Assembly: GCF_010509075.1 (NCBI RefSeq)
Contig: NZ_CP048433.1
Coordinates: 744,001-808,000 of the forward strand
Direction of reading: 5' to 3'
From: Collinsella aerofaciens ATCC 25986
GTDB lineage: Bacteria > Actinomycetota > Coriobacteriia > Coriobacteriales > Coriobacteriaceae
Length of the DNA stretch: 64,000 nucleotides
The notes beneath the pieces are model-generated. The model ran no database searches, had not been told where the DNA came from, and worked only from the letters and a program-made list of their open reading frames with translations. Positions 1 to 64,000 of the stretch are shown here, piece by piece. A program made the translations under genes and the position numbers. Position 1 is the stretch's first letter. Each line of letters starts with the position of its first letter.

Positions 1-382
1 GGGCCTGGAAGGAGTTGCCCACGCCGCGCGGGACGTAGATGGCCTTGCTGGGATCCAAAACGGTCGTGAACACCTTGCCGAAGGTCTCGCTGCCCTCGCG
101 CAGGTCCACCCAGGCGCCGAAGACGGAACCGCGGGCCACGGAGATGAACTTGTCCCAGGGCTCCGCGTGGATGCCGCGGGTGACGCCGCGGCTGTCGTTG
201 TAGGAGACGTTGTTCTGGACGACCCTGAGGTCCGGGATGCCCAGCGCGGTCATCTTGGCGCGCTGCCAGTTCTCCTTGAACCAGCCGCGCGAGTCGCCGT
301 GGACGGCGAGGTCGACGACCTTGAGGCCCACGATGCCGGTCTCGGCGACGGCGAGGTCCTTCTCGAATGCGATGTCTGCCAT
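1..382 (-). CDS. rfbC: dTDP-4-dehydrorhamnose 3,5-epimerase (RmlC-type), N-terminal part, cut by window edge
   Basis: The reading frame starts at an ATG at 380-382 behind a strong GGAGGGGAG ribosome site and runs off the left edge, so only about 127 residues are visible. Motifs GDSRGWFKE, NNVSYN and RGIHAEPWDKFISV are typical of the RmlC cupin fold, which epimerises dTDP-4-keto-6-deoxyglucose at C3 and C5 in dTDP-L-rhamnose synthesis. It lies 12 bp after rfbB and is probably cotranscribed with it. In Coriobacteriia this domain is often fused to the RmlD reductase; that cannot be checked here because the rest is missing. Confidence 0.85.
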   Translation of the reverse strand, partial: MADIAFEKDLAVAETGIVGLKVVDLAVHGDSRGWFKENWQRAKMTALGIPDLRVVQNNVSYNDSRGVTRGIHAEPWDKFISVARGSVFGAWVDLREGSETFGKVFTTVLDPSKAIYVPRGVGNSFQA

Positions 383-394
383 GTCTCTCCCCTC

Positions 395-1480
<1,086 letters not shown>

Positions 1481-1489
1481 TCAACAAAA

Positions 1490-2464
1490 CTATCGGACAT
1501 TTCGGCATGCGATAAGAGCCATAACCTTCGCAGAATTACTTCCCCTACAAAACGCCTCCGGAATGCAGTCTTTGTCGTACCGGAAGACCGAATTCCCAGT
1601 TTTATCGCGTAAGTACTTATAGAAGAAGTCTTCCCAGCTTTTAAACTTCTCACTGTTTACAAAGGCTTCTGGGGTTTCCAAAACCGCCTTAACATCTAAC
1701 CCTGAAATTACGCCAGAGCTCAGCAGAAGCCACTCGAATGACTCGGGAAGACAAACCGTAACAGTATCGCGATGAATGTCTTGCAGCTTAAGGACGCGGT
1801 CCGCATAGCACCCAAATGCCGCTCCGTCCGCGACAACAAACACGCGATCGTCGAAATGCTGATCCAACCAGCCCAAAATCGCGCTGTTCGTCATGGCCGA
1901 AGCACAGGTAAGCTCACTATCAGCGAAATGCCGTTCAAAGAACTGGAAACCAGACTTACTGTCCTCGCATAGAAGGATAGAAAAGTCCTGTTTTGGCGCC
2001 GATCGGGAAATAGCATAACGATGATTTCCGCGATCTTGATAAACAGGGACGAAGGAATGGTATTTTCCGCTCGTCTTAATCTTGTAAATCTCATCCACGC
2101 TATACGGAAGATTGGGGAAATCAGCCCTTGAGATCAGCACGAAATAATTCGAGGAATACAGCACATGATGGGCAAACTCATCAGAATGGATCTCTTTTAA
2201 GCCCTCATCGACAAATACAATCGAGTCATGAACGGACGAAAGCTGGTTTCGCCAATCATAATCGGTCAGGGCGACACAGGGACAATCGCATTGCAAGGAG
2301 ACACCCGACTGCTCGCCCGTTCGCATGTAGTCTGCGACCATGTCAAACAGTGTCGTCTTACCCGTGCCACTATCGCCACGCACAATAGTGATGTTCCGCT
2401 TGATGGTAAATGTGTACTTAGTTCCCCTGCGGCGGGAAATCTTAACGAGATGCGAACCGTTCAT
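1490..2464 (-). CDS. P-loop ATPase with possible TOPRIM-like C-terminal half, partner of DUF4869
   Basis: The 324-residue protein has a Walker A motif, GDSGTGKTT, at about residues 30-38 and a Walker B-like stretch, SIVFVDEGL, near residue 85. The C-terminal half has ILLCEDSKSGFQFFE followed by VFVVADGAAFG. This resembles the acidic motifs of TOPRIM/OLD-like or DUF4435-type domains, but I rate that as weak because only part of the motif set is visible. The gene begins 9 bp after the DUF4869 gene stops, so the two are very likely translated together. It is lower in GC than the rhamnose genes on either side, which suggests an inserted module. Function unknown; a sensing or defence ATPase is one inference. 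Confidence 0.6.
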   Translation of the reverse strand: MNGSHLVKISRRRGTKYTFTIKRNITIVRGDSGTGKTTLFDMVADYMRTGEQSGVSLQCDCPCVALTDYDWRNQLSSVHDSIVFVDEGLKEIHSDEFAHHVLYSSNYFVLISRADFPNLPYSVDEIYKIKTSGKYHSFVPVYQDRGNHRYAISRSAPKQDFSILLCEDSKSGFQFFERHFADSELTCASAMTNSAILGWLDQHFDDRVFVVADGAAFGCYADRVLKLQDIHRDTVTVCLPESFEWLLLSSGVISGLDVKAVLETPEAFVNSEKFKSWEDFFYKYLRDKTGNSVFRYDKDCIPEAFCRGSNSAKVMALIACRNVR

Positions 2465-2473
2465 AAGCAGTAC

Positions 2474-2911
2474 CTACAGATACGGAATCGACTCGTGAAT
2501 CAATTCGGCCATGTTGTGAACGATTCGGCCGCTATTCACGACTTTAATTTTAAAATCCTCGCGACCAAAGTCCATCACATGATAGAGATTCACAACGAGC
2601 TTGCGGTCTTTCGCCATGTCAAGAATCCACTTGGCACAGTTGTCACCACAGGTAGAGGCGTTAAAAATATGCTTACGATCAAATCTCATAAGCAGCAGCG
2701 TTTTCACGCCACCAGAAAGCTGGAGTGGGGAGATGGATCCAAGCACGGGGCTTTCGATGACGTTTTCGGAGACAACATCCGATCGATCGACATCTTTAAT
2801 TATCGAGACTGCATAGGGATCCGTAATCCAAGTAGACCGGTAAGAGTTTTTGAAATATGTCGCTGTGTTGTAAATCGCTTCTGGCATATCGCCAAAGTAG
2901 ACGCTTAACAC
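2474..2911 (-). CDS. DUF4869-family protein
   Basis: The small soluble protein of 145 residues begins MLSVYFGDM. I chose the GTG at 2909-2911 because it sits 6-7 bases after GGGAG and matches the start of the paralogue at 34360; a longer TTG start at 2923 would swallow the ribosome site. Conserved features shared with the paralogue are IYNT, LSGG-KTLLLM, NA-TC-DNCA-WIL and NLYH-MDFG. I recognise the family as DUF4869, whose function is unknown. LSGG recalls an ABC-ATPase signature but there is no Walker A, so it is probably coincidental. It is followed within 9 bp by its ATPase partner. Confidence 0.75.
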   Translation of the reverse strand: MLSVYFGDMPEAIYNTATYFKNSYRSTWITDPYAVSIIKDVDRSDVVSENVIESPVLGSISPLQLSGGVKTLLLMRFDRKHIFNASTCGDNCAKWILDMAKDRKLVVNLYHVMDFGREDFKIKVVNSGRIVHNMAELIHESIPYL

Positions 2912-2957
2912 ATCCACTCCCAATCATATTATCTTTATGGTCAACGTAATCATAACG

Positions 2958-2990
2958 AAAGGGGCCACCAGATAAACGGTGACCCCTAAA
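2958..2990 (-). terminator. Hairpin terminator after rfbA
   Basis: Arms at 2961-2969 and 2978-2986 pair over 9 bp with one G-U wobble. On the minus strand the stem is followed by TTTCGTT. It lies just past the rfbA stop codon and before the DUF4869 gene, so it would separate rfbA transcription from the module and from rfbB. Confidence 0.7.
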
Positions 2991-3006
2991 AGAAAACAAG
3001 CTGGCG

Positions 3007-3906
3007 CTAGTACTCGCGCGGGCTGTTGACGATCTCGCCGGCGGCGACCTTCTTCAGGTGCCGGCCGTAGACCGACTTGCCGTAGGCCTTCGCGGCCTCC
3101 TCGAGCCCGGCGGTCGTGATCCAGCCGTTCTCCCAGGCGATCTCCTCGGGGACGGACACCGGCAGGTCCTGTGAGTGCTCCACGGCGCGGACGAACTCCG
3201 CCGCCTCGTGCAGGCTCTCCATGGTGCCGGTGTCCAGCCACGCGTAGCCGCGGCCGAGGGTGACGACCGACAGCGTCCCCTCCTCCAGGTACATCTGGTT
3301 GAGCGTGGTGATCTCCAGCTCCCCGCGGGCGGAAGGCTGAACCTCGTGCGCCTTGGCTGCCACGTCGCCCGGGTAGAAGTACAGGCCGGTGACGGCGTAG
3401 GAGCTCTTGGGCGCCTCGGGCTTCTCCTCGATGGAGACGGCCCTCCCCCGCGCGTCGAACTCCACGACGCCGAAGCGCTCGGGGTCGTCCACGTGGTAGC
3501 CGAAGACCGTGGCGCGGCCCGACTCGGCGTTCTGGACGGCGCGCGTCAGGTGGCGCGACAGGCCGTTGCCGTAGAAGATGTTGTCGCCGAGCACCAGGGC
3601 GCACGGCTCGCCGGCGATGAAGTCCTCGCCGATGGTGAAGGCCTGCGCCAGGCCGTCCGGCGAGGGCTGCTCGGCATAGGACAGGTTCACGCCGTAGCGC
3701 GAGCCGTCGCCGAGCAGGCGCTCGAAGTTGGGGAGGTCCGTCGGGGTGGAGATGACCAGGATGTCCCGGATGCCCGCCAGCATGAGGGTGGACAGCGGGT
3801 AGTAGATCATGGGCTTGTCGTAGACCGGCAGCAGCTGCTTGGAGGTCACGAGCGTGAGCGGGTACAGGCGCGTGCCGGACCCGCCGGCGAGGATGATGCC
3901 TTTCAT
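3007..3906 (-). CDS. rfbA: Glucose-1-phosphate thymidylyltransferase
   Basis: The 299-residue protein begins [18 protein letters not shown], the nucleotide-binding signature of RmlA. It also carries [20 protein letters not shown] and the EEKP motif near the middle. It makes dTDP-glucose from dTTP and glucose-1-phosphate, the first step of dTDP-L-rhamnose synthesis. The ATG at 3904-3906 follows AAGGAGT; a longer frame to 3957 adds an unrelated leader. It is GC-rich like rfbB. It is separated from rfbB by a terminator and the DUF4869/ATPase pair, and from the glycosyltransferase upstream by another hairpin. Confidence 0.96.
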
Positions 3907-3942
3907 AACATAACTCCTTAAAAAATAAAGCAGCCAGACATT

Positions 3943-3992
3943 GCATGCTTGCGGCAACGTTAACTTAAAGGTCTACGTTGCCGCAAGTATGC
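3943..3992 (-). terminator. Strong hairpin between glycosyltransferase and rfbA
   Basis: Arms at 3943-3960 and 3975-3992 pair over 18 bp with a single mismatch around a 14-base loop. The position, just after the stop at 4017 and before rfbA, fits a terminator of the AT-rich glycosyltransferase operon. No clear U tract follows, so a regulatory or mRNA-stabilising role is also possible. Confidence 0.6.
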
Positions 3993-4016
3993 ATCCATCA
4001 CATTAAAACTATAGTA

Positions 4017-6293
4017 TCAGTCATATAGGCGAACGACTCTATCCGTCAGTTTTGACCAGTCCCTCTCCTCCGCAGTCTTCAATCCCCCGTCATACAGCGT
4101 CTTACGAAGACCGTGATCATTAACGATGCGATTAATGCAGCTCACCGCAGCATCAATATCTCCCCGGTCATAAAGCAAGCAATTCAATCCGTCGCGAAGG
4201 AACTCTGCATTACCTCCATTGGGAACAGCAACAACAAAGCCGCCGGTCGCCATCATCTCCAGCGGGGGATATGAAAAACTTTCGAGAATGCTTGTCTTCA
4301 ATAAAATATGACACTGGTTATAGATGTCTGATATTTGATCATGCGGTACTCTACCGAGGAAATTATCAATACGGTACCAAGGCTTCTTTTTACCAGTGTA
4401 GTTCATGTACCAAATCTCATATCTTTCAGAGTCAAGCCTTTCCACTACCCTGAAAGCTTCATCAACATTTTTATAATCAGAACCGCAATCCCCCTCAATT
4501 AGAATCCTAATTTTGGGCAAAGAAAAATCGCGCACAGAATGAGGGAACGCAGCAAGGTCAAGTCCGTTTGGCACAGACTTACAATCCTGACCGAACCTGT
4601 CCTGAAGCCATTCCTCACACCAAGGCGAAATTGTCAAATAGTCAATATCATTATTCAAATACGTGGCATTTGCTTGAAGGCGCAGTCTATCTCCTGGAAG
4701 ATAAAAATCGGTCTCCAGATTCTGGACCAAGTACTTTTTCTTACCAATACGTGGATAGCGCCTAACAAAATCAAGAGTGTCCCAAAGGGTTGCAACTGCG
4801 GTATCAATTGCACCCGACAAAGGACATTTATCGAGCTTACCGCTAGGAACGACACGATTAAGAACAGGAATACGATGTCCGAAAACTTCAAGCCACTTTG
4901 TTGAATCATCAGTATTAAGCAACAATACATCAACGCCAGCGTCTTGAAGAATGCACAGATGCCTAAGGGCGACTAAGACACCACCGCTAGTATTCACGCT
5001 CGGCATGACCATTGCGAGATTGGGAGATTGTTCTTTTACAATAATATCTCGGATTGCTTTAGCAGCCGAAACAGTAGTGCAGTGCTCATGGCAGTATAAA
5101 TATGCAGATTCGCCGACGCTCTTCCTAAGATCAGAATCTAATATCAGACGATTGAGGGCAGCACACCAGTCCTCAACACAATCGCAGAGAAATCCAGTAA
5201 CGCCATCCTGAATCATCTTCTTAAAGGCGCCAACATTGCTAGCAACCGTAGGAACCTTAACAAGCGAAGATTCAATCCATTTATTCTCGGATTTAGCTCG
5301 ATTGAATAGAGTATTCTCCAAAGGAGCGATATTGATATCACAGGAAGCTATATAATTTGGAAGCCGACGCCAATCGCAAAATGGGAACGTGACAATACGT
5401 TCAGAAAATGGCATCAAGTCATCAGGAACATCGAGTTCCCCGCCCACCATCAGGGTGACGTTGTGATGAGTCTCCATTACCTTAGATAATGCTGGGAGCA
5501 CTGAATTGAAATCTGCATTATGGGTAATGCTTCCGCTAAAATAGCCGATTCTGATTTCCTGAGTTTTCTGTTTTTCATCCCTTCGCTCAACCGCTCGCTT
5601 ATAGGGAACCCTATCCTCGGGCAAGACGCTTGAGCTTTGCAAGCTGGGGAGTACATCTCGACGATAGATAGCAATATTCGAATAATCAATCATCGATTCA
5701 GATGCTACATTTCTATTTATATAGACCCTGGGAACATATTTTTTTAGTTCTTCCGCCATACCCTCAGTAGTAGTGATAGCGCAATCGCAAAGCTTCAGTG
5801 TTTCACCCATTCGCCTGACTCCATCGTCATAGCAAGACTTATCATGAGCAGTCATTGCATTAACGAACGGAATAGAATCGGTATAAGCAGTGTCGATAAC
5901 CAAATCATCAATGTCATAAATAACACGCTTATTGAGTTTTTTTGCCTGCCTAATTAAAGATTCAACTTCATCACTTAGGGGACAACGGAAAATAATAAAA
6001 GTACGCGCATGCCTAAGAATATCCTTTTCCATCTCCCAGGCATTAACCTTTTGGACCGTTAAGCCGGCAGCCTCAAGTTCCTCAATCTGATGATCGACAC
6101 GGTACCTAATAGGATGCGGAACGGAATAATCACATCCATTAATAAAAATAACATCAAAAAAAGAATTGTCTTGGCGAGAGCCAAAATCAAATCGAGGCCT
6201 ATGCATTGAGAGTACATGGGAGACCTTCTTGGGGACGTTATAAAAGCCCTCTTCTTTAACGGTGTAACCAATGCCCTCAAGAAGGTTCAACAT
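4017..6293 (-). CDS. Large two-domain glycosyltransferase (GT4-type)
   Basis: This 758-residue protein has two glycosyltransferase-like halves. The first (about 30-400) contains KRVIYDIDDLVID, a segment seen in wall-glycan transferases, and IAPLENTLFNRAKSENKWIE, the donor-binding E-x7-E type region. The second (about 400-758) ends with LLKTSILESFSYPPLEMMATGG, a classic GT4 GT-B motif. No membrane segment is evident, so it is probably cytosolic. It is the last gene of the AT-rich cluster running from 12979. The start ATG follows TAGGAG by 10 bases. Sugar specificity cannot be read from sequence; rhamnan or similar wall-glycan assembly is inferred from the neighbours. Confidence 0.8.
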   Translation of the reverse strand: MLNLLEGIGYTVKEEGFYNVPKKVSHVLSMHRPRFDFGSRQDNSFFDVIFINGCDYSVPHPIRYRVDHQIEELEAAGLTVQKVNAWEMEKDILRHARTFIIFRCPLSDEVESLIRQAKKLNKRVIYDIDDLVIDTAYTDSIPFVNAMTAHDKSCYDDGVRRMGETLKLCDCAITTTEGMAEELKKYVPRVYINRNVASESMIDYSNIAIYRRDVLPSLQSSSVLPEDRVPYKRAVERRDEKQKTQEIRIGYFSGSITHNADFNSVLPALSKVMETHHNVTLMVGGELDVPDDLMPFSERIVTFPFCDWRRLPNYIASCDINIAPLENTLFNRAKSENKWIESSLVKVPTVASNVGAFKKMIQDGVTGFLCDCVEDWCAALNRLILDSDLRKSVGESAYLYCHEHCTTVSAAKAIRDIIVKEQSPNLAMVMPSVNTSGGVLVALRHLCILQDAGVDVLLLNTDDSTKWLEVFGHRIPVLNRVVPSGKLDKCPLSGAIDTAVATLWDTLDFVRRYPRIGKKKYLVQNLETDFYLPGDRLRLQANATYLNNDIDYLTISPWCEEWLQDRFGQDCKSVPNGLDLAAFPHSVRDFSLPKIRILIEGDCGSDYKNVDEAFRVVERLDSERYEIWYMNYTGKKKPWYRIDNFLGRVPHDQISDIYNQCHILLKTSILESFSYPPLEMMATGGFVVAVPNGGNAEFLRDGLNCLLYDRGDIDAAVSCINRIVNDHGLRKTLYDGGLKTAEERDWSKLTDRVVRLYD

Positions 6294-6306
6294 GAAACAC
6301 TAACTC

Positions 6307-7785
6307 CTAAAACGCAGAAAGAATTGAAATAAAGTCAACAAATAGAATAGTACTCATTATCAATGAAGAACCAAGCAAGACATGTCCTTCAGAACTTGAT
6401 TTTATCGGTCGCAAGATATTCAACAGAACCGGAAGGACCAGTGGGAATAAATATCGTCCTTGGACCCCCATGATAATATCTTCACGCTTATCAACAGTAA
6501 GAGTCCAGTTCCTCATCGTCATAACAATCAGGAAGAAATTGACGAATACAACAGCAATCATTACAAAGCGATCCGTACTGCAGAATAATTTTTTATTATT
6601 CTCATCGTTATAAAACAGAACAACGGACTGAAGAATGATGTAAAGCCAAAAACAAAATGGCCAAACATTAATCGAAAGAGCGCCAAGATTGTAACCTGCA
6701 TAGGATTGAAACCAGAATGGCCCCATCTCCCAAATAGACTTAATAAAGACCTTTGCGCAATGCAGCGGCGCTCGCATCAAATCAAAAGAATCTGGCATGA
6801 AACTACCATGATAAAGAGACACGAACGCACAGCTCGCAACAAAAGCTATCGCAAAGAAGGAAAAGATGAACTTTATATAGCTGTCTGTTCCTTTAAGTTT
6901 TTTCCAGTGAATAAGATTCAAGAGTACCAACGGGAAAAACATTATCTTTGAAAGAAGCAGTAAAACGGATAGCAGTATTAACGCCAGCAGAGATCGATAT
7001 GAGTACAACGAGTCCGCATAAATCTTAACAACTACAGCAACGTACAAAATGGCAACAATGTTTGCGACAGAATCAGCCGAAACAGACGCTTCCTGCTGCA
7101 ATAAAATGGGATTTAGTAAAAAAATCAAAACAGCATTTTTACCAACTGGCATCAGTTTGATTATCCAATAAGCCGCGAAGCAATATATTAATCCAGCGCA
7201 CACGCGCGAAACTGAAAGGGCCACAAAGGCATTGAAACCCGTTTGCTGCGCAAATCCTAGAATTACTCCCGGAATTAAATAAAGATGAGGGTAATAGCTC
7301 CCCAAATACGTATGGCACACAAAGACGCTAGACCAATCGGTAGGCTGAGTCATTGCATTAAAATAATCTGCGTACGATGAAGGAAACTGACCCAATTGGA
7401 AGCAAGAGACAACATCAAAGCCATTGCCGTTACGAGACAATAAGGCGGCCGCCTGCCAAATATGAGAAGCCTCGTCTGGAACATTAGCGGGCAGCATGAA
7501 AAGGCCAAAAGCAGTTACAGCGGGCACACCAATCACCACAAAGCAAATTGCGGGATTGTGCTGCTCTTTAATTAATAATAGGACACCAACGAACAAGCAG
7601 GCGATTAAGGGCAGAGCCGAGAGCCATAGCCCAGGCAATCCGATAGCGCTGGCTTTAAAGGCGCAATAGTAGAAAAATCCCAAGCAAAGAGAGAGTGCAG
7701 CTATAAGTGGATAAACGATAAACGTCAGAGCTTTTCGATAACTATCAGATAGTTTCAGATGACCAGTAAAGGTATCTAGATTCAT
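6307..7785 (-). CDS. DUF2142 multi-spanning membrane protein
   Basis: The 492-residue protein is strongly hydrophobic with roughly ten membrane segments. It carries ANVPDEASHIWQA in the first long extracellular loop, matching the acidic-His motif of DUF2142. That family resembles GT-C fold membrane glycosyltransferases and occurs in polysaccharide clusters. It is placed 13 bp upstream of the GT4 gene. A role in transferring a sugar from a lipid carrier outside the membrane is inference from fold family and context. Confidence 0.7.
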   Translation of the reverse strand: MNLDTFTGHLKLSDSYRKALTFIVYPLIAALSLCLGFFYYCAFKASAIGLPGLWLSALPLIACLFVGVLLLIKEQHNPAICFVVIGVPAVTAFGLFMLPANVPDEASHIWQAAALLSRNGNGFDVVSCFQLGQFPSSYADYFNAMTQPTDWSSVFVCHTYLGSYYPHLYLIPGVILGFAQQTGFNAFVALSVSRVCAGLIYCFAAYWIIKLMPVGKNAVLIFLLNPILLQQEASVSADSVANIVAILYVAVVVKIYADSLYSYRSLLALILLSVLLLLSKIMFFPLVLLNLIHWKKLKGTDSYIKFIFSFFAIAFVASCAFVSLYHGSFMPDSFDLMRAPLHCAKVFIKSIWEMGPFWFQSYAGYNLGALSINVWPFCFWLYIILQSVVLFYNDENNKKLFCSTDRFVMIAVVFVNFFLIVMTMRNWTLTVDKREDIIMGVQGRYLFPLVLPVLLNILRPIKSSSEGHVLLGSSLIMSTILFVDFISILSAF

Positions 7786-7840
7786 AACTCTACAACTCCG
7801 TCTCGATAAATGTTCAACTTACGCCGGCATTGTTGCAGCG

Positions 7841-8635
7841 TCATAAAGAATTGCTTCTCATGCTAAGCGAATACAGGCTACAGACTATTGGAGCAAACCA
7901 CTTGGGCCAGAATTTTTGAAGCATAGTTTCATCCTCCGACCTCCTTGTATCATCTTTAATCAACGCCGTGGTCTCAGAGCCTTCATGAATTCGATGAAAC
8001 ATTAAAACCTCGGGAGAATAAACGAAAGATCCGTCGATTTTCGAGAATCTTTCCCATGCCTCCCAGTCCAAGTCACATTTCATGTCTGTCATAAATAACG
8101 GTGTCTGTAAGATGCTTAGATTAAATGTCACAGAAGGACAGCAGATGGCGGAACCGAACCTCAGGATATCCCTTTTATCCTTAACCGATGAAAGAGCGCC
8201 GTGGCGAGCAAACTTACGAAGTAAAATTCTCTTAATTTTCAGAATAAGGAGGTTTTCTTCATATACGCCATTTCTTATCTCACCATAATTAGAAAAGAAG
8301 ATTAAAGGTCGATCCGCTTCTTTCATAGCCCGCAGCATAGTTTCCGTATAACTAGAGCTATAGATATCATCCTGATGAGCTATAGTCACAAGCTTTGTAT
8401 TTGAATTCGCAATAGCACAATTCCAGTCATGAGATATGCTAGGCGACCCCTCGTTAACAATTACCGGAATCGAATAATTAGACGCTATACGATCAATATA
8501 GGAATTAGGAGTTGACGTCGATATAAGGATATTACTTCGGGTGCTTTGGTTCACTAAAGAATCTAAACAGTCAGACAAGTACGGAGACTCGCCGTATGCG
8601 CACAATACAAATGTATGATCTTTTGCCAAGCACAT
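7841..8635 (-). CDS. GT2-family glycosyltransferase
   Basis: The protein of about 264 residues starts FVLCAYGESPYLSDCLDSLVNQS, the usual N-terminal GT2 strand-helix. It has VTIAHQDDIYSSSYTE, containing the DxD-equivalent QDD metal site. I selected the ATG at 8633-8635, seven bases after AGGGAG; the longer frame to 8683 overlaps the preceding gene. It sits directly behind the DUF2304 gene, whose stop codon overlaps its ribosome site. Substrate unknown. Confidence 0.8.
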   Translation of the reverse strand: MCLAKDHTFVLCAYGESPYLSDCLDSLVNQSTRSNILISTSTPNSYIDRIASNYSIPVIVNEGSPSISHDWNCAIANSNTKLVTIAHQDDIYSSSYTETMLRAMKEADRPLIFFSNYGEIRNGVYEENLLILKIKRILLRKFARHGALSSVKDKRDILRFGSAICCPSVTFNLSILQTPLFMTDMKCDLDWEAWERFSKIDGSFVYSPEVLMFHRIHEGSETTALIKDDTRRSEDETMLQKFWPKWFAPIVCSLYSLSMRSNSL

Positions 8636-8639
8636 GGCA

Positions 8640-8990
8640 TTACTCCCTATTTTTTGATTCAAGCTCTTTTTCAAGCAATGCAATTCGTTGAGTTAAGTTA
8701 GCAATTGCAGAAGATTGTTTACTTGACAGACATGCCATAGAAAGAACAATGCATATCAAAAATAAAAACCCTAAGACAAAAACAAAATTGGCTGGAGTCT
8801 GAAAACCAAATAAACTTGAAATGAAGTAAAGAGGTTGCGGAAAGAGGCCGCATACCAACAAAACCAATGCAAGAACAATCCAAAGAAGTGAATACTTGAG
8901 CTGAAGGCTATCCTTTAATACAAGACGCAGCACAAAACAAAGCAAAACTAAACAAGCAGTAATGACACCAAACTGTAAGGAAATATGCAT
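8640..8990 (-). CDS. DUF2304 small membrane protein
   Basis: This 116-residue protein has three hydrophobic segments: about residues 5-23, 30-48 with LLWIVLALVLLVCG, and 65-88. A charged coiled tail follows, with AIANLTQRIALLEKELESKNRE. The layout matches DUF2304 proteins, which are commonly encoded beside DPM1-like GT2 genes. It lies between two GT2 genes with very short gaps (11 bp and 4 bp). A likely job is membrane partner of the neighbouring GT2 enzyme; this is inference. Confidence 0.75.
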   Translation of the reverse strand: MHISLQFGVITACLVLLCFVLRLVLKDSLQLKYSLLWIVLALVLLVCGLFPQPLYFISSLFGFQTPANFVFVLGFLFLICIVLSMACLSSKQSSAIANLTQRIALLEKELESKNRE

Positions 8991-9001
8991 AACAACCCGT
9001 C

Positions 9002-9697
9002 CTAATTCGAGAATGAAGAGATGATAATCGCCAAAGTAACCTTTATCATGTAATAAATGCTACTAAAACCAGAAATTGACGACTTTCCCCCCTGTCGTTC
9101 TTTCATTACGACAGGCACTTCTGTAACGCGAAGGCCCTTAACCATAGCCGCAACAGCAGAATCCGGCTCCGGATAGTCTACGGGATATTTTTTACAGAAC
9201 AGATCTATGGCCTTAGATCCACATGCGCGAAAACCAGAAGTGGGGTCGCTAACACGAACGTGAGTTGTAAGATGAATTACCGCAGAGAGCCATCTAATTC
9301 CAAGACGCCTCAAGAAGGTTGACTTGAAGCCTTCAGATTCTTCAAGAAATCGCGATCCGATAACTAAATCAGACCCATTATTTATTTCATCAAGCAAGCG
9401 CGATATGTAATGGGCGTCATGCTGCCCATCACCATCAACTTGGATGTCTACATCATAGCCAAAGCGTTTGGCATATTTGTGTCCGGCTTGAACCGCGCCT
9501 CCAATGCCAAGATTCTGCGGTAAATCCAGGACATTAACCCCCGCATCGCGACAAACACGCAAAGTGTCATCAGTAGAGCCATCGTTAATAACTACATAAT
9601 CGTATCCAGCTTCCTCCACAGAAGAAACCGTATCTAAAATGTTCGCCTCTTCATTAAAAGCTGGGATGATAACCAGCGCTCTTAATTCATGCATCAT
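9002..9697 (-). CDS. GT2 glycosyltransferase, DPM1/polyprenyl-phosphate type
   Basis: The 231-residue sequence has LVIIPAFNEEANI, YVVINDGSTDDT and DIQVDGDGQHD, the DxD site of dolichol-phosphate-mannose-synthase-like enzymes. GSRFLEESEGFKS and DPTSGFRACG are also typical of the subfamily. Such enzymes charge a polyprenyl phosphate with a sugar, which GT-C type proteins such as the DUF2142 neighbour can then use. It lacks C-terminal membrane helices, consistent with needing the DUF2304 partner next door. A ribosome site GAGGA precedes the first of two ATG codons. Confidence 0.85.
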   Translation of the reverse strand: MMHELRALVIIPAFNEEANILDTVSSVEEAGYDYVVINDGSTDDTLRVCRDAGVNVLDLPQNLGIGGAVQAGHKYAKRFGYDVDIQVDGDGQHDAHYISRLLDEINNGSDLVIGSRFLEESEGFKSTFLRRLGIRWLSAVIHLTTHVRVSDPTSGFRACGSKAIDLFCKKYPVDYPEPDSAVAAMVKGLRVTEVPVVMKERQGGKSSISGFSSIYYMIKVTLAIIISSFSN

Positions 9698-9774
9698 CTG
9701 AATCCTCAGTACAGAATATCAATCAAACAGCCCAAGCCGAACTGAAAAACCCTATCGAAACAAGGAGAGCGAAT

Positions 9775-11049
9775 TTACAGTTCGGATGTGACAGATTGCT
9801 TCGCCTTCCGATTTAATAGGTTAATTATACAAAGGAAGGAAAATAATAATCCAAAACCGTATGCCACCAAGATAATGATATTGATGACATTTGCATCAGA
9901 AGCAAATACCGGATTCACAAAACAATAACGAGAAAGAAACACGGCCAACGCTAACGAAGCGGCACCAGAAATCGTGCCAATAATCGGTTTCCCAAATGCA
10001 ATAAAGACATCAATAGTGAAAAAGTTCAAACCAGTGAATGCGGTAGCAACGAGTGCCAACGGAAGATAATCTGAGTGAAGGCCAACTTCTTTGCCATAAA
10101 TAGCAGTAAGCACAGGTTCGCCTATGAAAGCACTAGCCATGGCACACATCGCCGTCAAAACGAATACGGAAACGAGCATCTTAATAAATACTAAGCGTAA
10201 TCGGTGAGTTTCGTTTTCTCGCCACATTGCCGAAATAGGTCCAAGCAGGGGGGCATATAGATAAGATACGAGAGCCTGAATTACGGCAGTCGGAGTGGCA
10301 ACGGCGGCATAAAAACCCAACGCCTCATTTCCATAGGAAAGGCCATAGAACTGTCTTGTTACGCTAACAACAGCCGTGCACGCAAGAGATGCAACAAAAC
10401 CGGGAAAGCAGATACGCGACAATTTGATAAGGGAAGTAAAATCAAAATCAGGTATAACGGCACAAAACCGTTTTGTCATTCTAAAATCATATGTAAGCAC
10501 AACAGCTATGGTAACAAAAGCCATTGAAGCAACGGCTATTACCAAGTTATCAAATAGCAACAAGCACAACGAAAAGGAGACTAGAACTCCTACGCCACGA
10601 ACTATTTGAGAGATAGCCGCAATGTCCAATCTGTTGTTTACCTGATCCACACCGTGAAGAACATCGACAAATGAATCACCAGCTTTAAATAGGCAATAAA
10701 CAGCAACAACTGCCCAATCGTTGAATGCAACAGAGACTAAACAATAGAAGAAGCAAATTACACAGGCAAGTATTGTTGCAACGATTCTATGAGCGATAAA
10801 ATTCCCAGTCGTAAAATCAGAATAGCTCTCAGAAACCTGAACGGGGCGCGCTCTAAGCAAAACAATGGTCGCAAAAATATTACCAACAGACATAGCCACA
10901 GCAAGGCTACCAGACATGCTAATGTCGGAACCAAGTGTCACCACAAGAACAGTAATCAGCCAGTTGCAAATCAAATACGCCATCGAGCCGACGCTGTTCC
11001 AAACAAGACTCTGCTCAACAGAGAGTTCTTTCGTTTTTCTATTAGACAC
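9775..11049 (-). CDS. Polysaccharide flippase (Wzx/MATE-like)
   Basis: The protein of about 424 residues has some twelve hydrophobic segments. Its charged positions and overall layout fit polysaccharide transporters of the MOP superfamily (RfbX/Wzx). It would move lipid-linked glycan units across the membrane. The start is most likely the GTG at 11047-11049, five bases after GGAG; a second in-frame GTG at 11055 overlaps the ribosome site. It lies inside the glycosyltransferase operon, between two GT2 genes. Similarity was judged from hydropathy and context, as the family has few invariant motifs. Confidence 0.75.
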   Translation of the reverse strand: MSNRKTKELSVEQSLVWNSVGSMAYLICNWLITVLVVTLGSDISMSGSLAVAMSVGNIFATIVLLRARPVQVSESYSDFTTGNFIAHRIVATILACVICFFYCLVSVAFNDWAVVAVYCLFKAGDSFVDVLHGVDQVNNRLDIAAISQIVRGVGVLVSFSLCLLLFDNLVIAVASMAFVTIAVVLTYDFRMTKRFCAVIPDFDFTSLIKLSRICFPGFVASLACTAVVSVTRQFYGLSYGNEALGFYAAVATPTAVIQALVSYLYAPLLGPISAMWRENETHRLRLVFIKMLVSVFVLTAMCAMASAFIGEPVLTAIYGKEVGLHSDYLPLALVATAFTGLNFFTIDVFIAFGKPIIGTISGAASLALAVFLSRYCFVNPVFASDANVINIIILVAYGFGLLFSFLCIINLLNRKAKQSVTSEL

Positions 11050-11070
11050 AATCACTCCAGCAGTGGATCA

Positions 11071-11997
11071 TCAGGCCTTGTTGAATAAAAACAAAACGCG
11101 AAGAAGTAAATCAGAAATCAAAGTAGGTCGCAGACGCTTTGGGAAAAATGCTTTCCTAAGTCTTGAAATAATCCCATCATCATTGGTGAAAATATCAAGC
11201 TCATGTTTCTGCTCAAAACTAAGCTCATCATAAAACACCGCAGAAAAATGGCTTAACTTTTTACTCTCATCTTTCGATCTATCACCAAATAGCTCGTCCT
11301 TAAAATAGGTCTTTAAAAGATCAAAATAACGATTATCTCCAGACGTGACCGCAGAGGAATGACGAACATGTGAAGCCGTACAGACGGAATCAAACAATAC
11401 CTTTCCAAATGCCGAAGCACACCGAATCAGCCAGCGATCATGCATTTCATTCCCTGGATCTACCTCAAGAATAAAGGCCCTGCAGGCAAGGCGATTAAAT
11501 ACTATCGTGAAGCCTAGTCCGGGAGTATAAAACAAGGTGTTATGAAAAGAGAGGTACTTGTCCTGCGGAGCCGACTCGCGTATCGTCTCGCCATCTTCGT
11601 TTACATATGAAAAGGAAGAAAAGTAGACAGTCGGCACCTTGTCTCCACTATTTTCAATTGCCCTGACCGCCCGTTCAATTTTATCGGTCTTCCAAATATC
11701 ATCCTGATCGGCAAATGCATAGTAGTCATATTCGGGAACCCGTTTGATAATTTCATAAAAACTATTTGGGCACCCAAGATTACCGATTGAATCTTGAATT
11801 AAATGAATGCTGGAGTTTGACCGACAGTACCATTGTGCAATTTCAACAGTTTCATCCGTTGAACCATCATCACGAATATAGACGGAGCAATTAGGCCAAG
11901 TTTGCTCCAAGATACTATCAAGCTGTTTGGCCAAATACTTTCCGCCGTTATATGTGGGTAAAACAATGCAAACAGACTTGTCTTTGATTTTATCCAT
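11071..11997 (-). CDS. GT2-family glycosyltransferase, rhamnosyltransferase-like
   Basis: The protein of about 308 residues contains CIVLPTYNGGKYLAKQLDSI, VYIRDDGSTDETVEI and FADQDDIWKTDKIE. The FADQDD-W motif is characteristic of rhamnosyl and related GT2 transferases acting on O-antigen or wall glycans. I chose the ATG at 11995-11997, just after the TAG of the upstream gene; the frame is open to 12024 but would overlap that gene. The dTDP-rhamnose genes nearby make a rhamnose donor plausible. Confidence 0.8.
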   Translation of the reverse strand: MDKIKDKSVCIVLPTYNGGKYLAKQLDSILEQTWPNCSVYIRDDGSTDETVEIAQWYCRSNSSIHLIQDSIGNLGCPNSFYEIIKRVPEYDYYAFADQDDIWKTDKIERAVRAIENSGDKVPTVYFSSFSYVNEDGETIRESAPQDKYLSFHNTLFYTPGLGFTIVFNRLACRAFILEVDPGNEMHDRWLIRCASAFGKVLFDSVCTASHVRHSSAVTSGDNRYFDLLKTYFKDELFGDRSKDESKKLSHFSAVFYDELSFEQKHELDIFTNDDGIISRLRKAFFPKRLRPTLISDLLLRVLFLFNKA

Positions 11998-12001
11998 AAT
12001 C

Positions 12002-12979
12002 CTATTTATTTCTTTGCGAGGCACGATATTTAAGAAATGCGGGAATCAACCCGCTGATCACTTTATAACGAAGCTGAGGAAAAGGCCTGGTTAGGAAATT
12101 AAAAGTCCGCCAAGCAAGAAAATAAGCGCCCCAACCATCTTCATCTTTCGCGTCCTTCCAGAACGTTTCTGATAAATAAAAGTGATACTCATTATTGAAG
12201 CGATGAGTATTCCCCCGCCGCCATGGCCTCTCTTCGCCGAGATAATGGACAACGATGGGCTTCGATCTTGCGGTATTAAAACTGTTTTCATCCGAAAAGC
12301 CCGGCATTAACGAGTTTAAGAATATAAACGGATAGTAGTCAAAGATATTGGAATAATTGAACGCAGGGGATAAACTGCAAATCTTATCTTTAAGTACTGC
12401 ATTTAGAGCATCTTGATCATTCGCAAACAAGCGTCCTGAGCGGCGCTCGCAATAATCCAATAATTGATCTTCGCAACAAGTTGATCTCCATTGCTTTAAA
12501 TCAACGAGCAACACGCCAGCATTGTGGTACAGACAGCCATTTAAGTCTAAATCATTAAGTCGAGATGGGCCGACCGTTGGCTCGGGAACCATTCCAACCA
12601 CGCAACCCTTAAGATCTTGATTCCAAAGAAGAGCAATATCCCCAAGAACAATCGTATCGCCATCGAGGTAAATAACTCTTTCGATCTCATTAGGTAGAAA
12701 ATGTGCCATCAAAAGCCTAGCAAGAACTATTTCATTCCATCCCGATGTATCAAAATCAAACCCGAGAGCATCTTTGAAGTTCGAAATATCATAAAATACA
12801 AGGTTTTGGTTGTATTCGGTCACCATCTCCTGGAGCAAACGCTGGTTATCCTCTGTAATGCCATTAGAGAAGACATGAAAAGTAATGTCTTGAATACCGG
12901 AATGATTTGAAACAACCGAGCAAATATTGGCGGCCAACTGTGGGACAAAATTGTTATCAACCGTATAAAGCAAATTCAT
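12002..12979 (-). CDS. GT8-family glycosyltransferase
   Basis: The protein of about 325 residues starts MNLLYTVDNNFVPQLAANI. It has VIYLDGDTIVLGDI with the GT8 metal-binding DxD, then LYHNAGVLLVDLKQWR and ANDQDALNAVL, all standard GT8 segments. HYLGEERPW near residue 250 supplies the late His motif. GT8 enzymes are retaining galactosyl or glucosyltransferases. This is the first gene of the AT-rich operon. The ATG at 12977-12979 follows AAGGTGAAG; a longer frame adds three residues. Confidence 0.85.
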   Translation of the reverse strand: MNLLYTVDNNFVPQLAANICSVVSNHSGIQDITFHVFSNGITEDNQRLLQEMVTEYNQNLVFYDISNFKDALGFDFDTSGWNEIVLARLLMAHFLPNEIERVIYLDGDTIVLGDIALLWNQDLKGCVVGMVPEPTVGPSRLNDLDLNGCLYHNAGVLLVDLKQWRSTCCEDQLLDYCERRSGRLFANDQDALNAVLKDKICSLSPAFNYSNIFDYYPFIFLNSLMPGFSDENSFNTARSKPIVVHYLGEERPWRRGNTHRFNNEYHFYLSETFWKDAKDEDGWGAYFLAWRTFNFLTRPFPQLRYKVISGLIPAFLKYRASQRNK

Positions 12980-13112
12980 GATTACCAAACTTCACCTTAA
13001 TTCACCCAATAGAAATTAATGATGACGACTTAATGAAAGAGGCCGAAACGAAATCCTTACACAAAGGATAAAGTTTAGCACGGTTTGTCTCTTTCAAATA
13101 ACTTGCAACTAA

Positions 13113-13156
13113 GGAGGGTGAATTGAGGGGACTACAACCCCATCAATTCACCCCCA
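13113..13156 (-). terminator. Hairpin terminator after the sialyltransferase-like ChW gene
   Basis: GGGTGAATTGA at 13116-13126 pairs with 13143-13153, and GGGG at 13127-13130 extends the stem with one bulged base. It lies 40 bp past the stop codon of the ChW gene, in the gap before the GT8 operon. Confidence 0.65.
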
Positions 13157-13195
13157 CTTCATTAGCGTTGGTATATAGGCAAATTGGATCTATAT

Positions 13196-16100
13196 TTAGC
13201 TTTTCTCAACCAGCCTAACCTCAAGCGCTTCTAGATGCAGAGCCTCACCAGTTGTACCGGCACACTCGCCCGATTTAACCCAGTCTAGCCAACCTTTGCT
13301 TTGAACGTGTGCCCTATAGACAACGTCATAATGCTTGGCAAGATCTCCCGTCAGTTTTATTTCAACAGCCTCAACAGCAAGAGACTTCCCCGTAGTACCG
13401 GCAACCTTTCCATTTTTGACCCACTTTTGCCAGCCGATATTTTGAACGTGAGCTCGATACTCGATGCCGCCGGAATACCCTAGGTCAGGCTTGCTAATCG
13501 TCAACGCCTCAACAGCAAGATTTCGGCCAGTTGTGCCAACGGTCATGCCTTCGTAAACAGGCGACTGCCAACCAAGGTTTGAAACATGTGCCTTGATTGA
13601 AAACGCTCTCTGAATAGAGGGCTGACTCGTATCCCCAGGAGCGGGCGAACCCTTTTCGACCAAAACGACCTGAAATGCCTCTAGCCTCAAAACGAAACCG
13701 GTCGTTCCGGCAACTTGATCATTGCAGGCCCAACCGAGCCATCCCTTATCCTGAACGTGAGCTCGATAATAAACGTCATAGTGATTGGCCATCTCACCAG
13801 TCAGGCGAATCTGAATAGCCTGGACAGACTTGCTCTGGCCCGTAGTACCAGAAACTTTCCCCTCCTTCACATAGCCCTGCCAGCCATAATCGGAAACATG
13901 TGTCCTGTACTCCAATGCACCATCATAGGGAGCATTCTGCAGATTGAGAGTAATAGCCTCGACGGCTTTTGACTGCCCAACGGTACCGGAAGCATTTCCA
14001 CCCTTAGAGGCCGATTGCCAGCCGTCATTTGAAACATGCGAAGTTGCCAAGACGTCAAGAGGGCCTCGTGACACCCTAACAACATCATAGCCCGACTCGC
14101 CCTTCTTGAAATAAGTCAGAGCACCGCTATTGTGCGAATAGATAGCAAAGTCGTAATTTGCCGAAGCAAGTATGGAATCCGAAAACTCTACGAGATAGCA
14201 AGAGTCTCCCTGTTTGCAAAGGGATCTGATAGCAGCATCCGTGTCTTCGGTAATCGGAGAAGCAAACCAATCCATAATGGAATAATCGATGACGGCACCC
14301 GGCTTCAAGGCCTCGGCCTTTGTGGAATTCCAAAGTCCACCAGCAGCATCGGCACTGGCCGAGTTATACGTACTAGACCCATAACCAGACAGACCGATCT
14401 CCGGATTAAAGAAGAGGATCAGCTCTGCAGCGACGGAAGAATCGACATCGGTAATGCCAAGACGGTCAAGCTGTTCCTGCTTTTGGGGATACATACCCGT
14501 CGGTGTGTTTGGATGCCCCTTGTAATAATACAAATAGTCATCGCCATAGATAACTTCGGTCAAGTTGGCATAGTCGTCAAAATTCTGCTCGTAAGAAACG
14601 TACGTTCCAAGCAGCATCATTACCTTTTTGCCCTGCTGAGTCGCCGCATCAAAATAGCCATCGTTAAAGTTGTACAGCGCCTTAAACGCTTGGACTGTAT
14701 CCTCTCCCCTATTCTGCAGGCTCGTAAGCATGCCCGAAACATTCACCTTCTTAACGCCGGGATCGGACGCGATCTTATTCGCAAAGGCATTATCGTCACC
14801 ACTCGTAAACAGATTCGTTCGAGTCATCCACCACTGAGTGCCAGGCTCAATACTCAGCACGGCATACATAGAATCCCAGTGATCGTGATAATCGCTATAC
14901 GACTTTGAGACCTCACCGGTTTCGTATTCCTTATTCTTGGCGGCGTTCCATAAAGTAATCAGCTCCGCTTGCTTAGAATCTGGATCCTTAACGTCAAAGG
15001 CTTCGTTGGTAAAGACATACGTGGCGGATCCATCGGACAACAGCCGAATGGAGTATTGGCCTGCGGGAATCTTGTTGGCGTAAATCATCCTATGGATCAA
15101 CGAACAGGTGATGTCATTGATATACAGATTGAACTTTGCCTTGGGATTGATCTTGTAGAGAGCAGCGACATAATCCGCGAACGCCTGATAGCTCGAACTA
15201 GAAGCATTCTCCTCATGAGTCAGATACGGAAGACCGTACATCCCGGATGGAAGCGAGTTCCAGTTATAGGCACTTGGACGATCGAGCATTACAATTGACG
15301 GAACGGTCGTTCCAGCAGAAGAGGTACTGATATCCCAGAAAGATAGCGAATAGAGAACAACGGGGAAAGAAGCACTCAAAGGGGCAAGGTTGTACTCACT
15401 CGCAGAAATGCCAATTGACTGATGGTCCTCTTGAACGATGTTTCCGTTCTTCAAATACTGCAACGTAACGTCAAACGGACCATAATCGCTAAATTCAATT
15501 TCACTGGAGCTAGAGCCCAGATCTCCGAGTGCAATCGTGCTTGAGACGGAACGGGTGACCCTCCCTCCATACGACATGGAGCCTGCCACCTTTATCGAAT
15601 CAGCGATCCCGAGTCGTTTTATATCCTCGATCTGCGGAATATTCAGGGTTACTTTAGTCGTCTCCCCAACCTGAGAAAGAGAGCAATTAAAGACATATGG
15701 GACATAGGCACCAGCAGTATCGCCGGGCGCCGCGTCACCTTTTTTTACAATGACGATCTGTATTGCTTCAACGGCATAAGACCAACCGGTGGTTCCCGCA
15801 GTCGACCCATTTGAAGTCCATCCAAGCCAGCCGAAATTAGAAGCATGAACGCGATAATACAGGTCATAAGAAGCCGCCCTGTTGCCCGTCAGCTTGAGCT
15901 CGACGGCTTCAATCTGAAGGCCCTTTCCCGTTGTGCCGGAGACGGCTCCATTAGAAACCCAATCCTGCCAGCCTTCATTTTGAACATGAGAGCGGTATTC
16001 GATACCAAGGTCTTCTGAATTAGGGAGGGAAACCCTGAGTGCTTCAAGCCTACGGGACTGGCCTGTTGTGCCAGAGGTCGAGCCATTCGATGTAAACGTC

Positions 16101-16363
16101 GGCTCCCAACCAATGCCTGAAATGTGAGATTTATAGCTGACGTCCGGGGCCGCCTCTTTGGGCTCCACGGTAGCATCAATCGAAGGCGCCGTTTCATCGG
16201 CTACAGCAGCAGTTTGATCCGAGGGGTCGGATTGGGTCTCTGGAACGGATTCATATTCGTTGGAACCAACATTTTGATCTGCCCAACAAGCCAAAGGGCT
16301 CAAAAGCAGCATCGTCATGAAGCAGGAAATCAGAACAATAAATGCTCTAAATTGCCTTTTCAA
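13196..16363 (-). CDS. Secreted ChW-repeat protein with Ig-like and GT80 sialyltransferase-like domains
   Basis: The 1055-residue protein opens with a signal peptide (MKRQF, hydrophobic core to about residue 29). Three ChW repeats (about 80-215) follow, then an Ig-like beta-rich segment (about 221-328). A roughly 440-residue domain (about 330-768) comes next, and six ChW repeats finish it. The large domain has LLSDGSATY near residue 443, LYYYKGHPNTP near 616 and GLSGYGSSTY near 661. These match my memory of the D/E-D-G, K-G-H-P and SS motifs of GT80 sialyltransferases, whose Photobacterium members also carry an N-terminal Ig-like domain. Secretion of a GT80-type enzyme would be unusual since CMP-sialate is cytosolic. 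The start is a TTG, eight bases after GGAGG. Confidence 0.7.
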   Translation of the reverse strand: MKRQFRAFIVLISCFMTMLLLSPLACWADQNVGSNEYESVPETQSDPSDQTAAVADETAPSIDATVEPKEAAPDVSYKSHISGIGWEPTFTSNGSTSGTTGQSRRLEALRVSLPNSEDLGIEYRSHVQNEGWQDWVSNGAVSGTTGKGLQIEAVELKLTGNRAASYDLYYRVHASNFGWLGWTSNGSTAGTTGWSYAVEAIQIVIVKKGDAAPGDTAGAYVPYVFNCSLSQVGETTKVTLNIPQIEDIKRLGIADSIKVAGSMSYGGRVTRSVSSTIALGDLGSSSSEIEFSDYGPFDVTLQYLKNGNIVQEDHQSIGISASEYNLAPLSASFPVVLYSLSFWDISTSSAGTTVPSIVMLDRPSAYNWNSLPSGMYGLPYLTHEENASSSSYQAFADYVAALYKINPKAKFNLYINDITCSLIHRMIYANKIPAGQYSIRLLSDGSATYVFTNEAFDVKDPDSKQAELITLWNAAKNKEYETGEVSKSYSDYHDHWDSMYAVLSIEPGTQWWMTRTNLFTSGDDNAFANKIASDPGVKKVNVSGMLTSLQNRGEDTVQAFKALYNFNDGYFDAATQQGKKVMMLLGTYVSYEQNFDDYANLTEVIYGDDYLYYYKGHPNTPTGMYPQKQEQLDRLGITDVDSSVAAELILFFNPEIGLSGYGSSTYNSASADAAGGLWNSTKAEALKPGAVIDYSIMDWFASPITEDTDAAIRSLCKQGDSCYLVEFSDSILASANYDFAIYSHNSGALTYFKKGESGYDVVRVSRGPLDVLATSHVSNDGWQSASKGGNASGTVGQSKAVEAITLNLQNAPYDGALEYRTHVSDYGWQGYVKEGKVSGTTGQSKSVQAIQIRLTGEMANHYDVYYRAHVQDKGWLGWACNDQVAGTTGFVLRLEAFQVVLVEKGSPAPGDTSQPSIQRAFSIKAHVSNLGWQSPVYEGMTVGTTGRNLAVEALTISKPDLGYSGGIEYRAHVQNIGWQKWVKNGKVAGTTGKSLAVEAVEIKLTGDLAKHYDVVYRAHVQSKGWLDWVKSGECAGTTGEALHLEALEVRLVEKS

Positions 16364-16471
16364 AAGAATCGCCTCCTAGATAGACGGTCGTCAATAACCA
16401 TACTATCGGGAGTTAGCTTCATTAATGTCACCAATTAGGTGAACGAAGAAAAAGGAGCCTAATCCAACGGC

Positions 16472-16519
16472 AAGGGCCCTTTCCTGTTGCCAAGACTACG
16501 GCAACAGGGAAGGGCCCTC
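16472..16519 (-). terminator. Long hairpin terminator after the L,D-transpeptidase ChW gene
   Basis: Arms at 16473-16491 and 16500-16518 pair over 19 bp with one wobble and an 8-base loop. The hairpin sits between the stop codon at 16549 and the next ChW gene start at 16363, so these two genes are separate transcription units. Confidence 0.7.
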
Positions 16520-16548
16520 TAACAAGCTCTCACCGCTTACGGGAATAG

Positions 16549-19320
16549 TTAGTAGATTACCACCTTGGTAGCAAGGGGCACGTTATCCCAAATCCATTTA
16601 GCGCGATCAATGGGCAAACGCACGCAGCCTTGTGAAACATGCATTCCCATTCGGCTGTCCATGGGATTAAAAGTTCCCTGGTAGTACGGTATTGAATGGA
16701 ACAGATAGTCACCGTAAAACTGCGTGTAGTAGTAGCAGGTATACCCATGTCCAAACGAGTAGCCCTTGCCGGTGACGGTATACTCACCCGTAGGCGTTGG
16801 AGTACTAGGGGCGCCGGTAGAGCAAGTCCAGTATTGAGCGTAACTCCACGACCCGCGCTGTCCACGAAAAACTCCAAGGCGGCATGCTTGCCTGTCAACC
16901 ATAATGAGCCAGCTTGTGCTGCTCGAATATCTATTAGCTCGATTAAGCATAGTCATCATATCTGCCGGCAACAAGGGCTGGTCAGTAAACGGACGCGCAG
17001 TAGAACCGGGAGCACCAGCGCCCTTGGGAACAATCTTCACTTGAACAGACTCGACTCTGCAGCCTATCCTAGACGTACCCGCAGGCTGCCCATTTGAGGT
17101 CCAGTCGAGCCACCCAAAGTCTTGGCAATATGCTCGATACCAAACATCAAAGTAGTTCGATAAATCACCGGTCAACTTAATCTTAAGAGCCTCGATACGC
17201 TTTGCGCAGCCTACTGTGCCAGCGACATTCCCATTGGAAGTCCAACCTTGCCAGCCCACATCCTGTACATGGGCGGAGTACTCAATACCGCCTGATACGC
17301 TACTGGAGACATTCAACTTCAGCGCCTCAATAGCAAGCGATCTGCCGGTTGTGCCCGCAACACCACCGTTGCCAACGGGATTCATCCAACCAAGCGTGGC
17401 GACATGCGCCTGGAGCGTTAGAGCTGGAGCAGAGATAAATGCGGGCGCAGACGATGAGCCAGGATTCCCGCCCTTCGCGACAAGCTTAATTTGGACAGCT
17501 TCTATCTGGATATTTAACCCGGTAGTTCCAGCGGAATCGCCGTTTTTGGCCCAACCCAACCAACCATAACCAGCCGAATGAACTCGATAGTAGATGTCAT
17601 ACTGATTCGCGAGGGGACCATTAATGCGCAGCTCAAGAGCCTGAATGGCCAATCCTTGTCCAACGGTCCCAACATAACCGGCAGACCGCCATTCCTGCCA
17701 ACCAATATTGGCAACATGAGCTCGTGCCTCAACCAGAGAATCATCATCCACACCGGCCAGCACCACATTCAGAGCTTGAAGCGAAAGCGATTTTCCCGTT
17801 GTGCCGGCATCCTGCCCATCTAAAACAGATGGAAACCACCCACGGCTAGCGGAATGGGCCTGATAAACAACATGAGCGCAATCGGCGGAAGTATCGGAAA
17901 CAAATGCTCCGTCCGTTACTCCGGGAGCGCCACTGCCTTTACTGATAATCCTTACTTCGACAGCCTTAAGGCATGAACCCGGTATCGTTGCCCCCGCATC
18001 CGCGCCATTACACGCCCAGCCAAGCCATCCTTTTTTGGAGTCAAAACACCGGTACCAAACGTCATAGGCATTAGACAAATCACCAGTAAGAGTCAATCTC
18101 ACGGCCTTCAAAGTACGGCCATCATTTTTAGAATTGAGCGCGGCACCGTCAGAAACAACTCCGCTCCATCCACTAAATTCATAGCAGCCTGAATAACCGA
18201 TTGAACCTGAAGTCTCTTGATTATCAAACGAAATAGAAAGCGATGTTAAAGGCTCAGAGCCGCTCTCGGAACCCATTAAAATCGTTTTACCCTGCACAGT
18301 GCCCAAGCTATTGCCATTAAGGCCATACGAACTGCCACTCAGAACATCCGTAGCTCCAATAAAATGATTCGCTGTATCTCCAGGAGCAGAGCAGCCCTTT
18401 TCGACCAACATAACCTGAATACCCTGAATGGCGGCACCCTTCCCCACCGAGCCCGCAGGAGACCCGTTGGACGTCCAGCCCAACCATCCGCCCAATTTGG
18501 AAGCATACACACGGTACCAAATGTCGTAAGTTGCAGATATCTCGTCATTGAGCTTAAACTGAACGGACTCAACTGACCGAGACTGCCCGGTCGTGCCAAC
18601 AGTACCTGAAGACCAGCTTTGCCAACCAATGCCAGAGACGTGCGCGCGAGAGGAAATAGAGCCTCCGTGGCCATACCAATTAACACTAAGCGACAGTGCC
18701 TCGATTGCATTTCTTGAGTCAATGACCCCCGATGTCTTTCCGTCCGCGACAACACCCATCCATCCAACATTGGAGATATGAGATCGATAGGAAACAGTAG
18801 GCGGTTCCTGGGAATGGTCCCTAAAGGCATCGCCTCGCGCTGGCGCATCTTGAGCATTTTTTGGAAGCACCTTTATCTGAATAGCTTCGATCTGATAAGC
18901 ATAGCCCTGTGTTCCAGCAGGCTCACCATTTGAGGCCCAGCCAAGCCAACCAACATTTGCAGAATGAACGCGATACCAAATGTCATACGAGTCAGAAAGA
19001 CCGCCCGACAAAGATAGCTTGATCGCTTCGATGGCTCGCGACTGTCCAACTGTTCCAGATGTCTGCCCGTTACCCACCGGCTGAGGCTCCCAGCCGATCC
19101 CGGAAATGTGTGATTGGACCGAAATGCTGTCAGTCCCCAAAGGGGTGCCATCTTGTGAAAGCAGATTGATCTTGAGGGCTTCAACGCGCTTAGCACGACC
19201 TGTTGTGCCAGCCGTCATTCCATTTGAAACGGGAGCCTGCCAGCCAATATCCTGTACATGAGTCTGGTATGAAACAGAACCAAAGACAGCGGATACATCA
19301 TTTTCGGGTTTCGGCGAATC
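16549..19320 (-). pseudogene. ChW-repeat L,D-transpeptidase, 3' part split off by an IS21 insertion
   Basis: This is the downstream part of a secreted protein whose start lies at 21964. It carries about fourteen ChW repeats, two degenerate in the middle, and ends with a YkuD L,D-transpeptidase domain. That domain has SWLIMVDRQACRLGVF, then FHSIPY and the catalytic HVSQGCVRLP motif with Cys and His. Such enzymes make 3-3 crosslinks in peptidoglycan. Removing the IS and one copy of the 4-bp target repeat rejoins the two parts in frame, giving a 1011-residue ancestor. As it stands the fragment has no signal peptide, so an exported enzyme is unlikely. Confidence 0.9.
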
Positions 19321-19457
19321 TGTTAGCGCCGGGCGATTTTAGCCGCTAATAGTCAAACTATTTTGACCAATCCCGGTCACCGAATAATGGCCACCGTGCC
19401 TCCCCGCCGCCACTACGCTGGTGGTGCCAACACGCCGGCGTTAGGAGGACCATTGAG

Positions 19458-20765
19458 GTGAACGAGAGACACGATGACCTACAGGAGATTATAGACGCGG
19501 CGCTCCGGGAGATGGCCGCGGAGGAGGGCGACGGGTTCGACCCGCAGGCATGCAACCTCGCGGAGTTCTGCAGGAGGACGGGGCTCACCCGCTCCCGCGC
19601 GAGGACGGTCAGGGCACACGGGTTCAGGGCCCTGCCCCACGGGAACAGCGGGAGGAGGGCCGCGCCGGGCGTGCTCGCCGGCCACACCGGCCTGGTGGAC
19701 GACCTCCTGCGGAAGGGCGTCACCAACTCGCAGGTGATATTCGAGCGGCTGCTCGGCCAGGGCTACGCCGGCGGCCTCACCACGGTGAAGACCTATATCG
19801 CCGCGCACCGGGACCTCGTGCCCGCGAAGAGGCGGCAGGCGGCCCCGCAGGGCTGCCGCGGCCAGCGCTTCAGGACGGCGCCCGGAGAGGCCTACCAGAT
19901 GGACTGGGGCTTCGTCGCGGTCGAGCGCCCCGGCGGGGAGCGGGCGCGGATCGCCTGCTTCGCCATGGTCTGCCACCATTGCGGGGGCGCCCACGTCGAG
20001 TTCTTCCCGAACGCGCGCCAGGAGAACCTCCTCATCGGGATGCTGCACGCGTTCTCGGCGCTGGGCGTGCCCGCGACCGTGCTCACCGACAACATGAAGA
20101 GCGTGGTCGTCCGCCGCGATGCCGACGGCCGGCCCGTCTGGCAGGCCGACTACGCCGAGTTCATGGGCGTCGTCGGCTTCCGCACCAGGCTGTGCAGGCC
20201 GCGCCACCCCTATACGAAGGGCAAGGTGGAGAGGCTCGTCCGCTTCGTGAAGGGGAACTTCCTCGCGGGAAGGTCCTTTACCGACCTTGACGCCCTCAAC
20301 CGGGAGGCCGCCCTCTGGTGCGCCGAGCAGGGAGGCCGCTGGCGGCGCGCGGCGGCATGCGTCCCGATGCGCGAGCACGAGGCGGCGTGCTCGGCGAACA
20401 CCAGGCCGCTCGAGGTCACGGCCGAGGTCGAGCGGTACCTGTGCCCGCGCCGGAAGATCTCCTTCGACGGCTTCGTGAGCTTCGAGGGGCACCGCTACGG
20501 CGTGCCCTACTGGTACGTCCGCCGCGAGTGCAGGGTGAACCGGGAGGGGCGCGTGGTGCACATATACAGCGACGACCTCTCCCGCGAGCTCGTCGCCCAC
20601 GCCGTCGGCACCGGCGCCGACAGCTGGTGCGAGGGGCAGTGGGAGACATCGCCGGCGCAGCCCGAGGAGCTGCCGACCCAGCCGGTGGGGACCGTGGTCG
20701 AGCAAATCGCCCCGCCCAGGACGAAACCCGGTTTCGAGAGGTTCGACTTCGGGAGGGCCGAATGA
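19458..20765 (+). CDS. istA: IS21-family transposase IstA
   Basis: The 435-residue DDE transposase has an N-terminal helix-turn-helix region (about 20-60, FCRRTGLTRSRARTV). The catalytic core shows YQMDWGFVAVE for the first Asp, VLTDNMKSVV for the second and HPYTKGKVERLVRFVKGNF for the Glu. It cuts and joins IS ends together with IstB. Translation starts at a GTG nine bases after AGGAGG. It overlaps istB by four bases (ATGA), the usual arrangement in this family. Confidence 0.95.
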   Translation: MNERHDDLQEIIDAALREMAAEEGDGFDPQACNLAEFCRRTGLTRSRARTVRAHGFRALPHGNSGRRAAPGVLAGHTGLVDDLLRKGVTNSQVIFERLLGQGYAGGLTTVKTYIAAHRDLVPAKRRQAAPQGCRGQRFRTAPGEAYQMDWGFVAVERPGGERARIACFAMVCHHCGGAHVEFFPNARQENLLIGMLHAFSALGVPATVLTDNMKSVVVRRDADGRPVWQADYAEFMGVVGFRTRLCRPRHPYTKGKVERLVRFVKGNFLAGRSFTDLDALNREAALWCAEQGGRWRRAAACVPMREHEAACSANTRPLEVTAEVERYLCPRRKISFDGFVSFEGHRYGVPYWYVRRECRVNREGRVVHIYSDDLSRELVAHAVGTGADSWCEGQWETSPAQPEELPTQPVGTVVEQIAPPRTKPGFERFDFGRAE

Positions 20766-21589
20766 TGGCGGGCGCGGGGGCGAGCCCCTACGAGCTCGCG
20801 AGCGACGCCGCGTCGAGGCTCGGGATCGCCGTCGGGGCGGAGGAGCTCGCGACCCTCGCCTCGGACCTCGACCTCGGCGACGGGGAGATGGCCGCCGTGG
20901 CAGCCACCTTCTCCTACCTTGCGGAGAAGAGGAGGCTCGCCTCCATCGAGACGCTGCTGAGGCTGAGCAGGCTGCCCAGGCGCGAGCCCAAGACCTTCGA
21001 GGGCTTCGACTTCTCCAGGATCCAGGGCCGGGACGCGGCCGCGCTGGGCAAGCTCCCGTCGCTGGCCGACCTCTACGCGCACCGCAACGTCGCCTTCGTC
21101 GGGCCCGGCGGCATAGGGAAGACGCACCTCGCGCAGGCCTACGGGCGCGAGTGCTGCATGCGGGGGCTCAAGACCTACTACATAAAGGCGACCGAGCTCA
21201 GGGACAGGTTCCAGAAGGCCGTCCAGCGGGGAAACACCTCGCGGGTCGTCTCCTCGCTCGTCAAGCCGTCGTGCCTCATCGTTGACGAGGTGGGGAGATG
21301 CGTCTACGACAGGCCGTGCACCGACCTGTTCTTCGATGTCGTCGACAGGCGCTACGAGAAGGAGGGGCCGAACGCGATGGTCCTCACGAGCAACATCGCC
21401 CCGAGCGGGTGGGATGAGTTCTTCACGGGCGACGACACGCTCCTCTGCGCCCTCGACAGGCTGTTCGACAAGGCGTCGGTGTTCGTGATGCGGGGCCCGA
21501 GCTACCGCGGCAGGGGGCTTGACACCTACTCGGTGGAGGCCGTCCCCCAGGCGGTGAAGGTGAGGGGGATCCAGCCCGAGGGGATGTAG
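20762..21589 (+). CDS. istB: IS21-family ATPase helper IstB
   Basis: The 275-residue AAA+ protein has Walker A GPGGIGKTHLA near residue 118, Walker B CLIVDEVG near 175 and sensor-type VLTSNIAPSGWDEFF. IstB oligomerises on DNA and directs IstA to a target site. The start ATG overlaps the istA stop, implying translational coupling. The N-terminal SYLAEKRRLASIETLL segment is typical of IstB. The gene appears intact. Confidence 0.95.
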   Translation: MMAGAGASPYELASDAASRLGIAVGAEELATLASDLDLGDGEMAAVAATFSYLAEKRRLASIETLLRLSRLPRREPKTFEGFDFSRIQGRDAAALGKLPSLADLYAHRNVAFVGPGGIGKTHLAQAYGRECCMRGLKTYYIKATELRDRFQKAVQRGNTSRVVSSLVKPSCLIVDEVGRCVYDRPCTDLFFDVVDRRYEKEGPNAMVLTSNIAPSGWDEFFTGDDTLLCALDRLFDKASVFVMRGPSYRGRGLDTYSVEAVPQAVKVRGIQPEGM

Positions 21590-21696
21590 GAATGCGATAG
21601 GAAAGTCATAGATGCGGGCGTGTTGGCTAAAATGGGTCGGCCGGGATTGGTCAATCTCGGCCGACTATATTTGGCTAAATTATTCCGACGCTAACA

Positions 21697-21964
21697 AATC
21701 AGTCGCATTGGAAGCAGACTCGCTAGAAACGGATGAGGGAGAATCATTGTCTGACACAGTCGGCTGCTCGACTTCAACCCCCTGCTGTTCATCATTTAGG
21801 ACGAAACTCTCGTCTTCCGAGCTGCTGGCGGCGCTATTGGAATAATCAGTAGACTCCGGCTGCACCGGTAAAGAATCAGCCCAGACAGAAAGGGGCGTCA
21901 GAAGACAATGAAGAATCAGTAATGGCGTCATTGCCGTTGCTAGCAGTCGTTGCGTCTTTTTCAT
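21697..21964 (-). pseudogene. 5' part of the ChW L,D-transpeptidase gene (signal peptide)
   Basis: Starting at an ATG behind GGGGAAG, this encodes a signal peptide (MKKTQRLLATAMTPLLILHC and on to VWADS). A Ser/Glu-rich low-complexity linker ends at NATD, where the IS21 element begins. The frame then runs into the IS end and stops after a few residues. Joined across one AATC copy it continues as DSPKPENDVSAVFGSVSYQT and straight into the first ChW repeat. The present product would be a short exported peptide, if made. Confidence 0.9.
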
Positions 21965-22096
21965 TCGACTTCCCCATCAATCGACCATCTTTAGCATCAT
22001 TATTTATCGTTTCGGCAATTGCTTAAATACCGAAAACGTGAATGGCACTTAAATAGAAACGAACGGACCGTTGCAAAACGACCGGTGACGCATAAT

Positions 22097-23432
22097 TTCT
22101 TTCGCAAATTGACAACCGCATAGCGGAACACGGCCCGCGCCCCGTCATATGATTTCTAGCGACTAAACAACAAATCACCGACGAAGGGGGCACGGGCCGT
22201 GTCTGCGAACATCGTATCAGTCGACGAGGAGTCGCTGCGCAACGACATAAAGAATCTGGTGAGGAAGACCGTCGAGGAGACGCTCAACGCACTGCTCGAC
22301 GAGGAGGCGTCCGAGCTCGTCGGGGCCGAGCGCTACGAGAGGACGGCGGGCCGGGAGGCCTACCGCAGCGGCCACTACACGAGGAGGCTCGTCACGGGCG
22401 CCGGGGAAGTCGAGCTCAGCGTGCCGAAGCTCCGCGGGGCGACCTTCCAGACGGCCGTCATCGAGCGCTACCGCAGGCGCGAGACCTCGGTCGAGGAGGC
22501 CATCGTCGAGATGTACCTGGCGGGCGTCTCCACCAGGAGGATCGAGGACGTCTCCGAGCTCCTGTGGGGAGCGCCGGTGTCCTCCGGCACCGTCTCCAAC
22601 CTCAACGAGAGGGCCTTCGCGTCCATCGAGACATGGCGGCAGAGGCCGCTCGAGGGCGGCTACCCCTACGTCTTCGTCGACGGTATCTACCTCAAGCGCA
22701 GCTGGGGAGGGTCCTACGAGAACGTGGCCGTGCTGGTCGCCATCGGCGTCAACTCCGCCGGCGACCGGGAGGTCATCGGCTGCTCCGAGGGGTACACCGA
22801 GTCCGCGGAGTCCTGGCGCGAATTCTTCTCCTGGCTCAAGGGACGCGGGCTCTCCGGCGTACGGCTCGTCACCGGCGACAAGTGCGCGGGGATGCTCGGT
22901 GCGCTCGAGGAGGTGTTCCCCGGGGCCCGCTACCAGCGCTGCACGGTGCATTTCTACCGCAACGTGCTGGGAAGGGTTCCCGTGACCAGGCGGAAGGCCG
23001 CGGCGCGCATGCTGAAGGCGATCCACGCGCAGGAATCGCGCGAGGCATGCGCCAGAAAAGCCGAGGAGGTGGCGGAGGAGCTGGAATCGATGAGGCTCGG
23101 GGCGGCCGCGAGGACGGTGCGCGACGGGTTCGCCGAGACGCTTGCCTACACGGAATTCCCACCGGAGCACTGGCGCCGGATCAGGACGAACAACGGGATC
23201 GAGCGCATCAACCGCGAGATCAGGAGGAGGACGAGGGTCGTCGGGACCTTCCCAGACGGCAATTCGGCTCTGATGTTGGTGACGGCGAGGCTGAAGTACA
23301 TAGTGGAGCACGAGTGGGGCAAGAGGAGGTACTTGGACATGTCGAAGCTGGAGGAGATGGACGAGCTGAGGGGAAAGGCGGAGGGCTAGAAGAGGACGGG
23401 GCCGGAGACGGCTAAATCAATTTGCGAAAGAA
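22097..23432 (+). mobile_element. IS256-family element
   Basis: Inverted ends TTCTTTCGCAAATTGA occur at 22097-22112 and, inverted, at 23417-23432, bracketing a full-length transposase. I see no convincing 8-9 bp target repeat, so one side may have been altered. The element sits in the gap between two ChW genes. The flanking sequences at 22057-22066 and 23453-23462 are complementary, as if it had landed in the apex of a terminator hairpin. Confidence 0.85.
22199..23389 (+). CDS. IS256-family (mutator-type) transposase
   Basis: The 396-residue protein matches the IS256 family length and layout. It has GREAYRSGHYTRRLVT and VELSVPKLR near the N-terminus and YPYVFVDGIYLKRSW for the first catalytic Asp. 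GVRLVTGDKCAG supplies the second Asp, RYQRCTVHFYRNVL follows, and RTNNGIERINREIRRRTRVVGTFPDG carries the Glu. The start is a GTG after AAGGGGG. The frame is open throughout, so it is probably active. Confidence 0.95.
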   Translation: MSANIVSVDEESLRNDIKNLVRKTVEETLNALLDEEASELVGAERYERTAGREAYRSGHYTRRLVTGAGEVELSVPKLRGATFQTAVIERYRRRETSVEEAIVEMYLAGVSTRRIEDVSELLWGAPVSSGTVSNLNERAFASIETWRQRPLEGGYPYVFVDGIYLKRSWGGSYENVAVLVAIGVNSAGDREVIGCSEGYTESAESWREFFSWLKGRGLSGVRLVTGDKCAGMLGALEEVFPGARYQRCTVHFYRNVLGRVPVTRRKAAARMLKAIHAQESREACARKAEEVAEELESMRLGAAARTVRDGFAETLAYTEFPPEHWRRIRTNNGIERINREIRRRTRVVGTFPDGNSALMLVTARLKYIVEHEWGKRRYLDMSKLEEMDELRGKAEG

Positions 23433-23512
23433 TCTTGACGGTACCAAACGACCCGTTCGTTTTTAACCAGAGTAACTGCTAGAACCTGTGCGAAGGCATG
23501 ACTTTCGATCAG

Positions 23513-26500
23513 CTATGCAAGCGGCACGTTGTCATACCAACCCCACTTTGGCTTATATGAGGTGGAATAATAATCCAACCAGTACGCCATATCGAGCGTC
23601 CTGATCTGACCGACATTATCCATAACCTGGTTATTGCCAATATAGAGACAAACGTGACCGTAAATGCTGCCCATGCGGGTATGCGTATGCGAAGGAACGG
23701 CAATGACCATTCCAACTTTCAGCTGAGAATAATCGGTGAATTTACAATAATCCCAGTAGTAATCGCAGGCATCTGTATGGACGTTCCTAAATCCGGCACG
23801 CTCGTAGATATCTGCAATCCACTCGGAGCACAATCCCGGGCCAGGAGACGGTACCTGTCGGGCAAGATCAACAATCTTCTTCTGCATAGGATTTGCAAAC
23901 GCAGAAGGCTGCCCAAGCAAACATGGCGAAACGGTGCTCCCGGGGGCATTGGCGCCCTTCCTTGTAAGTCGAACTTGAACAGCTTGGACATGCGTCCCAT
24001 AGCCAGTGCTACCGGCAACGGCACCATTTTTAGTCCAACCAAGCCAGCCGACATTATCGACATGGACCCTATACCAAACATCAAAATAGGTTGCTAAGTC
24101 ACCAGAAAGAGAAATTTTAATAGCCTCAACCGAATTAGATTCAGCGGTAGACGAAAGCTGCTCCCCGTTTGTCTTGCCAGAAGTCCAGCCTACATTCGAA
24201 AGATGCAGTTGATAAGCAATCCCGCCGGCAACAGATGAAGTAGTTTTAGCCGAAAACCCGGTGATGGGAATTCCCTGACCGGTCGTACCGGACACCTCTC
24301 CGGCAGGGACATAATTCTGCCAAGCACCTTTCACCTGAGCGGAATACGTCACCGTAGGTATTTCAAGATGGGGATAGCCCGATGTATCAGGATGGGAGGT
24401 ACCCTTCTTAATGAGCTTAATCTGAACAGCCTCGAGAGAGCATGACATACCGGTGGTGCCGGCCTCCTCGCCGTCCTTGGCCCAGGCCATCCAGCCGATG
24501 TTGGAGGCGTGCACGCGGTAGTAGACGTCGTAGTCCTTGGCGAGGGAGCCCGTGAGCCTCAGGCGCACGGCCTCGACGGCGCGGCCCTGGCCGGTGGTGC
24601 CGCCCTCGGAGGCCGAGGGGGTGTCCCAGCCCTGCCAGCCGACGCCCGAGACGTGGGCGTCGATCTGGACGCACGAGCCGTCTGAGTAGTCGGAACTGTC
24701 GAGCGAGAGCTTGAGGTCCTCGAGGGCGAGGCCGCGGCCTGTGGTGCCGGCGGTCGCCCCGTCGGACACGGCGCCCTGCCAGCCAACGTTGGAGACGTGG
24801 GCGCGGTAGGTCAGGGACATGGGCTTCTTCTTGAAGGCGTAGTCGACGTTGGCCCCGTCGGACGAGGGGGCGGCGTCGCCCTTCTTGACGAGCCTGATCT
24901 GGACGGCCTCGACGCTCCTGCCGAAGCCCGTGGTGCCGGCCTCCTCGCCGTCCTTGGCCCAGGCCATCCAGCCGATGTTGGAGGCGTGCACGCGGTAGTA
25001 GACGTCGTAGTCCTTGGCGAGGGAGCCCGTGAGCCTCAGGCGCACGGCCTCGACGGCGCGGCCCTGGCCGGTGGTGCCGCCCTCGGAGGCCGAGGGGGTG
25101 TCCCAGCCCTGCCAGCCGACGCCCGAGACGTGGGCGTCGATCTGGACGCACGAGCCGTCTGAGTAGTCGGAACTGTCGAGCGAGAGCTTGAGGTCCTCGA
25201 GGGCGAGGCCGCGGCCTGTGGTGCCGGCGGTCGCCCCGTCGGACACGGCGCCCTGCCAGCCAACGTTGGAGACGTGGGCGCGGTAGGTCAGGGACATGGG
25301 CTTCTTCTTGAAGGCGTAGTCGACGTTGGCCCCGTCGGACGAGGGGGCGGCGTCGCCCTTCTTGACGAGCCTGATCTGGACGGCCTCGACGCTCCTGCCG
25401 AAGCCCGTGGTGCCGGCCTCCTCGCCGTCCTTGGCCCAGGCCATCCAGCCGATGTTGGAGGCGTGCACGCGGTAGTAGACGTCGTAGTCCTTGGCGAGGG
25501 AGCCCGTGAGCCTCAGGCGCACGGCCTCGACGGCGCGGCCCTGGCCGGTGGTGCCGCCCTCGGAGGCCGAGGGGGTGTCCCAGCCCTGCCAGCCGACGCC
25601 ACTTACATTGGCGTTAATTTGCACAGAGCCATCTTCAACGGGATTCAAGATGCTGACCTTAAGATCCTCCACTGATTTAGACTGCCCCGTTGTGCCAGCC
25701 GTAGATCCGTCGCGCTTGCTGCTCATCCAGCCAATATTCGAGACATGCGCCTCATACTGAATATGCATCTTGCTGTCATCTACGTTGAGAAGAGAACCGT
25801 TGAAGCAGTAGTTCATGTCACAGCGTCCGTTGACGCCCGGGACATTGCCACTGCTTGAATACTGCCAGAAACTGTAGCTGCCAGCATAATCGCAACGCCA
25901 ATTATATTGAGCGACCCAATGGTCATAACCGCTCAACGACGGAGAATTCAGGTAGTTGTTAAGCCAGTTAAGGTTCGCATAGATACCCGACTTAAAGCCA
26001 ACGGCCTCCATACGGTTGCAAAAAGCCTGCGCAATCTGGGTAAGCTTATCCTTGCTGAAATCCGGATCTTGCAAGATATAGCTATCCTCAAGATCATAAT
26101 AAACGGGAAGCGACGGATGATGGCCGCCGAGCCAAGCAAGTGTCCTGTCGGCCTCTTTATTGGCATCCTCTACAGAACGGGCGTAGGAGTAGTAATACAC
26201 GCCATAAGGAATGCCGAGGCGTTCACATTCAGCAGCGTTCCTTTCAAAAGAATCGTCAGGTTTTCCGTAAACCGGACCGACCTTGAGAATGGCAAAATCA
26301 ATCCCCGCGGCCTTAACCTTATTCCAATCAACAGTTCCTTGATGATTGCTGACATCGATGCCGCGCGCAACAGCGCCATTGGGCAAAGGATCGTCAGTTA
26401 AAGACTGCGCATCGATGTCGCCATTGTCAGAATCGATAAGCACGCCGTTTTCGAAACGCCAAGAGTTCGGTTCCAAAGAGTCGGCTTCGCAGGAATTCAT

Positions 26501-26848
26501 TTCAGTGGAATCATCGGTTGGGGCTTCACCGTTTGACTCGTCAACACGAGACTCTTCGATGCCAATTCCAGGCTGTTCGCCTGAATCAGAGTCTACACCC
26601 CCATCAGGACGAGCAGCATTTGCATCGTCACCATACCATTCGGTTACACCCTGAGAACCCGAGGCATCGTCCTGCGCTCCCTGAGAGCTTGCACCTTGAG
26701 ATTCGTACTCGTTCGATGTTTGCGAGACCGACTGCGAAGCAGCGGCGGCCTGGACCGACAGCGCATACGCGCTGTAAGGCTGAATGATTTGCGACCAGCC
26801 CATCAATAGCGTACAAACCAAAGCAGCAGACGCTTTAAGACGTTTCAT
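23513..26848 (-). CDS. Secreted ChW-repeat protein with GH25 lysozyme and NlpC/P60-like domains
   Basis: The protein of about 1111 residues has a signal peptide (MKRLKASAALVCTLLMGW), an acidic Ser/Gln-rich linker, then a GH25 muramidase domain (about 155-360). The GH25 domain shows GIDVSNHQG near 163 and the YYDLED catalytic acid near 253. About twelve ChW repeats follow. The C-terminal papain-fold domain has LCSEWIADIY near 1005 (Cys) and YGHVCLYIG near 1064 (His), as in NlpC/P60 or CHAP amidases. It therefore carries two peptidoglycan-cutting activities. The start ATG follows GGGGGGAT. The repeat array holds a GC-rich 477-bp tandem repeat unlike the rest of the gene. Confidence 0.9.
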   Translation of the reverse strand: MKRLKASAALVCTLLMGWSQIIQPYSAYALSVQAAAASQSVSQTSNEYESQGASSQGAQDDASGSQGVTEWYGDDANAARPDGGVDSDSGEQPGIGIEESRVDESNGEAPTDDSTEMNSCEADSLEPNSWRFENGVLIDSDNGDIDAQSLTDDPLPNGAVARGIDVSNHQGTVDWNKVKAAGIDFAILKVGPVYGKPDDSFERNAAECERLGIPYGVYYYSYARSVEDANKEADRTLAWLGGHHPSLPVYYDLEDSYILQDPDFSKDKLTQIAQAFCNRMEAVGFKSGIYANLNWLNNYLNSPSLSGYDHWVAQYNWRCDYAGSYSFWQYSSSGNVPGVNGRCDMNYCFNGSLLNVDDSKMHIQYEAHVSNIGWMSSKRDGSTAGTTGQSKSVEDLKVSILNPVEDGSVQINANVSGVGWQGWDTPSASEGGTTGQGRAVEAVRLRLTGSLAKDYDVYYRVHASNIGWMAWAKDGEEAGTTGFGRSVEAVQIRLVKKGDAAPSSDGANVDYAFKKKPMSLTYRAHVSNVGWQGAVSDGATAGTTGRGLALEDLKLSLDSSDYSDGSCVQIDAHVSGVGWQGWDTPSASEGGTTGQGRAVEAVRLRLTGSLAKDYDVYYRVHASNIGWMAWAKDGEEAGTTGFGRSVEAVQIRLVKKGDAAPSSDGANVDYAFKKKPMSLTYRAHVSNVGWQGAVSDGATAGTTGRGLALEDLKLSLDSSDYSDGSCVQIDAHVSGVGWQGWDTPSASEGGTTGQGRAVEAVRLRLTGSLAKDYDVYYRVHASNIGWMAWAKDGEEAGTTGMSCSLEAVQIKLIKKGTSHPDTSGYPHLEIPTVTYSAQVKGAWQNYVPAGEVSGTTGQGIPITGFSAKTTSSVAGGIAYQLHLSNVGWTSGKTNGEQLSSTAESNSVEAIKISLSGDLATYFDVWYRVHVDNVGWLGWTKNGAVAGSTGYGTHVQAVQVRLTRKGANAPGSTVSPCLLGQPSAFANPMQKKIVDLARQVPSPGPGLCSEWIADIYERAGFRNVHTDACDYYWDYCKFTDYSQLKVGMVIAVPSHTHTRMGSIYGHVCLYIGNNQVMDNVGQIRTLDMAYWLDYYSTSYKPKWGWYDNVPLA
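24453..25600 (-). repeat. 477-bp tandem repeat, about 2.4 copies, inside the GH25-ChW gene
   Basis: Copies begin at 24453, 24930 and 25407. The 671 bp from 24453 match those from 24930 without a difference that I can find. Each unit encodes 159 residues, or three ChW repeats, and is in frame. The block is strikingly GC-rich compared with the coding DNA on both sides, where homologous protein repeats use AT-richer codons. Confidence 0.93.
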
Positions 26849-26961
26849 GCATATCCCCCCGAGACAGTAACCACAGATAAAGAAACGAATACTAGCTATA
26901 TTACCGCACTTCCATACAGGCATTTAAAGCTTAGGAAAGCACCAGTTAGCACACAGTCAAA

Positions 26962-26991
26962 AAGAGGCGCTCCTGCAACGGAGCGCCTCAA
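26962..26991 (-). terminator. Rho-independent terminator after the NlpC/P60 ChW gene
   Basis: GAGGCGCTCC at 26964-26973 pairs perfectly with 26980-26989 around a 6-base loop. On the minus strand the stem is followed by TTTTTGACTG. It lies 8 bp past the stop codon at 26998. Confidence 0.85.
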
Positions 26992-26997
26992 CAGACT

Positions 26998-29900
26998 CTA
27001 TGCGAAAGGCCTAGCGGCACCGATTACACGACCTGGAGCATTGACCGAGCGCTCGGTCACACCGATCCCAGGCCACGAATCAATGATTCGACCGTTTCCG
27101 ATATAGATTCCAATATGGCCCTGGTAGTAGACCACATCTCCCCTCTGCATAGCAGAAGTGCTAACCGGCATAAACGTGTTGTTGCGATACCAATTCATGG
27201 AGTTGTAGGTTTGCTCGGGCAACCAACGATGGTTATACGGGTTATACCAACCCATATCCATGCCAGTCGCATACAGACATTGCAGCACTAAGCCCGAACA
27301 ATCAACCGCATCCCCCGGCCAAGAAGACCAAGGCTCGATATAACGCGTCCCGATATATTCACGAGCACGCTGGACGAATGCGTTGATGCAATCCTGTCGC
27401 GAAGCGTTGTAAGGAATTCGAGAAGGCGTGACATACGTAAAGTAACCGGTGCAATACGAAGGAAGCTGCACGCTATTGCAACTAACCTTTGGATAAGATC
27501 CCGGGGTCTGATACCCCATATAACGATAGGTCTCAAAATACGAATCAGACGTAGAGCCTGGTGCGGAAGCGCCCTTGGGAACAATCTTTACCTGTAATGC
27601 CTGAACAGGAATGCCAAGCTTCGTGGTGCCCGCCGGTGATCCATTTTTGGTCCAGCCAAGCCATCCGTAATTTGACACGTGGACGCGATACCAGACATCA
27701 AAGTAATTCGAAACGTCACCAGTCAAATTAATCTTCACAGCTTGGATTTGTTGTCCCTGTCCAATGGTTCCCGCTGTGGCTCCATCTGAGACAGCAGATT
27801 GCCAGCCGATATTGGATACGTGGGCGGAATACGAAATGCCACCGTTCATGGAACTATCGGAAAGGGACAGTTGCATTGCCTCCATGGCACGGTTCTGCCC
27901 AACCGTTCCGGCAACACCGCCATTGCCAACAGACGCTTGCCAGCCAAGACCGGAGCAATTTGCCTTAGCGGATAGCCCAGGAAGCTGGATCAACGCAGCA
28001 TGATCTTGAACGGGAGCGTCGGACGAACCCTTGGCAACCAACTTAATTTGAATTGCCTCGGCCTGCTTAGACAGCCCAACGGTGCCAGCTGCGGCGTCAT
28101 TTTTAGCCCAACCAAGCCAACCATAATCCGCCGCATGAATACGGTAGTAAATATTGTATTTTGACGAGTCGTTGCCAGTGAGCCTTAATTTAACCGCCTG
28201 AATTGCGAGGCCCTTGCCAACAGTGCCAGCATAGGAAGCACCCGAAACGTATGGCTGCCAACCGATATTCGCAACGTGTGCTGACACTTCAACGGAGGCA
28301 TCGATGCCCTGCGTCGAAATATACAACGCCTGCAGAGAACGAGACATGCCCGTCTGGCCGGCAGTTTCGCCATTGCCAACGGGAGCCAACCAGCCCGCAG
28401 AAGCAACGTGCGCCTGGGATACAAGACCGATTCCCGACGTTTCGGTAAATGCATTACCGGTAGAACCAGGGGCAGGTTGACCCTTACGAACAAGTGCAAC
28501 ATCTATGCCGCACAAACCGGAAGAACCACCAGAAACGCCACATGCCTGACCATTTGACGTCCAGCCCGTCCAGCCATTACCGGAATCGTATACTCGATAC
28601 CAAATGTCATAATTGGCAGCAAACTGGCCGCTCAGCGACATTTTTATCGCTTTAATGGGTGCGCCGGATACCGCCTTGGCGGCGCCGCCATCCGATTCGG
28701 AAGCACCCCAGCCTGAATATGCATCCATAACGGCATAGGAAATTGACCCGTCATCAGTTTGGCCTGCAACGCTTAAGGCAATGGAGTTCAGCAGTTTGGC
28801 GCCCTTGCCTCCAATCGTAGCCTTTTGACCAGAAGATAAGCCAAGACTCTCCCCAGAAACGGCGGATCCGGAAACCGCAACAGCATCTAGATCGCCGATA
28901 AAGACCTTGCTCGAAGAGCCAGGCGCTGCTCCGCCTTTCTCCACAAGGATTACCTTTACCGCTTCGATAGCCTTGCCTTTACCGGCAGAACCAGCGGCAG
29001 CTCCATTACAAGCCCAATCGAGCCAGCCTATACCAGAGACATGAGCACAGTACCAAATGTCATATTTTTCAGCTGCCTCACCGGTTAGACGAATCTGAAC
29101 GGCTTCGAGACGCTGAGACTTACCAGTCGTTCCACAGTGCCCCTCAGACCACTGTTGCCAGCCGACATTAGAAACATGGCCACGAAGCTCAATGGAGCCC
29201 GAGTGACCATACCAGCCAAGCTGAGCCTCAAGCGCCTCCATGGGGAGGCCCCTACCAGTTGTCCCGGCAACAGATCCGCCGCCTACGGGCGACATCCAAC
29301 CAATATTCGACGTATGTGAGCGAACAGTGATTGAGGCAGGTTCATCGCTACGGCTCTTAAAAGGACAGGAGGTGTCGCCCGGGGCGGGGTCGCCCTTGGG
29401 CAGGACCGCGACCTGGACGGCCTGGACGGCGCGGCCGTAGCCCGCCGAGCCGGCGTCGGCGCCGTCGCACGCCCAGCCCAGCCAGCCGAACTCGGCGGAG
29501 TGGACGCGGTACCAGACGGTGTAGCGGGCCGACAGCTCCCCGGACAGCCTGACCCTCAGGGCCTCGACGGCGCGGGACTGGCCGGTCGTGCCGGCGGTGC
29601 CGCCGTTGCCGACGGCGGCCTGCCAGCCGACGTTGGAGACGTGGGCCTCGACGGATATGGCATTTGCAATCTGTTCTTGAGAGGTGGCTCCATCCACTTC
29701 AAGTGAGATTTTTAGTGCCTCAAGATTCAAGCCCCTACCCGTGGTTCCGGCAACCTTACCCGAACTAACCGGATCCATCCAGCCAATATTCTGCACATGG
29801 GCAGAAACACTAACGTTTTTGACGGTGAGCTGATCGTTGGAGGCAGAATCAGCGGCAGCGGCTTCGTTAGTCTCCCCCGATAAGACCTGCTGCGCGTCTT

Positions 29901-30114
29901 GAGGCTCGCTATCTACGGAGCCAGCATCCGATTCTTGCCCCCCAGAGATAGGCTCAGCTTGATTGGAAGTAGAGCCTTCAAGATGAAAGCTGTTTGAATC
30001 ATCAGATCCGTCAATTGAATAATCGGCATATGCAGCAGTCACGGCCCATGATTGACTCATGAACAGCGCGATAACCACAAGTATAGAAACGGACACATCT
30101 AAGAGACGCTTCAC
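26998..30114 (-). CDS. Secreted ChW-repeat protein with NlpC/P60 peptidase domain
   Basis: The 1038-residue protein has a signal peptide (MKRLLDVSVSILVVIALFM), an acidic linker, about fourteen ChW repeats (two degenerate in the middle) and a C-terminal NlpC/P60 domain. Catalytic residues are visible as VDCSGLVLQ near 936 and GHIGIYIGNG near 1000. These enzymes cut stem peptides in peptidoglycan. Its repeat order parallels the split L,D-transpeptidase gene, so the two are paralogues with swapped catalytic ends. The start is a GTG after AAGGAAGG. Only 30 bp separate it from the C39-like gene upstream, with no terminator between. Bases 29371-29661 are GC-rich and identical to part of that neighbour. 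Confidence 0.93.
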   Translation of the reverse strand: MKRLLDVSVSILVVIALFMSQSWAVTAAYADYSIDGSDDSNSFHLEGSTSNQAEPISGGQESDAGSVDSEPQDAQQVLSGETNEAAAADSASNDQLTVKNVSVSAHVQNIGWMDPVSSGKVAGTTGRGLNLEALKISLEVDGATSQEQIANAISVEAHVSNVGWQAAVGNGGTAGTTGQSRAVEALRVRLSGELSARYTVWYRVHSAEFGWLGWACDGADAGSAGYGRAVQAVQVAVLPKGDPAPGDTSCPFKSRSDEPASITVRSHTSNIGWMSPVGGGSVAGTTGRGLPMEALEAQLGWYGHSGSIELRGHVSNVGWQQWSEGHCGTTGKSQRLEAVQIRLTGEAAEKYDIWYCAHVSGIGWLDWACNGAAAGSAGKGKAIEAVKVILVEKGGAAPGSSSKVFIGDLDAVAVSGSAVSGESLGLSSGQKATIGGKGAKLLNSIALSVAGQTDDGSISYAVMDAYSGWGASESDGGAAKAVSGAPIKAIKMSLSGQFAANYDIWYRVYDSGNGWTGWTSNGQACGVSGGSSGLCGIDVALVRKGQPAPGSTGNAFTETSGIGLVSQAHVASAGWLAPVGNGETAGQTGMSRSLQALYISTQGIDASVEVSAHVANIGWQPYVSGASYAGTVGKGLAIQAVKLRLTGNDSSKYNIYYRIHAADYGWLGWAKNDAAAGTVGLSKQAEAIQIKLVAKGSSDAPVQDHAALIQLPGLSAKANCSGLGWQASVGNGGVAGTVGQNRAMEAMQLSLSDSSMNGGISYSAHVSNIGWQSAVSDGATAGTIGQGQQIQAVKINLTGDVSNYFDVWYRVHVSNYGWLGWTKNGSPAGTTKLGIPVQALQVKIVPKGASAPGSTSDSYFETYRYMGYQTPGSYPKVSCNSVQLPSYCTGYFTYVTPSRIPYNASRQDCINAFVQRAREYIGTRYIEPWSSWPGDAVDCSGLVLQCLYATGMDMGWYNPYNHRWLPEQTYNSMNWYRNNTFMPVSTSAMQRGDVVYYQGHIGIYIGNGRIIDSWPGIGVTERSVNAPGRVIGAARPFA
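29371..29661 (-). repeat. 291-bp block identical to 33073-33363
   Basis: Base-by-base reading of both blocks shows no difference over 291 bp, with identity ending abruptly on both sides. It encodes about two ChW repeats. Here it is a GC-rich patch in an AT-richer gene, while at 33073 it blends with its surroundings. The direction of copying was therefore probably from the 33 kb gene into this one. Confidence 0.93.
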
Positions 30115-30144
30115 GATTCCACCTTCCTTCGACTTCGACGGCGC

Positions 30145-31457
30145 CTATTTAATGACGACCGCCTGAGCTCCTCTTTGCGAGTATAGCGAAGCAATGCGCT
30201 GAGCTGAGTTAGAGACATAGCCAGCGAGTGAATCAGCAATGTAAACGGTACCTAGGGAGCGATTAAAGCCTCTTAAGACAACGGTGTGAGAGTTGGTATA
30301 GGTTCTATAAACCCTTCCGCCGTAAGCCTGAGTCGCATAGCAACTTCCCAGGTTTTGCATACCTATCGTTGACCAAATAATAACGGGATGTCCAGCTTCC
30401 AAGTACGAATAAAGGTCATAGAAACCAGTACCGGTCACATCGTAGGCTCGCAAACTACTACCACTGCTAATCAAGAAAGAATTCGCGGTGTTGGTCAGTC
30501 CGGGAGCAGATATGCAGTTTCCATTCGAAGCGCTATGAGGATTGCCCCAAAACGCCGTAACAAAATCCCAACTGCTCCTAGGCATATACGCGTCTGCAAT
30601 GACGGTTTTACCCAAACCAAATCCGTAATAGTTAAGCGCATTGGTCAATGCAACGGACTCGCAGCCAGTCGGAAGCTCGGGGTTCTGCATTGTACAAGGG
30701 ACGTTGAGAACAACCGAATTCGGATGCAATGGGCGGTCCCTGTACGCGCCGTCCGTCGGGCCCGGGGCCGCCGAGCCCTTCGCGAGGACGCGGACCTGGA
30801 GCGCCTCTACGCGGTAGCCGATGCCGGTCGTGCCGGCGCGGGCCCCGTCGCTGGCCCAGCCGAGCCAGCCGTAGTCCTGCACGTAGGCGCGGTACCACAC
30901 GTCGTAGTACTCGGAGAGGTCGCCGGTCAGGCGCATCTTCACGCACTCGACCGCCCTGCCCTGGCCGGTGGTGCCCGCCACGGCGCCGCCCGAGACCTCG
31001 TCCTGCCAGCCGACGCCGGAGACGTGGGCGCTGTAGGACAGGCCGCCGGAGACCGGCGAGGAGACCTCGGCGGCGATCGCCTCGACGGCGCGGGACTGGC
31101 CGGTCGTGCCGGCGGTGCCGCCGTTGCCGACGGCGGGCTGCCAGCCGACGCCGGAGACGTGGGCCCTGAGGCTGAGCGAGGGGACGGAGAGCTCGGCGGG
31201 GTCGCCCGTCGAGGGGGCGTCGCCGCCCTTCTCGACGAGGACGGCCTGGAGGGCCTCTGCCTGGACGCCGAGCCCCTCGGTGCCCGCGGCCTCGCCGTCC
31301 TTGGCCCAGCCGAGCCAGCCGTAGCCGGCCGCGTGGACGCGGTACCACACGTCGTAGCGCTCGGAGACGGGGCCGGAGAGGGACACCCTCACGGCCTGGA
31401 CGGCGCGGCCCTGCCCCACCGTGCCGGCGTAGGAGGGGGCGGAGGCGGCGTCCTGCC
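30145..31457 (-). pseudogene. ChW-repeat C39-like peptidase, 3' part, cut by an IS3 insertion
   Basis: The fragment carries about five ChW repeats, then a C-terminal domain of about 195 residues. That domain has LNVPCTMQNPELPTGCESVA, GHPVIIWST and TNSHTVVLRGFN, the Cys and His motifs of C39-like (Peptidase_C39_2) papain-fold peptidases. Its 5' part lies at 32675-33786 beyond an IS3-family element. Rejoining the flanks does not restore the frame and, compared with the paralogues, about 230 residues of repeats are missing. DNA composition switches at about 30740: the peptidase domain is AT-richer and the repeat array is GC-rich. Confidence 0.85.
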
Positions 31458-31518
31458 TGGATTGGCTACACTGATGTGGACAGTTCCGGGAGGGGCGCAG
31501 GAGACGGGAGGGCCGTAT

Positions 31519-31806
31519 ATGAGGGACCCCAGGCACCCGAGGCATTTCACCGACGAGTTCAAGAGGCAGATAGTCGACCTCTACAACGCCGGCAAGCCCA
31601 AGCGCGAGATCATGGACGAGTACGACCTCGGCAAGAGCACCGTGGAGAGGTGGATCAAGTCGATAAACGCGACCGGCTCGCCGCGCGCCGCGTGCAACCG
31701 CACGCCCGAGCAGAACCGGATCCTGGAGCTCGAGCGCGAGAACCGCAGGCTCCGGATGGAGGTCGACGTCTTAAAACAAGCGGCGCTGATATACGCTCGA
31801 AAGTGA
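31519..31806 (+). CDS. IS3-family transposase OrfA
   Basis: The 95-residue protein has a helix-turn-helix (FTDEFKRQIVDLYNAG and EYDLGKSTVERWIKS). A leucine-zipper-like tail follows (NRILELERENRRLRMEVDVL). It binds the IS ends as part of the OrfAB transposase. The ATG follows GGAGG by seven bases. Near its end the run CTTAAAAC at 31770-31777 is a plausible -1 slippage site into orfB. Confidence 0.92.
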   Translation: MRDPRHPRHFTDEFKRQIVDLYNAGKPKREIMDEYDLGKSTVERWIKSINATGSPRAACNRTPEQNRILELERENRRLRMEVDVLKQAALIYARK

Positions 31807-32660
31807 GGGCCATAGCGGCCAACGAGGGCCGCTACCCCATATCAGCGCAGTGCAGGCTCCTCGGCGTCGCGAGGTCGACGTACTACTCCATGCGCTCGCG
31901 GGCCGACCGGCCCGCCGCGCCGGACCCCGCCGCGCCGGCCGTGGTCGCGGCCCACGCCGCCAGCAAGGGCCGGTACGGCTCGCGCAAGATAAAGGCGTCG
32001 CTCGAGAGGTCGGGCGTCACCGTCAGCCGGCGCCGGGTCTGCCGCATCATGAGGGAGAACGGCCTGGTCAGCGCATACGGCAGGAAGAGGTTCAAGGTGC
32101 ACCCCGGGGCGGTCAACGAGGCCGACGTGCCCAACGTCGTCGCGCGCGGCTTCGGCGGCAGGGCGCCGCGCACCCATATATGCAGCGACCTGACCTACGT
32201 GCGCGTCGGGGCCTCGTGGAACTACGTCTGCCTGCTCGTCGACCTCTACAACAGGGAGATCGTCGGCCACTCCGCCGGGCCCAGGAAGGACGCCCGGCTG
32301 GTCAAGTCGGCGTTCGCGACGCTCTCCTTCCCCATCTCGGACATCGAGGTCTTCCACACGGACCGCGGCAGCGAGTTCGACAACGCCGAGATCGACCTGA
32401 TGCTCGAGGCCTTCGGCATTGAGAGGTCGCTGTCGGCCAAGGGCTGCCCCTACGACAACGCCGTCGACGAGTCGACCAACAGGATACTGAAGGCCGAGCT
32501 CGTCCACCGCGAGACGTTCGGCACGACGCGCGAGCTCCGGGCCAAGCTCTCGGACTACGTGCACTGGTACAACAACTTCAGGATCCACTCGACGCTGGGC
32601 TACATGTCTCCGGTCGAGTTCAGGGAGGCGGGGCTGTCCCTCCCGGAATCGTCCAAATAG
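31770..32660 (+). CDS. IS3-family transposase OrfB (made by -1 frameshift)
   Basis: About 297 residues are open from the slippage site. The integrase core has ICSDLTYVRV for the first Asp, VFHTDRGSEFDN for the second and NRILKAELVH for the Glu. HWYNNFRIHSTLGYMSPVEF closes it. The upstream HTH_21-like region (KGRYGSRKIKASLERSG) is also typical. There is no good independent start codon, so the product is most likely an OrfAB fusion. Confidence 0.9.
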   Translation, partial: LKTSGADIRSKVRAIAANEGRYPISAQCRLLGVARSTYYSMRSRADRPAAPDPAAPAVVAAHAASKGRYGSRKIKASLERSGVTVSRRRVCRIMRENGLVSAYGRKRFKVHPGAVNEADVPNVVARGFGGRAPRTHICSDLTYVRVGASWNYVCLLVDLYNREIVGHSAGPRKDARLVKSAFATLSFPISDIEVFHTDRGSEFDNAEIDLMLEAFGIERSLSAKGCPYDNAVDESTNRILKAELVHRETFGTTRELRAKLSDYVHWYNNFRIHSTLGYMSPVEFREAGLSLPESSK

Positions 32661-32674
32661 GTGTTGCCAATCCA

Positions 32675-33786
32675 GACAGGCCAACCGTGCCCGCGGACGC
32701 GCCGTCCTTGGCCCAGCCGAGCCAGCCGTAGTCGGAGCAGTGCACGCGGTACCAGACGTCGTAGGACGAGGCGGCCTCGCCGGAGAGCCTGAACTGGAGC
32801 GCCTCGACCGCTAGGGAGCGCCCGGTGGTGCCGGCGGTCCCCGAGGTCCAGCCCTGCCAGCCGACGTTCGAGACGTGGGCCCTCACCTCGAGGGAGGAGG
32901 ATCCGTGCCCGTACCAGGAGACGGAGCCCGAGAGGGCCTCGAGGGCGCGGCCCTGCCCGGTGGTGCCGGCGACGGCGCCGTCCGAGACGGAGCCCTGCCA
33001 GCCGATGCCGGCGACGTGGGCGCGGTAGGAGACGGAGGGGGGCTCGGAGGACCTGTCGACGAACGGGGTGGCGGTGTCGCCCGGGGCGGGGTCGCCCTTG
33101 GGCAGGACCGCGACCTGGACGGCCTGGACGGCGCGGCCGTAGCCCGCCGAGCCGGCGTCGGCGCCGTCGCACGCCCAGCCCAGCCAGCCGAACTCGGCGG
33201 AGTGGACGCGGTACCAGACGGTGTAGCGGGCCGACAGCTCCCCGGACAGCCTGACCCTCAGGGCCTCGACGGCGCGGGACTGGCCGGTCGTGCCGGCGGT
33301 GCCGCCGTTGCCGACGGCGGCCTGCCAGCCGACGTTGGAGACGTGGGCCTCGACGGATATGGCGTCGGCGCCGAGGGGCTCGCCGGTCGAGGCGTCGGAC
33401 AGGACGAGGCGCAGCGCCTCGAGGGGGAGCCCCCTGCCGGTCGTGCCGGCGACCTCGCCGCCGGCGACGGCGCCCATCCAGCCGATATTGGAGACGTGGG
33501 CCGAGTATGAGAGCGAGACGGGCGCGGCCGCCTCGGACCGGGCGGGCTCCGCCTGGGCGCCGTCGGCCTGCGAGGCCTCGGGCTGGGAGGCGTCGGCCTG
33601 CGCGGGCTGGGCGGCGTCGGCCTGGGCGGCGGGACCCCCGTCGGCGGGCTGGGCCCCGGCGGCCGGGGCCTGCGCGTCGCCCGGGGCGGCGGGGGCGGCG
33701 TAGGCCGCGGGCCCGCACAGGGCCAGGGCGGCCGCGACCGCCAGCGCGGCGGCGGCACCGGAAATTCGTTTCGTGAAGCGTCTCAT
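32675..33786 (-). pseudogene. ChW-repeat C39-like peptidase gene, 5' part with signal peptide
   Basis: The fragment starts at an ATG behind AGGGGGAT. It encodes an Ala-rich signal peptide (MRRFTKRISGAAAALAVAAA), a Pro/Ala/Gln/Asp low-complexity linker and about six ChW repeats, then runs into the IS3 end after AGTVGLS. It is GC-rich throughout. It may still yield a secreted, catalytically empty ChW protein, because the frame continues for only about 13 IS-encoded residues before a stop. It is the first gene of the five-member ChW family. Confidence 0.88.
33073..33363 (-). repeat. 291-bp block identical to 29371-29661
   Basis: This is the probable donor copy of the shared block, embedded in GC-rich sequence of matching style. 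A 57-bp part of it also recurs near 31081-31137 in the other half of the same gene. Confidence 0.93.
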
Positions 33787-34359
33787 GGAAAATCCCCCTA
33801 ATCTAGCAACGGTTTCCAAGTCTACTAGATTGGGGGGACGGGAGCCAAGCTGCAATACCCCCAAGACACCCGTCTATAGGTCGTGACGTTGTCTATAAAC
33901 AGGCTCACCGCCCGCGGAATAAAATTCGGCGCAAATCGTTTGAGCAGGCGACGCGCGGAAGGAGCGTGTAGGGCGGTAATATACTGACCGTCAGCCGCGG
34001 CATCCTCGCGGAAACCCATTTGTTGCCGGAACTATAGTCCCCGGCGCGGGCTCACCTTATCTCCCCGGCACGGGCTCGATATCCTCTCGGATATCTAATC
34101 GTCTTGGACTTTTACCCACCCAAGCACAGTACGGCTTTTACGTGCCGCCACGCAGAGCCTAGCCTGGAACTATTGTCTAAAACATAGGCCTTCAAAGCAA
34201 CTTAGGTTCAAGTACGGACATGCAAATACGGGCACTGGATACAGGTCTTGACTGTCAATGGTTATCAATCGCATGTGTTTCTGGCAAATTACGCCCGTCT
34301 TATGCGTGCGATACAATCAGTCTCACCGAACACCAAACCAGCAACCCGAAGGGACCAAC
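33787..34359. other. Intergenic region upstream of the ChW locus
   Basis: No convincing gene is present. It should hold the promoter of the leftward ChW gene and that of the rightward DUF4869 gene. A short imperfect direct repeat (CCCCGGC-CGGGCTC) occurs near 34039-34070. I could not assign promoters with confidence. Confidence 0.5.
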
Positions 34360-34824
34360 GTGTTAACAATTCACTATGGTGATATGGAAAACGTTATCTA
34401 CAATACGTCGGTTTACTTCGATAACGTCTATTCGCCCCAGTGGTTTCAAGACGCCTTTGCTCAAAGGATTATTAAATCAATCGATAAAGGCAATGTCGTT
34501 GGACCCTGCGCAATAGACACCAAGATCCTAGGCATTATCCCTCCTGAAAGGCTGTCGGGAGGCACTAAGACGCTGTTGCTCATGTACTTCATGCTTCAGA
34601 ACGTATACAACGCCACAACCTGCAGCGACAATTGCGCTTACTGGATTCTGAGAATTGCCACGCAAAAGGACTTAACCATCAACCTCTACCATCTGATGGA
34701 TTTTGGAAACGGCAAGTTCACGGCTACCGTTGCAAACACGGGCGATGTCGTTCACACGATGTTCGACCTTGTCCCTATAGCCGCAAAATGCCTAAGGGAA
34801 ACTCCTGACATGCACTTTCGTTAG
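34360..34824 (+). CDS. Orphan DUF4869-family protein
   Basis: The 154-residue protein is a paralogue of the gene at 2474-2911. It shares YGDM, IYNT, LSGG-KTLLLM, NATTC-DNCAYWIL and NLYHLMDFG. The GTG at 34360 follows GAAGGGA and aligns with the paralogue's start. No ATPase gene follows; instead the inverted end of an IS1595-type element begins at the stop codon. The last ten or so residues extend past the paralogue and may come from junction DNA. Function unknown; the loss of the partner suggests it may no longer work as a pair. Confidence 0.75.
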   Translation: MLTIHYGDMENVIYNTSVYFDNVYSPQWFQDAFAQRIIKSIDKGNVVGPCAIDTKILGIIPPERLSGGTKTLLLMYFMLQNVYNATTCSDNCAYWILRIATQKDLTINLYHLMDFGNGKFTATVANTGDVVHTMFDLVPIAAKCLRETPDMHFR

Positions 34825-34899
34825 GCTCTGTTAGACCAAGATTGACATACATATGTCATCACGGCGCCATATCGTTAGCCTCGTAGACCGCGGGGCAGC

Positions 34900-35869
34900 A
34901 TGAACGCCGAGGACCTGGTAATCACCTTCAAGAGGGACATCGCGAGCCTCAGCAGGACCGAACGCCGCCGGCTCCGCCTACGAGGCCGAGCGCTCCCCGC
35001 GCTGCGGGTCCGCCGCGGTCGTGAAGAAGGGCAAATCAAAGAACGGCGAGCAGCGTTACCTCTGCCAGGATTGCGGCAGGACCTTCGGCATGGGCAGCGG
35101 GCACATCCTGGGGACGAGCAGGCTCCCGAAGGAGACCTGGATGGCCAATGCCGAGTGCTTCGTTCTCATGCTGCCCCTGCGCGAATGCGCGGGGCGCTGC
35201 CATGTCTGCCTCAAGACCGCCTACACCATGCGCCACAGGCTCATCGAGTGTCTCTCGGCCTACTCGCCCTCGTTCAAGACCGGGCGGGGCTGCGGCTGCG
35301 AGCTCGACGAGACCTACTTCCCCGAGTCGTTCAAGGGCAACCACACGAAGGGGTCATTTACGATGCCACGTCACTCCCGACATCGTGGCAAGCAGGTGCA
35401 CAGGCGCGGACTGTCGCGCGAGCAGATCTGCGTCATGACCGGCGTGAACGACTCGAACGAGACGTTTCTCCAGGTCTCGGGACGAGGCATCCTGTCGAGG
35501 AAACGCGCCATGGACGTGCTGAGGGACCGCATCGCGTCCGCTTCCGTCGTAGCGACGGACAAGGCGTCCGCCTATGTCGACGTCCTCGCGGAGCTCGAGG
35601 TCGACGCACACACGGCCTACGATTCCAAGGACCCTTCCGAGGGGACCATCAACCGGATCAACACCGTCCATTCGCTCCTCGATACCTTCATGAAGCCGTT
35701 TAAGGGCGTGTCGACGAAGCACCTCGGCACCTACCTCGCTTGGTTCAAGTGGTGCCGGACCTTCATGGCGACCGATTCCGGCACCGCCGAGCGCACGGTC
35801 GCGCGACAGCTCGCCAACGGCGTGTGCAGGAGCCGCATCCATGATATGTTCAACGTCCTGCCGCCCTAA
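34900..35869 (+). pseudogene. IS1595-family transposase, frameshifted near its N-terminus
   Basis: The main frame from about 34970 carries RCGSAAVVKKGKSKNGEQRY and LCQDCGRTFG (zinc ribbon), then CELDETYFPESFKGN, VVATDKASAYVDV and TVHSLLDTFMKPFKGVSTKH, the DDE core of IS1595 enzymes. The apparent start ATG at 34900 (MNAEDLVITFKRD) is in a different frame, so a one-base shift separates it. The first zinc-ribbon Cys also appears replaced by Ser (SPRCGS). The enzyme is probably inactive, unless translation starts at the GTG at 35021. Confidence 0.8.
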
Positions 35870-35945
35870 ATGGACTACTGGACCGAAGCCGCCGCATAGA
35901 GACAGTAGAATGGTCGCATCGCGATATACGAGGAAAGGTGCAGCC

Positions 35946-36143
35946 ATGCCGTCGAATATACCGGCCACGACGATCCGGATCGACCCGGAGGCCAAAAAGG
36001 AGGCCACGGCCATCCTGGACGAGCTCGGCCTGTCCATGTCCACCGCCGTCAACGCGTTCCTCAGGGCGCCCGTCCGGAAGGGCGGGTTGCCGTTCGAGAT
36101 GAGGGTCAAGGCGCCGGTGCCCGACGGGAAGACGGCAAGATAG
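35946..36143 (+). CDS. RelB/DinJ-family antitoxin, passenger gene
   Basis: The 65-residue protein has a ribbon-helix-helix pattern: ATTIRIDPEAKKEATAILDE then LGLSMSTAVNAFLRAPVRKG, closely resembling DinJ. It would bind DNA and neutralise a YafQ/RelE-type toxin. No toxin gene is visible beside it, although a short tail beyond the stop could encode something unrelated. The start ATG follows AGGAAAGG. It lies inside the IS1595 inverted repeats, so it moves with the element. Confidence 0.85.
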   Translation: MPSNIPATTIRIDPEAKKEATAILDELGLSMSTAVNAFLRAPVRKGGLPFEMRVKAPVPDGKTAR

Positions 36144-36202
36144 TCGGCAAATCGACTTGGGCGATGGGACCCTCACGATTGACCCGACAGATCTTGAGCA
36201 CA

Positions 36203-36246
36203 TCGCCCCCTTGCCGGATTCAAACCCGGCAAGGGGGCGATTATCT
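36203..36246 (+). terminator. Rho-independent terminator after the antitoxin gene
   Basis: TCGCCCCCTTGCCGG at 36203-36217 pairs with 36226-36240, a perfect 15-bp stem with an 8-base loop, followed by TTATCTTG. It would end transcription of the passenger gene inside the IS. Confidence 0.85.
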
Positions 36247-36407
36247 TGCAATTTCAAAAAGATGATTGGGGCAGAATGTCAATCATGGTCTAACAGAGCC
36301 AAATCAATCCAACAGTTTAGATAACGGGTAATGATTCGGGAACAGGGCGTTCGGCCGGATGGAACAGATAGATATGGACCTTGAATATCAACTTCATCCG
36401 AACACCT

Positions 36408-36443
36408 CCCATATTCATCTGTACATGTACGGATGAATATGGG
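36408..36443. repeat. 36-bp near-perfect palindrome
   Basis: The arms CCCATATTCATC and GATGAATATGGG flank TGTACATGTACG; only one base pair is mismatched. It lies about 50 bp upstream of an IS30-type remnant and may be its end, an operator, or a joined pair of IS ends. Confidence 0.75.
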
Positions 36444-36496
36444 AATCCGATACCCTGAGGGCCGGATCGGCCGGCCCCGGGAGATCGGAGGACGCC

Positions 36497-37056
36497 ATGT
36501 CCGGAAAGAGCAAGAAGGGCGCAGCGAAGGCGGTCCCGAGGGCCTACGGCAGGCTCACCAGGCACGAGCGGGATACGGTCCAGAGGATGCTGGAGCGCAG
36601 GGCCTCGTGCAGGGAGATCGCGAGGGAGCTGGGCAGGTCGCCCTCGACGGTGAGCGCCGAGGTGTCGTCGCACAGGTTCGTCGCCGCGCCCAAGCCCAGG
36701 CGCGGCGAGCGCGTCGACGCCGGCACCGACCTGTCGGCAGCCTGCCTGCCCGCGCCTGGCGGCGTGGCCGCGCTGCCGCGACGGCTGCGGCCGCTACCGC
36801 GCGGTGGGCTGCATGCGCTGCCCGCACGTCTTCTACGAGGCCCGCGCCGCGCAGCTGTGCGCGGACTCGGTGCTCGTCTCGTCCAGGCGCGGGATCGACG
36901 CCGACGAGCCCGCCGCGACGGCGAGGCTTGAGGCCATCAGGGACTGCCTGCGCCGGGGGCTGTCGCCCGAGCAGATGGCGGCGCGCAACGGCGGGCCGGT
37001 GGACCTGTCGCCCTCGACCATCTACCGCTGGGTCTCGGCGGGCTACGACGGCATGA
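36497..37056 (+). pseudogene. IS30-family transposase remnant
   Basis: The first frame has YGRLTRHERDTVQRMLERRA and CREIARELGRSPSTVSAEV, an IS30 N-terminal helix-turn-helix. After a frameshift near 36770 it continues as MRCPHVFYEARAAQLCAD and GLSPEQMAARNGG, then STIYRWV. The catalytic C-terminal half is missing, replaced at about 37060 by another IS remnant. Confidence 0.8.
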
Positions 37057-37066
37057 CTAACACAGG

Positions 37067-37408
37067 ATGCGCGGGGACGAGAGAACGCTCGCCTACATGG
37101 CGAAGCGCAAGTCCGACGGCAAGACAAAGCGAGAGATCATGCGCTGCCTTAAGAGGTTCACAGCCAGGGAGGTTTACCCAACGTTGCGGCGCCCCATGAG
37201 GTTGAAGTACGCCCGGGGCTCGATACTGGCGGACATGCGAAAATCGCTCGGATTGACCCAAAAGCAGGTTGCCCGAGAGCTTAACGTGCCGAATGTAAGG
37301 CTCAGCGAAATAGGAAGAGAAGTATGCCCCCACGAGGAAATCAGACGCGAATACGACCGCTACTTGAATGCTAAAATGTCGTCCGATAAAGGACTTGACA
37401 GCCTATAG
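37067..37408 (+). pseudogene. IS110-type transposase tail joined to an XRE-like helix-turn-helix
   Basis: The start (TLAYMAKRKSDGKTKREIMR then CLKRFTAREVYPTL) resembles the C-terminal tail of IS110-family transposases. It continues in frame as ILADMRKSLGLTQKQVAREL and a following SEIGREVCPHEEIRREYDRYL, which looks like an XRE/Cro helix-turn-helix. Whether this is a natural extension of that transposase or an accidental fusion cannot be decided here. The upstream part of any IS110 gene is absent. Confidence 0.5.
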
Positions 37409-37552
37409 CAGCGTCATTCGGCACGCGATTCGTTAACCCTGGGGCTTAAAGCTGCCGAATGTCTACTTCTTTAGTGCTCCATTTACCTCCCCGTTCAATA
37501 ATCTTCACTTGAAGCCTGACGGTGGCCCAATCATTGGATAACATATTCTTAA

Positions 37553-38749
37553 ATGACAGTTAATCGTCAATCGAAGAGGTCAAAGCGGGGACGGAAAGTG
37601 TCGAAGACAAGCAGAAAGCCAATCTCAGCATATGTCGAGCGAAGACTCTGGGCGGAGTCTGCCGGCAAATGCATGAATCCAGATTGTCGGGCCGATCTAT
37701 TCATCAGCAATGGAGACATTGCTGAACGAGCCCATATCGTCCCATATTGCAAAAGCGCAGAGAACACGTTCGACAACCTTATTCTCATCTGTCCAAACTG
37801 CCATACGAATTTCGACAAAAACTCCGCTTTCACGGCAGATGAAGTGAGGAAATGGAAGTCGATTCGTCACGCAGAAATTGATCGCGTTTTCGGAAAGACG
37901 TTCAGTTCCTTCGACGACCTGCGCAAAGAGGCCGCACCTCTGCTCGCCCGAAACAAGTCGATATATGAGAATTACTACATGAAGGACAAGCGAAGACTGT
38001 GGGATGTTTTTGAAAAGGAAATAATCGTCAACAACCGAAAACTTTGCACGCTGTTCGAATCGAACTTGTGCCTGTTCCAGAACCACAAGGACAATTCCTT
38101 CTCCAACCAGGCCGCTGTCCGCGATTTTATCGACCATGCTAAGGAGTTCGAAGCCACCAGAGATAATACGGAAAGACAAAGGTCTATTCTTTTCCCCGAG
38201 GTCATCAACTCCATCTTCGGAATCCAGCCCATAGAAGGTGACCTGCTCCCCTCTGCAGAATCCCTAGAGCTGCTAATCAAAAAGCTTGACGAACAGGGGC
38301 GATTTATAGATGTTTCTCTAGATGCAGAACATCCATTGTTGCAAATAATAGAAAACGGGAAAGAGGCGGTAGTTTATCTTGACGATACGCCGCGTATCCG
38401 ACAGATGTACTATGACGCCCGCTGCTTCAGGCGTGCCGAGATGAGGCTAGACAGCTTGATTTTTGCCCTAAAGTACTTCCGCCTGTGCGGAAAGAAAGCA
38501 ACTCGCAAGTCGAAGACAAACCTTAGAGAATATATAGCGAAAGGAAAATGCTTCTTATTCGTATACGAATACTGTCTGAGCTATGCAGAGTTGGCCCGTT
38601 TAGCACCGGCAGAACATACCGTTGTCGTCAACTTGCATAGATGGAACGGTAAGCAATGCATCTCCGAAGAAGCCCAGGTGTTTGCGGGGCAAATTAACGT
38701 GAAGCTCCTCGATATGGATAGCTTCTTCCCATTCGTTCGCAAACTATGA
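37553..38749 (+). CDS. HNH endonuclease-domain protein, candidate defence effector
   Basis: The 398-residue protein has a complete HNH motif at about residues 40-90: CMNPDC, then AERAHIVPYCKS, then NLILICPNCHTNFDK, with zinc-binding Cys pairs and catalytic His. The remaining 300 residues match no family that I recognise. CBASS Cap5 effectors have similar length and an N-terminal HNH, but I see no clear SAVED domain. An alternative start is the GTG at 37598 behind GGGGACGG. The stop overlaps the next gene by four bases (ATGA), so the two are coupled. It is AT-richer than nearby IS debris. Confidence 0.75.
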   Translation: MTVNRQSKRSKRGRKVSKTSRKPISAYVERRLWAESAGKCMNPDCRADLFISNGDIAERAHIVPYCKSAENTFDNLILICPNCHTNFDKNSAFTADEVRKWKSIRHAEIDRVFGKTFSSFDDLRKEAAPLLARNKSIYENYYMKDKRRLWDVFEKEIIVNNRKLCTLFESNLCLFQNHKDNSFSNQAAVRDFIDHAKEFEATRDNTERQRSILFPEVINSIFGIQPIEGDLLPSAESLELLIKKLDEQGRFIDVSLDAEHPLLQIIENGKEAVVYLDDTPRIRQMYYDARCFRRAEMRLDSLIFALKYFRLCGKKATRKSKTNLREYIAKGKCFLFVYEYCLSYAELARLAPAEHTVVVNLHRWNGKQCISEEAQVFAGQINVKLLDMDSFFPFVRKL

Positions 38750-39048
38750 ACTATTTGAGACTCATAGACATTCTCGACAGCAACCTAGAACTGTTCTCTC
38801 AGTTTGATCATGTCTATCTGTTCGGATCTGCGCTGAGTGGTTCAGAGCTCAGTGCAGACAGTGATATTGATTTGCTGCTACTGTACTCGAAATATTCCGA
38901 TCAACTTGTCTCCGGATGCGAACAGATATCCCAAAAGTTAGGTAACGAGACCGGTAGAGTAGTCGACTTAACGGTCCTCGGCATCGATGAAGAGCGACAT
39001 GTCGGATTCTTGGATAGAATCTCGCCTCATTATAGAAAGATAAAATGA
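38746..39048 (+). CDS. Minimal nucleotidyltransferase (MNT-type)
   Basis: The 100-residue protein has FGSALSGSELSADSDIDLLL, the GS and DxD metal-binding motif of the DNA polymerase beta superfamily. VVDLTVLG supplies the third acidic residue. Size and motifs match MntA-like proteins, which usually adenylylate a HEPN toxin. Here the partner is instead an HNH protein, translationally coupled by an ATGA overlap. It is much smaller than CBASS cyclases (about 300 residues), so a cyclic-nucleotide role is unlikely. Confidence 0.85.
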   Translation: MNYLRLIDILDSNLELFSQFDHVYLFGSALSGSELSADSDIDLLLLYSKYSDQLVSGCEQISQKLGNETGRVVDLTVLGIDEERHVGFLDRISPHYRKIK

Positions 39049-39689
39049 CCATTTGGTAGAACACCTGGCATAGCCTGTCGTACAGAATGCTTTCTGCGTG
39101 GATTCCGGCAGAAGAGAAGAAGGCGTCAACGGTCGCGCCTGCATGTTCGGCACACGGCGTATCGCACTCTGGCGGGACCCCGGCTCTGGGCGCCAATCCC
39201 GCATCGACAAGATGAGGTACCCTGAATTCATAATGAAGCTTGCGAACTGTCAGTGGTAGCGTGAAACTGAACAAGTGTTCAGTTTCACGCTACCACTGAC
39301 ACCCGGCGGCCCAAGAGCCTTCGCCCCGCTCGTAGGCCTGGTACCACCCCGTCGGGGATGACCCCTTATCGGGCGAGACGGCGAGCTCGCTGTCGAGGGA
39401 CAGCCCGAAGCGATCATCCGATGCCGCACAGCAACAGGTCTCCGAGGAGCTCGAATGGACACCTGCCAGCGAGTCCAGCAAGCGGGCAAGAGTTTACGTG
39501 GCTGCAGCATACTACAACGTCGTAGGGGCTCAGAGCACCGCCACTACGGCTTTTGGGCAGAATGCGCCTGAGCTGCTCGTGGTTGCGCTCACATGCCGAC
39601 TACTGGTTGGATCTCATCGCGTCGCAGCAGAACACGCGGCAGCGCCGAGCTCCGCTTTCGAGACACCAGCGCTCCAGGCCCTTCCAATC
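39049..39689. other. IS debris with no intact gene
   Basis: Apart from the palindrome at 39249-39300, I find only short frames without recognisable domains. The stretch 39290-39480 is open on the minus strand and could be an unassigned transposase tail. Confidence 0.5.
39249..39300. repeat. 52-bp perfect palindrome, probably two abutted IS ends
   Basis: Two perfect 25-bp inverted arms, at 39249-39273 and 39276-39300, are separated by only AG. The right arm begins TGTTCAGTTTCACGC and the left arm ends with CTGAACA. This matches the ...CA-NN-TG... layout of IS ends joined as in a circle junction or tandem dimer. Confidence 0.85.
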
Positions 39690-40300
39690 ATCGAACTCGA
39701 CTCCTCAATCGACTAGCAGGATGCCGAAGATAGCCTCGAAGGCAGCAACAGAGCCTATGAGACTCTCTATATGGTCGAGGCAGGCAACGATGGCTGCCGG
39801 AGCTGGCATGACGCTTGCGCAAATAGATTTGGAACGCCCGGGCCACGATGTGTGCGCTCAGGATGTCGTAGGTGTTGCGCTCGTAGCCCTCAACGGAGTC
39901 ACATTGGACCACGCGCGACCTGTCGGCAAGCGAGAGCGCCTCGAATTCGGCGTAGGTACGGCCAGTGCGGTCAACCCCGTCGCGCCCAGCACCTTCGACA
40001 TCCCTGCGCTTACGCTTCCTCATACGGTCCTTTCGCGGGAGAAGCAGGTAAGGCGCGCCTGTCCCTCTCCTGATAGGAGCAGGCACTGCGCACGCACACA
40101 GGAAGCTCGTCAGCATGTGTGGCCCATATGGTCTCGTAACTCTGCCCCCGCCTAAACAAAGGGACCACAATCGCGACCATGGCGGCGAGCTCGTCAGCGG
40201 TGAGACATAACCCTTCACGGGCCGCGGACAGGCGGGTGCGATAGGCAGCGTCGTAGCGACACTTGGGGTAACCGCACCCACTCCTGTTCCGACAGCCGAG
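39690..40300 (-). pseudogene. Degenerate IS30-like transposase
   Basis: Pieces in successive frames read SGCGYPKCRYDAAYRTRLSA, then LTADELAAMVAIVVPLFRRG and QSYETIWATHADELPV, then GRTYAEFEALSLADRSRVVQ and CDSVEGYERN. These follow the usual order of long IS30-type transposases, but with frameshifts and a missing C-terminus. It abuts an ISL3-type fragment at about 40310. Confidence 0.65.
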
Positions 40301-40319
40301 ATGACAGGCGTAGGGCCAT

Positions 40320-40730
40320 ACCTCTGTGACGGGACAAACTGCGATAGAGCGTACGCGCGCGCAGCGTCTCGAAGGAGTGGCCACGCCCCATCATGTTAGT
40401 CTCGTTGATGAGGCGGTTCGCGCATTCCGTGTAACCGTTCGAGATGCGGCTCGGACAATCCCGGTAGTTAAATATGAACTCGCGGTGGTTCTCCACGGCC
40501 TTCGCAAGCCCCCGGAAGGGATCGTAGGCCTTGTCATCGGGGATGGATGCCTTCCACGCATCGAATGCATCCTCGGCATCCTCCCGCGAGAGCGGGTGCT
40601 CGTCGTAGATGTCGAAGAAGTCCTCTTTGAGGTCGTATGCGGTCATGAGGCTCGAGCAGCCCGCCTCCGATCGAAGCTGGCACAATGCCGATGCCTCGTA
40701 GGGGCCGAGGTCCCGGGCGCGCTTCCTCAA
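40320..40730 (-). pseudogene. ISL3-family transposase C-terminal fragment
   Basis: The frame contains DLKEDFFDIYDEHPLSREDA, then FRGLAKAVENHREFIFNY and SNGYTECANRLINETNMMGR, then GHSFETLRARTLY. These are the final segments of ISL3-type DDE transposases, including the catalytic Glu region. The N-terminal two thirds are missing. Confidence 0.75.
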
Positions 40731-40796
40731 GGCGTAAGCCAGCGACCGCGGCGGCCACTACCGGTGGCAGGGCCGGATCGGCTATGCGCCGCCCAG

Positions 40797-41033
40797 GACC
40801 TCGCGCGCTCGATGTCGAGAAAGGGGTGCTCACCCGACAATTCAAGGACGGAGGGCTTCGGCAGGCTGAAGGTGGAGCTCTTCTACGGAAGGGGCTGGGA
40901 CGATGTTGGCATGGGGGAATTCATGAAGATGCTGTACGCCTATCTGGTCTGGTATCGCGACAAGCGCTGCAAGAGCGACCTGGGCTATATGAGCCCGATG
41001 CAGTACCGAAGAAGCCTAGGTCTTGTAGCGTAG
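40797..41033 (+). pseudogene. IS3-family OrfB C-terminal fragment
   Basis: The frame ends with EGFGRLKVELFYGRGWDDVG, then LYAYLVWYRDKRCKSDLGYM and SPMQYRRSLGL. This is the Glu-containing end of an IS3 integrase core. Everything upstream of the Glu region is lost. Confidence 0.8.
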
Positions 41034-41179
41034 GAACACGGTCCAGGATTTCCACCGCGCTCCCAATTGACCGATTTCCCATGAACGGTAACAGGAGGCA
41101 GAGGCCGACGCGCTGACCTACCTGGACTTCCCCTACGAGCGCCACGCGAGGCTGCGCACCGACAACGTTCAGTAGCGCG

Positions 41180-41530
41180 TCAACCTTGAGCCATAGCACA
41201 GGCCCTTGAGAGGTTCACGAGCTCCCCCGCGATGCGGCAGATCCTCGGCTGCCCCTCAAAGAGAACGCAGAAGATACGGTCGAGGTCGACCGCGTCGACC
41301 AAACCGTAGTGACAGTCCGCATGCAGCGTACAGGCCCTTTCGCGCGGGTCGCCATCCGAGCCCTCGTCCGGTTTATGATGGCGCACCTCGACCCAGAGGC
41401 CCTCCGACACGTCGTCGAACTTGAAATCGAGCTCTACCTGAACGCTTTCACCGAATACGTCGCCCAGAGCGAACTCCGGCACCTTCGTCACAAGCCCGTC
41501 CATCCACTCAATCTCGATCATCGCGCGCAC
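41180..41530 (-). CDS. Hypothetical protein
   Basis: The frame of about 116 residues begins at a GTG seven bases after a strong GGAGGAGG site, which supports a real gene. The sequence (MIEIEWMDGLVTKVPEFALG, then ESVQVELDFKFDDVSEGLWV) resembles no family that I know and has no signal peptide or membrane segment. The C-terminus may be altered by flanking IS debris. Confidence 0.45.
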   Translation of the reverse strand: MRAMIEIEWMDGLVTKVPEFALGDVFGESVQVELDFKFDDVSEGLWVEVRHHKPDEGSDGDPRERACTLHADCHYGLVDAVDLDRIFCVLFEGQPRICRIAGELVNLSRACAMAQG

Positions 41531-41575
41531 GTCGCAACCTCCTCCGGTAGGAGGCCGGCACCTTAAGCCGGCCAT

Positions 41576-42030
41576 TATCCATACGGACAGAATGCGACAG
41601 CAGGGTGAAGCTCATTCGCACATCAGGGCGACGACCCCTCGCCTACCCCATGCATCGGAACCCCATGTTTCCGCAATCTGATCCGTCGGGCGATTCCCTG
41701 CTGGGACAACACGAAACTGGTCATCCTACGCATTAGACCAAGCGAAACCCGTTTTATCCCGAGAAGCCCTCCCCTAGATACCCATTAGCGATAAGGAACG
41801 CCGACAGGGACTCCACAGCGTCTTCGTCGCAAATCCGACAACGCCCCTCCCTATCGCACATGGAATCCAAGCCAGCTTCGGGGTCGCCGCAGAACTCATC
41901 CAGAGGGGTTATCCGAACGATCGACGACGGGGCACCCCGCCGCCGGCAGGCAGGGAGGCGATAACCTCGCGGGCACCCCGCACGCAGACCCCGAGCGCCT
42001 GGTAAACCAGATTATTGAATACGGACTCCT
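41576..42030. other. Gap without a supported gene
   Basis: I see no start with a good ribosome site, no conserved motif and no clear RNA structure. Open frames here look like chance in GC-rich DNA. Confidence 0.5.
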
Positions 42031-42705
42031 TCAAACCGCCGCCCTGCAAAAACCCATCCCATCGTCCGGCTGGAGTCGACACAGATCGAGCTCCTTCAAA
42101 GTCGCGGTGAACTCGACAACATATGGGCGCGCGGCGTCCTTCCATCTCCAAACCGCCTCGTTCCCATGCCCGACGACCTCTTCCAGAGCCCATATGGCCT
42201 CGGGATACCGCGAAAGCGTGGAGTACTCCCGGATGCACGACTTGTGGATGAAGGAGTTCACGAGGGAGTCTTCCGCCAGAATGTACAGAAGTCCATCTAT
42301 CGGCTCCGAGGACTCCCGTCCGAGGAAGGCATCATCGACCAGGTCCAGGCTGAGCCTTCTCCCGTCGACAGACACGGTTCGGCTCGCCTTGTCGAAATGA
42401 ACCCCGCAGCCCTCGAAAAGACGCGTAAGCGCACTAGGACGCGAGAGCACGTCCCCGATTCCGAGAATCCCGCTCTCGCGAATGGACGCGCAGCCATCCG
42501 TGTTGGCCGTGACGTGCCTGAGGTGCAGCAGCAGGTCGTCGGGGGCGAGGGACTCCCCCAGCCTCTCCCGGACATCGGCGTACGTCCCAACCTCGTCGCT
42601 GCGAAAACGCAGCTGCATATCTCCGAACTCGCACCCATCGATGCGCAGGGCGTCGAACAAGAACCTCTTCACCCCGTCAATGGTAAAGATGCCGAAATCG
42701 ATCAC
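42031..42705 (-). CDS. Hypothetical protein coupled to a pglX remnant
   Basis: The 224-residue soluble protein has no family that I recognise. It starts MIDFGIFTIDGVKRFLFDAL and includes LAPDDLLLHLRHVTANTDG, and is moderately rich in acidic residues. The GTG start follows GAGGGATAA and lies inside the last codons of the PglX-like fragment, a 29-bp overlap. This suggests an original operon of pglX plus this gene. It could be an accessory gene of a BREX variant; the sequence alone does not show that. Confidence 0.55.
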   Translation of the reverse strand: MIDFGIFTIDGVKRFLFDALRIDGCEFGDMQLRFRSDEVGTYADVRERLGESLAPDDLLLHLRHVTANTDGCASIRESGILGIGDVLSRPSALTRLFEGCGVHFDKASRTVSVDGRRLSLDLVDDAFLGRESSEPIDGLLYILAEDSLVNSFIHKSCIREYSTLSRYPEAIWALEEVVGHGNEAVWRWKDAARPYVVEFTATLKELDLCRLQPDDGMGFCRAAV

Positions 42706-43168
42706 GCTTATCCCTCAGTCCGATCGCAATCATTTGTTCTGCTAAATGGTGAATCTTCTCCCCAAAGGTTATAGTCTCAGCGAGCTGATCGTTGAGCTTC
42801 TTGATCTGCTTGTTCAACTTTACGCGTTGCGAGATATCAACTTGTGCCACGGCTTCCTCTAGGTGAGCGAGCTGCGTGCGGTACCGTTCTTGCTGTTCAT
42901 GGACATAATTAGTGCGTACGCGGACCAGCAGGTCTGGCTGGTAGCGATGCATGTAAATAAGGCACTTGAAGCCGTTTTTCTTACCGAAATCAAGCATCCA
43001 GTAGATGGGGCGCTTCTGGTGGGTTGAGCAGTGATCCTTGTAGAAATCTTTGAGGAAGTAGTTGCGAATAATCTCACGCGGCGTGCACTTACCGTCCAGG
43101 GCATCAGACACAAAACGGAGATTCTCTTCCAGAGCATCCTCAGCACACACGTCGCGCACGAAGTCCAC
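42677..43168 (-). pseudogene. pglX: BREX methylase PglX, C-terminal fragment
   Basis: The fragment reads PREIIRNYFLKDFYKDHCST, QKRPIYWMLDFGKKNGFKCL and IYMHRYQPDLLVRVRTNYVH, then EKIHHLAEQMI. I recognise these as the conserved C-terminus of BREX type 1 PglX adenine methylases. The methylase core is absent. The frame stays open to about 43245, where an IS256-type fragment begins, so an insertion or deletion removed the rest. No brxC, pglZ or brxL is in view. Confidence 0.75.
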
Positions 43169-43239
43169 GAAGCGGCCGATCGCGTCGAAAATGTTGGTGT
43201 AAGGGTGACGCCCCAGCGGCCGCTTAACGAAGAGCGGCC

Positions 43240-43470
43240 CTCGTCCTAGAATCTGAAATCACCACAACAACAGGTTCTAGGAAAGGACGAGGACCGCTAT
43301 GGAAATCTTATCAGACCCGACGCCGGACATGCTCGCCATGCCCCGTTTCGACGACGGCGCCATCGACATGCAGGAGCTGCTCAGGCGCCTCGCCGAGCAG
43401 GTCGTGAACGCGGTGATGGACGCCGAGGCCGACCAGCTGTGCGGGGGCGGCATCAGAGCGGGCGAGCCAA
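43240..43470 (+). pseudogene. IS256-family transposase N-terminal fragment
   Basis: From the ATG at 43299 the frame reads MDMQELLRRLAEQVVNAVMD then AEADQLCGGG, the start of an IS256-type transposase. It ends after about 55 residues, where the protease gene's 3' end begins. A hairpin near 43248-43290 (CTCGTCCTAGAA and TTCTAGGAAAGGACGAG) probably marks the IS end. Confidence 0.75.
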
Positions 43471-43477
43471 ATAAATA

Positions 43478-44296
43478 CTAATTTCCAGAAACGCTCAAGC
43501 GTTCCCTCACGATGGGATCGAAGTCCCTCAGACGCTCGGATTTGATGACGATGCCGAGATTCAACATGTCCTGAACGCTCACGTGGGCAATCGTGGATAC
43601 GGTGATGTCTCCGAGAAGAGTTCTGATGGGCACAGCCCGAAGGATGCCAAGTAGATAGAGCCTCTTGCCCATGACCACAGCATCGTTCTCCAAATAAGTA
43701 CCCTCGTTGTAGAGAAAGACCGGGGAACCGCTCGATCCCGGGTAGCACGCCATGTCAACCAGGAACTCTTTCTGCCCCTGATAGTCGTACCTATAGGGCG
43801 TCGCCGTGATACCCCGACGGACGATCGGCAGGTTGTTGGCCTCATCCCAAATGCCGTTGGGGTATCCGACCATGGTCACCTCGTCCATACAGCCCATGTC
43901 TTGAATCTGCTTATCCGTCGGCAGAAGCTCCAAGCTGAGCGGTATGGTAAGCAGATGCTTCCCCGCCCGGATAAAACCATTCAGTGCGGGACCGATGGGT
44001 AAGACGCACAGGTCAACACTTTCGTCAGGGTGTGCGATCCAGTCGCTCTCGGAGCCCCGCATGGTAAGTTGCTCGTTTATATTGAGCAGGTTTCCGTTCT
44101 CGTCAGATCTCGAAAAGATGACGCGATACTCGCACGCGCCCTCGACCACGTGCCTGTTGGTCACGATTGCCGGCACATAGGTCTTTCCGTCGTCGCAGAA
44201 CTTGAAAAAGAAACCCGTTCCAACTGAGCAACCTCCCGAGGCCAACGAAGCTTCGATGCGAATCGTCGTGTGCAGAAGCTGCTCAGATAGCTGCAT
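43478..44296 (-). CDS. Trypsin-like serine protease
   Basis: The 272-residue protein carries the S1-type triad: IVTNRHVV (His), ESVDLCVLPI (Asp) and YPGSSGSPVF (Ser). There is no signal peptide, so it is probably cytosolic. Such free-standing trypsin-like proteases often occur in phage-defence neighbourhoods, where they act on partner proteins; that role is inference. The ATG follows AAAGGAAA. The next gene upstream is an AAA ATPase 156 bp away, so a functional pair is possible. The last residues abut an IS256 fragment and may be truncated. Confidence 0.8.
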   Translation of the reverse strand: MQLSEQLLHTTIRIEASLASGGCSVGTGFFFKFCDDGKTYVPAIVTNRHVVEGACEYRVIFSRSDENGNLLNINEQLTMRGSESDWIAHPDESVDLCVLPIGPALNGFIRAGKHLLTIPLSLELLPTDKQIQDMGCMDEVTMVGYPNGIWDEANNLPIVRRGITATPYRYDYQGQKEFLVDMACYPGSSGSPVFLYNEGTYLENDAVVMGKRLYLLGILRAVPIRTLLGDITVSTIAHVSVQDMLNLGIVIKSERLRDFDPIVRERLSVSGN

Positions 44297-44452
44297 GGGT
44301 TTCCTTTCATTTGGACAAATAGTATATCGATTGCACCCTGAGATGCCCTTCCGTAATCAATCAGTATTGCCGCTTTGGGCACGTCCTCGCGCGGGGGGGG
44401 ACGCGAGCCAAGTCGAAAAAGGCAGTTAACCGGCGGCTATTCATGCCTTGAT

Positions 44453-45556
44453 TTAGAACCGCTCGAGAATCTCCGCGGCATTCTCTCGCAGATAGATATC
44501 TAGGTCCGGCACGGCAAACTGCACGTAGCCCCTCTGTGGAGCCTGAATAACCTCTCTTTGTAGCAGCTTAGCCCTAATAGAGCTGACCTCATTGGTCTTT
44601 TTACCCATACGTTTAGCAATCTCAGATGATTTGGACTGCTGCTTATCCTCGCACATGGCCAAAAGATATTTGATATCGTTGAGTCCAAGTCCAGAAATCG
44701 CGGGCTCGTGAACAACATCGTGAAAACGAGCCTCTGCCAGCGCAATGCCTTCGATAACATCGCGCTCGCTCACGTTGGCACTTTTGACACGATGCAAGTT
44801 GGCGCGCTGCCAAATGGAGTAACCGACCAGTTGCACCAAATAGGCATAGCCCTTCGTGGCCTTAGCGGCTCTCGACAGCAGATCGTCCTCTATGGTCAAA
44901 CCAGTCGCTATAAAGCTATCGCCCATAGAGAGCGCTACCTCCACCTGGTTGATAGGCGCCAGATCTTCGGGGAGGGCACGACGCAAGAATGTAAGTGCCT
45001 TGCCGTTAATAAGATCCATAACACCAGCGGGCAATCCGGCAAATGCGAGAGCAATATCGACTTTCTCCCCTATTAGAAGCTGCACAGCAGAAGCAATAGC
45101 GCGCATATCGTCAATCGGGGCATCCTGCACCTCATCTATTGCAATAAACAGGCCCTTGGAAGACTTTGCGGCCGAGCCAAGCAACTTTCTAAGACTCGAC
45201 TCTTTTGGCACAACGTCGAATTTAGCGGAAACAAAGCCGGCATTTACGCCGACTGAAGCATTGGTCGCAAGGGAGGATTCTGCAATCTGATCCTTCAGGT
45301 CCAGCAATAGGTTGGGACCAGCAGAAACAATAGCCGTCTTCCAGCCAAGCTCTCGTGCACGATCTCTAAGATCACAGAGCAAAACAGTTTTTCCGGAACC
45401 CCTTGGCCCGGCAACGCGCATGAGCCTCGCAGGTGCACCAATTCCCGAATTCAAACTCTCGGTAAACTCAAGGGCAATATCATCACGACCAATTATGCGC
45501 GGAGGCTCAGCGCCGGCAGTGGGACGAAACGGGTTATGGAATATTGTGGCGCTCAC
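44453..45556 (-). CDS. AAA ATPase, Orc1/Cdc6-like
   Basis: The protein of about 367 residues has Walker A VAGPRGSGKTVLL near residue 50, Walker B GLFIAIDEVQDAP near 140 and a sensor/arginine region (FAGLPAGVMD). A C-terminal winged-helix-like part follows (LAMCEDKQQSKSSEIAKRMG). This is the layout of STAND/Orc1-like ATP-binding proteins. The GTG at 45556 is seven bases after GAGAGG; a longer frame adds five residues. It lies at the edge of the accessory island. Function unknown. Confidence 0.75.
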   Translation of the reverse strand: MSATIFHNPFRPTAGAEPPRIIGRDDIALEFTESLNSGIGAPARLMRVAGPRGSGKTVLLCDLRDRARELGWKTAIVSAGPNLLLDLKDQIAESSLATNASVGVNAGFVSAKFDVVPKESSLRKLLGSAAKSSKGLFIAIDEVQDAPIDDMRAIASAVQLLIGEKVDIALAFAGLPAGVMDLINGKALTFLRRALPEDLAPINQVEVALSMGDSFIATGLTIEDDLLSRAAKATKGYAYLVQLVGYSIWQRANLHRVKSANVSERDVIEGIALAEARFHDVVHEPAISGLGLNDIKYLLAMCEDKQQSKSSEIAKRMGKKTNEVSSIRAKLLQREVIQAPQRGYVQFAVPDLDIYLRENAAEILERF

Positions 45557-45766
45557 TTGTTTGCCTCTCAAGGAAATCGATTATCGGTCAATCTTAGCTT
45601 TATTAGTTTATCGCAACTATATCGGATTATATCGAGTTGTATAAGCCTGTACAAACTTATCGTAGAAGTATCGAGCTATCGTAATGTAAACTAACAAATA
45701 GCCTAAACGCTGCCTTCTTCCCAACTCATGGCGAAGTCAAGCTGAGGGCCTTCTAACAACCATTGT

Positions 45767-48253
45767 CTAAAGCGAGAAGTACTCACTCTCGGAAGACAAG
45801 TTAGGCCCCAACCATGGATCACCCGTCAAGAAAAACTCTGGCCAGCGCTGCATGAACAGTGCCTGTTCGCGTTTCCAACGGCGCAACTTTTCCTCGTTGG
45901 CCTCTTCCCTGCCGCGCGAGGTGAACTCGTAGTGGTACAGCTCGGCATAGGGCGTAAAGATGGTGCGGTAGCCCGCCTCCCACACGCGCAGGCAAAAGTC
46001 TGCGTCGTTAAAGCCGACGGCGAATTCCTCATTGTAGCCTCCGACCTGCTCAAATACGTCGCGTCGGACCATCTGGCAGGCGCCCGTCACGGCACTAAAG
46101 TTGCCCGGACGCACAGCACGGGCAAGATAGCCCTCGCGCTTTGCCGAGAAATCCTGGTTGGCATGGGCAAGTGCGCCACGCACGCCGACCAAAATGCCGG
46201 CGTGTTGCACCAGATGATCGGCAAAATAAAGCTTGGCACCCACCACCCCCGCATCGGGGCGCTGCAGATAGCCCATCATCTCTTCAGTAAAGTCGGGGCT
46301 TATGACCTCGGTATCGTTGTTGAGCAGCAGCAGGTAGTCGCCCTTGGCGTGCTCCACACCAAAATTGATGATCTGGGAGTAATTGAACTCGCCCAGCCAG
46401 TACACAACGCGCGCGACGCCCTTGCCTTCGGATGCTGCAGCCACGCGCTCTGGCAGGGATTCGTAATACGCAAACGTCTCCGGGGCTTCGCTGTTGTTCT
46501 CCACCAAGACGATCTCGTAATTGGCATACGTGGCCTTCTGGGCGATCGACATCACACAGGCATCGAGCGTCTCAACGTGGTCCTTGGTGGGAACCACAAT
46601 GCTCACCAGCGGCGAAGGCTCCGGCAGCGCATAGCGCATGCGGTAGACAAACGGCGTCTCGGTCTCCTCGACCGTCCCGTGAACGCCCAGTGCATTAAAG
46701 TGGCGCTGCAGCGCAAGGCGCCCGGCCTCGATGGCATACGGCTTGCTATCGGCGGAACCGTCGGCGGTGGAACCGGGGTGCACGCGCCAGTGATACAACA
46801 CGTGCGCAACATGTTCAAACCGCGCGCCCGCCGCAAGGCAGCGGAGCGTCAGGTCGTAGTCCTGGGCACCCGCAACGTCTTCTGGGGACGTGCCGATACG
46901 ATCGATAAGCGCCTTCTCCACCATCAGGAAATGCGTCACGCAGTTATGGCTATAGAGCAAGTCTACATTGAGCTTGGTCTTAAAGACCGGCTGGCCCCAC
47001 TCCCCCGTTTTCTGAAACATGTCCTCGTCGCAGAACAGGACCTGGGGACGCTCGCCCTCGGCAGCATTGTTCAGCGCGGCAACATAGTGGAACAACGCGT
47101 CCGGCTCCAGAATGTCATCGTGGTCCAAGAACGCGATGTAGTCGCCCATCGCTTGCTCAATACCCGCGTTGGTGTTGACCACAATGCCGCCGTTGCCGGG
47201 CAGCCCAAAGCGACGAACGCGCTCGTCGTGGGCGCCTGCCGCAAGGTCGGCAACCGCATCCCATTCAGGTGAGGCATCCATAAGGAGCAATTCCCAGTTG
47301 TCATAGCTCTGGGCTAGCACCGAGTCCAGCAGCTCGCGCAGGTAGACTCGATCGGTCTTGTAGCACGGCACCACAATGCTCACGAGCGGCCTATAGGCAA
47401 AGGCCGCCGAAGCGACACGCTGGCACGCCAAATCGCCCGGCTTTGCGCGATGCTGCTCAAACCAACGTCGATAAGCTGCGTCGTCTGCACGCGCGTCCTT
47501 CATACGGTTCCAGCTGTCGTCGACCATGCCGTTGTACAGGCGACCATCCATGGCGCAAAACCCGCTCTGGATCTGCTCTGTGGGATCGCTCACAATCGCG
47601 ACAAAATCTCGTATATCCTGAGGCATCTCGACGCTCAGAAACGTTTTATTGACGCGGCATCCGTCCTGCTGCGGCACATCGACCTGCGACTCAAACACAT
47701 GCACGGTGACATCGATGGCATTCATATGCGTATCGGAGATCTGGAACTCGGGTGCGCACTGGGGGTCTCCCGCCCAGGTAACCTCATAGCGCCACACCGC
47801 GCCGGAGTCTGCCGGCAAATAGCGAATGGCATCGATCTCGTAGCGACCGCAGCATTCGCCACGCTGCGCATCGCGGATAAGCGCGCACAGCGCAGGCTTT
47901 GCTTTGTAGTTAATCTTGGATTCCAGCTTGGCCACGCGGCTATCGAGGCGAATAGAGCCCAACCTTTGACCACCGGATGCAAAAACGACATCCATCGACG
48001 AGCCATCCAAAAACGGAAGTACCATGACGGCGAGCTCGCGCTCGTAACCGGAAACGGAAGGGCAAAGCGCCAGCACACGGCCATGATCGACCGGGAGCAC
48101 CAGCGACGGCACACGAGAACCGCTCGTCGTCGCATGGACAAACGCTTGAGAACCCTCCCGCTCAATAAGCGCGGCGACATCCTGACCGGCAAAACGAAGC
48201 AGCACAAACAGACGGCCCTGGCTGCGGCAAAGTGCCAAACGTTTGATACTCAT
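45767..48253 (-). CDS. Large GT2 glycosyltransferase with two catalytic domains
   Basis: The 828-residue protein has an N-terminal region of about 290 residues without a clear match. A GT2 domain follows (PLVSIVVPCYKTDRVYLREL, then FLDHDDILEPDALF), then a second (PLVSIVVPTKDHVETLDACV, then LLLNNDTEVISPDF and GYNEEFAVGFNDADFCLR). Tandem GT2 layouts of this type occur in rhamnan and O-antigen synthesis. Its ATG directly follows the stop codon of the gene upstream. It ends a five-gene leftward operon. Confidence 0.85.
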   Translation of the reverse strand: MSIKRLALCRSQGRLFVLLRFAGQDVAALIEREGSQAFVHATTSGSRVPSLVLPVDHGRVLALCPSVSGYERELAVMVLPFLDGSSMDVVFASGGQRLGSIRLDSRVAKLESKINYKAKPALCALIRDAQRGECCGRYEIDAIRYLPADSGAVWRYEVTWAGDPQCAPEFQISDTHMNAIDVTVHVFESQVDVPQQDGCRVNKTFLSVEMPQDIRDFVAIVSDPTEQIQSGFCAMDGRLYNGMVDDSWNRMKDARADDAAYRRWFEQHRAKPGDLACQRVASAAFAYRPLVSIVVPCYKTDRVYLRELLDSVLAQSYDNWELLLMDASPEWDAVADLAAGAHDERVRRFGLPGNGGIVVNTNAGIEQAMGDYIAFLDHDDILEPDALFHYVAALNNAAEGERPQVLFCDEDMFQKTGEWGQPVFKTKLNVDLLYSHNCVTHFLMVEKALIDRIGTSPEDVAGAQDYDLTLRCLAAGARFEHVAHVLYHWRVHPGSTADGSADSKPYAIEAGRLALQRHFNALGVHGTVEETETPFVYRMRYALPEPSPLVSIVVPTKDHVETLDACVMSIAQKATYANYEIVLVENNSEAPETFAYYESLPERVAAASEGKGVARVVYWLGEFNYSQIINFGVEHAKGDYLLLLNNDTEVISPDFTEEMMGYLQRPDAGVVGAKLYFADHLVQHAGILVGVRGALAHANQDFSAKREGYLARAVRPGNFSAVTGACQMVRRDVFEQVGGYNEEFAVGFNDADFCLRVWEAGYRTIFTPYAELYHYEFTSRGREEANEEKLRRWKREQALFMQRWPEFFLTGDPWLGPNLSSESEYFSL

Positions 48254-49321
48254 CTACACTTCTCGCTTTCCCAGGGCGTTCGCTGCCATGCGTTTGCAGG
48301 CACCCAGGCGCCCAAACCTCAAGACGTCGTAATCGAACATGAGCTTTTTGCACAAACGAGCAGCAGGGGCCTTACCGATAAGTGCCGCGCGCACCATGGC
48401 GGCAACCGAAGGAGCACATTGTGCGAGCGCAGCATCGTTGTCCACGGCAGAACCGTTAAGCGCCGCGGCAACGGCAGCAAACACTTTGCCGCAGTCCGAA
48501 CCCAGCAACCTCAGCGCATCGTACAGCACCAGATCACACAGGAAGTACGCCAGGTCATCAGCATGCTGTGCGTCGAGACCGTCGCGCTGCCAGTCAGCCA
48601 GCATAGCGGAGTAAATCTTCACGTGCTCCAGCAGACGTGTCTCGTCGTCGTAGCGCATGGTGTCCATGAGCGAACCCTTGCGAGCCACGCGATAGTCGTA
48701 CAACTTGTTCGAGATAAGCGCGGTCTTGTGCGAACGACCGTACACGGCAAAGTCGAAGACCTGGTCCTCGCCATACTTAACGGTTTCGTCGAACACGATC
48801 CCGTTGCCCAGCAAGAAGTCGCGCTTGCAGGCGGTGCGCCATGCAAAGGGACGAGACGCTTCCTTAAACAGCAGGTCGGAGCTATAGCCCTCAAACGACA
48901 CATCGCGCGGGCTAAGCACATAGTTAAGCCACGGATACCCCGCCTCCAGCGGATACGGGTTCGCGCCAAAGGTCAACACGTCGCAGTCCTCGCGCTCAAA
49001 GGCATCGACGATCACGCGGCATGCATCGGGCGTAAAGCGGTCGTCGGAATCCAAGAACGCGACAATAGGCGCCGTGGACGCGGCGATGCCTGCATTGCGC
49101 GCGCTCGACAGGCCCCCGTTCTCTTTATCGACCAACGTAAAGCGCGCGTCCTTTTCGCAATAGGCAGCCGCAATATCGCGCGAACCGTCCGGCGAGCCAT
49201 CGTTGACCAGCACGCCTTCCCAATCGGGCATGTCCTGCGCAAGCAGGGAGTCCAGGCACCAGGTCAGGCACTCCTCCACCTTATAGATGGGAACGACAAC
49301 GGAAATCTTGGGGGTAGTCAT
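48254..49321 (-). CDS. GT2 glycosyltransferase (copy B of a duplicated pair)
   Basis: The protein of about 355 residues contains ISVVVPIYKVEECLTWCLDS, VLVNDGSPDGS, NGGLSSARNAG and FLDSDDRFTPDA. The start is the ATG at 49321, nine bases after GGAG. It is a paralogue of the gene at 50527-51567: both share the A-x-R-x(n)-YGEDQVF/LGEDVVF region and a late KLYDY/KFYHY motif. Substrate unknown. Confidence 0.85.
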   Translation of the reverse strand: MTTPKISVVVPIYKVEECLTWCLDSLLAQDMPDWEGVLVNDGSPDGSRDIAAAYCEKDARFTLVDKENGGLSSARNAGIAASTAPIVAFLDSDDRFTPDACRVIVDAFEREDCDVLTFGANPYPLEAGYPWLNYVLSPRDVSFEGYSSDLLFKEASRPFAWRTACKRDFLLGNGIVFDETVKYGEDQVFDFAVYGRSHKTALISNKLYDYRVARKGSLMDTMRYDDETRLLEHVKIYSAMLADWQRDGLDAQHADDLAYFLCDLVLYDALRLLGSDCGKVFAAVAAALNGSAVDNDAALAQCAPSVAAMVRAALIGKAPAARLCKKLMFDYDVLRFGRLGACKRMAANALGKREV

Positions 49322-49333
49322 AGCCAAGTGCTC

Positions 49334-50452
49334 CTACTGTGCGGCCGGCACGTCATCGGGATGCGGATTATCGCCGTAGGTGCGCTGATACGTCAGCACG
49401 CGCCAGACCAGCGGCAGGCCGCCAATCTTAAAGTAGTGCTTAAACGTATTGAGCTTGCCGGGCTTCTTAAAGTCAAAGCGCGAATCGATATAAGCACGGG
49501 GCGACTTGACCATCAGGCGCAAGTCGGTCTCGCCGCGCGGATCGAACAGCGACAGATCAAAGCGACCGGCATCCCAATCGGCCTTGAGCTCGGGCGAAGC
49601 CTTCTCCCAAAACTGCTCGCGCAGCTCATCGACCAGACGCTCGTCATTCCAGCGATACGTATCGACCTTCATGCGCATTAAAATGCCCTGGAGCTGAACC
49701 TTGAGCTCGGGACGTTCATCCAAAAAACGTTGCATCTCGGCATATTCGTCGCACACGCAAAACACCTTGTTGGGCGAATTAACAGAGCTCTTCTCATTGT
49801 CCTGGCGATAGCACAGGATGGGGTCCGCAATAAACGCGGCACGCTCGGCGCACGCCCAGACCTTAAAGTTAAAGCCTGCGTCCTGATACGAGGCGCCCGG
49901 CGTGGGAAGGAACCGAATCTGATTGTCGTTGAGGAACTCGCGCCGATAGATGGCAGACCAAATGGAAGGTTTGCGGTAGAAGATGCCAGGGCGATCGACG
50001 GGGCGATACGCGGCGCCCGTCATATGCTCATCGATAATCCCAAACAGCTCACGGCGCTCACTGGGCGCGGACCAATACAGGTAAAAGTCGCCCTTTACCA
50101 CATCGGCATGCTCAGCATCGGCCTTGGCAACCAGCTTTTGGAGCGAATCCTCAAACATAAAGTCGTCGGACTCAAGGATGCCCACGTACTCGCCGCGCGC
50201 CATCTCCAGGCCGCGGTTCATCGAGTCACCGTAGCCGCTGTTGGCCTTGTCGATCATCTTCACACGGGGGTCGCGCTCCATGTACTCGCGGATGATATCC
50301 GGCGAGCTATCGGTGGAACCGTCATTGATACAGATGATCTCGATGTCCTTAAGCGTCTGCGCCACGGCGGAATCGAGGCACTCGCACAGGTAGCGTTCGA
50401 CATTGCAAATGGGGACAAGCAGCGAAACTTTAGGGGTATCAGAGTTCTGCAA
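49334..50452 (-). CDS. GT2 glycosyltransferase (copy A of a duplicated pair)
   Basis: The 372-residue protein has VSLLVPICNVERYLCECLDS, IICINDGSTDSSPDIIREYM and GILESDDFMFEDS. It is closely related along its length to the gene at 51574-52677. The start is probably a TTG five bases after GGAGG. Only 12 bp separate it from copy B downstream. Confidence 0.85.
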   Translation of the reverse strand: MQNSDTPKVSLLVPICNVERYLCECLDSAVAQTLKDIEIICINDGSTDSSPDIIREYMERDPRVKMIDKANSGYGDSMNRGLEMARGEYVGILESDDFMFEDSLQKLVAKADAEHADVVKGDFYLYWSAPSERRELFGIIDEHMTGAAYRPVDRPGIFYRKPSIWSAIYRREFLNDNQIRFLPTPGASYQDAGFNFKVWACAERAAFIADPILCYRQDNEKSSVNSPNKVFCVCDEYAEMQRFLDERPELKVQLQGILMRMKVDTYRWNDERLVDELREQFWEKASPELKADWDAGRFDLSLFDPRGETDLRLMVKSPRAYIDSRFDFKKPGKLNTFKHYFKIGGLPLVWRVLTYQRTYGDNPHPDDVPAAQ

Positions 50453-50526
50453 GAGAACCTCCTGTTGAGTAGCGTGTAACAGGGTTATTTTAACAGCCGA
50501 GTTGCGGCGAGCGGCAGCGCTTGGAA

Positions 50527-51567
50527 TTAGATAAAGCGCTCCAGGCAGGCTTTGAGACCGCGAGTCGAAAGATAGAACAGCGTGGCGTCTGCCATCGAAA
50601 CGCCCGAGGTCGCCGCAACGAGCTTGTGGGCAACACGGCGAACGGCGCCCTTAGCAGGCATATCTGCCCAGTCCGTTCCCAAAAACGTCGCGAGGTCCAT
50701 GTTGACGCGAGCCGCCACGCGATGGAAGTCATCGGCATCCAAGCGCGCCAGGTCGAACACAGTTAGGTCCAAAAACCAAGTTATCAGCTCGCCGGGGCAC
50801 AGGTCTAAAAGACCGTAGGCCGCCCAGTCCTCCAAGACCTCCTCGAGCATCCTCATGTGGGCGTCAAGCTTTTTGGCGCGAGCCTCGGCACTGTTGAACT
50901 CGTGCGTCGCCGATTCACTCTCCATCACGTAGTGGTAGAACTTGTCCGGCATGACGACGGTCTTGCGGGCAAGCGCATAAGCCGCAAATTGGAAGACGAC
51001 GTCCTCGCCCAAAGCCAAACCGGGGGCGAAGCGAATGCCTTCGCGATTGAGCAGCTCGCGCGAAAAAGCCGCACGGCAGGCATAGGGCTGCGCATTCGAA
51101 TGGAACAGTAGTTGGGGATCACGGGCGCCGAAGGTACCAGCTTTGGGGCTCATGAGTTGCTGGACGCGTTTGGGGGCAGCATCGGCAGGTTCACAGACGC
51201 CGCCAAAAACGGCGGCCTCGGCATCCGCAGACTCCATGACATGCAACACGCGCTCGACCGTCTGGGCATCGATGTAATCGTCGGCGTCCACAAAAAAGAC
51301 GGTCTCGCCCTCGGCGGCATCGATGCCGGCGTTTCGAGCGCACGAGACACCCTCGTTTTTCTGGTCAATCACCAGCACACGTCCGTCGGTCTGTGCCATT
51401 TGATGCAAGACGCTCAGGGAATCATCAGTCGATCCGTCATTGACACAAACGACCTGAATCGAGCGCTCGGACTGTGCCAACAGCGAGTCGAGGCATCGCT
51501 GAATCGAGCGTGCCGAGTTGTATACGGGAACGACGATGGTCGCTTTGGGGGTCGAAGCCTCTCCCAT
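50527..51567 (-). CDS. GT2 glycosyltransferase (copy B' of a duplicated pair)
   Basis: The 346-residue protein has ATIVVPVYNSARSIQRCLDS, VCVNDGSTDDSLSV, NEGVSCARNAGID and FVDADDYIDAQTV. The ATG follows GGGGTAGG. It lies six bases behind copy A' (51574), mirroring the spacing of copies A and B. Confidence 0.85.
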   Translation of the reverse strand: MGEASTPKATIVVPVYNSARSIQRCLDSLLAQSERSIQVVCVNDGSTDDSLSVLHQMAQTDGRVLVIDQKNEGVSCARNAGIDAAEGETVFFVDADDYIDAQTVERVLHVMESADAEAAVFGGVCEPADAAPKRVQQLMSPKAGTFGARDPQLLFHSNAQPYACRAAFSRELLNREGIRFAPGLALGEDVVFQFAAYALARKTVVMPDKFYHYVMESESATHEFNSAEARAKKLDAHMRMLEEVLEDWAAYGLLDLCPGELITWFLDLTVFDLARLDADDFHRVAARVNMDLATFLGTDWADMPAKGAVRRVAHKLVAATSGVSMADATLFYLSTRGLKACLERFI

Positions 51568-51573
51568 GTCGAC

Positions 51574-52677
51574 CTACCCCCTCAGCGATTCGATGAGGAA
51601 GGCGGCGACCACGCCTGGGCCTCCAACCGAGGCGTAGTATTTGGCGCGTCCCAGGGCGCCGTCCGTCGCAAAGTGCGGGTGCTCGTCCACCCAAGCTTCA
51701 GGGTCTTTGAGGATCGCAGCAAGATTCGCGCGCTTCCACGGCTTAAGGTCGTCCAGCGAAAAGTCTCCTGCGTCCAAGGAGGCCTGGAACTCCTTGGTCA
51801 TCTGGACCAGGAACTCTTTATAGAACTTAGGCGCCAGGCGCACGTAGTTCCACATGTACGAATCGTACTTAATAAGTTGATTGAACTTGAGCATGCGCGC
51901 GACGTCATCACTTGCGTGATTGCGAGCGTAATCCTCTCGGATCCAGCGCTCGATCTCGGCATATTCGGCATTGACGCAAAAGACCTTGGCCGAAGAATTG
52001 ACCGAGGAGTTCTCGTTGTCCTGGCGATACGAAAGTACGGCATCGTGCAGGTAAACGGCCTTGTCGGCGCACGCGATCACCTTAAAGGCAAACGACGTGT
52101 CCTGGAAAGAGGCACCCGGGGTCGGCAAGAACTTGATGCCGTTGCGCTCAAGAAAATCGCGACGGTAGACGGCCGACCAAATCGAGGGCTTTTGCTTAAA
52201 GAACTGTGTCGTGTCGCTTGGGTGCACCGGTTTGCCGCAGTCTTTGGGCTTAAACATCTCGTGCAGCGAGCGGCGCTCCTCGGGCTTGGACCAGTAGAAG
52301 TCAAAGTTCGCCTTCGCAAAGTCGGCATTGCAGCCCTCGGCCGCCGACACAAGCTTCTCCAGCGCGTCGGGCGCCATAAAGTCATCGGACTCCAAGATAC
52401 CCACGTACTCGCCGCGTGCCATCTCCAGGCCGCGGTTCATCGAGTCGCCGTAGCCGCTGTTGGCCTTGTCGATCATCTTGACGCGCCCATCGCGCTCCAT
52501 ATACTCGCGGATAATCGCCGGCGAGCTGTCGGTCGACCCGTCGTTAATGCAGATGATCTCGATGTCCTTGAGCGTCTGAGTCACGGCGGAATCGAGGCAC
52601 TCGCGCAGGTAGCGCTCAACATTGTAAATGGGAATAAGCAGCGACAGAACAGGGCTGCCAGAGGCGTTAGTAGACAA
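51574..52677 (-). CDS. GT2 glycosyltransferase (copy A' of a duplicated pair)
   Basis: The 367-residue protein has LSLLIPIYNVERYLRECLDS, IICINDGSTDSSPAIIREYM and GILESDDFMAPDA. It shares long stretches with the gene at 49334, including DKANSGYGDSMNRGLEMARG. The start is a TTG five bases after AAGGAG. It is the first gene of the leftward operon; a divergent glycosyltransferase begins 256 bp away. Confidence 0.85.
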   Translation of the reverse strand: MSTNASGSPVLSLLIPIYNVERYLRECLDSAVTQTLKDIEIICINDGSTDSSPAIIREYMERDGRVKMIDKANSGYGDSMNRGLEMARGEYVGILESDDFMAPDALEKLVSAAEGCNADFAKANFDFYWSKPEERRSLHEMFKPKDCGKPVHPSDTTQFFKQKPSIWSAVYRRDFLERNGIKFLPTPGASFQDTSFAFKVIACADKAVYLHDAVLSYRQDNENSSVNSSAKVFCVNAEYAEIERWIREDYARNHASDDVARMLKFNQLIKYDSYMWNYVRLAPKFYKEFLVQMTKEFQASLDAGDFSLDDLKPWKRANLAAILKDPEAWVDEHPHFATDGALGRAKYYASVGGPGVVAAFLIESLRG

Positions 52678-52933
52678 ATGTGCTCCTTAGGAAATACCTG
52701 TCGTTTCATGGTATCAAAGGGCCAGCGCGCCGGCGGGCGTTTATATAATCTATGGAGCCTCTTGCGGGCAAAGCAGCCCCACGTCATGCGGCGGGCCCAT
52801 GGCAGGTTCCTGCGTTTTATTCAAAGCTTGCCGCCAAGGTGCGCCGAGCCTTTACAATAGGACAGTCCCAAGGACGTATTCGATAGCTTCCGCGCAGCAC
52901 TCGCCCGCCGCGCGTGAAAGGATATATTGCCCC

Positions 52934-53953
52934 ATGCCTTCAACCCTCCCCGCTCCCATCGATAAGCTCGCCATCGTCGTCGTTACGTACAAGCGCCAGG
53001 AACTCCTGGCCAACTTGTTCGACTCCATGACCGAGCTCACGGCAACGCCCTGGCGCATCGTGATTGTCGATAACGAGAATTCGCGCGAGACCGAGGCCAT
53101 GTGCACCGCATTCAACGAGCGCTTGGCCAACCTGTGGGGCATCGACACCGAGCAGCCCGACGCGCAGGGCGGCACCGACCGCGTCATCTACGCACCGCAG
53201 CTCGAAAACGGCGGCGGTGCGGGCGGCTTCTCCGCCGGCACTAAATGCGCCTACGACCTGGGCGCCCAGTGGTTCTGGGTGATGGACGACGACGTGCTCG
53301 TCATCCCCGAAGGCATCGAGCGCTTGGCCAAGTGGACCGACCGCTACGATGTCATCCAGGGTTCGCGCCTGGACTTCGACGGCGGCGCGTTCTTTTGGCA
53401 GTACCAACTGATCCTTTCGCTCGGCATTCCAAACCCTGTCGCCAAGTGGGATCTGGGTCCCGAGGGCTACCGCACCATGAACCAGCTGTGCTTTGAGGGC
53501 GGCATGTTCTCGCGCCGCGTGGTCGACAAGATTGGCCTGCCCGACGCGCGCTTCTTTATCTACGGCGACGATGCCTGCTATGGCTACGTGGCCAGCCAGC
53601 ACTTCCCCGCCGCCGTTGTTGCCGACGTGGTTCTCAAGCGCGCCCGCGCTGTCTCTAACTGGGATATCGCCGGCAAGCGCCAGCTCAACTCTACGAGCGA
53701 CACCAACCGTTACTACATCATGCGCAACCGCGGCTATCTGGCCCGCTACATGCAGATTTACGGCGACTATCACCCCATGCTGTTCCGTCTGGGCAACGTC
53801 GCGACCTTCTGCAAGGAGTTCATTCGCCTGGCCGCGGTCGACAAGTGCTTTAAGACCGGTATTCCGGCGCTGCGCCGTGGCATGAAGGACGCCCGCAAGA
53901 TCATCAAGGACCCCAACTGGAAGCCCATGCCGCCCATGAAGGACACCGAGTAA
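52934..53953 (+). CDS. GT2 glycosyltransferase, galactofuranosyl/rhamnosyltransferase-like
   Basis: The protein of about 339 residues begins KLAIVVVTYKRQELLANLFD. It has APQLENGGGAGGFSAG, then FWVMDDDVLVIPEG with the DDD metal site, and YGDDACYGYVA late. The N-GG-x-GG-F pattern with a DDD motif resembles GlfT-type galactofuranosyltransferases and some rhamnosyltransferases. The ATG at 52934 follows AAAGGAT. It is divergent from the GT2 operon, and the gap between (52678-52933) probably holds both promoters. Confidence 0.8.
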   Translation: MPSTLPAPIDKLAIVVVTYKRQELLANLFDSMTELTATPWRIVIVDNENSRETEAMCTAFNERLANLWGIDTEQPDAQGGTDRVIYAPQLENGGGAGGFSAGTKCAYDLGAQWFWVMDDDVLVIPEGIERLAKWTDRYDVIQGSRLDFDGGAFFWQYQLILSLGIPNPVAKWDLGPEGYRTMNQLCFEGGMFSRRVVDKIGLPDARFFIYGDDACYGYVASQHFPAAVVADVVLKRARAVSNWDIAGKRQLNSTSDTNRYYIMRNRGYLARYMQIYGDYHPMLFRLGNVATFCKEFIRLAAVDKCFKTGIPALRRGMKDARKIIKDPNWKPMPPMKDTE

Positions 53954-53977
53954 CGGAAGCCGGAAACACCTCGGCGC

Positions 53978-55774
53978 TTAAAGCCGCTGGCACACCGTAG
54001 CCACATGCTGCCCATCAAAACCGAACCCCCAGCGCATGCGACCCACGCCGGGGCGCGGTACACGGATTTCGTCGATGCCGTCGCGCTCTATGTCGAGTAG
54101 CGCCTGCACGGCCAGCAATTCCAGGCCCAGCGCATCCACATCGGGGTCATACATCAAGTTAATCGTTATCAGCGGGCGCTCACCCAGCATGCCAATCGTA
54201 TCTGCCACGTCCAACACGGCGCCCGTAGGAAAAACCTGGATGTCCCAGCGATCCGCGCCACACTTTCGCCTCGAGGCAGGATTGGCATAGCCCGGCAATC
54301 CAAAGCAGAGTCCTTGCAAGAGTAGGTGATATGGCAGCGGTGTATCTGGGTCGGTCGCACCGATTCCCGCATCTCCCAAGATGCGGCTTAGCGCCCGCCT
54401 CACGGTGTCCTCGTTCCCATGGCACAGCCCGTCGCGGAACGCATCGACGTCTCGAATGTCTTCTGCAGCGCACTCAAACCACTCAACAATCACTAGACGC
54501 AAGGCCTGACGAAGCTCGTTATTGGGCAATCGCAAAGAACGGAGTCGATCGCCATGCTCTGGCTCCTCAGTCATATCCGTCGTGAGAAAACCTGACAGAT
54601 ACAGCGCCGTCCACAGACCATCATCAGGCGAGACATCTGGCTCTGCAGTGCCCAAACAAAGCGGGACCTCAGCGCACCCATGGGCCTCGAGCAAATCAAA
54701 CAAGACCGAAAGGCGGTCGAGATTCCACCCGACAACTACCCTACTCAGGCAATCGGCATATCCATACAGATCGGCACGCACAGGCGCCGTGCAGCCTCGG
54801 TCCAAAAACCCAATCACACGCTCTGGACTCGAGCAATAGGCCCTGCCAAACCGATACCCCTCGAGCCATTCACGCGCATCATCCAGGTATTCCTCGCGCC
54901 CAGCATGATTCAAAAGAGCCTGGACCTCGGCATCCGAAAAGCCGAACCAACGGTCACACCAGGTCGAAAGCGGCGTCGTCAGACAATACGAGCAGCCATG
55001 CAAAGAAAGCGCCGCTTCGGCAGGGCCGGGACGCTCCCCCATCAAACACGTCAGCCGCAACGAATCGCGCGCAGTGGCAATGGCGTCGAACAGCACGCGA
55101 TCGAATAGCCCTGCCGGATCGGCGTCGGAAGCGTCCCTCGCGCTCGCACGGCGAGACCACGCCACATCGTACCCATCAACGAGCAATACAACCTGCTCAT
55201 CGCAGGCCATCTCCAGCAGCTCAATGAGCACACCGAGCACCGAGTCAACCTCGTCTGTGCTCGCCACGCCACGCGCGACGCGTTCGATGTGACGCACCTT
55301 ATCTCGAGCTAAATCCGGAGCCTCCAAGAGCGCCAACCAGCGAGCGCACTCGCCCGAAAGGGCGTCGCGCACGACGCTGGCAACAGCGGGGCCACGCCTC
55401 GCAGCGCCAGAAAAGTCCAGCGATATCACCGGATAGCAAGCATGCTCATCCCGATAGCGCCCGCCGTCCGCATCCCAAATCTGAGCATCGGCAAACAAAC
55501 GCTGACCAGAGCGACCGACCGCTGGACGCTCCAGAAAAGCCCCGAGCATCGACAAGTTCATGCTCTTGCCAAAACCCTCGGGTCGACAGCACACCACAAC
55601 GGACGCGTCGCAGTCCAACACATCGGCAATAAACATGGTCTTGTCAACCAGCATGCAGCAACCAAGAGCCTCCGCATAGTCGTGCACGCCAATGGGCAAA
55701 GCCGCATCGTCGGCACAGCCGATCAAACGCACGCCAAAGCCGTCAGCACAACCATTATTTGCCTGTTCAGACAC
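53978..55774 (-). CDS. AAA-ATPase-like protein with possible PD-(D/E)XK tail
   Basis: The protein of about 598 residues has CRPEGFGKSMNLSMLGAFLE, a variant of the AAA-ATPase_like (PF09820) Walker A, and VVLLVDGYDVAW as Walker B. The usual family ends in a PD-(D/E)XK nuclease-like region. Here the tail (GERPLITINLMYDPDVDALG) could be that region, but the catalytic residues are not obvious. The start is probably the GTG at 55774 after AGGGGGAA. Function unknown; the family is abundant in gut bacteria. Confidence 0.75.
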   Translation of the reverse strand: MSEQANNGCADGFGVRLIGCADDAALPIGVHDYAEALGCCMLVDKTMFIADVLDCDASVVVCCRPEGFGKSMNLSMLGAFLERPAVGRSGQRLFADAQIWDADGGRYRDEHACYPVISLDFSGAARRGPAVASVVRDALSGECARWLALLEAPDLARDKVRHIERVARGVASTDEVDSVLGVLIELLEMACDEQVVLLVDGYDVAWSRRASARDASDADPAGLFDRVLFDAIATARDSLRLTCLMGERPGPAEAALSLHGCSYCLTTPLSTWCDRWFGFSDAEVQALLNHAGREEYLDDAREWLEGYRFGRAYCSSPERVIGFLDRGCTAPVRADLYGYADCLSRVVVGWNLDRLSVLFDLLEAHGCAEVPLCLGTAEPDVSPDDGLWTALYLSGFLTTDMTEEPEHGDRLRSLRLPNNELRQALRLVIVEWFECAAEDIRDVDAFRDGLCHGNEDTVRRALSRILGDAGIGATDPDTPLPYHLLLQGLCFGLPGYANPASRRKCGADRWDIQVFPTGAVLDVADTIGMLGERPLITINLMYDPDVDALGLELLAVQALLDIERDGIDEIRVPRPGVGRMRWGFGFDGQHVATVCQRL

Positions 55775-55913
55775 CAAAACGTTCCCCCTAAATCGCAACA
55801 CGATGCCAATTGTAATGACCGCCTCGCGCGTACCGATGTCGCCGCGCAAACATATCGGGCAACGGTAGCAACAAGAGGTATGAGGGGGCACAACTAATCG
55901 TTGCACAACAAAA

Positions 55914-55950
55914 CGGGGCCCGATACATTCGCACCGGACCCCGTCCCGAC
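55914..55950 (-). terminator. Rho-independent terminator after the LPXTG-like protein gene
   Basis: CGGGGCCCG at 55914-55922 pairs with 55934-55943, and the minus strand continues TTTTGTTG. It lies about 30 bp past the stop codon at 55977. Confidence 0.8.
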
Positions 55951-55976
55951 TCTTTAGTTATCTGGCAACCGAGAGG

Positions 55977-57758
55977 CTACTCCTCCGAGCCGTCCTCCCC
56001 AGAAGCCTTCTTCTGCTGATCGAGCTTATGCTTACCACTTACGATAGACGTAGCGCCCAGCGTGGCCAAGCTTGCACTGGCAAGGCTCGCCATAACGATA
56101 AGGTCGCCCGTCTTGGGCATGTTACCGCCAGATGACTTGGTCGTTGTAGTCGTCGTGGTTGTAGTGGTCACCGTCTTGGAGTCATTTTGCTCTTGGACTT
56201 GGTTGTCAGCACCGCTCTTGTCGTCGTCTTCGGGCTGTTTCTTTTCGCCCTCGGTCTTGCTCTCGTCCTTCTTCTGACCGGACTTGTCGCCCTTCTCATC
56301 AGAGCTAGGACCCTTATCGGATTCAGCCTTCTCGGAAGCCTTGTCCTTGGAGTCGCCCTTTGCGGCTTCGGTCTTTTCCGTGGAAACCTGATCAGAGTTG
56401 TCCTTGTTCTGGGCCGAGCCGTTATTGACGCCAGCCATCAGCGAAGAACCCAGCGTAGAACCAAGCTGCTCGGAGAAAGAAGGCTTCTTGTCCGGCGAAG
56501 CAACGGGAGCGTCCGGCGCCTTATTCGAGTCGTCCTTGGAAGCATCGGAATCAGGGGTCGTGTCAGAGCCCGAGCCGTTGTTAGAGCCGGTGTCAACGGA
56601 CGAATCGCTCGAGCCGGTAGATGAGTTAGAGGTGCCAGCGTCGGTCGAACCAGAAGCGTCGCTGTCCGTATTGCCGGCAGAGCTTGAAGGCGAATCGCTC
56701 GCAGCAGAGCCGTTCGAATCGGAGCCGTTCGAGGTAGAGCCGTCGTTGGTAGTGCCACCAGCAGAGCCATTACCGTCAGCATCGGTCGAGGGCGCATCCA
56801 TCCTGTCATCGTTGGCATCGTCACTCGAGCCGTCATTCGAATCAGGTGTCGGCGAGGGCGCCGGCGCAGGCTCGGGCTGCACGGGCGTCGCAGCGGCAGC
56901 GGCCTCGTCCTCGGCGATATAAACCAAGCAGTCCTTCAGCTCGTTGCGGTAGCGGTTCTTCCAGCCCTCATGATACTGGGGCTGACTTGAAAACTTGGTG
57001 GCGACATTGTTGACCACGCTATTGGAGAGCGCCGTCGCAAACTCGCGGTCGGACATATCGTTGGAAAGATTCGCCCAGCGGAAGAAGTCTCTGCAGCCAC
57101 CGGTACCGCACATGTTGGTGATGCTCCACACCATACCCTTGACGCAATCGGCGCGGCCGGAGATGTCAATGCCAAGAGCGCTCTTAAGCCACGCCTCGGT
57201 CACCGCATAGTACGAGTTGTACGCATAGGCATCTTGAAGTGCTGAGAACTCAACAGGATCGGTGTTATAAGCACCTTGGAAGGCATCCTGCGCGATATGG
57301 CCCAGCTCGGTGAGCTGGCCGTTCTCGTACATGGCATTGCTCGTGTTGGAAATCTCGCTGCCGCGATCAATCGCATCCTTGAGCATGCAGTATTTTTCGG
57401 GGTTGTAGTTGTAGGCCTGCTTCATAAACGGGATGAGCGACCAGCGGCGGTCGAACTGGTAATAGCCCAGCGCGTTATAGCCGTCGCCATACGAAAAGCC
57501 TTGGTTGTAGTTGCCATGGCTCTCGTACTTGGTAAAGTACTTCATCTCGGGAGTCACGTTGACAAACGAAACGCCCTGGACCGACCTCAGCACGCCCGAG
57601 AAGGACTGCTGGGTGTAGAGGCCTTTGTCGATATCGGTGGCATCCGAGGCAACGCCCGGCGTGGGTTCCTCGGCAGCGGCGGGCGCGGGCGCGGTAACGG
57701 CGCTAAACGAAAGCGCCAGCGTCAGGCCCGCAACAATCGCGGAATGCTTGGGCTGCAT
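55977..57758 (-). CDS. Secreted LPXTG-like surface protein
   Basis: The 593-residue protein has a signal peptide (MQPKHSAIVAGLTLALSFSA) and a folded N-terminal domain (about 45-290). That domain includes KYESHGNYNQGFSYGDGYNA and LGYYQFDRRW, which may be lysozyme-like. A long Ser/Asp/Gly/Lys-rich low-complexity region (about 295-535) follows. It ends with the sortase-type signal MPKTGD, a hydrophobic stretch and a charged tail. It should be anchored to the wall by a sortase. The stalk is built from repeats of S-D-S/S-N-G type. Role unknown. Confidence 0.8.
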   Translation of the reverse strand: MQPKHSAIVAGLTLALSFSAVTAPAPAAAEEPTPGVASDATDIDKGLYTQQSFSGVLRSVQGVSFVNVTPEMKYFTKYESHGNYNQGFSYGDGYNALGYYQFDRRWSLIPFMKQAYNYNPEKYCMLKDAIDRGSEISNTSNAMYENGQLTELGHIAQDAFQGAYNTDPVEFSALQDAYAYNSYYAVTEAWLKSALGIDISGRADCVKGMVWSITNMCGTGGCRDFFRWANLSNDMSDREFATALSNSVVNNVATKFSSQPQYHEGWKNRYRNELKDCLVYIAEDEAAAAATPVQPEPAPAPSPTPDSNDGSSDDANDDRMDAPSTDADGNGSAGGTTNDGSTSNGSDSNGSAASDSPSSSAGNTDSDASGSTDAGTSNSSTGSSDSSVDTGSNNGSGSDTTPDSDASKDDSNKAPDAPVASPDKKPSFSEQLGSTLGSSLMAGVNNGSAQNKDNSDQVSTEKTEAAKGDSKDKASEKAESDKGPSSDEKGDKSGQKKDESKTEGEKKQPEDDDKSGADNQVQEQNDSKTVTTTTTTTTTTKSSGGNMPKTGDLIVMASLASASLATLGATSIVSGKHKLDQQKKASGEDGSEE

Positions 57759-57886
57759 AAGATCCTCCCTGCATTGGTATAGTTAAAGTGCAGTTTGCAA
57801 AGATAGAAATAAGTATTGCAGCTCGCCCGTTGTTGCACAACAACCCCTCGGTAAACGGCAACAACCCTCCGCGAAATCTTAAGGAA

Positions 57887-58306
57887 TTAAACAAACTGGT
57901 CGTCGGGCGCCATCAGAAGCTCGCCGTATCGCTCCATCAGCCCGTCCCTCAACTGACAGAAAGCGGGGATATAGACGTTCAAGATGCGCTGAATCAAATC
58001 TTGAGCGAGCTTGTTGTCGTAGATATGGACGTTCGTATTGCGGTCTCTGAGCATGTCTAGCCAGGCCGCCTCATCAATAAAGTCGTAGAATCGGTACGAC
58101 TCCTTCACGATGGCACGAGGAGACCCCGACGCGGCAAGCGTGGCGCCCTCATACTCGAGCAGACGCTTAAGGAGCTTCCAGCTCAGTTCAAATTGAAGAT
58201 TGAACTTATTAATCAATCCACTCTGAACAAAATCATTGTTGAGATCCTGATTGGGCGCATCCTCAAGATTCGCCAAGGCGCTAACAAAGTTCTCATATTT
58301 TTTCAT
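57887..58306 (-). CDS. HEPN-family protein (HepT-like toxin)
   Basis: The 139-residue protein carries RNTNVHIY near residues 94-101, the R-x4-H-x-Y motif of HepT ribonucleases. It was formerly called a nucleotidyltransferase substrate-binding protein (HI0074 type). In MntA/HepT pairs the nucleotidyltransferase adds AMP to the Tyr and silences the nuclease. It overlaps the MNT gene by 14 bp and is translated from within it. Confidence 0.88.
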   Translation of the reverse strand: MKKYENFVSALANLEDAPNQDLNNDFVQSGLINKFNLQFELSWKLLKRLLEYEGATLAASGSPRAIVKESYRFYDFIDEAAWLDMLRDRNTNVHIYDNKLAQDLIQRILNVYIPAFCQLRDGLMERYGELLMAPDDQFV

Positions 58307-58580
58307 ACAGAATCACACCATCCCTGGCAATCTCATCGAGCAATTGCTGCGAGAGGGACTCGTCGAGATTGACGACATCTACATCTAAAAGAGTATCAAG
58401 ATGTTCCTCGATCAAATATGAGAAACGGCCGAAATCCCGGCAACCTGCTACGGCGATGTCAATATCGCTCTTGGGCAAGTTGTCGCCTCGAGCACGAGAA
58501 CCAAACAACACGACCTTCTCGGCGTCACATTCCCGAGCAAAAACTTCGATTTGCTTGTACACCTTGTCGAGAGATGCCAT
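58293..58580 (-). CDS. Minimal nucleotidyltransferase (MntA-like antitoxin)
   Basis: The protein of about 95 residues has LFGSRARGDNLPKSDIDIAV with the GS and DxD motifs, and DVDVVNLDE for the third acid. It would inactivate the HEPN partner by adenylylation. The ATG at 58580 follows TAGGGG. It lies only 8 bp behind the Rrf2 gene, so the pair is probably cotranscribed with that regulator. Confidence 0.88.
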   Translation of the reverse strand: MASLDKVYKQIEVFARECDAEKVVLFGSRARGDNLPKSDIDIAVAGCRDFGRFSYLIEEHLDTLLDVDVVNLDESLSQQLLDEIARDGVILYEKI

Positions 58581-58588
58581 TTGCACCC

Positions 58589-59020
58589 CTACAGCTTAAT
58601 GTCAAAGTTGATTTCGGGGACGGCGGCCAGGTCGGCCAACGTCACGCCGTCGACGTACTTTTCGATCACGTCGTCCAAACCGCGCCAGAACTTGACGGTC
58701 GAGCACAAATCGCTGCGGGTGCAGCTGTTGTCGATGCCATCGCACGCCACCGGAGCCGTGCTGCCCTCGACGGCACGCAGGATGTCGCCGGCGCGCACCT
58801 CGGCCGGGTCCTTCGCCATCATGTAGCCGCCGCCCTTACCGCGCACGCTCCTAAGCAGGCCCGCCTTCATGAGCGGACGAACCAGCTGCTCCAAATACTT
58901 TTGTGAAATATGCTCGCGGTCAGCGACCTCGCGAAGGGCAATCTTGTCCTCGGCGTCACCAAGCGCTGCGATATAGATCATCAGACGGAGGGCATAGCGG
59001 CCCTTAGAAGAAATGAGCAT
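58589..59020 (-). CDS. Rrf2-family regulator, probable suf regulator
   Basis: The 143-residue protein begins MLISSKGRYALRLMIYIA with a winged helix (ISQKYLEQLVRPLMKAGLLR, then SVRGKGGGY). It has three Cys, CDGIDNSCTRSDLC, positioned to bind an Fe-S cluster as in IscR. It is divergent from the suf operon and probably senses Fe-S status to control it. The ATG at 59020 follows GAGAGGG; the longer frame to 59071 is not supported. Confidence 0.9.
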   Translation of the reverse strand: MLISSKGRYALRLMIYIAALGDAEDKIALREVADREHISQKYLEQLVRPLMKAGLLRSVRGKGGGYMMAKDPAEVRAGDILRAVEGSTAPVACDGIDNSCTRSDLCSTVKFWRGLDDVIEKYVDGVTLADLAAVPEINFDIKL

Positions 59021-59053
59021 ACCTACCCTCTCATCGTAGCCGAGACAAAATAC

Positions 59054-59100
59054 CAGGCTTGTTTGTCCCAAATCTTATGCACGCGGGGCAAACAAGCCTG
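59054..59100. repeat. Inverted repeat between rrf2 and suf
   Basis: CAGGCTTGTTTGTCCC at 59054-59069 pairs with 59085-59100 with one mismatch, around a 15-base centre. It lies 34 bp upstream of the rrf2 start, so it may be an operator or 5' UTR hairpin of that gene. Confidence 0.55.
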
Positions 59101-59134
59101 ATTATTATGTCCCACATCTAAAAAGTCGAGTGGA

Positions 59135-59178
59135 TTAGTCGGGTTTTCCCTTGACTAACGCCGAACCCATAGTAACTT
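59135..59178 (+). promoter_or_regulatory. Candidate suf promoter with inverted-repeat operator
   Basis: A TTGACT box at 59151-59156 with TAACTT at 59173-59178 gives a plausible promoter with 16-bp spacing. The hexamers TTAGTC (59135-59140) and GACTAA (59153-59158) are inverted with a 12-bp spacer and overlap the -35 box, as an Rrf2-type operator might. Confidence 0.45.
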
Positions 59179-59242
59179 TATTCCGAGAAGATTCCTAGGG
59201 TTTAGTACACCTATGAGTACACCATATACAGAGAGGGACAGC

Positions 59243-60043
59243 ATGAGCGCAAATCCGCTGCTTTCCATCGAAGGTCTGACCGCCTCCGTGGACGAGAAGA
59301 CCATCCTCCACAACGTCAACCTCAACGTCGCCGCCGGCGAGACCCACGTTCTGATGGGACCCAACGGCGCCGGCAAGTCCACCCTCGGCCACCTGGTCAT
59401 GGGCGACCCCGTTTACACGGTCAACGACGGCCGCATCGTCTTTGACGGCCAGGACATCACTGAACTCACCACCGACAAGCGCTCGCGCGCCGGCCTGTTC
59501 CTGAGCTTCCAGGCCCCGGTCGAGATTCCGGGCGTGCCGCTGTCGAGCTTTTTGCGCGCCAGCATCGCCGGCCGCCCCGGCCTGGAGATGAAGGGCAAGG
59601 AGTTCCGCCGTCGCGTCAAGGAGCTCGCGGCAGAGCTCAACATGGATACCGCCTACCTCAACCGCGAGCTGGGCGTGGGCTTCTCGGGCGGCGAGAAGAA
59701 GAAGGTCGAGATGCTCCAGCTCCTGTTGCTGCAGCCCAAGCTCGCCATCCTCGACGAGACCGACTCGGGCCTAGACGTCGACGCCCTGTCCACCGTCAGC
59801 CACGGCATGGACGCCTACCGCAAGAGCTGCGACGGCTCCATGCTCATCATCACACACAACACGCGCATCTTGGAGCACCTGGATGTCGACCGCGTCCACG
59901 TTATGGTCAAGGGCCACATCGTGCGCGAGGACGACGCCTCGCTCATCCCCTGGATCGACAAGAACGGTTTTGAGACCTTCGAGCGCGAGGCCGCCGAGCA
60001 GCGCGCCCAGGCCGAGGCCGCCGCTGCCGAGCAGCAGGCGTAA
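59243..60043 (+). CDS. sufC: SufC, Fe-S cluster assembly ATPase
   Basis: The 266-residue ABC ATPase has Walker A GPNGAGKSTLGHL, signature FSGGEKKKVEMLQL and Walker B LAILDETDSGLDVDAL. SufC drives the SufBCD scaffold in the cytosol. I chose the ATG at 59243 (MSANPLL) behind GAGAGGGAC. It heads the sufC-sufB-sufD-sufS operon. Confidence 0.97.
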   Translation: MSANPLLSIEGLTASVDEKTILHNVNLNVAAGETHVLMGPNGAGKSTLGHLVMGDPVYTVNDGRIVFDGQDITELTTDKRSRAGLFLSFQAPVEIPGVPLSSFLRASIAGRPGLEMKGKEFRRRVKELAAELNMDTAYLNRELGVGFSGGEKKKVEMLQLLLLQPKLAILDETDSGLDVDALSTVSHGMDAYRKSCDGSMLIITHNTRILEHLDVDRVHVMVKGHIVREDDASLIPWIDKNGFETFEREAAEQRAQAEAAAAEQQA

Positions 60044-60055
60044 AGGGGCGACGCA

Positions 60056-61468
60056 ATGACCAAGAACCGCACCGAGGTCGCGGACATCGACCGCAGCCTC
60101 TACGACTTCACCTATGGCGAGGAGGGATTCGAGCGCCTCGACGCCGGCATCACGCCCGACATCGTGCGCGAGATTAGCGCCAAAAAGGACGAGCCGCAGT
60201 GGATGCTCGACCTGCGCTTAAAGTCCCTCGAGATCTTCAACCGTTTTCCCGACCCGACGTGGGGCCCCTCCATCGAGGGCCTGGACATGGACAACATCGT
60301 CACCTACGTCAAGCCCAACACCGAACAAAAGCACGACTGGGAGTCGGTGCCCGACGACATCAAGAATACCTTTGAGCGCCTGGGCATCCCCGAGGCCGAG
60401 CGCAGCTACCTGGCGGGCGTCGGCGCGCAGTACGACTCCGAGCTCGTCTACCACAACATGCAGGACACGGCGTCCAAGATGGGCATCGTCTACTCCGGTA
60501 TTGAGGAAGCCCTGCATGACCCGCAGTGGGAGCCGCTCATCCACGAGAAGTTTATGACGCTCATCCCGCCCACCGACCACAAGTTTGCGGCCCTGCACGG
60601 CGCCGTGTGGTCGGGCGGCTCGTTTGTCTACGTGCCCAAGGGCACCAAGCTCGATTTTCCGCTGCAGAGCTACTTCCGCCTCAACGCCAAGGGCGCCGGT
60701 CAGTTTGAGCACACGCTCATCATCGTCGAGGACGATGCCGACCTGCACTTTATCGAGGGTTGCTCCGCGCCCAAGTACAACGTGGCCAACCTCCACGCCG
60801 GCGCTGTGGAGCTTTTTGTGGGCAAACGCGCACACCTGCGCTACTCGACCATCGAGAACTGGTCCAAGAACATGTACAACCTCAACACCAAGCGTGCGCG
60901 CGTGGACGAGGACGGCGACATCGAGTGGATCAGTGGCTCCTTCGGCAGCCACGTGGGCTACCTCTACCCCATGAGCGTGCTCAACGGCCGCCGCGCCCGG
61001 TCGAGCTTTACCGGCATCACCTTTGCCGGCGCCGGTCAGAACCTCGATACCGGCTGCAAGGTCGTGCTCAACGCACCCGATACCTCGGCAACCGTCGAGA
61101 CCAAGGGCATCTCTAAGAGCGGCGGTATCCAGACCTTCCGCAGCTCTATCGTTGCCACGCCCAAGGCCGAGGGCTCCAAGGCAACCGTGAGCTGTCAGTC
61201 GCTGATGCTCGACGACCAAAGCCGCTCCGACACTATTCCGGCCATGGACATCCGCGCCAAGAACGTCGACATCGGCCACGAGGCCACCATCGGCCGCATC
61301 GGCGACGATAAGGTGTTCTACCTGATGAGCCGCGGTATCTCGGAGGAAGAAGCCCGTACCATGATCGTCAACGGCTTTGCCAACCCGGTCTCCAAGGAGC
61401 TGCCGCTGGAGTACGCCGTCGAGATGAACAACCTGATCAAGCTCGAGATGGAAGGAGCGATCGGATAA
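60056..61468 (+). CDS. sufB: SufB, Fe-S cluster scaffold
   Basis: The 470-residue protein has the SufB hallmarks PPTDHKFAALHGAVWSGGSF, VYVPKG, FRLNAKGAGQFEHTLI and EGCSAPKY. It binds the nascent cluster with SufC and SufD. The ATG follows AAAGGGG. Its TAA overlaps the sufD ATG by one base. Confidence 0.97.
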   Translation: MTKNRTEVADIDRSLYDFTYGEEGFERLDAGITPDIVREISAKKDEPQWMLDLRLKSLEIFNRFPDPTWGPSIEGLDMDNIVTYVKPNTEQKHDWESVPDDIKNTFERLGIPEAERSYLAGVGAQYDSELVYHNMQDTASKMGIVYSGIEEALHDPQWEPLIHEKFMTLIPPTDHKFAALHGAVWSGGSFVYVPKGTKLDFPLQSYFRLNAKGAGQFEHTLIIVEDDADLHFIEGCSAPKYNVANLHAGAVELFVGKRAHLRYSTIENWSKNMYNLNTKRARVDEDGDIEWISGSFGSHVGYLYPMSVLNGRRARSSFTGITFAGAGQNLDTGCKVVLNAPDTSATVETKGISKSGGIQTFRSSIVATPKAEGSKATVSCQSLMLDDQSRSDTIPAMDIRAKNVDIGHEATIGRIGDDKVFYLMSRGISEEEARTMIVNGFANPVSKELPLEYAVEMNNLIKLEMEGAIG

Positions 61469-62739
61469 TGAAACAGGAAACCAACACCGCTGCTACCACG
61501 CTCGAGCAGGTCAACGCGATGCCGGCTGCCACTTGGGGCTGGCTGAAGATGAATCAGACCAAGCTCGAGCTCTCTAACGAGCTTGCCGCCGCTCCCACCG
61601 AGACCATTGAGGTCGAGGCCTTGGACGAGCAGTTTACCGGCGTGGCAGACGCGTTCGACGCCGCCATGGACGCCATGGCCGAGCGCTTCCCCGAGCGCCG
61701 TGCCTCCGCCCCCGGTGATGCCGCCGACCGCGCCCGCATCACGCCCGAGACCGAGCTCGACGTGCCCGCAACCTCCGTCTACCAGGCCGGCGCCATTAAG
61801 CTCGAGGAAGAGCTCTCCCCTGCTGAGGCCTTCGAAACCGGCATGGGTGAGGCTGCCTACGCCTACTTGGCCGAGCACGCTACCAAGCGCATCGTCATCG
61901 ACGTGCCCGCATACAAGCACGCCACGGTTACCGTGCGCGTGAGCGGTGTCGATGCAGCCGCGGCCATCGCCGCCATCGACGTCGTCGCCCGTCCGCAGGC
62001 AACACTCGATCTGCGCATAGCCCTGGACTCCCCCGTCAACGGCCAGGGCGTCGTGGGCTCTGTGCTACGCGTGTGCGCTTACGAGTACGCCACCGTCAAC
62101 GTAACCTGCACGCAGACGCTCGATGACAGCTGGATCGCACTCGATGACACCGGTCTATTCCTAGACGAGGGCGCGCGCGTCAACGTGCAGCACACCGTCC
62201 TGGGTGCCGGTGCCAGCGCCACCGGCCTCGCCGGCGACCTGCTGGGCGACACCGCCAAGGTGACCATCGATACCGATTACCTGGGCGCCCGCGAACAGGT
62301 GCACGACTTTAACTACGAGCTGCGCCACCGCGGTCGTAAGACCGAGTGCGAGATCGACGCCAACGGCGTGCTGACTGGCACGTCCAAGAAGGTCTACCGC
62401 GGCACCATCGACCTCGTGCACGGCTGCAAGGGCGCAACCGGCACCGAGCGCGAGACCGTGCTGCTCGCCAACAAGGGCGTCGACAACAAAACCGTCCCCG
62501 TCATCCTCTGCGACGAGGACGACGTCGCCGGCAACCACGGCGCCACCATCGGTCACGTCCGCGACGAGCAGCTGTTCTACCTCGCCTGCCGCGGCCTTGA
62601 CCAAAATGCCGCCGAGGACCTGTTCATCCGCGCCAAGCTGGAGGACGCCGCGCTTTCCGCCACCGACGAGCGCACCCGCGCCGCCGTCGTCCGCCTGGGC
62701 AACAACCTGATCGACAACTTTGAAGAGGAGCTCGCATGA
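61468..62739 (+). CDS. sufD: SufD, Fe-S cluster assembly protein
   Basis: The 423-residue protein is related to SufB in its C-terminal beta-helix, with KKVYRGTIDLVHGCKGATGT, VILCDEDDVAGNHGATIGHV and LFYLACRGLD. It forms the SufBC2D complex. Translation is coupled on both sides, with a one-base overlap with sufB and an ATGA overlap with sufS. Confidence 0.95.
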   Translation: MKQETNTAATTLEQVNAMPAATWGWLKMNQTKLELSNELAAAPTETIEVEALDEQFTGVADAFDAAMDAMAERFPERRASAPGDAADRARITPETELDVPATSVYQAGAIKLEEELSPAEAFETGMGEAAYAYLAEHATKRIVIDVPAYKHATVTVRVSGVDAAAAIAAIDVVARPQATLDLRIALDSPVNGQGVVGSVLRVCAYEYATVNVTCTQTLDDSWIALDDTGLFLDEGARVNVQHTVLGAGASATGLAGDLLGDTAKVTIDTDYLGAREQVHDFNYELRHRGRKTECEIDANGVLTGTSKKVYRGTIDLVHGCKGATGTERETVLLANKGVDNKTVPVILCDEDDVAGNHGATIGHVRDEQLFYLACRGLDQNAAEDLFIRAKLEDAALSATDERTRAAVVRLGNNLIDNFEEELA

Positions 62740-64000
62740 TCGACACCGAGCACGTTAAATGCGATACCTGTACCGCACCGGAGCCTATGGAGCTCGACGC
62801 CAGCGACGAGGCCTCGCGCGGCTGGCCTACCGTCGACATCGAGACCAATCCCTACAAGGCACAGTTCCCGCTGTTCCAGCAGCACCCCGAGATCGCCTTC
62901 CTCGATAGTGCCGCCACCGCGCAGCGCCCTGCCTGCGTGCTCGACGCCGAGCGCGACTTCTATCAGCGCATGAACGCCAACCCCCTGCGTGGCCTGTACT
63001 CGCTGTCCGTCGAGGCCACTGAGGCCATCGCGAAGGTCCGCCAGCAGATCGCCGACCTCATCGGCGCTCCCCAGGCCAACGAGGTCGTCTTCACTCGCAA
63101 CACGAGCGAGTCGCTCAACCTGGTCGCCAAGAGCTTTGCACCCACGGTGCTCGAGCCCGGTGACGAGGTCGTCATCACCATCATGGAGCACCACTCCAAC
63201 CTAATCCCGTGGCAGCAGGTCTGCCGCAAGACCGGCGCCAAGCTCGTCTACCTCTACCCCACCAAGACCGGCCAGCTCACCACCGAGGAGGTTCTTGCCA
63301 AGGTGGGTCCCAAGACCAAGATCCTGGCCGTGGGACAGGTCTCCAACGTGTTGGGCGTCGAGAACCCAGTCAAGAACCTCGGCAAGCTCGTGCACAAGTA
63401 CGGCGGCTACCTGGTCGTCGACGGTGCGCAGTCGCTGCCGCACATGCCGGTCGATGTGGCCGACCTGGGCGCCGACTTCTTTGCCTTTAGCGCGCACAAG
63501 GCCATGGGCCCCATGGGCATCGGCGTGCTGTGGGGCAAGATGGACCTGCTCAACGCCATGCCGCCAGTGCTTACCGGCGGTGAGATGATCGATTCGGTCA
63601 CCGAGCAGGACGCCGTCTGGGCGCCCGTTCCCGAGAAATTCGAGGCCGGCACGCAGGACGCCGCCGGCATCTTCGCCACGGGTGCGGCACTCGACTACCT
63701 GGTCAACACCGTGGGTTACGAGAACATCCAGGCCCGCGAGCAGGCACTCGTCCACTATCTGATGGGCGAGCTCATGCAGCTCGACTTTGTCCAAATCATC
63801 GGTTCCATCTACTGGGACAACCACCACGGCGTTGTGAGCTTTAACGTCAAGGGAATTCACCCGCACGACGTCGCGAGCATCATGGACATGGACGGCGTCT
63901 GCATCCGCGCCGGCCACCACTGCGCGCAGCCGCTGCTCACCTGGCTGGGCGTCGAGAACCTTGCCTGCTGCCGCGCCAGCGTGGCCTTCTACAACGACAA
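62736..64000 (+). CDS. sufS: SufS cysteine desulfurase, cut by the window edge
   Basis: About 421 residues are visible. The PLP lysine lies in FAFSAHKAMGPMGIG, and the active Cys region is CIRAGHHCAQPLL. EHHSNLIPWQ and DGAQSLPHM are further family motifs. It provides sulfur from cysteine to the SufBCD scaffold. An N-terminal extension of about 45 residues has CDTC, which could bind metal. The end of the gene lies beyond the window. Confidence 0.95.
   Translation, partial: MIDTEHVKCDTCTAPEPMELDASDEASRGWPTVDIETNPYKAQFPLFQQHPEIAFLDSAATAQRPACVLDAERDFYQRMNANPLRGLYSLSVEATEAIAKVRQQIADLIGAPQANEVVFTRNTSESLNLVAKSFAPTVLEPGDEVVITIMEHHSNLIPWQQVCRKTGAKLVYLYPTKTGQLTTEEVLAKVGPKTKILAVGQVSNVLGVENPVKNLGKLVHKYGGYLVVDGAQSLPHMPVDVADLGADFFAFSAHKAMGPMGIGVLWGKMDLLNAMPPVLTGGEMIDSVTEQDAVWAPVPEKFEAGTQDAAGIFATGAALDYLVNTVGYENIQAREQALVHYLMGELMQLDFVQIIGSIYWDNHHGVVSFNVKGIHPHDVASIMDMDGVCIRAGHHCAQPLLTWLGVENLACCRASVAFYND

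Follow-up and report, generated by a model that had tools for sequence, protein, structure and literature searches.

The window analysed here is a 64,000-nucleotide stretch of the Collinsella aerofaciens ATCC 25986 genome, which is assembled as 2.46 Mb in three contigs. All 56 ChW (PF07538) matches found in this genome fall within the window, at ~13.2–33.5 kb, where they form five minus-strand arrays, each with a different partner: none found, YkuD, GH25, NlpC/P60, and Peptidase_C39_2. The features of the locus, in window positions, are the following.

13196..16363, minus strand: ChW array with no further Pfam domain at a cutoff of E 0.001; any exact match to the other arrays is shorter than 30 bp
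16549..19218, minus strand: ChW array with a YkuD domain; likewise no exact tract of at least 30 bp in common with the other arrays
23513..26923, minus strand: gene A, a GH25 domain ahead of the repeats and 12 ChW stretches; GC-rich middle with GC3 up to 0.99
26998..30114, minus strand: gene B, a putative N-terminal leader, 12 ChW stretches, and an NlpC/P60 domain
29371..29661, minus strand: copy of the block in gene B, coding for 97 residues (two ChW repeats); GC3 0.99
30145..33864, minus strand: gene C as a whole, ChW repeats and a C39-type peptidase, split by an IS3-type element
30145..31545, minus strand: 3′ fragment of gene C, four ChW stretches and Peptidase_C39_2; the listed ORF starts inside the insertion element
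31079..31165, minus strand: 87-bp repeat in the 3′ fragment of gene C that matches part of the block at 97% identity, with 58 bp exact
31458..32674, plus strand: IS3-type element in gene C, with an HTH_21 and rve transposase ORF (31476–32660) and imperfect terminal inverted repeats
32620..33864, minus strand: 5′ fragment of gene C, a putative leader and six ChW stretches; the frame enters the insertion element for 55 bases and then meets a stop
33073..33363, minus strand: identical copy of the block in gene C, 291 bp exact

Genes B and C are tandem, same-direction paralogues with different C-terminal enzymes and belong to a ChW-repeat family that is presumably secreted. In the available part of one report the function of ChW repeats is given as unknown, with peptidoglycan binding suggested, and the ChW-repeat (PF07538) autolysin-like proteins described there likewise combine repeated ChW modules with wall-enzyme domains (PMC8051824). 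Our literature search found no paper uniting ChW repeats and gene conversion and nothing on Collinsella recombination in a pangenome context; the papers naming both Collinsella aerofaciens and ChW are on other subjects, as judged by title.

The closest named relatives (loci L064–L068) are Collinsella aerofaciens isolates and one Collinsella MAG, and the sibling assemblies are drafts or MAGs; L064, L067, L068, and L065 correspond to genomes G004, G008, G011, and G030, respectively, and the isolate behind L064 is MCC370 and that behind L067 is D59t2_181005_D7. L066, whose gene B is 99.84% identical to that of the window over 3117 bp, is treated as conspecific, while L065 is another species-level genome (98.5% at the rpoB locus).

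In the window, gene C is interrupted by an element that we take to be of the IS3 type from its pair of HTH_21 and rve domains. Eight full-length, near-identical copies of the element occur in the same genome, and no full-length copy was found in the three relatives searched (G004, G008, and G030). At the insertion site, gene C lacks ~737 bp that are present in L066. Because the element splits C, the GC-rich gene at 33 kb of the initial annotation is here a 5′ fragment without an enzyme domain. In L065, by contrast, gene C forms a complete 1050-aa ORF, and in L066 its frame stays open across an N gap. The composition of C also shifts within 30145–31457, where GC3 is ~1.0 in the ChW repeats and ~0.5 in the C39 domain.

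The two copies of the block, at 29371–29661 and 33073–33363, are direct repeats in the same orientation with 0 mismatches in 291 positions, and the match is maximal, with 0 extra bases at either end. In a protein-guided alignment of 365 codons, the 5′ portions of the two genes stay in register across the block, and identity in the flanks is 50.2% at the nucleotide level and 46% at the amino-acid level, so the initial description of identical blocks between sharply diverging flanks holds. Where B and C encode the same amino acid, 93 of 93 codons are identical within the block versus 29 of 113 outside it. When codon columns were permuted, 0 of 10,000 permutations attained the 291-bp run (largest, 39), and the same was true of the corresponding runs between B and C within two relatives, 284 bp in L065 and 287 bp in L066 (0 of 10,000 each). 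Since the two genes are in register on both sides of the block, the block represents a replacement and not an insertion; a cassette inserted into B is thereby ruled out. At least two full-length copies of the block were found in the genome itself (40 of 116 candidates scored), and viral contigs gave 0 exact matches to a 30-base piece of it.

The block is also a GC-rich island in gene B, as first noted: its GC3 is 0.99, compared with 0.46 and 0.50 on either side, and the maximum among the 749 other 291-bp windows of B is 0.60. In gene C, GC3 is 0.87 before the block and 0.98 after it, and averages ~0.94 over the 5′ ChW part. The block thus resembles C and not the rest of B, indicating that C-type sequence sits in B. 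The proposal that the GC-rich gene was the donor is supported to this extent, and gene C would have been the first donor and B the recipient, a direction read from composition only.

Both L066 and L065 carry a copy of the block in each of B and C. The copies within a genome differ at 0 of 291 positions in the window, at 1 of 291 in L066, and at 2 of 290 in L065, where both differences lie at the 5′ edge. The L066 copy in C is interrupted by an N gap, with the first 79 bp of the block written on either side; for this copy the part after the gap was used. The listed ORF of L065 gene B starts late (943 aa). At nine columns (76, 82, 94, 123, 127, 135, 136, 178, and 184) the B and C copies of L065 agree with each other and differ from those of the window, which also agree with each other. 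A long identical tract that includes synonymous sites, sharp edges, and greater identity within than between genomes are the known marks of gene conversion and concerted evolution among paralogues. The last of these is seen here across two species-level lineages only, and the case differs from paralogue conversion in general in being confined to one island of two repeats in otherwise diverged genes.

These comparisons bear on two other explanations of the identity. Strong protein or nucleotide constraint might keep the copies alike without exchange, and in its favour block columns 185–288 (104 columns) are invariant in all eight copies compared. The nine columns, however, vary between genomes yet match within each, and by a rough count ~0.1 such coincidences would be expected; moreover, the other same-family ChW repeats of the locus are 61–78% identical to the block, with one exception at 97%. 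Constraint is therefore extremely improbable, and the initial argument that selection on protein cannot explain the identity of synonymous sites is borne out by the 93 matching codons and by the nine lineage-specific bases common to both copies.

Placement of one repeat consensus twice during assembly could also produce two identical blocks, and the gap in L066 and the end of an L068 (G011) contig 55 bp inside the block are what short-read assemblies show at repeats. Nevertheless, the window assembly consists of three contigs, and the block is present in B and C of L066 and L065 as well, with a one-base difference between the two L066 copies and with L065 alleles unlike those of the window, making an assembly duplicate very unlikely.

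Three unfused B alleles from two species-level lineages (the window, L066, and L065) have the block at one and the same position. Conversion tracts had been predicted to vary in position among siblings; instead the position in B is constant and the edges differ by a few bases only (columns 5 and 7 in L065, ~1 base at the 3′ edge in L066). This constancy, together with the same junction between the block and the body of B in L064 and L067, suggests that the block arrived in B early, probably before the sampled lineages parted, although repeated independent conversions at one place of B may have the same outcome. No B without the block was found in the relatives, and the loci L069–L072, L075, L145, and L147 encode distant proteins (33–53% identical in the aligned segments shown) that provide no usable outgroup. 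The nine lineage-specific columns, on the other hand, are incompatible with one old conversion followed by separate evolution. Either homogenisation of the copies took place after the split of the lineages, or the locus came from a donor in which it had already happened. The conversion was initially called recent, a term that fits the last homogenisation and does not clearly fit the arrival of the block in B.

In L064 and L067, B and C are represented by one gene each, which follows C up to and through the block and then B to its end. The L064 fusion is an open ORF of 1020 aa, and the frame of the L067 fusion stops after 321 aa; gene A of L067 also contains an N gap. A search with the first 453 bp of B found nothing in G004 or G008, and in G011 it gave a single weak hit of 87 bp (70%, E 5e-4). 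The C39 part of C (the first ~600 bases of the query) was found in none of G004, G008, and G011, with nine candidates per genome scored, and the 3′ half of B is present in all three at 91–100% identity. In G011, a 67-bp match (94%) to the 5′ end of C lies on a separate contig from the one that ends inside the block, and this locus is probably fused as well. Thus, L064 and L067 lack both pieces that a crossover between the blocks would remove, and they appear to be fusions of the gtfBC type with loss of the intervening DNA.

In Streptococcus mutans, gtfB and gtfC are tandem paralogues for surface enzymes, and the parts of the report available describe clinical strains and a laboratory derivative that carry a fused gene with ~3.5 kb deleted (PMC3586492). 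The same parts place the recombination at the same position in several strains and link it to RecA, citing also a report of RecA-independent fusion (PMC3586492). The likeness to our locus lies in tandem paralogous surface enzymes that are fused, with intervening DNA lost, in relatives (PMC3586492). Unlike gtfB and gtfC, genes B and C are ~50% identical outside the 290-bp island, contrast strongly in GC, and carry different catalytic domains, and the evidence here is comparative only. The recombination process itself is well known, and gtfB/gtfC is the closest known case.

The fused gene could instead be ancestral, in which case the two-gene form would have arisen when a crossover at the block brought into a fused gene a segment with the remainder of C and the B 5′ end and so duplicated the block, with cycles of entry and loss keeping the copies alike. 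Among the 43 genus genomes, five have the 3′ half of B at 91% identity or more, and two of these five (G000 and G030) have its 5′ end; the fusion occurs in two, probably three, of the five, and the block edges are nearly identical everywhere, both of which would suit this order of events. However, in the incoming piece the low-GC 5′ end of B must already have been joined to GC-rich block sequence, which requires an earlier two-gene form whose B contained the block, and the similarly low GC3 flanking the block in B (0.46 and 0.50) fits B as an original whole. We consider an ancestral fusion unlikely. The block query has a match in 11 of the 43 genomes and a close one (at least 96% over 290 bases) in four, indicating that the locus is accessory.

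The fused loci also point to inter-strain exchange. Between L064 and L067, 23 of 6485 positions differ ahead of the block, 12 of 290 within it, and 231 of 2374 beyond it, so that divergence rises from 0.35% to 9.7% at the block (Fisher p ~6e-107 for before versus after, the upstream stretch having been picked after the profile was seen). The downstream end of the near-identical segment coincides with the 5′ edge of the block or slightly precedes it, the last differences lying 49, 6, and 4 bases ahead of this edge. Farther upstream, identity drops to 75–85% and then varies again, so the segment is bounded on both sides. This switch at the block implies that the fusion either arose twice on near-identical upstream DNA or arose once, its upstream part having spread by recombination ending there; the two fusions may therefore be one event spread between strains. 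The segment itself, which spans ~6.5 kb ahead of the fusion (L064 positions 3801–10285), shows 99.65% identity although the two genomes are species-level distinct and diverge by ~10% downstream, and it looks like a recent inter-strain transfer. The window and L064 show a similar step inside B, where the four successive 200-bp intervals just beyond the block contain 30, 30, 23, and 22 differences, respectively, and the remainder two. As judged from these alignments, the ChW locus is a mosaic among strains.

Based on these observations, we propose that homologous recombination, as conversion, crossover, and inter-strain exchange, acts at a short island of homology between B and C, a reading to which we assign a probability of roughly 0.8. 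Two ChW repeats of B would have given way to the corresponding C-type segment, most simply ahead of the split between the sampled lineages. The resulting island of ~290 bp is the only long near-identical stretch between the two genes, and thus would be the site where homologous recombination can act. Non-crossover events would keep both copies identical in each lineage, as the lineage-specific bases held in common suggest. A crossover between the copies would delete ~3.7 kb and leave the 5′ part of C joined to the NlpC/P60 end of B, presumably placing this enzyme behind the leader and first ChW repeats of C. Inter-strain exchange would also switch at the block, where one jump in divergence is seen, and the machinery would presumably be of the RecA type. 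Active exchange, as claimed in the initial annotation, is accordingly retained for B and C, and conversion by itself does not account for it, given the fusions at the block and the inter-strain junction.

The GC contrast marks the tract edges almost to the base, so that a single natural locus of a gut commensal allows conversion to be distinguished from crossover and from inter-strain exchange, and the locus offers a concrete route by which ChW repeat arrays may join other catalytic domains. A bolder version, which we regard as quite unlikely, is that selection keeps the island as an exchange port through which strains of the C. aerofaciens complex shift reversibly between two-gene and fused states, swapping the catalytic end that follows a particular leader and repeat part, within and between strains.

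A dedicated recombinase or silent-cassette system might instead move ChW cassettes, in keeping with the direct repeats and mosaic genes in one cluster and with the several transposase genes that lie between or near the arrays. In silent-cassette antigenic variation of the pilE/pilS and vlsE type, however, the donor cassettes are silent and have no 5′ end of their own, whereas in L065 gene C has a complete ORF and a start of its own and so, by structure, is not a silent cassette. Site-specific inversion of the shufflon type involves inverted copies and an adjacent invertase; the block copies, in contrast, are direct repeats, and a Pfam scan of 37 window ORFs turned up no invertase or tyrosine/serine recombinase family. 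As the block is also the only long exact tract between genes, programmed variation of this kind is highly improbable.

Exchange of repeat cassettes had been suggested for the locus as a whole, with all five arrays to be examined for conversion. Six exact direct-repeat pairs of at least 30 bp occur in 13196–33864 (671, 291, 194, 58, 58, and 32 bp). The 671- and 194-bp pairs reflect a 477-bp tandem inside gene A, and the 291-bp pair is the longest between different genes; the remaining exact tracts lie inside A or C, except for a 58-bp piece of the block that recurs in the 3′ fragment of C. The suggestion is thus upheld for B and C, which have a long exact tract between them, and for no other pair, and long exchange among all five arrays is not seen, with just these six exact pairs. 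The 87-bp repeat at 31079–31165 is possibly a further exchange tract, inside C.

We also scanned 80 ChW loci (77 plus L145–L147) for the three longest exact tracts per locus, of at least 60 bp. These loci are partly non-independent, L069/L146 and L126/L127 being possible duplicates. Matches due to the same DNA in overlapping ORFs (L067, L075, L088, and L101) or to an adjacent tandem (L129, 193) were set aside by their coordinates. Among the matches listed, exact tracts of 100 bp or longer link different ChW ORFs in five of the 80 loci (L066, 287 bp; L065, 284 bp; L133, 164 bp; L129, 160 bp; and L089, 114 bp), and shorter ones occur in L075, L085, and L145. The two longest are the siblings' own copies of the block. 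The presence of such tracts in five loci indicates that the process is not unique to the B and C pair.

Several additional features were observed in and around the arrays. In gene A, the tandem region (24453–25600; 477-bp unit, 671 bp exact) reaches a GC3 of 0.99, and the ends of the gene have a GC3 of ~0.5. The copy number of this tandem varies among the assemblies of the relatives, which may be due to short-read collapse. More transposase ORFs lie near the ChW genes, at 19458–23389 and 35021–41033, and include IstB, rve/Mu-transpos_C_2, Mutator family, IS1595 type, and rve_2 members. Finally, a low-GC glycosyltransferase and polysaccharide cluster (4017–12988) adjoins the ChW arrays, and it is our guess that this cluster makes the wall ligand of the ChW proteins.
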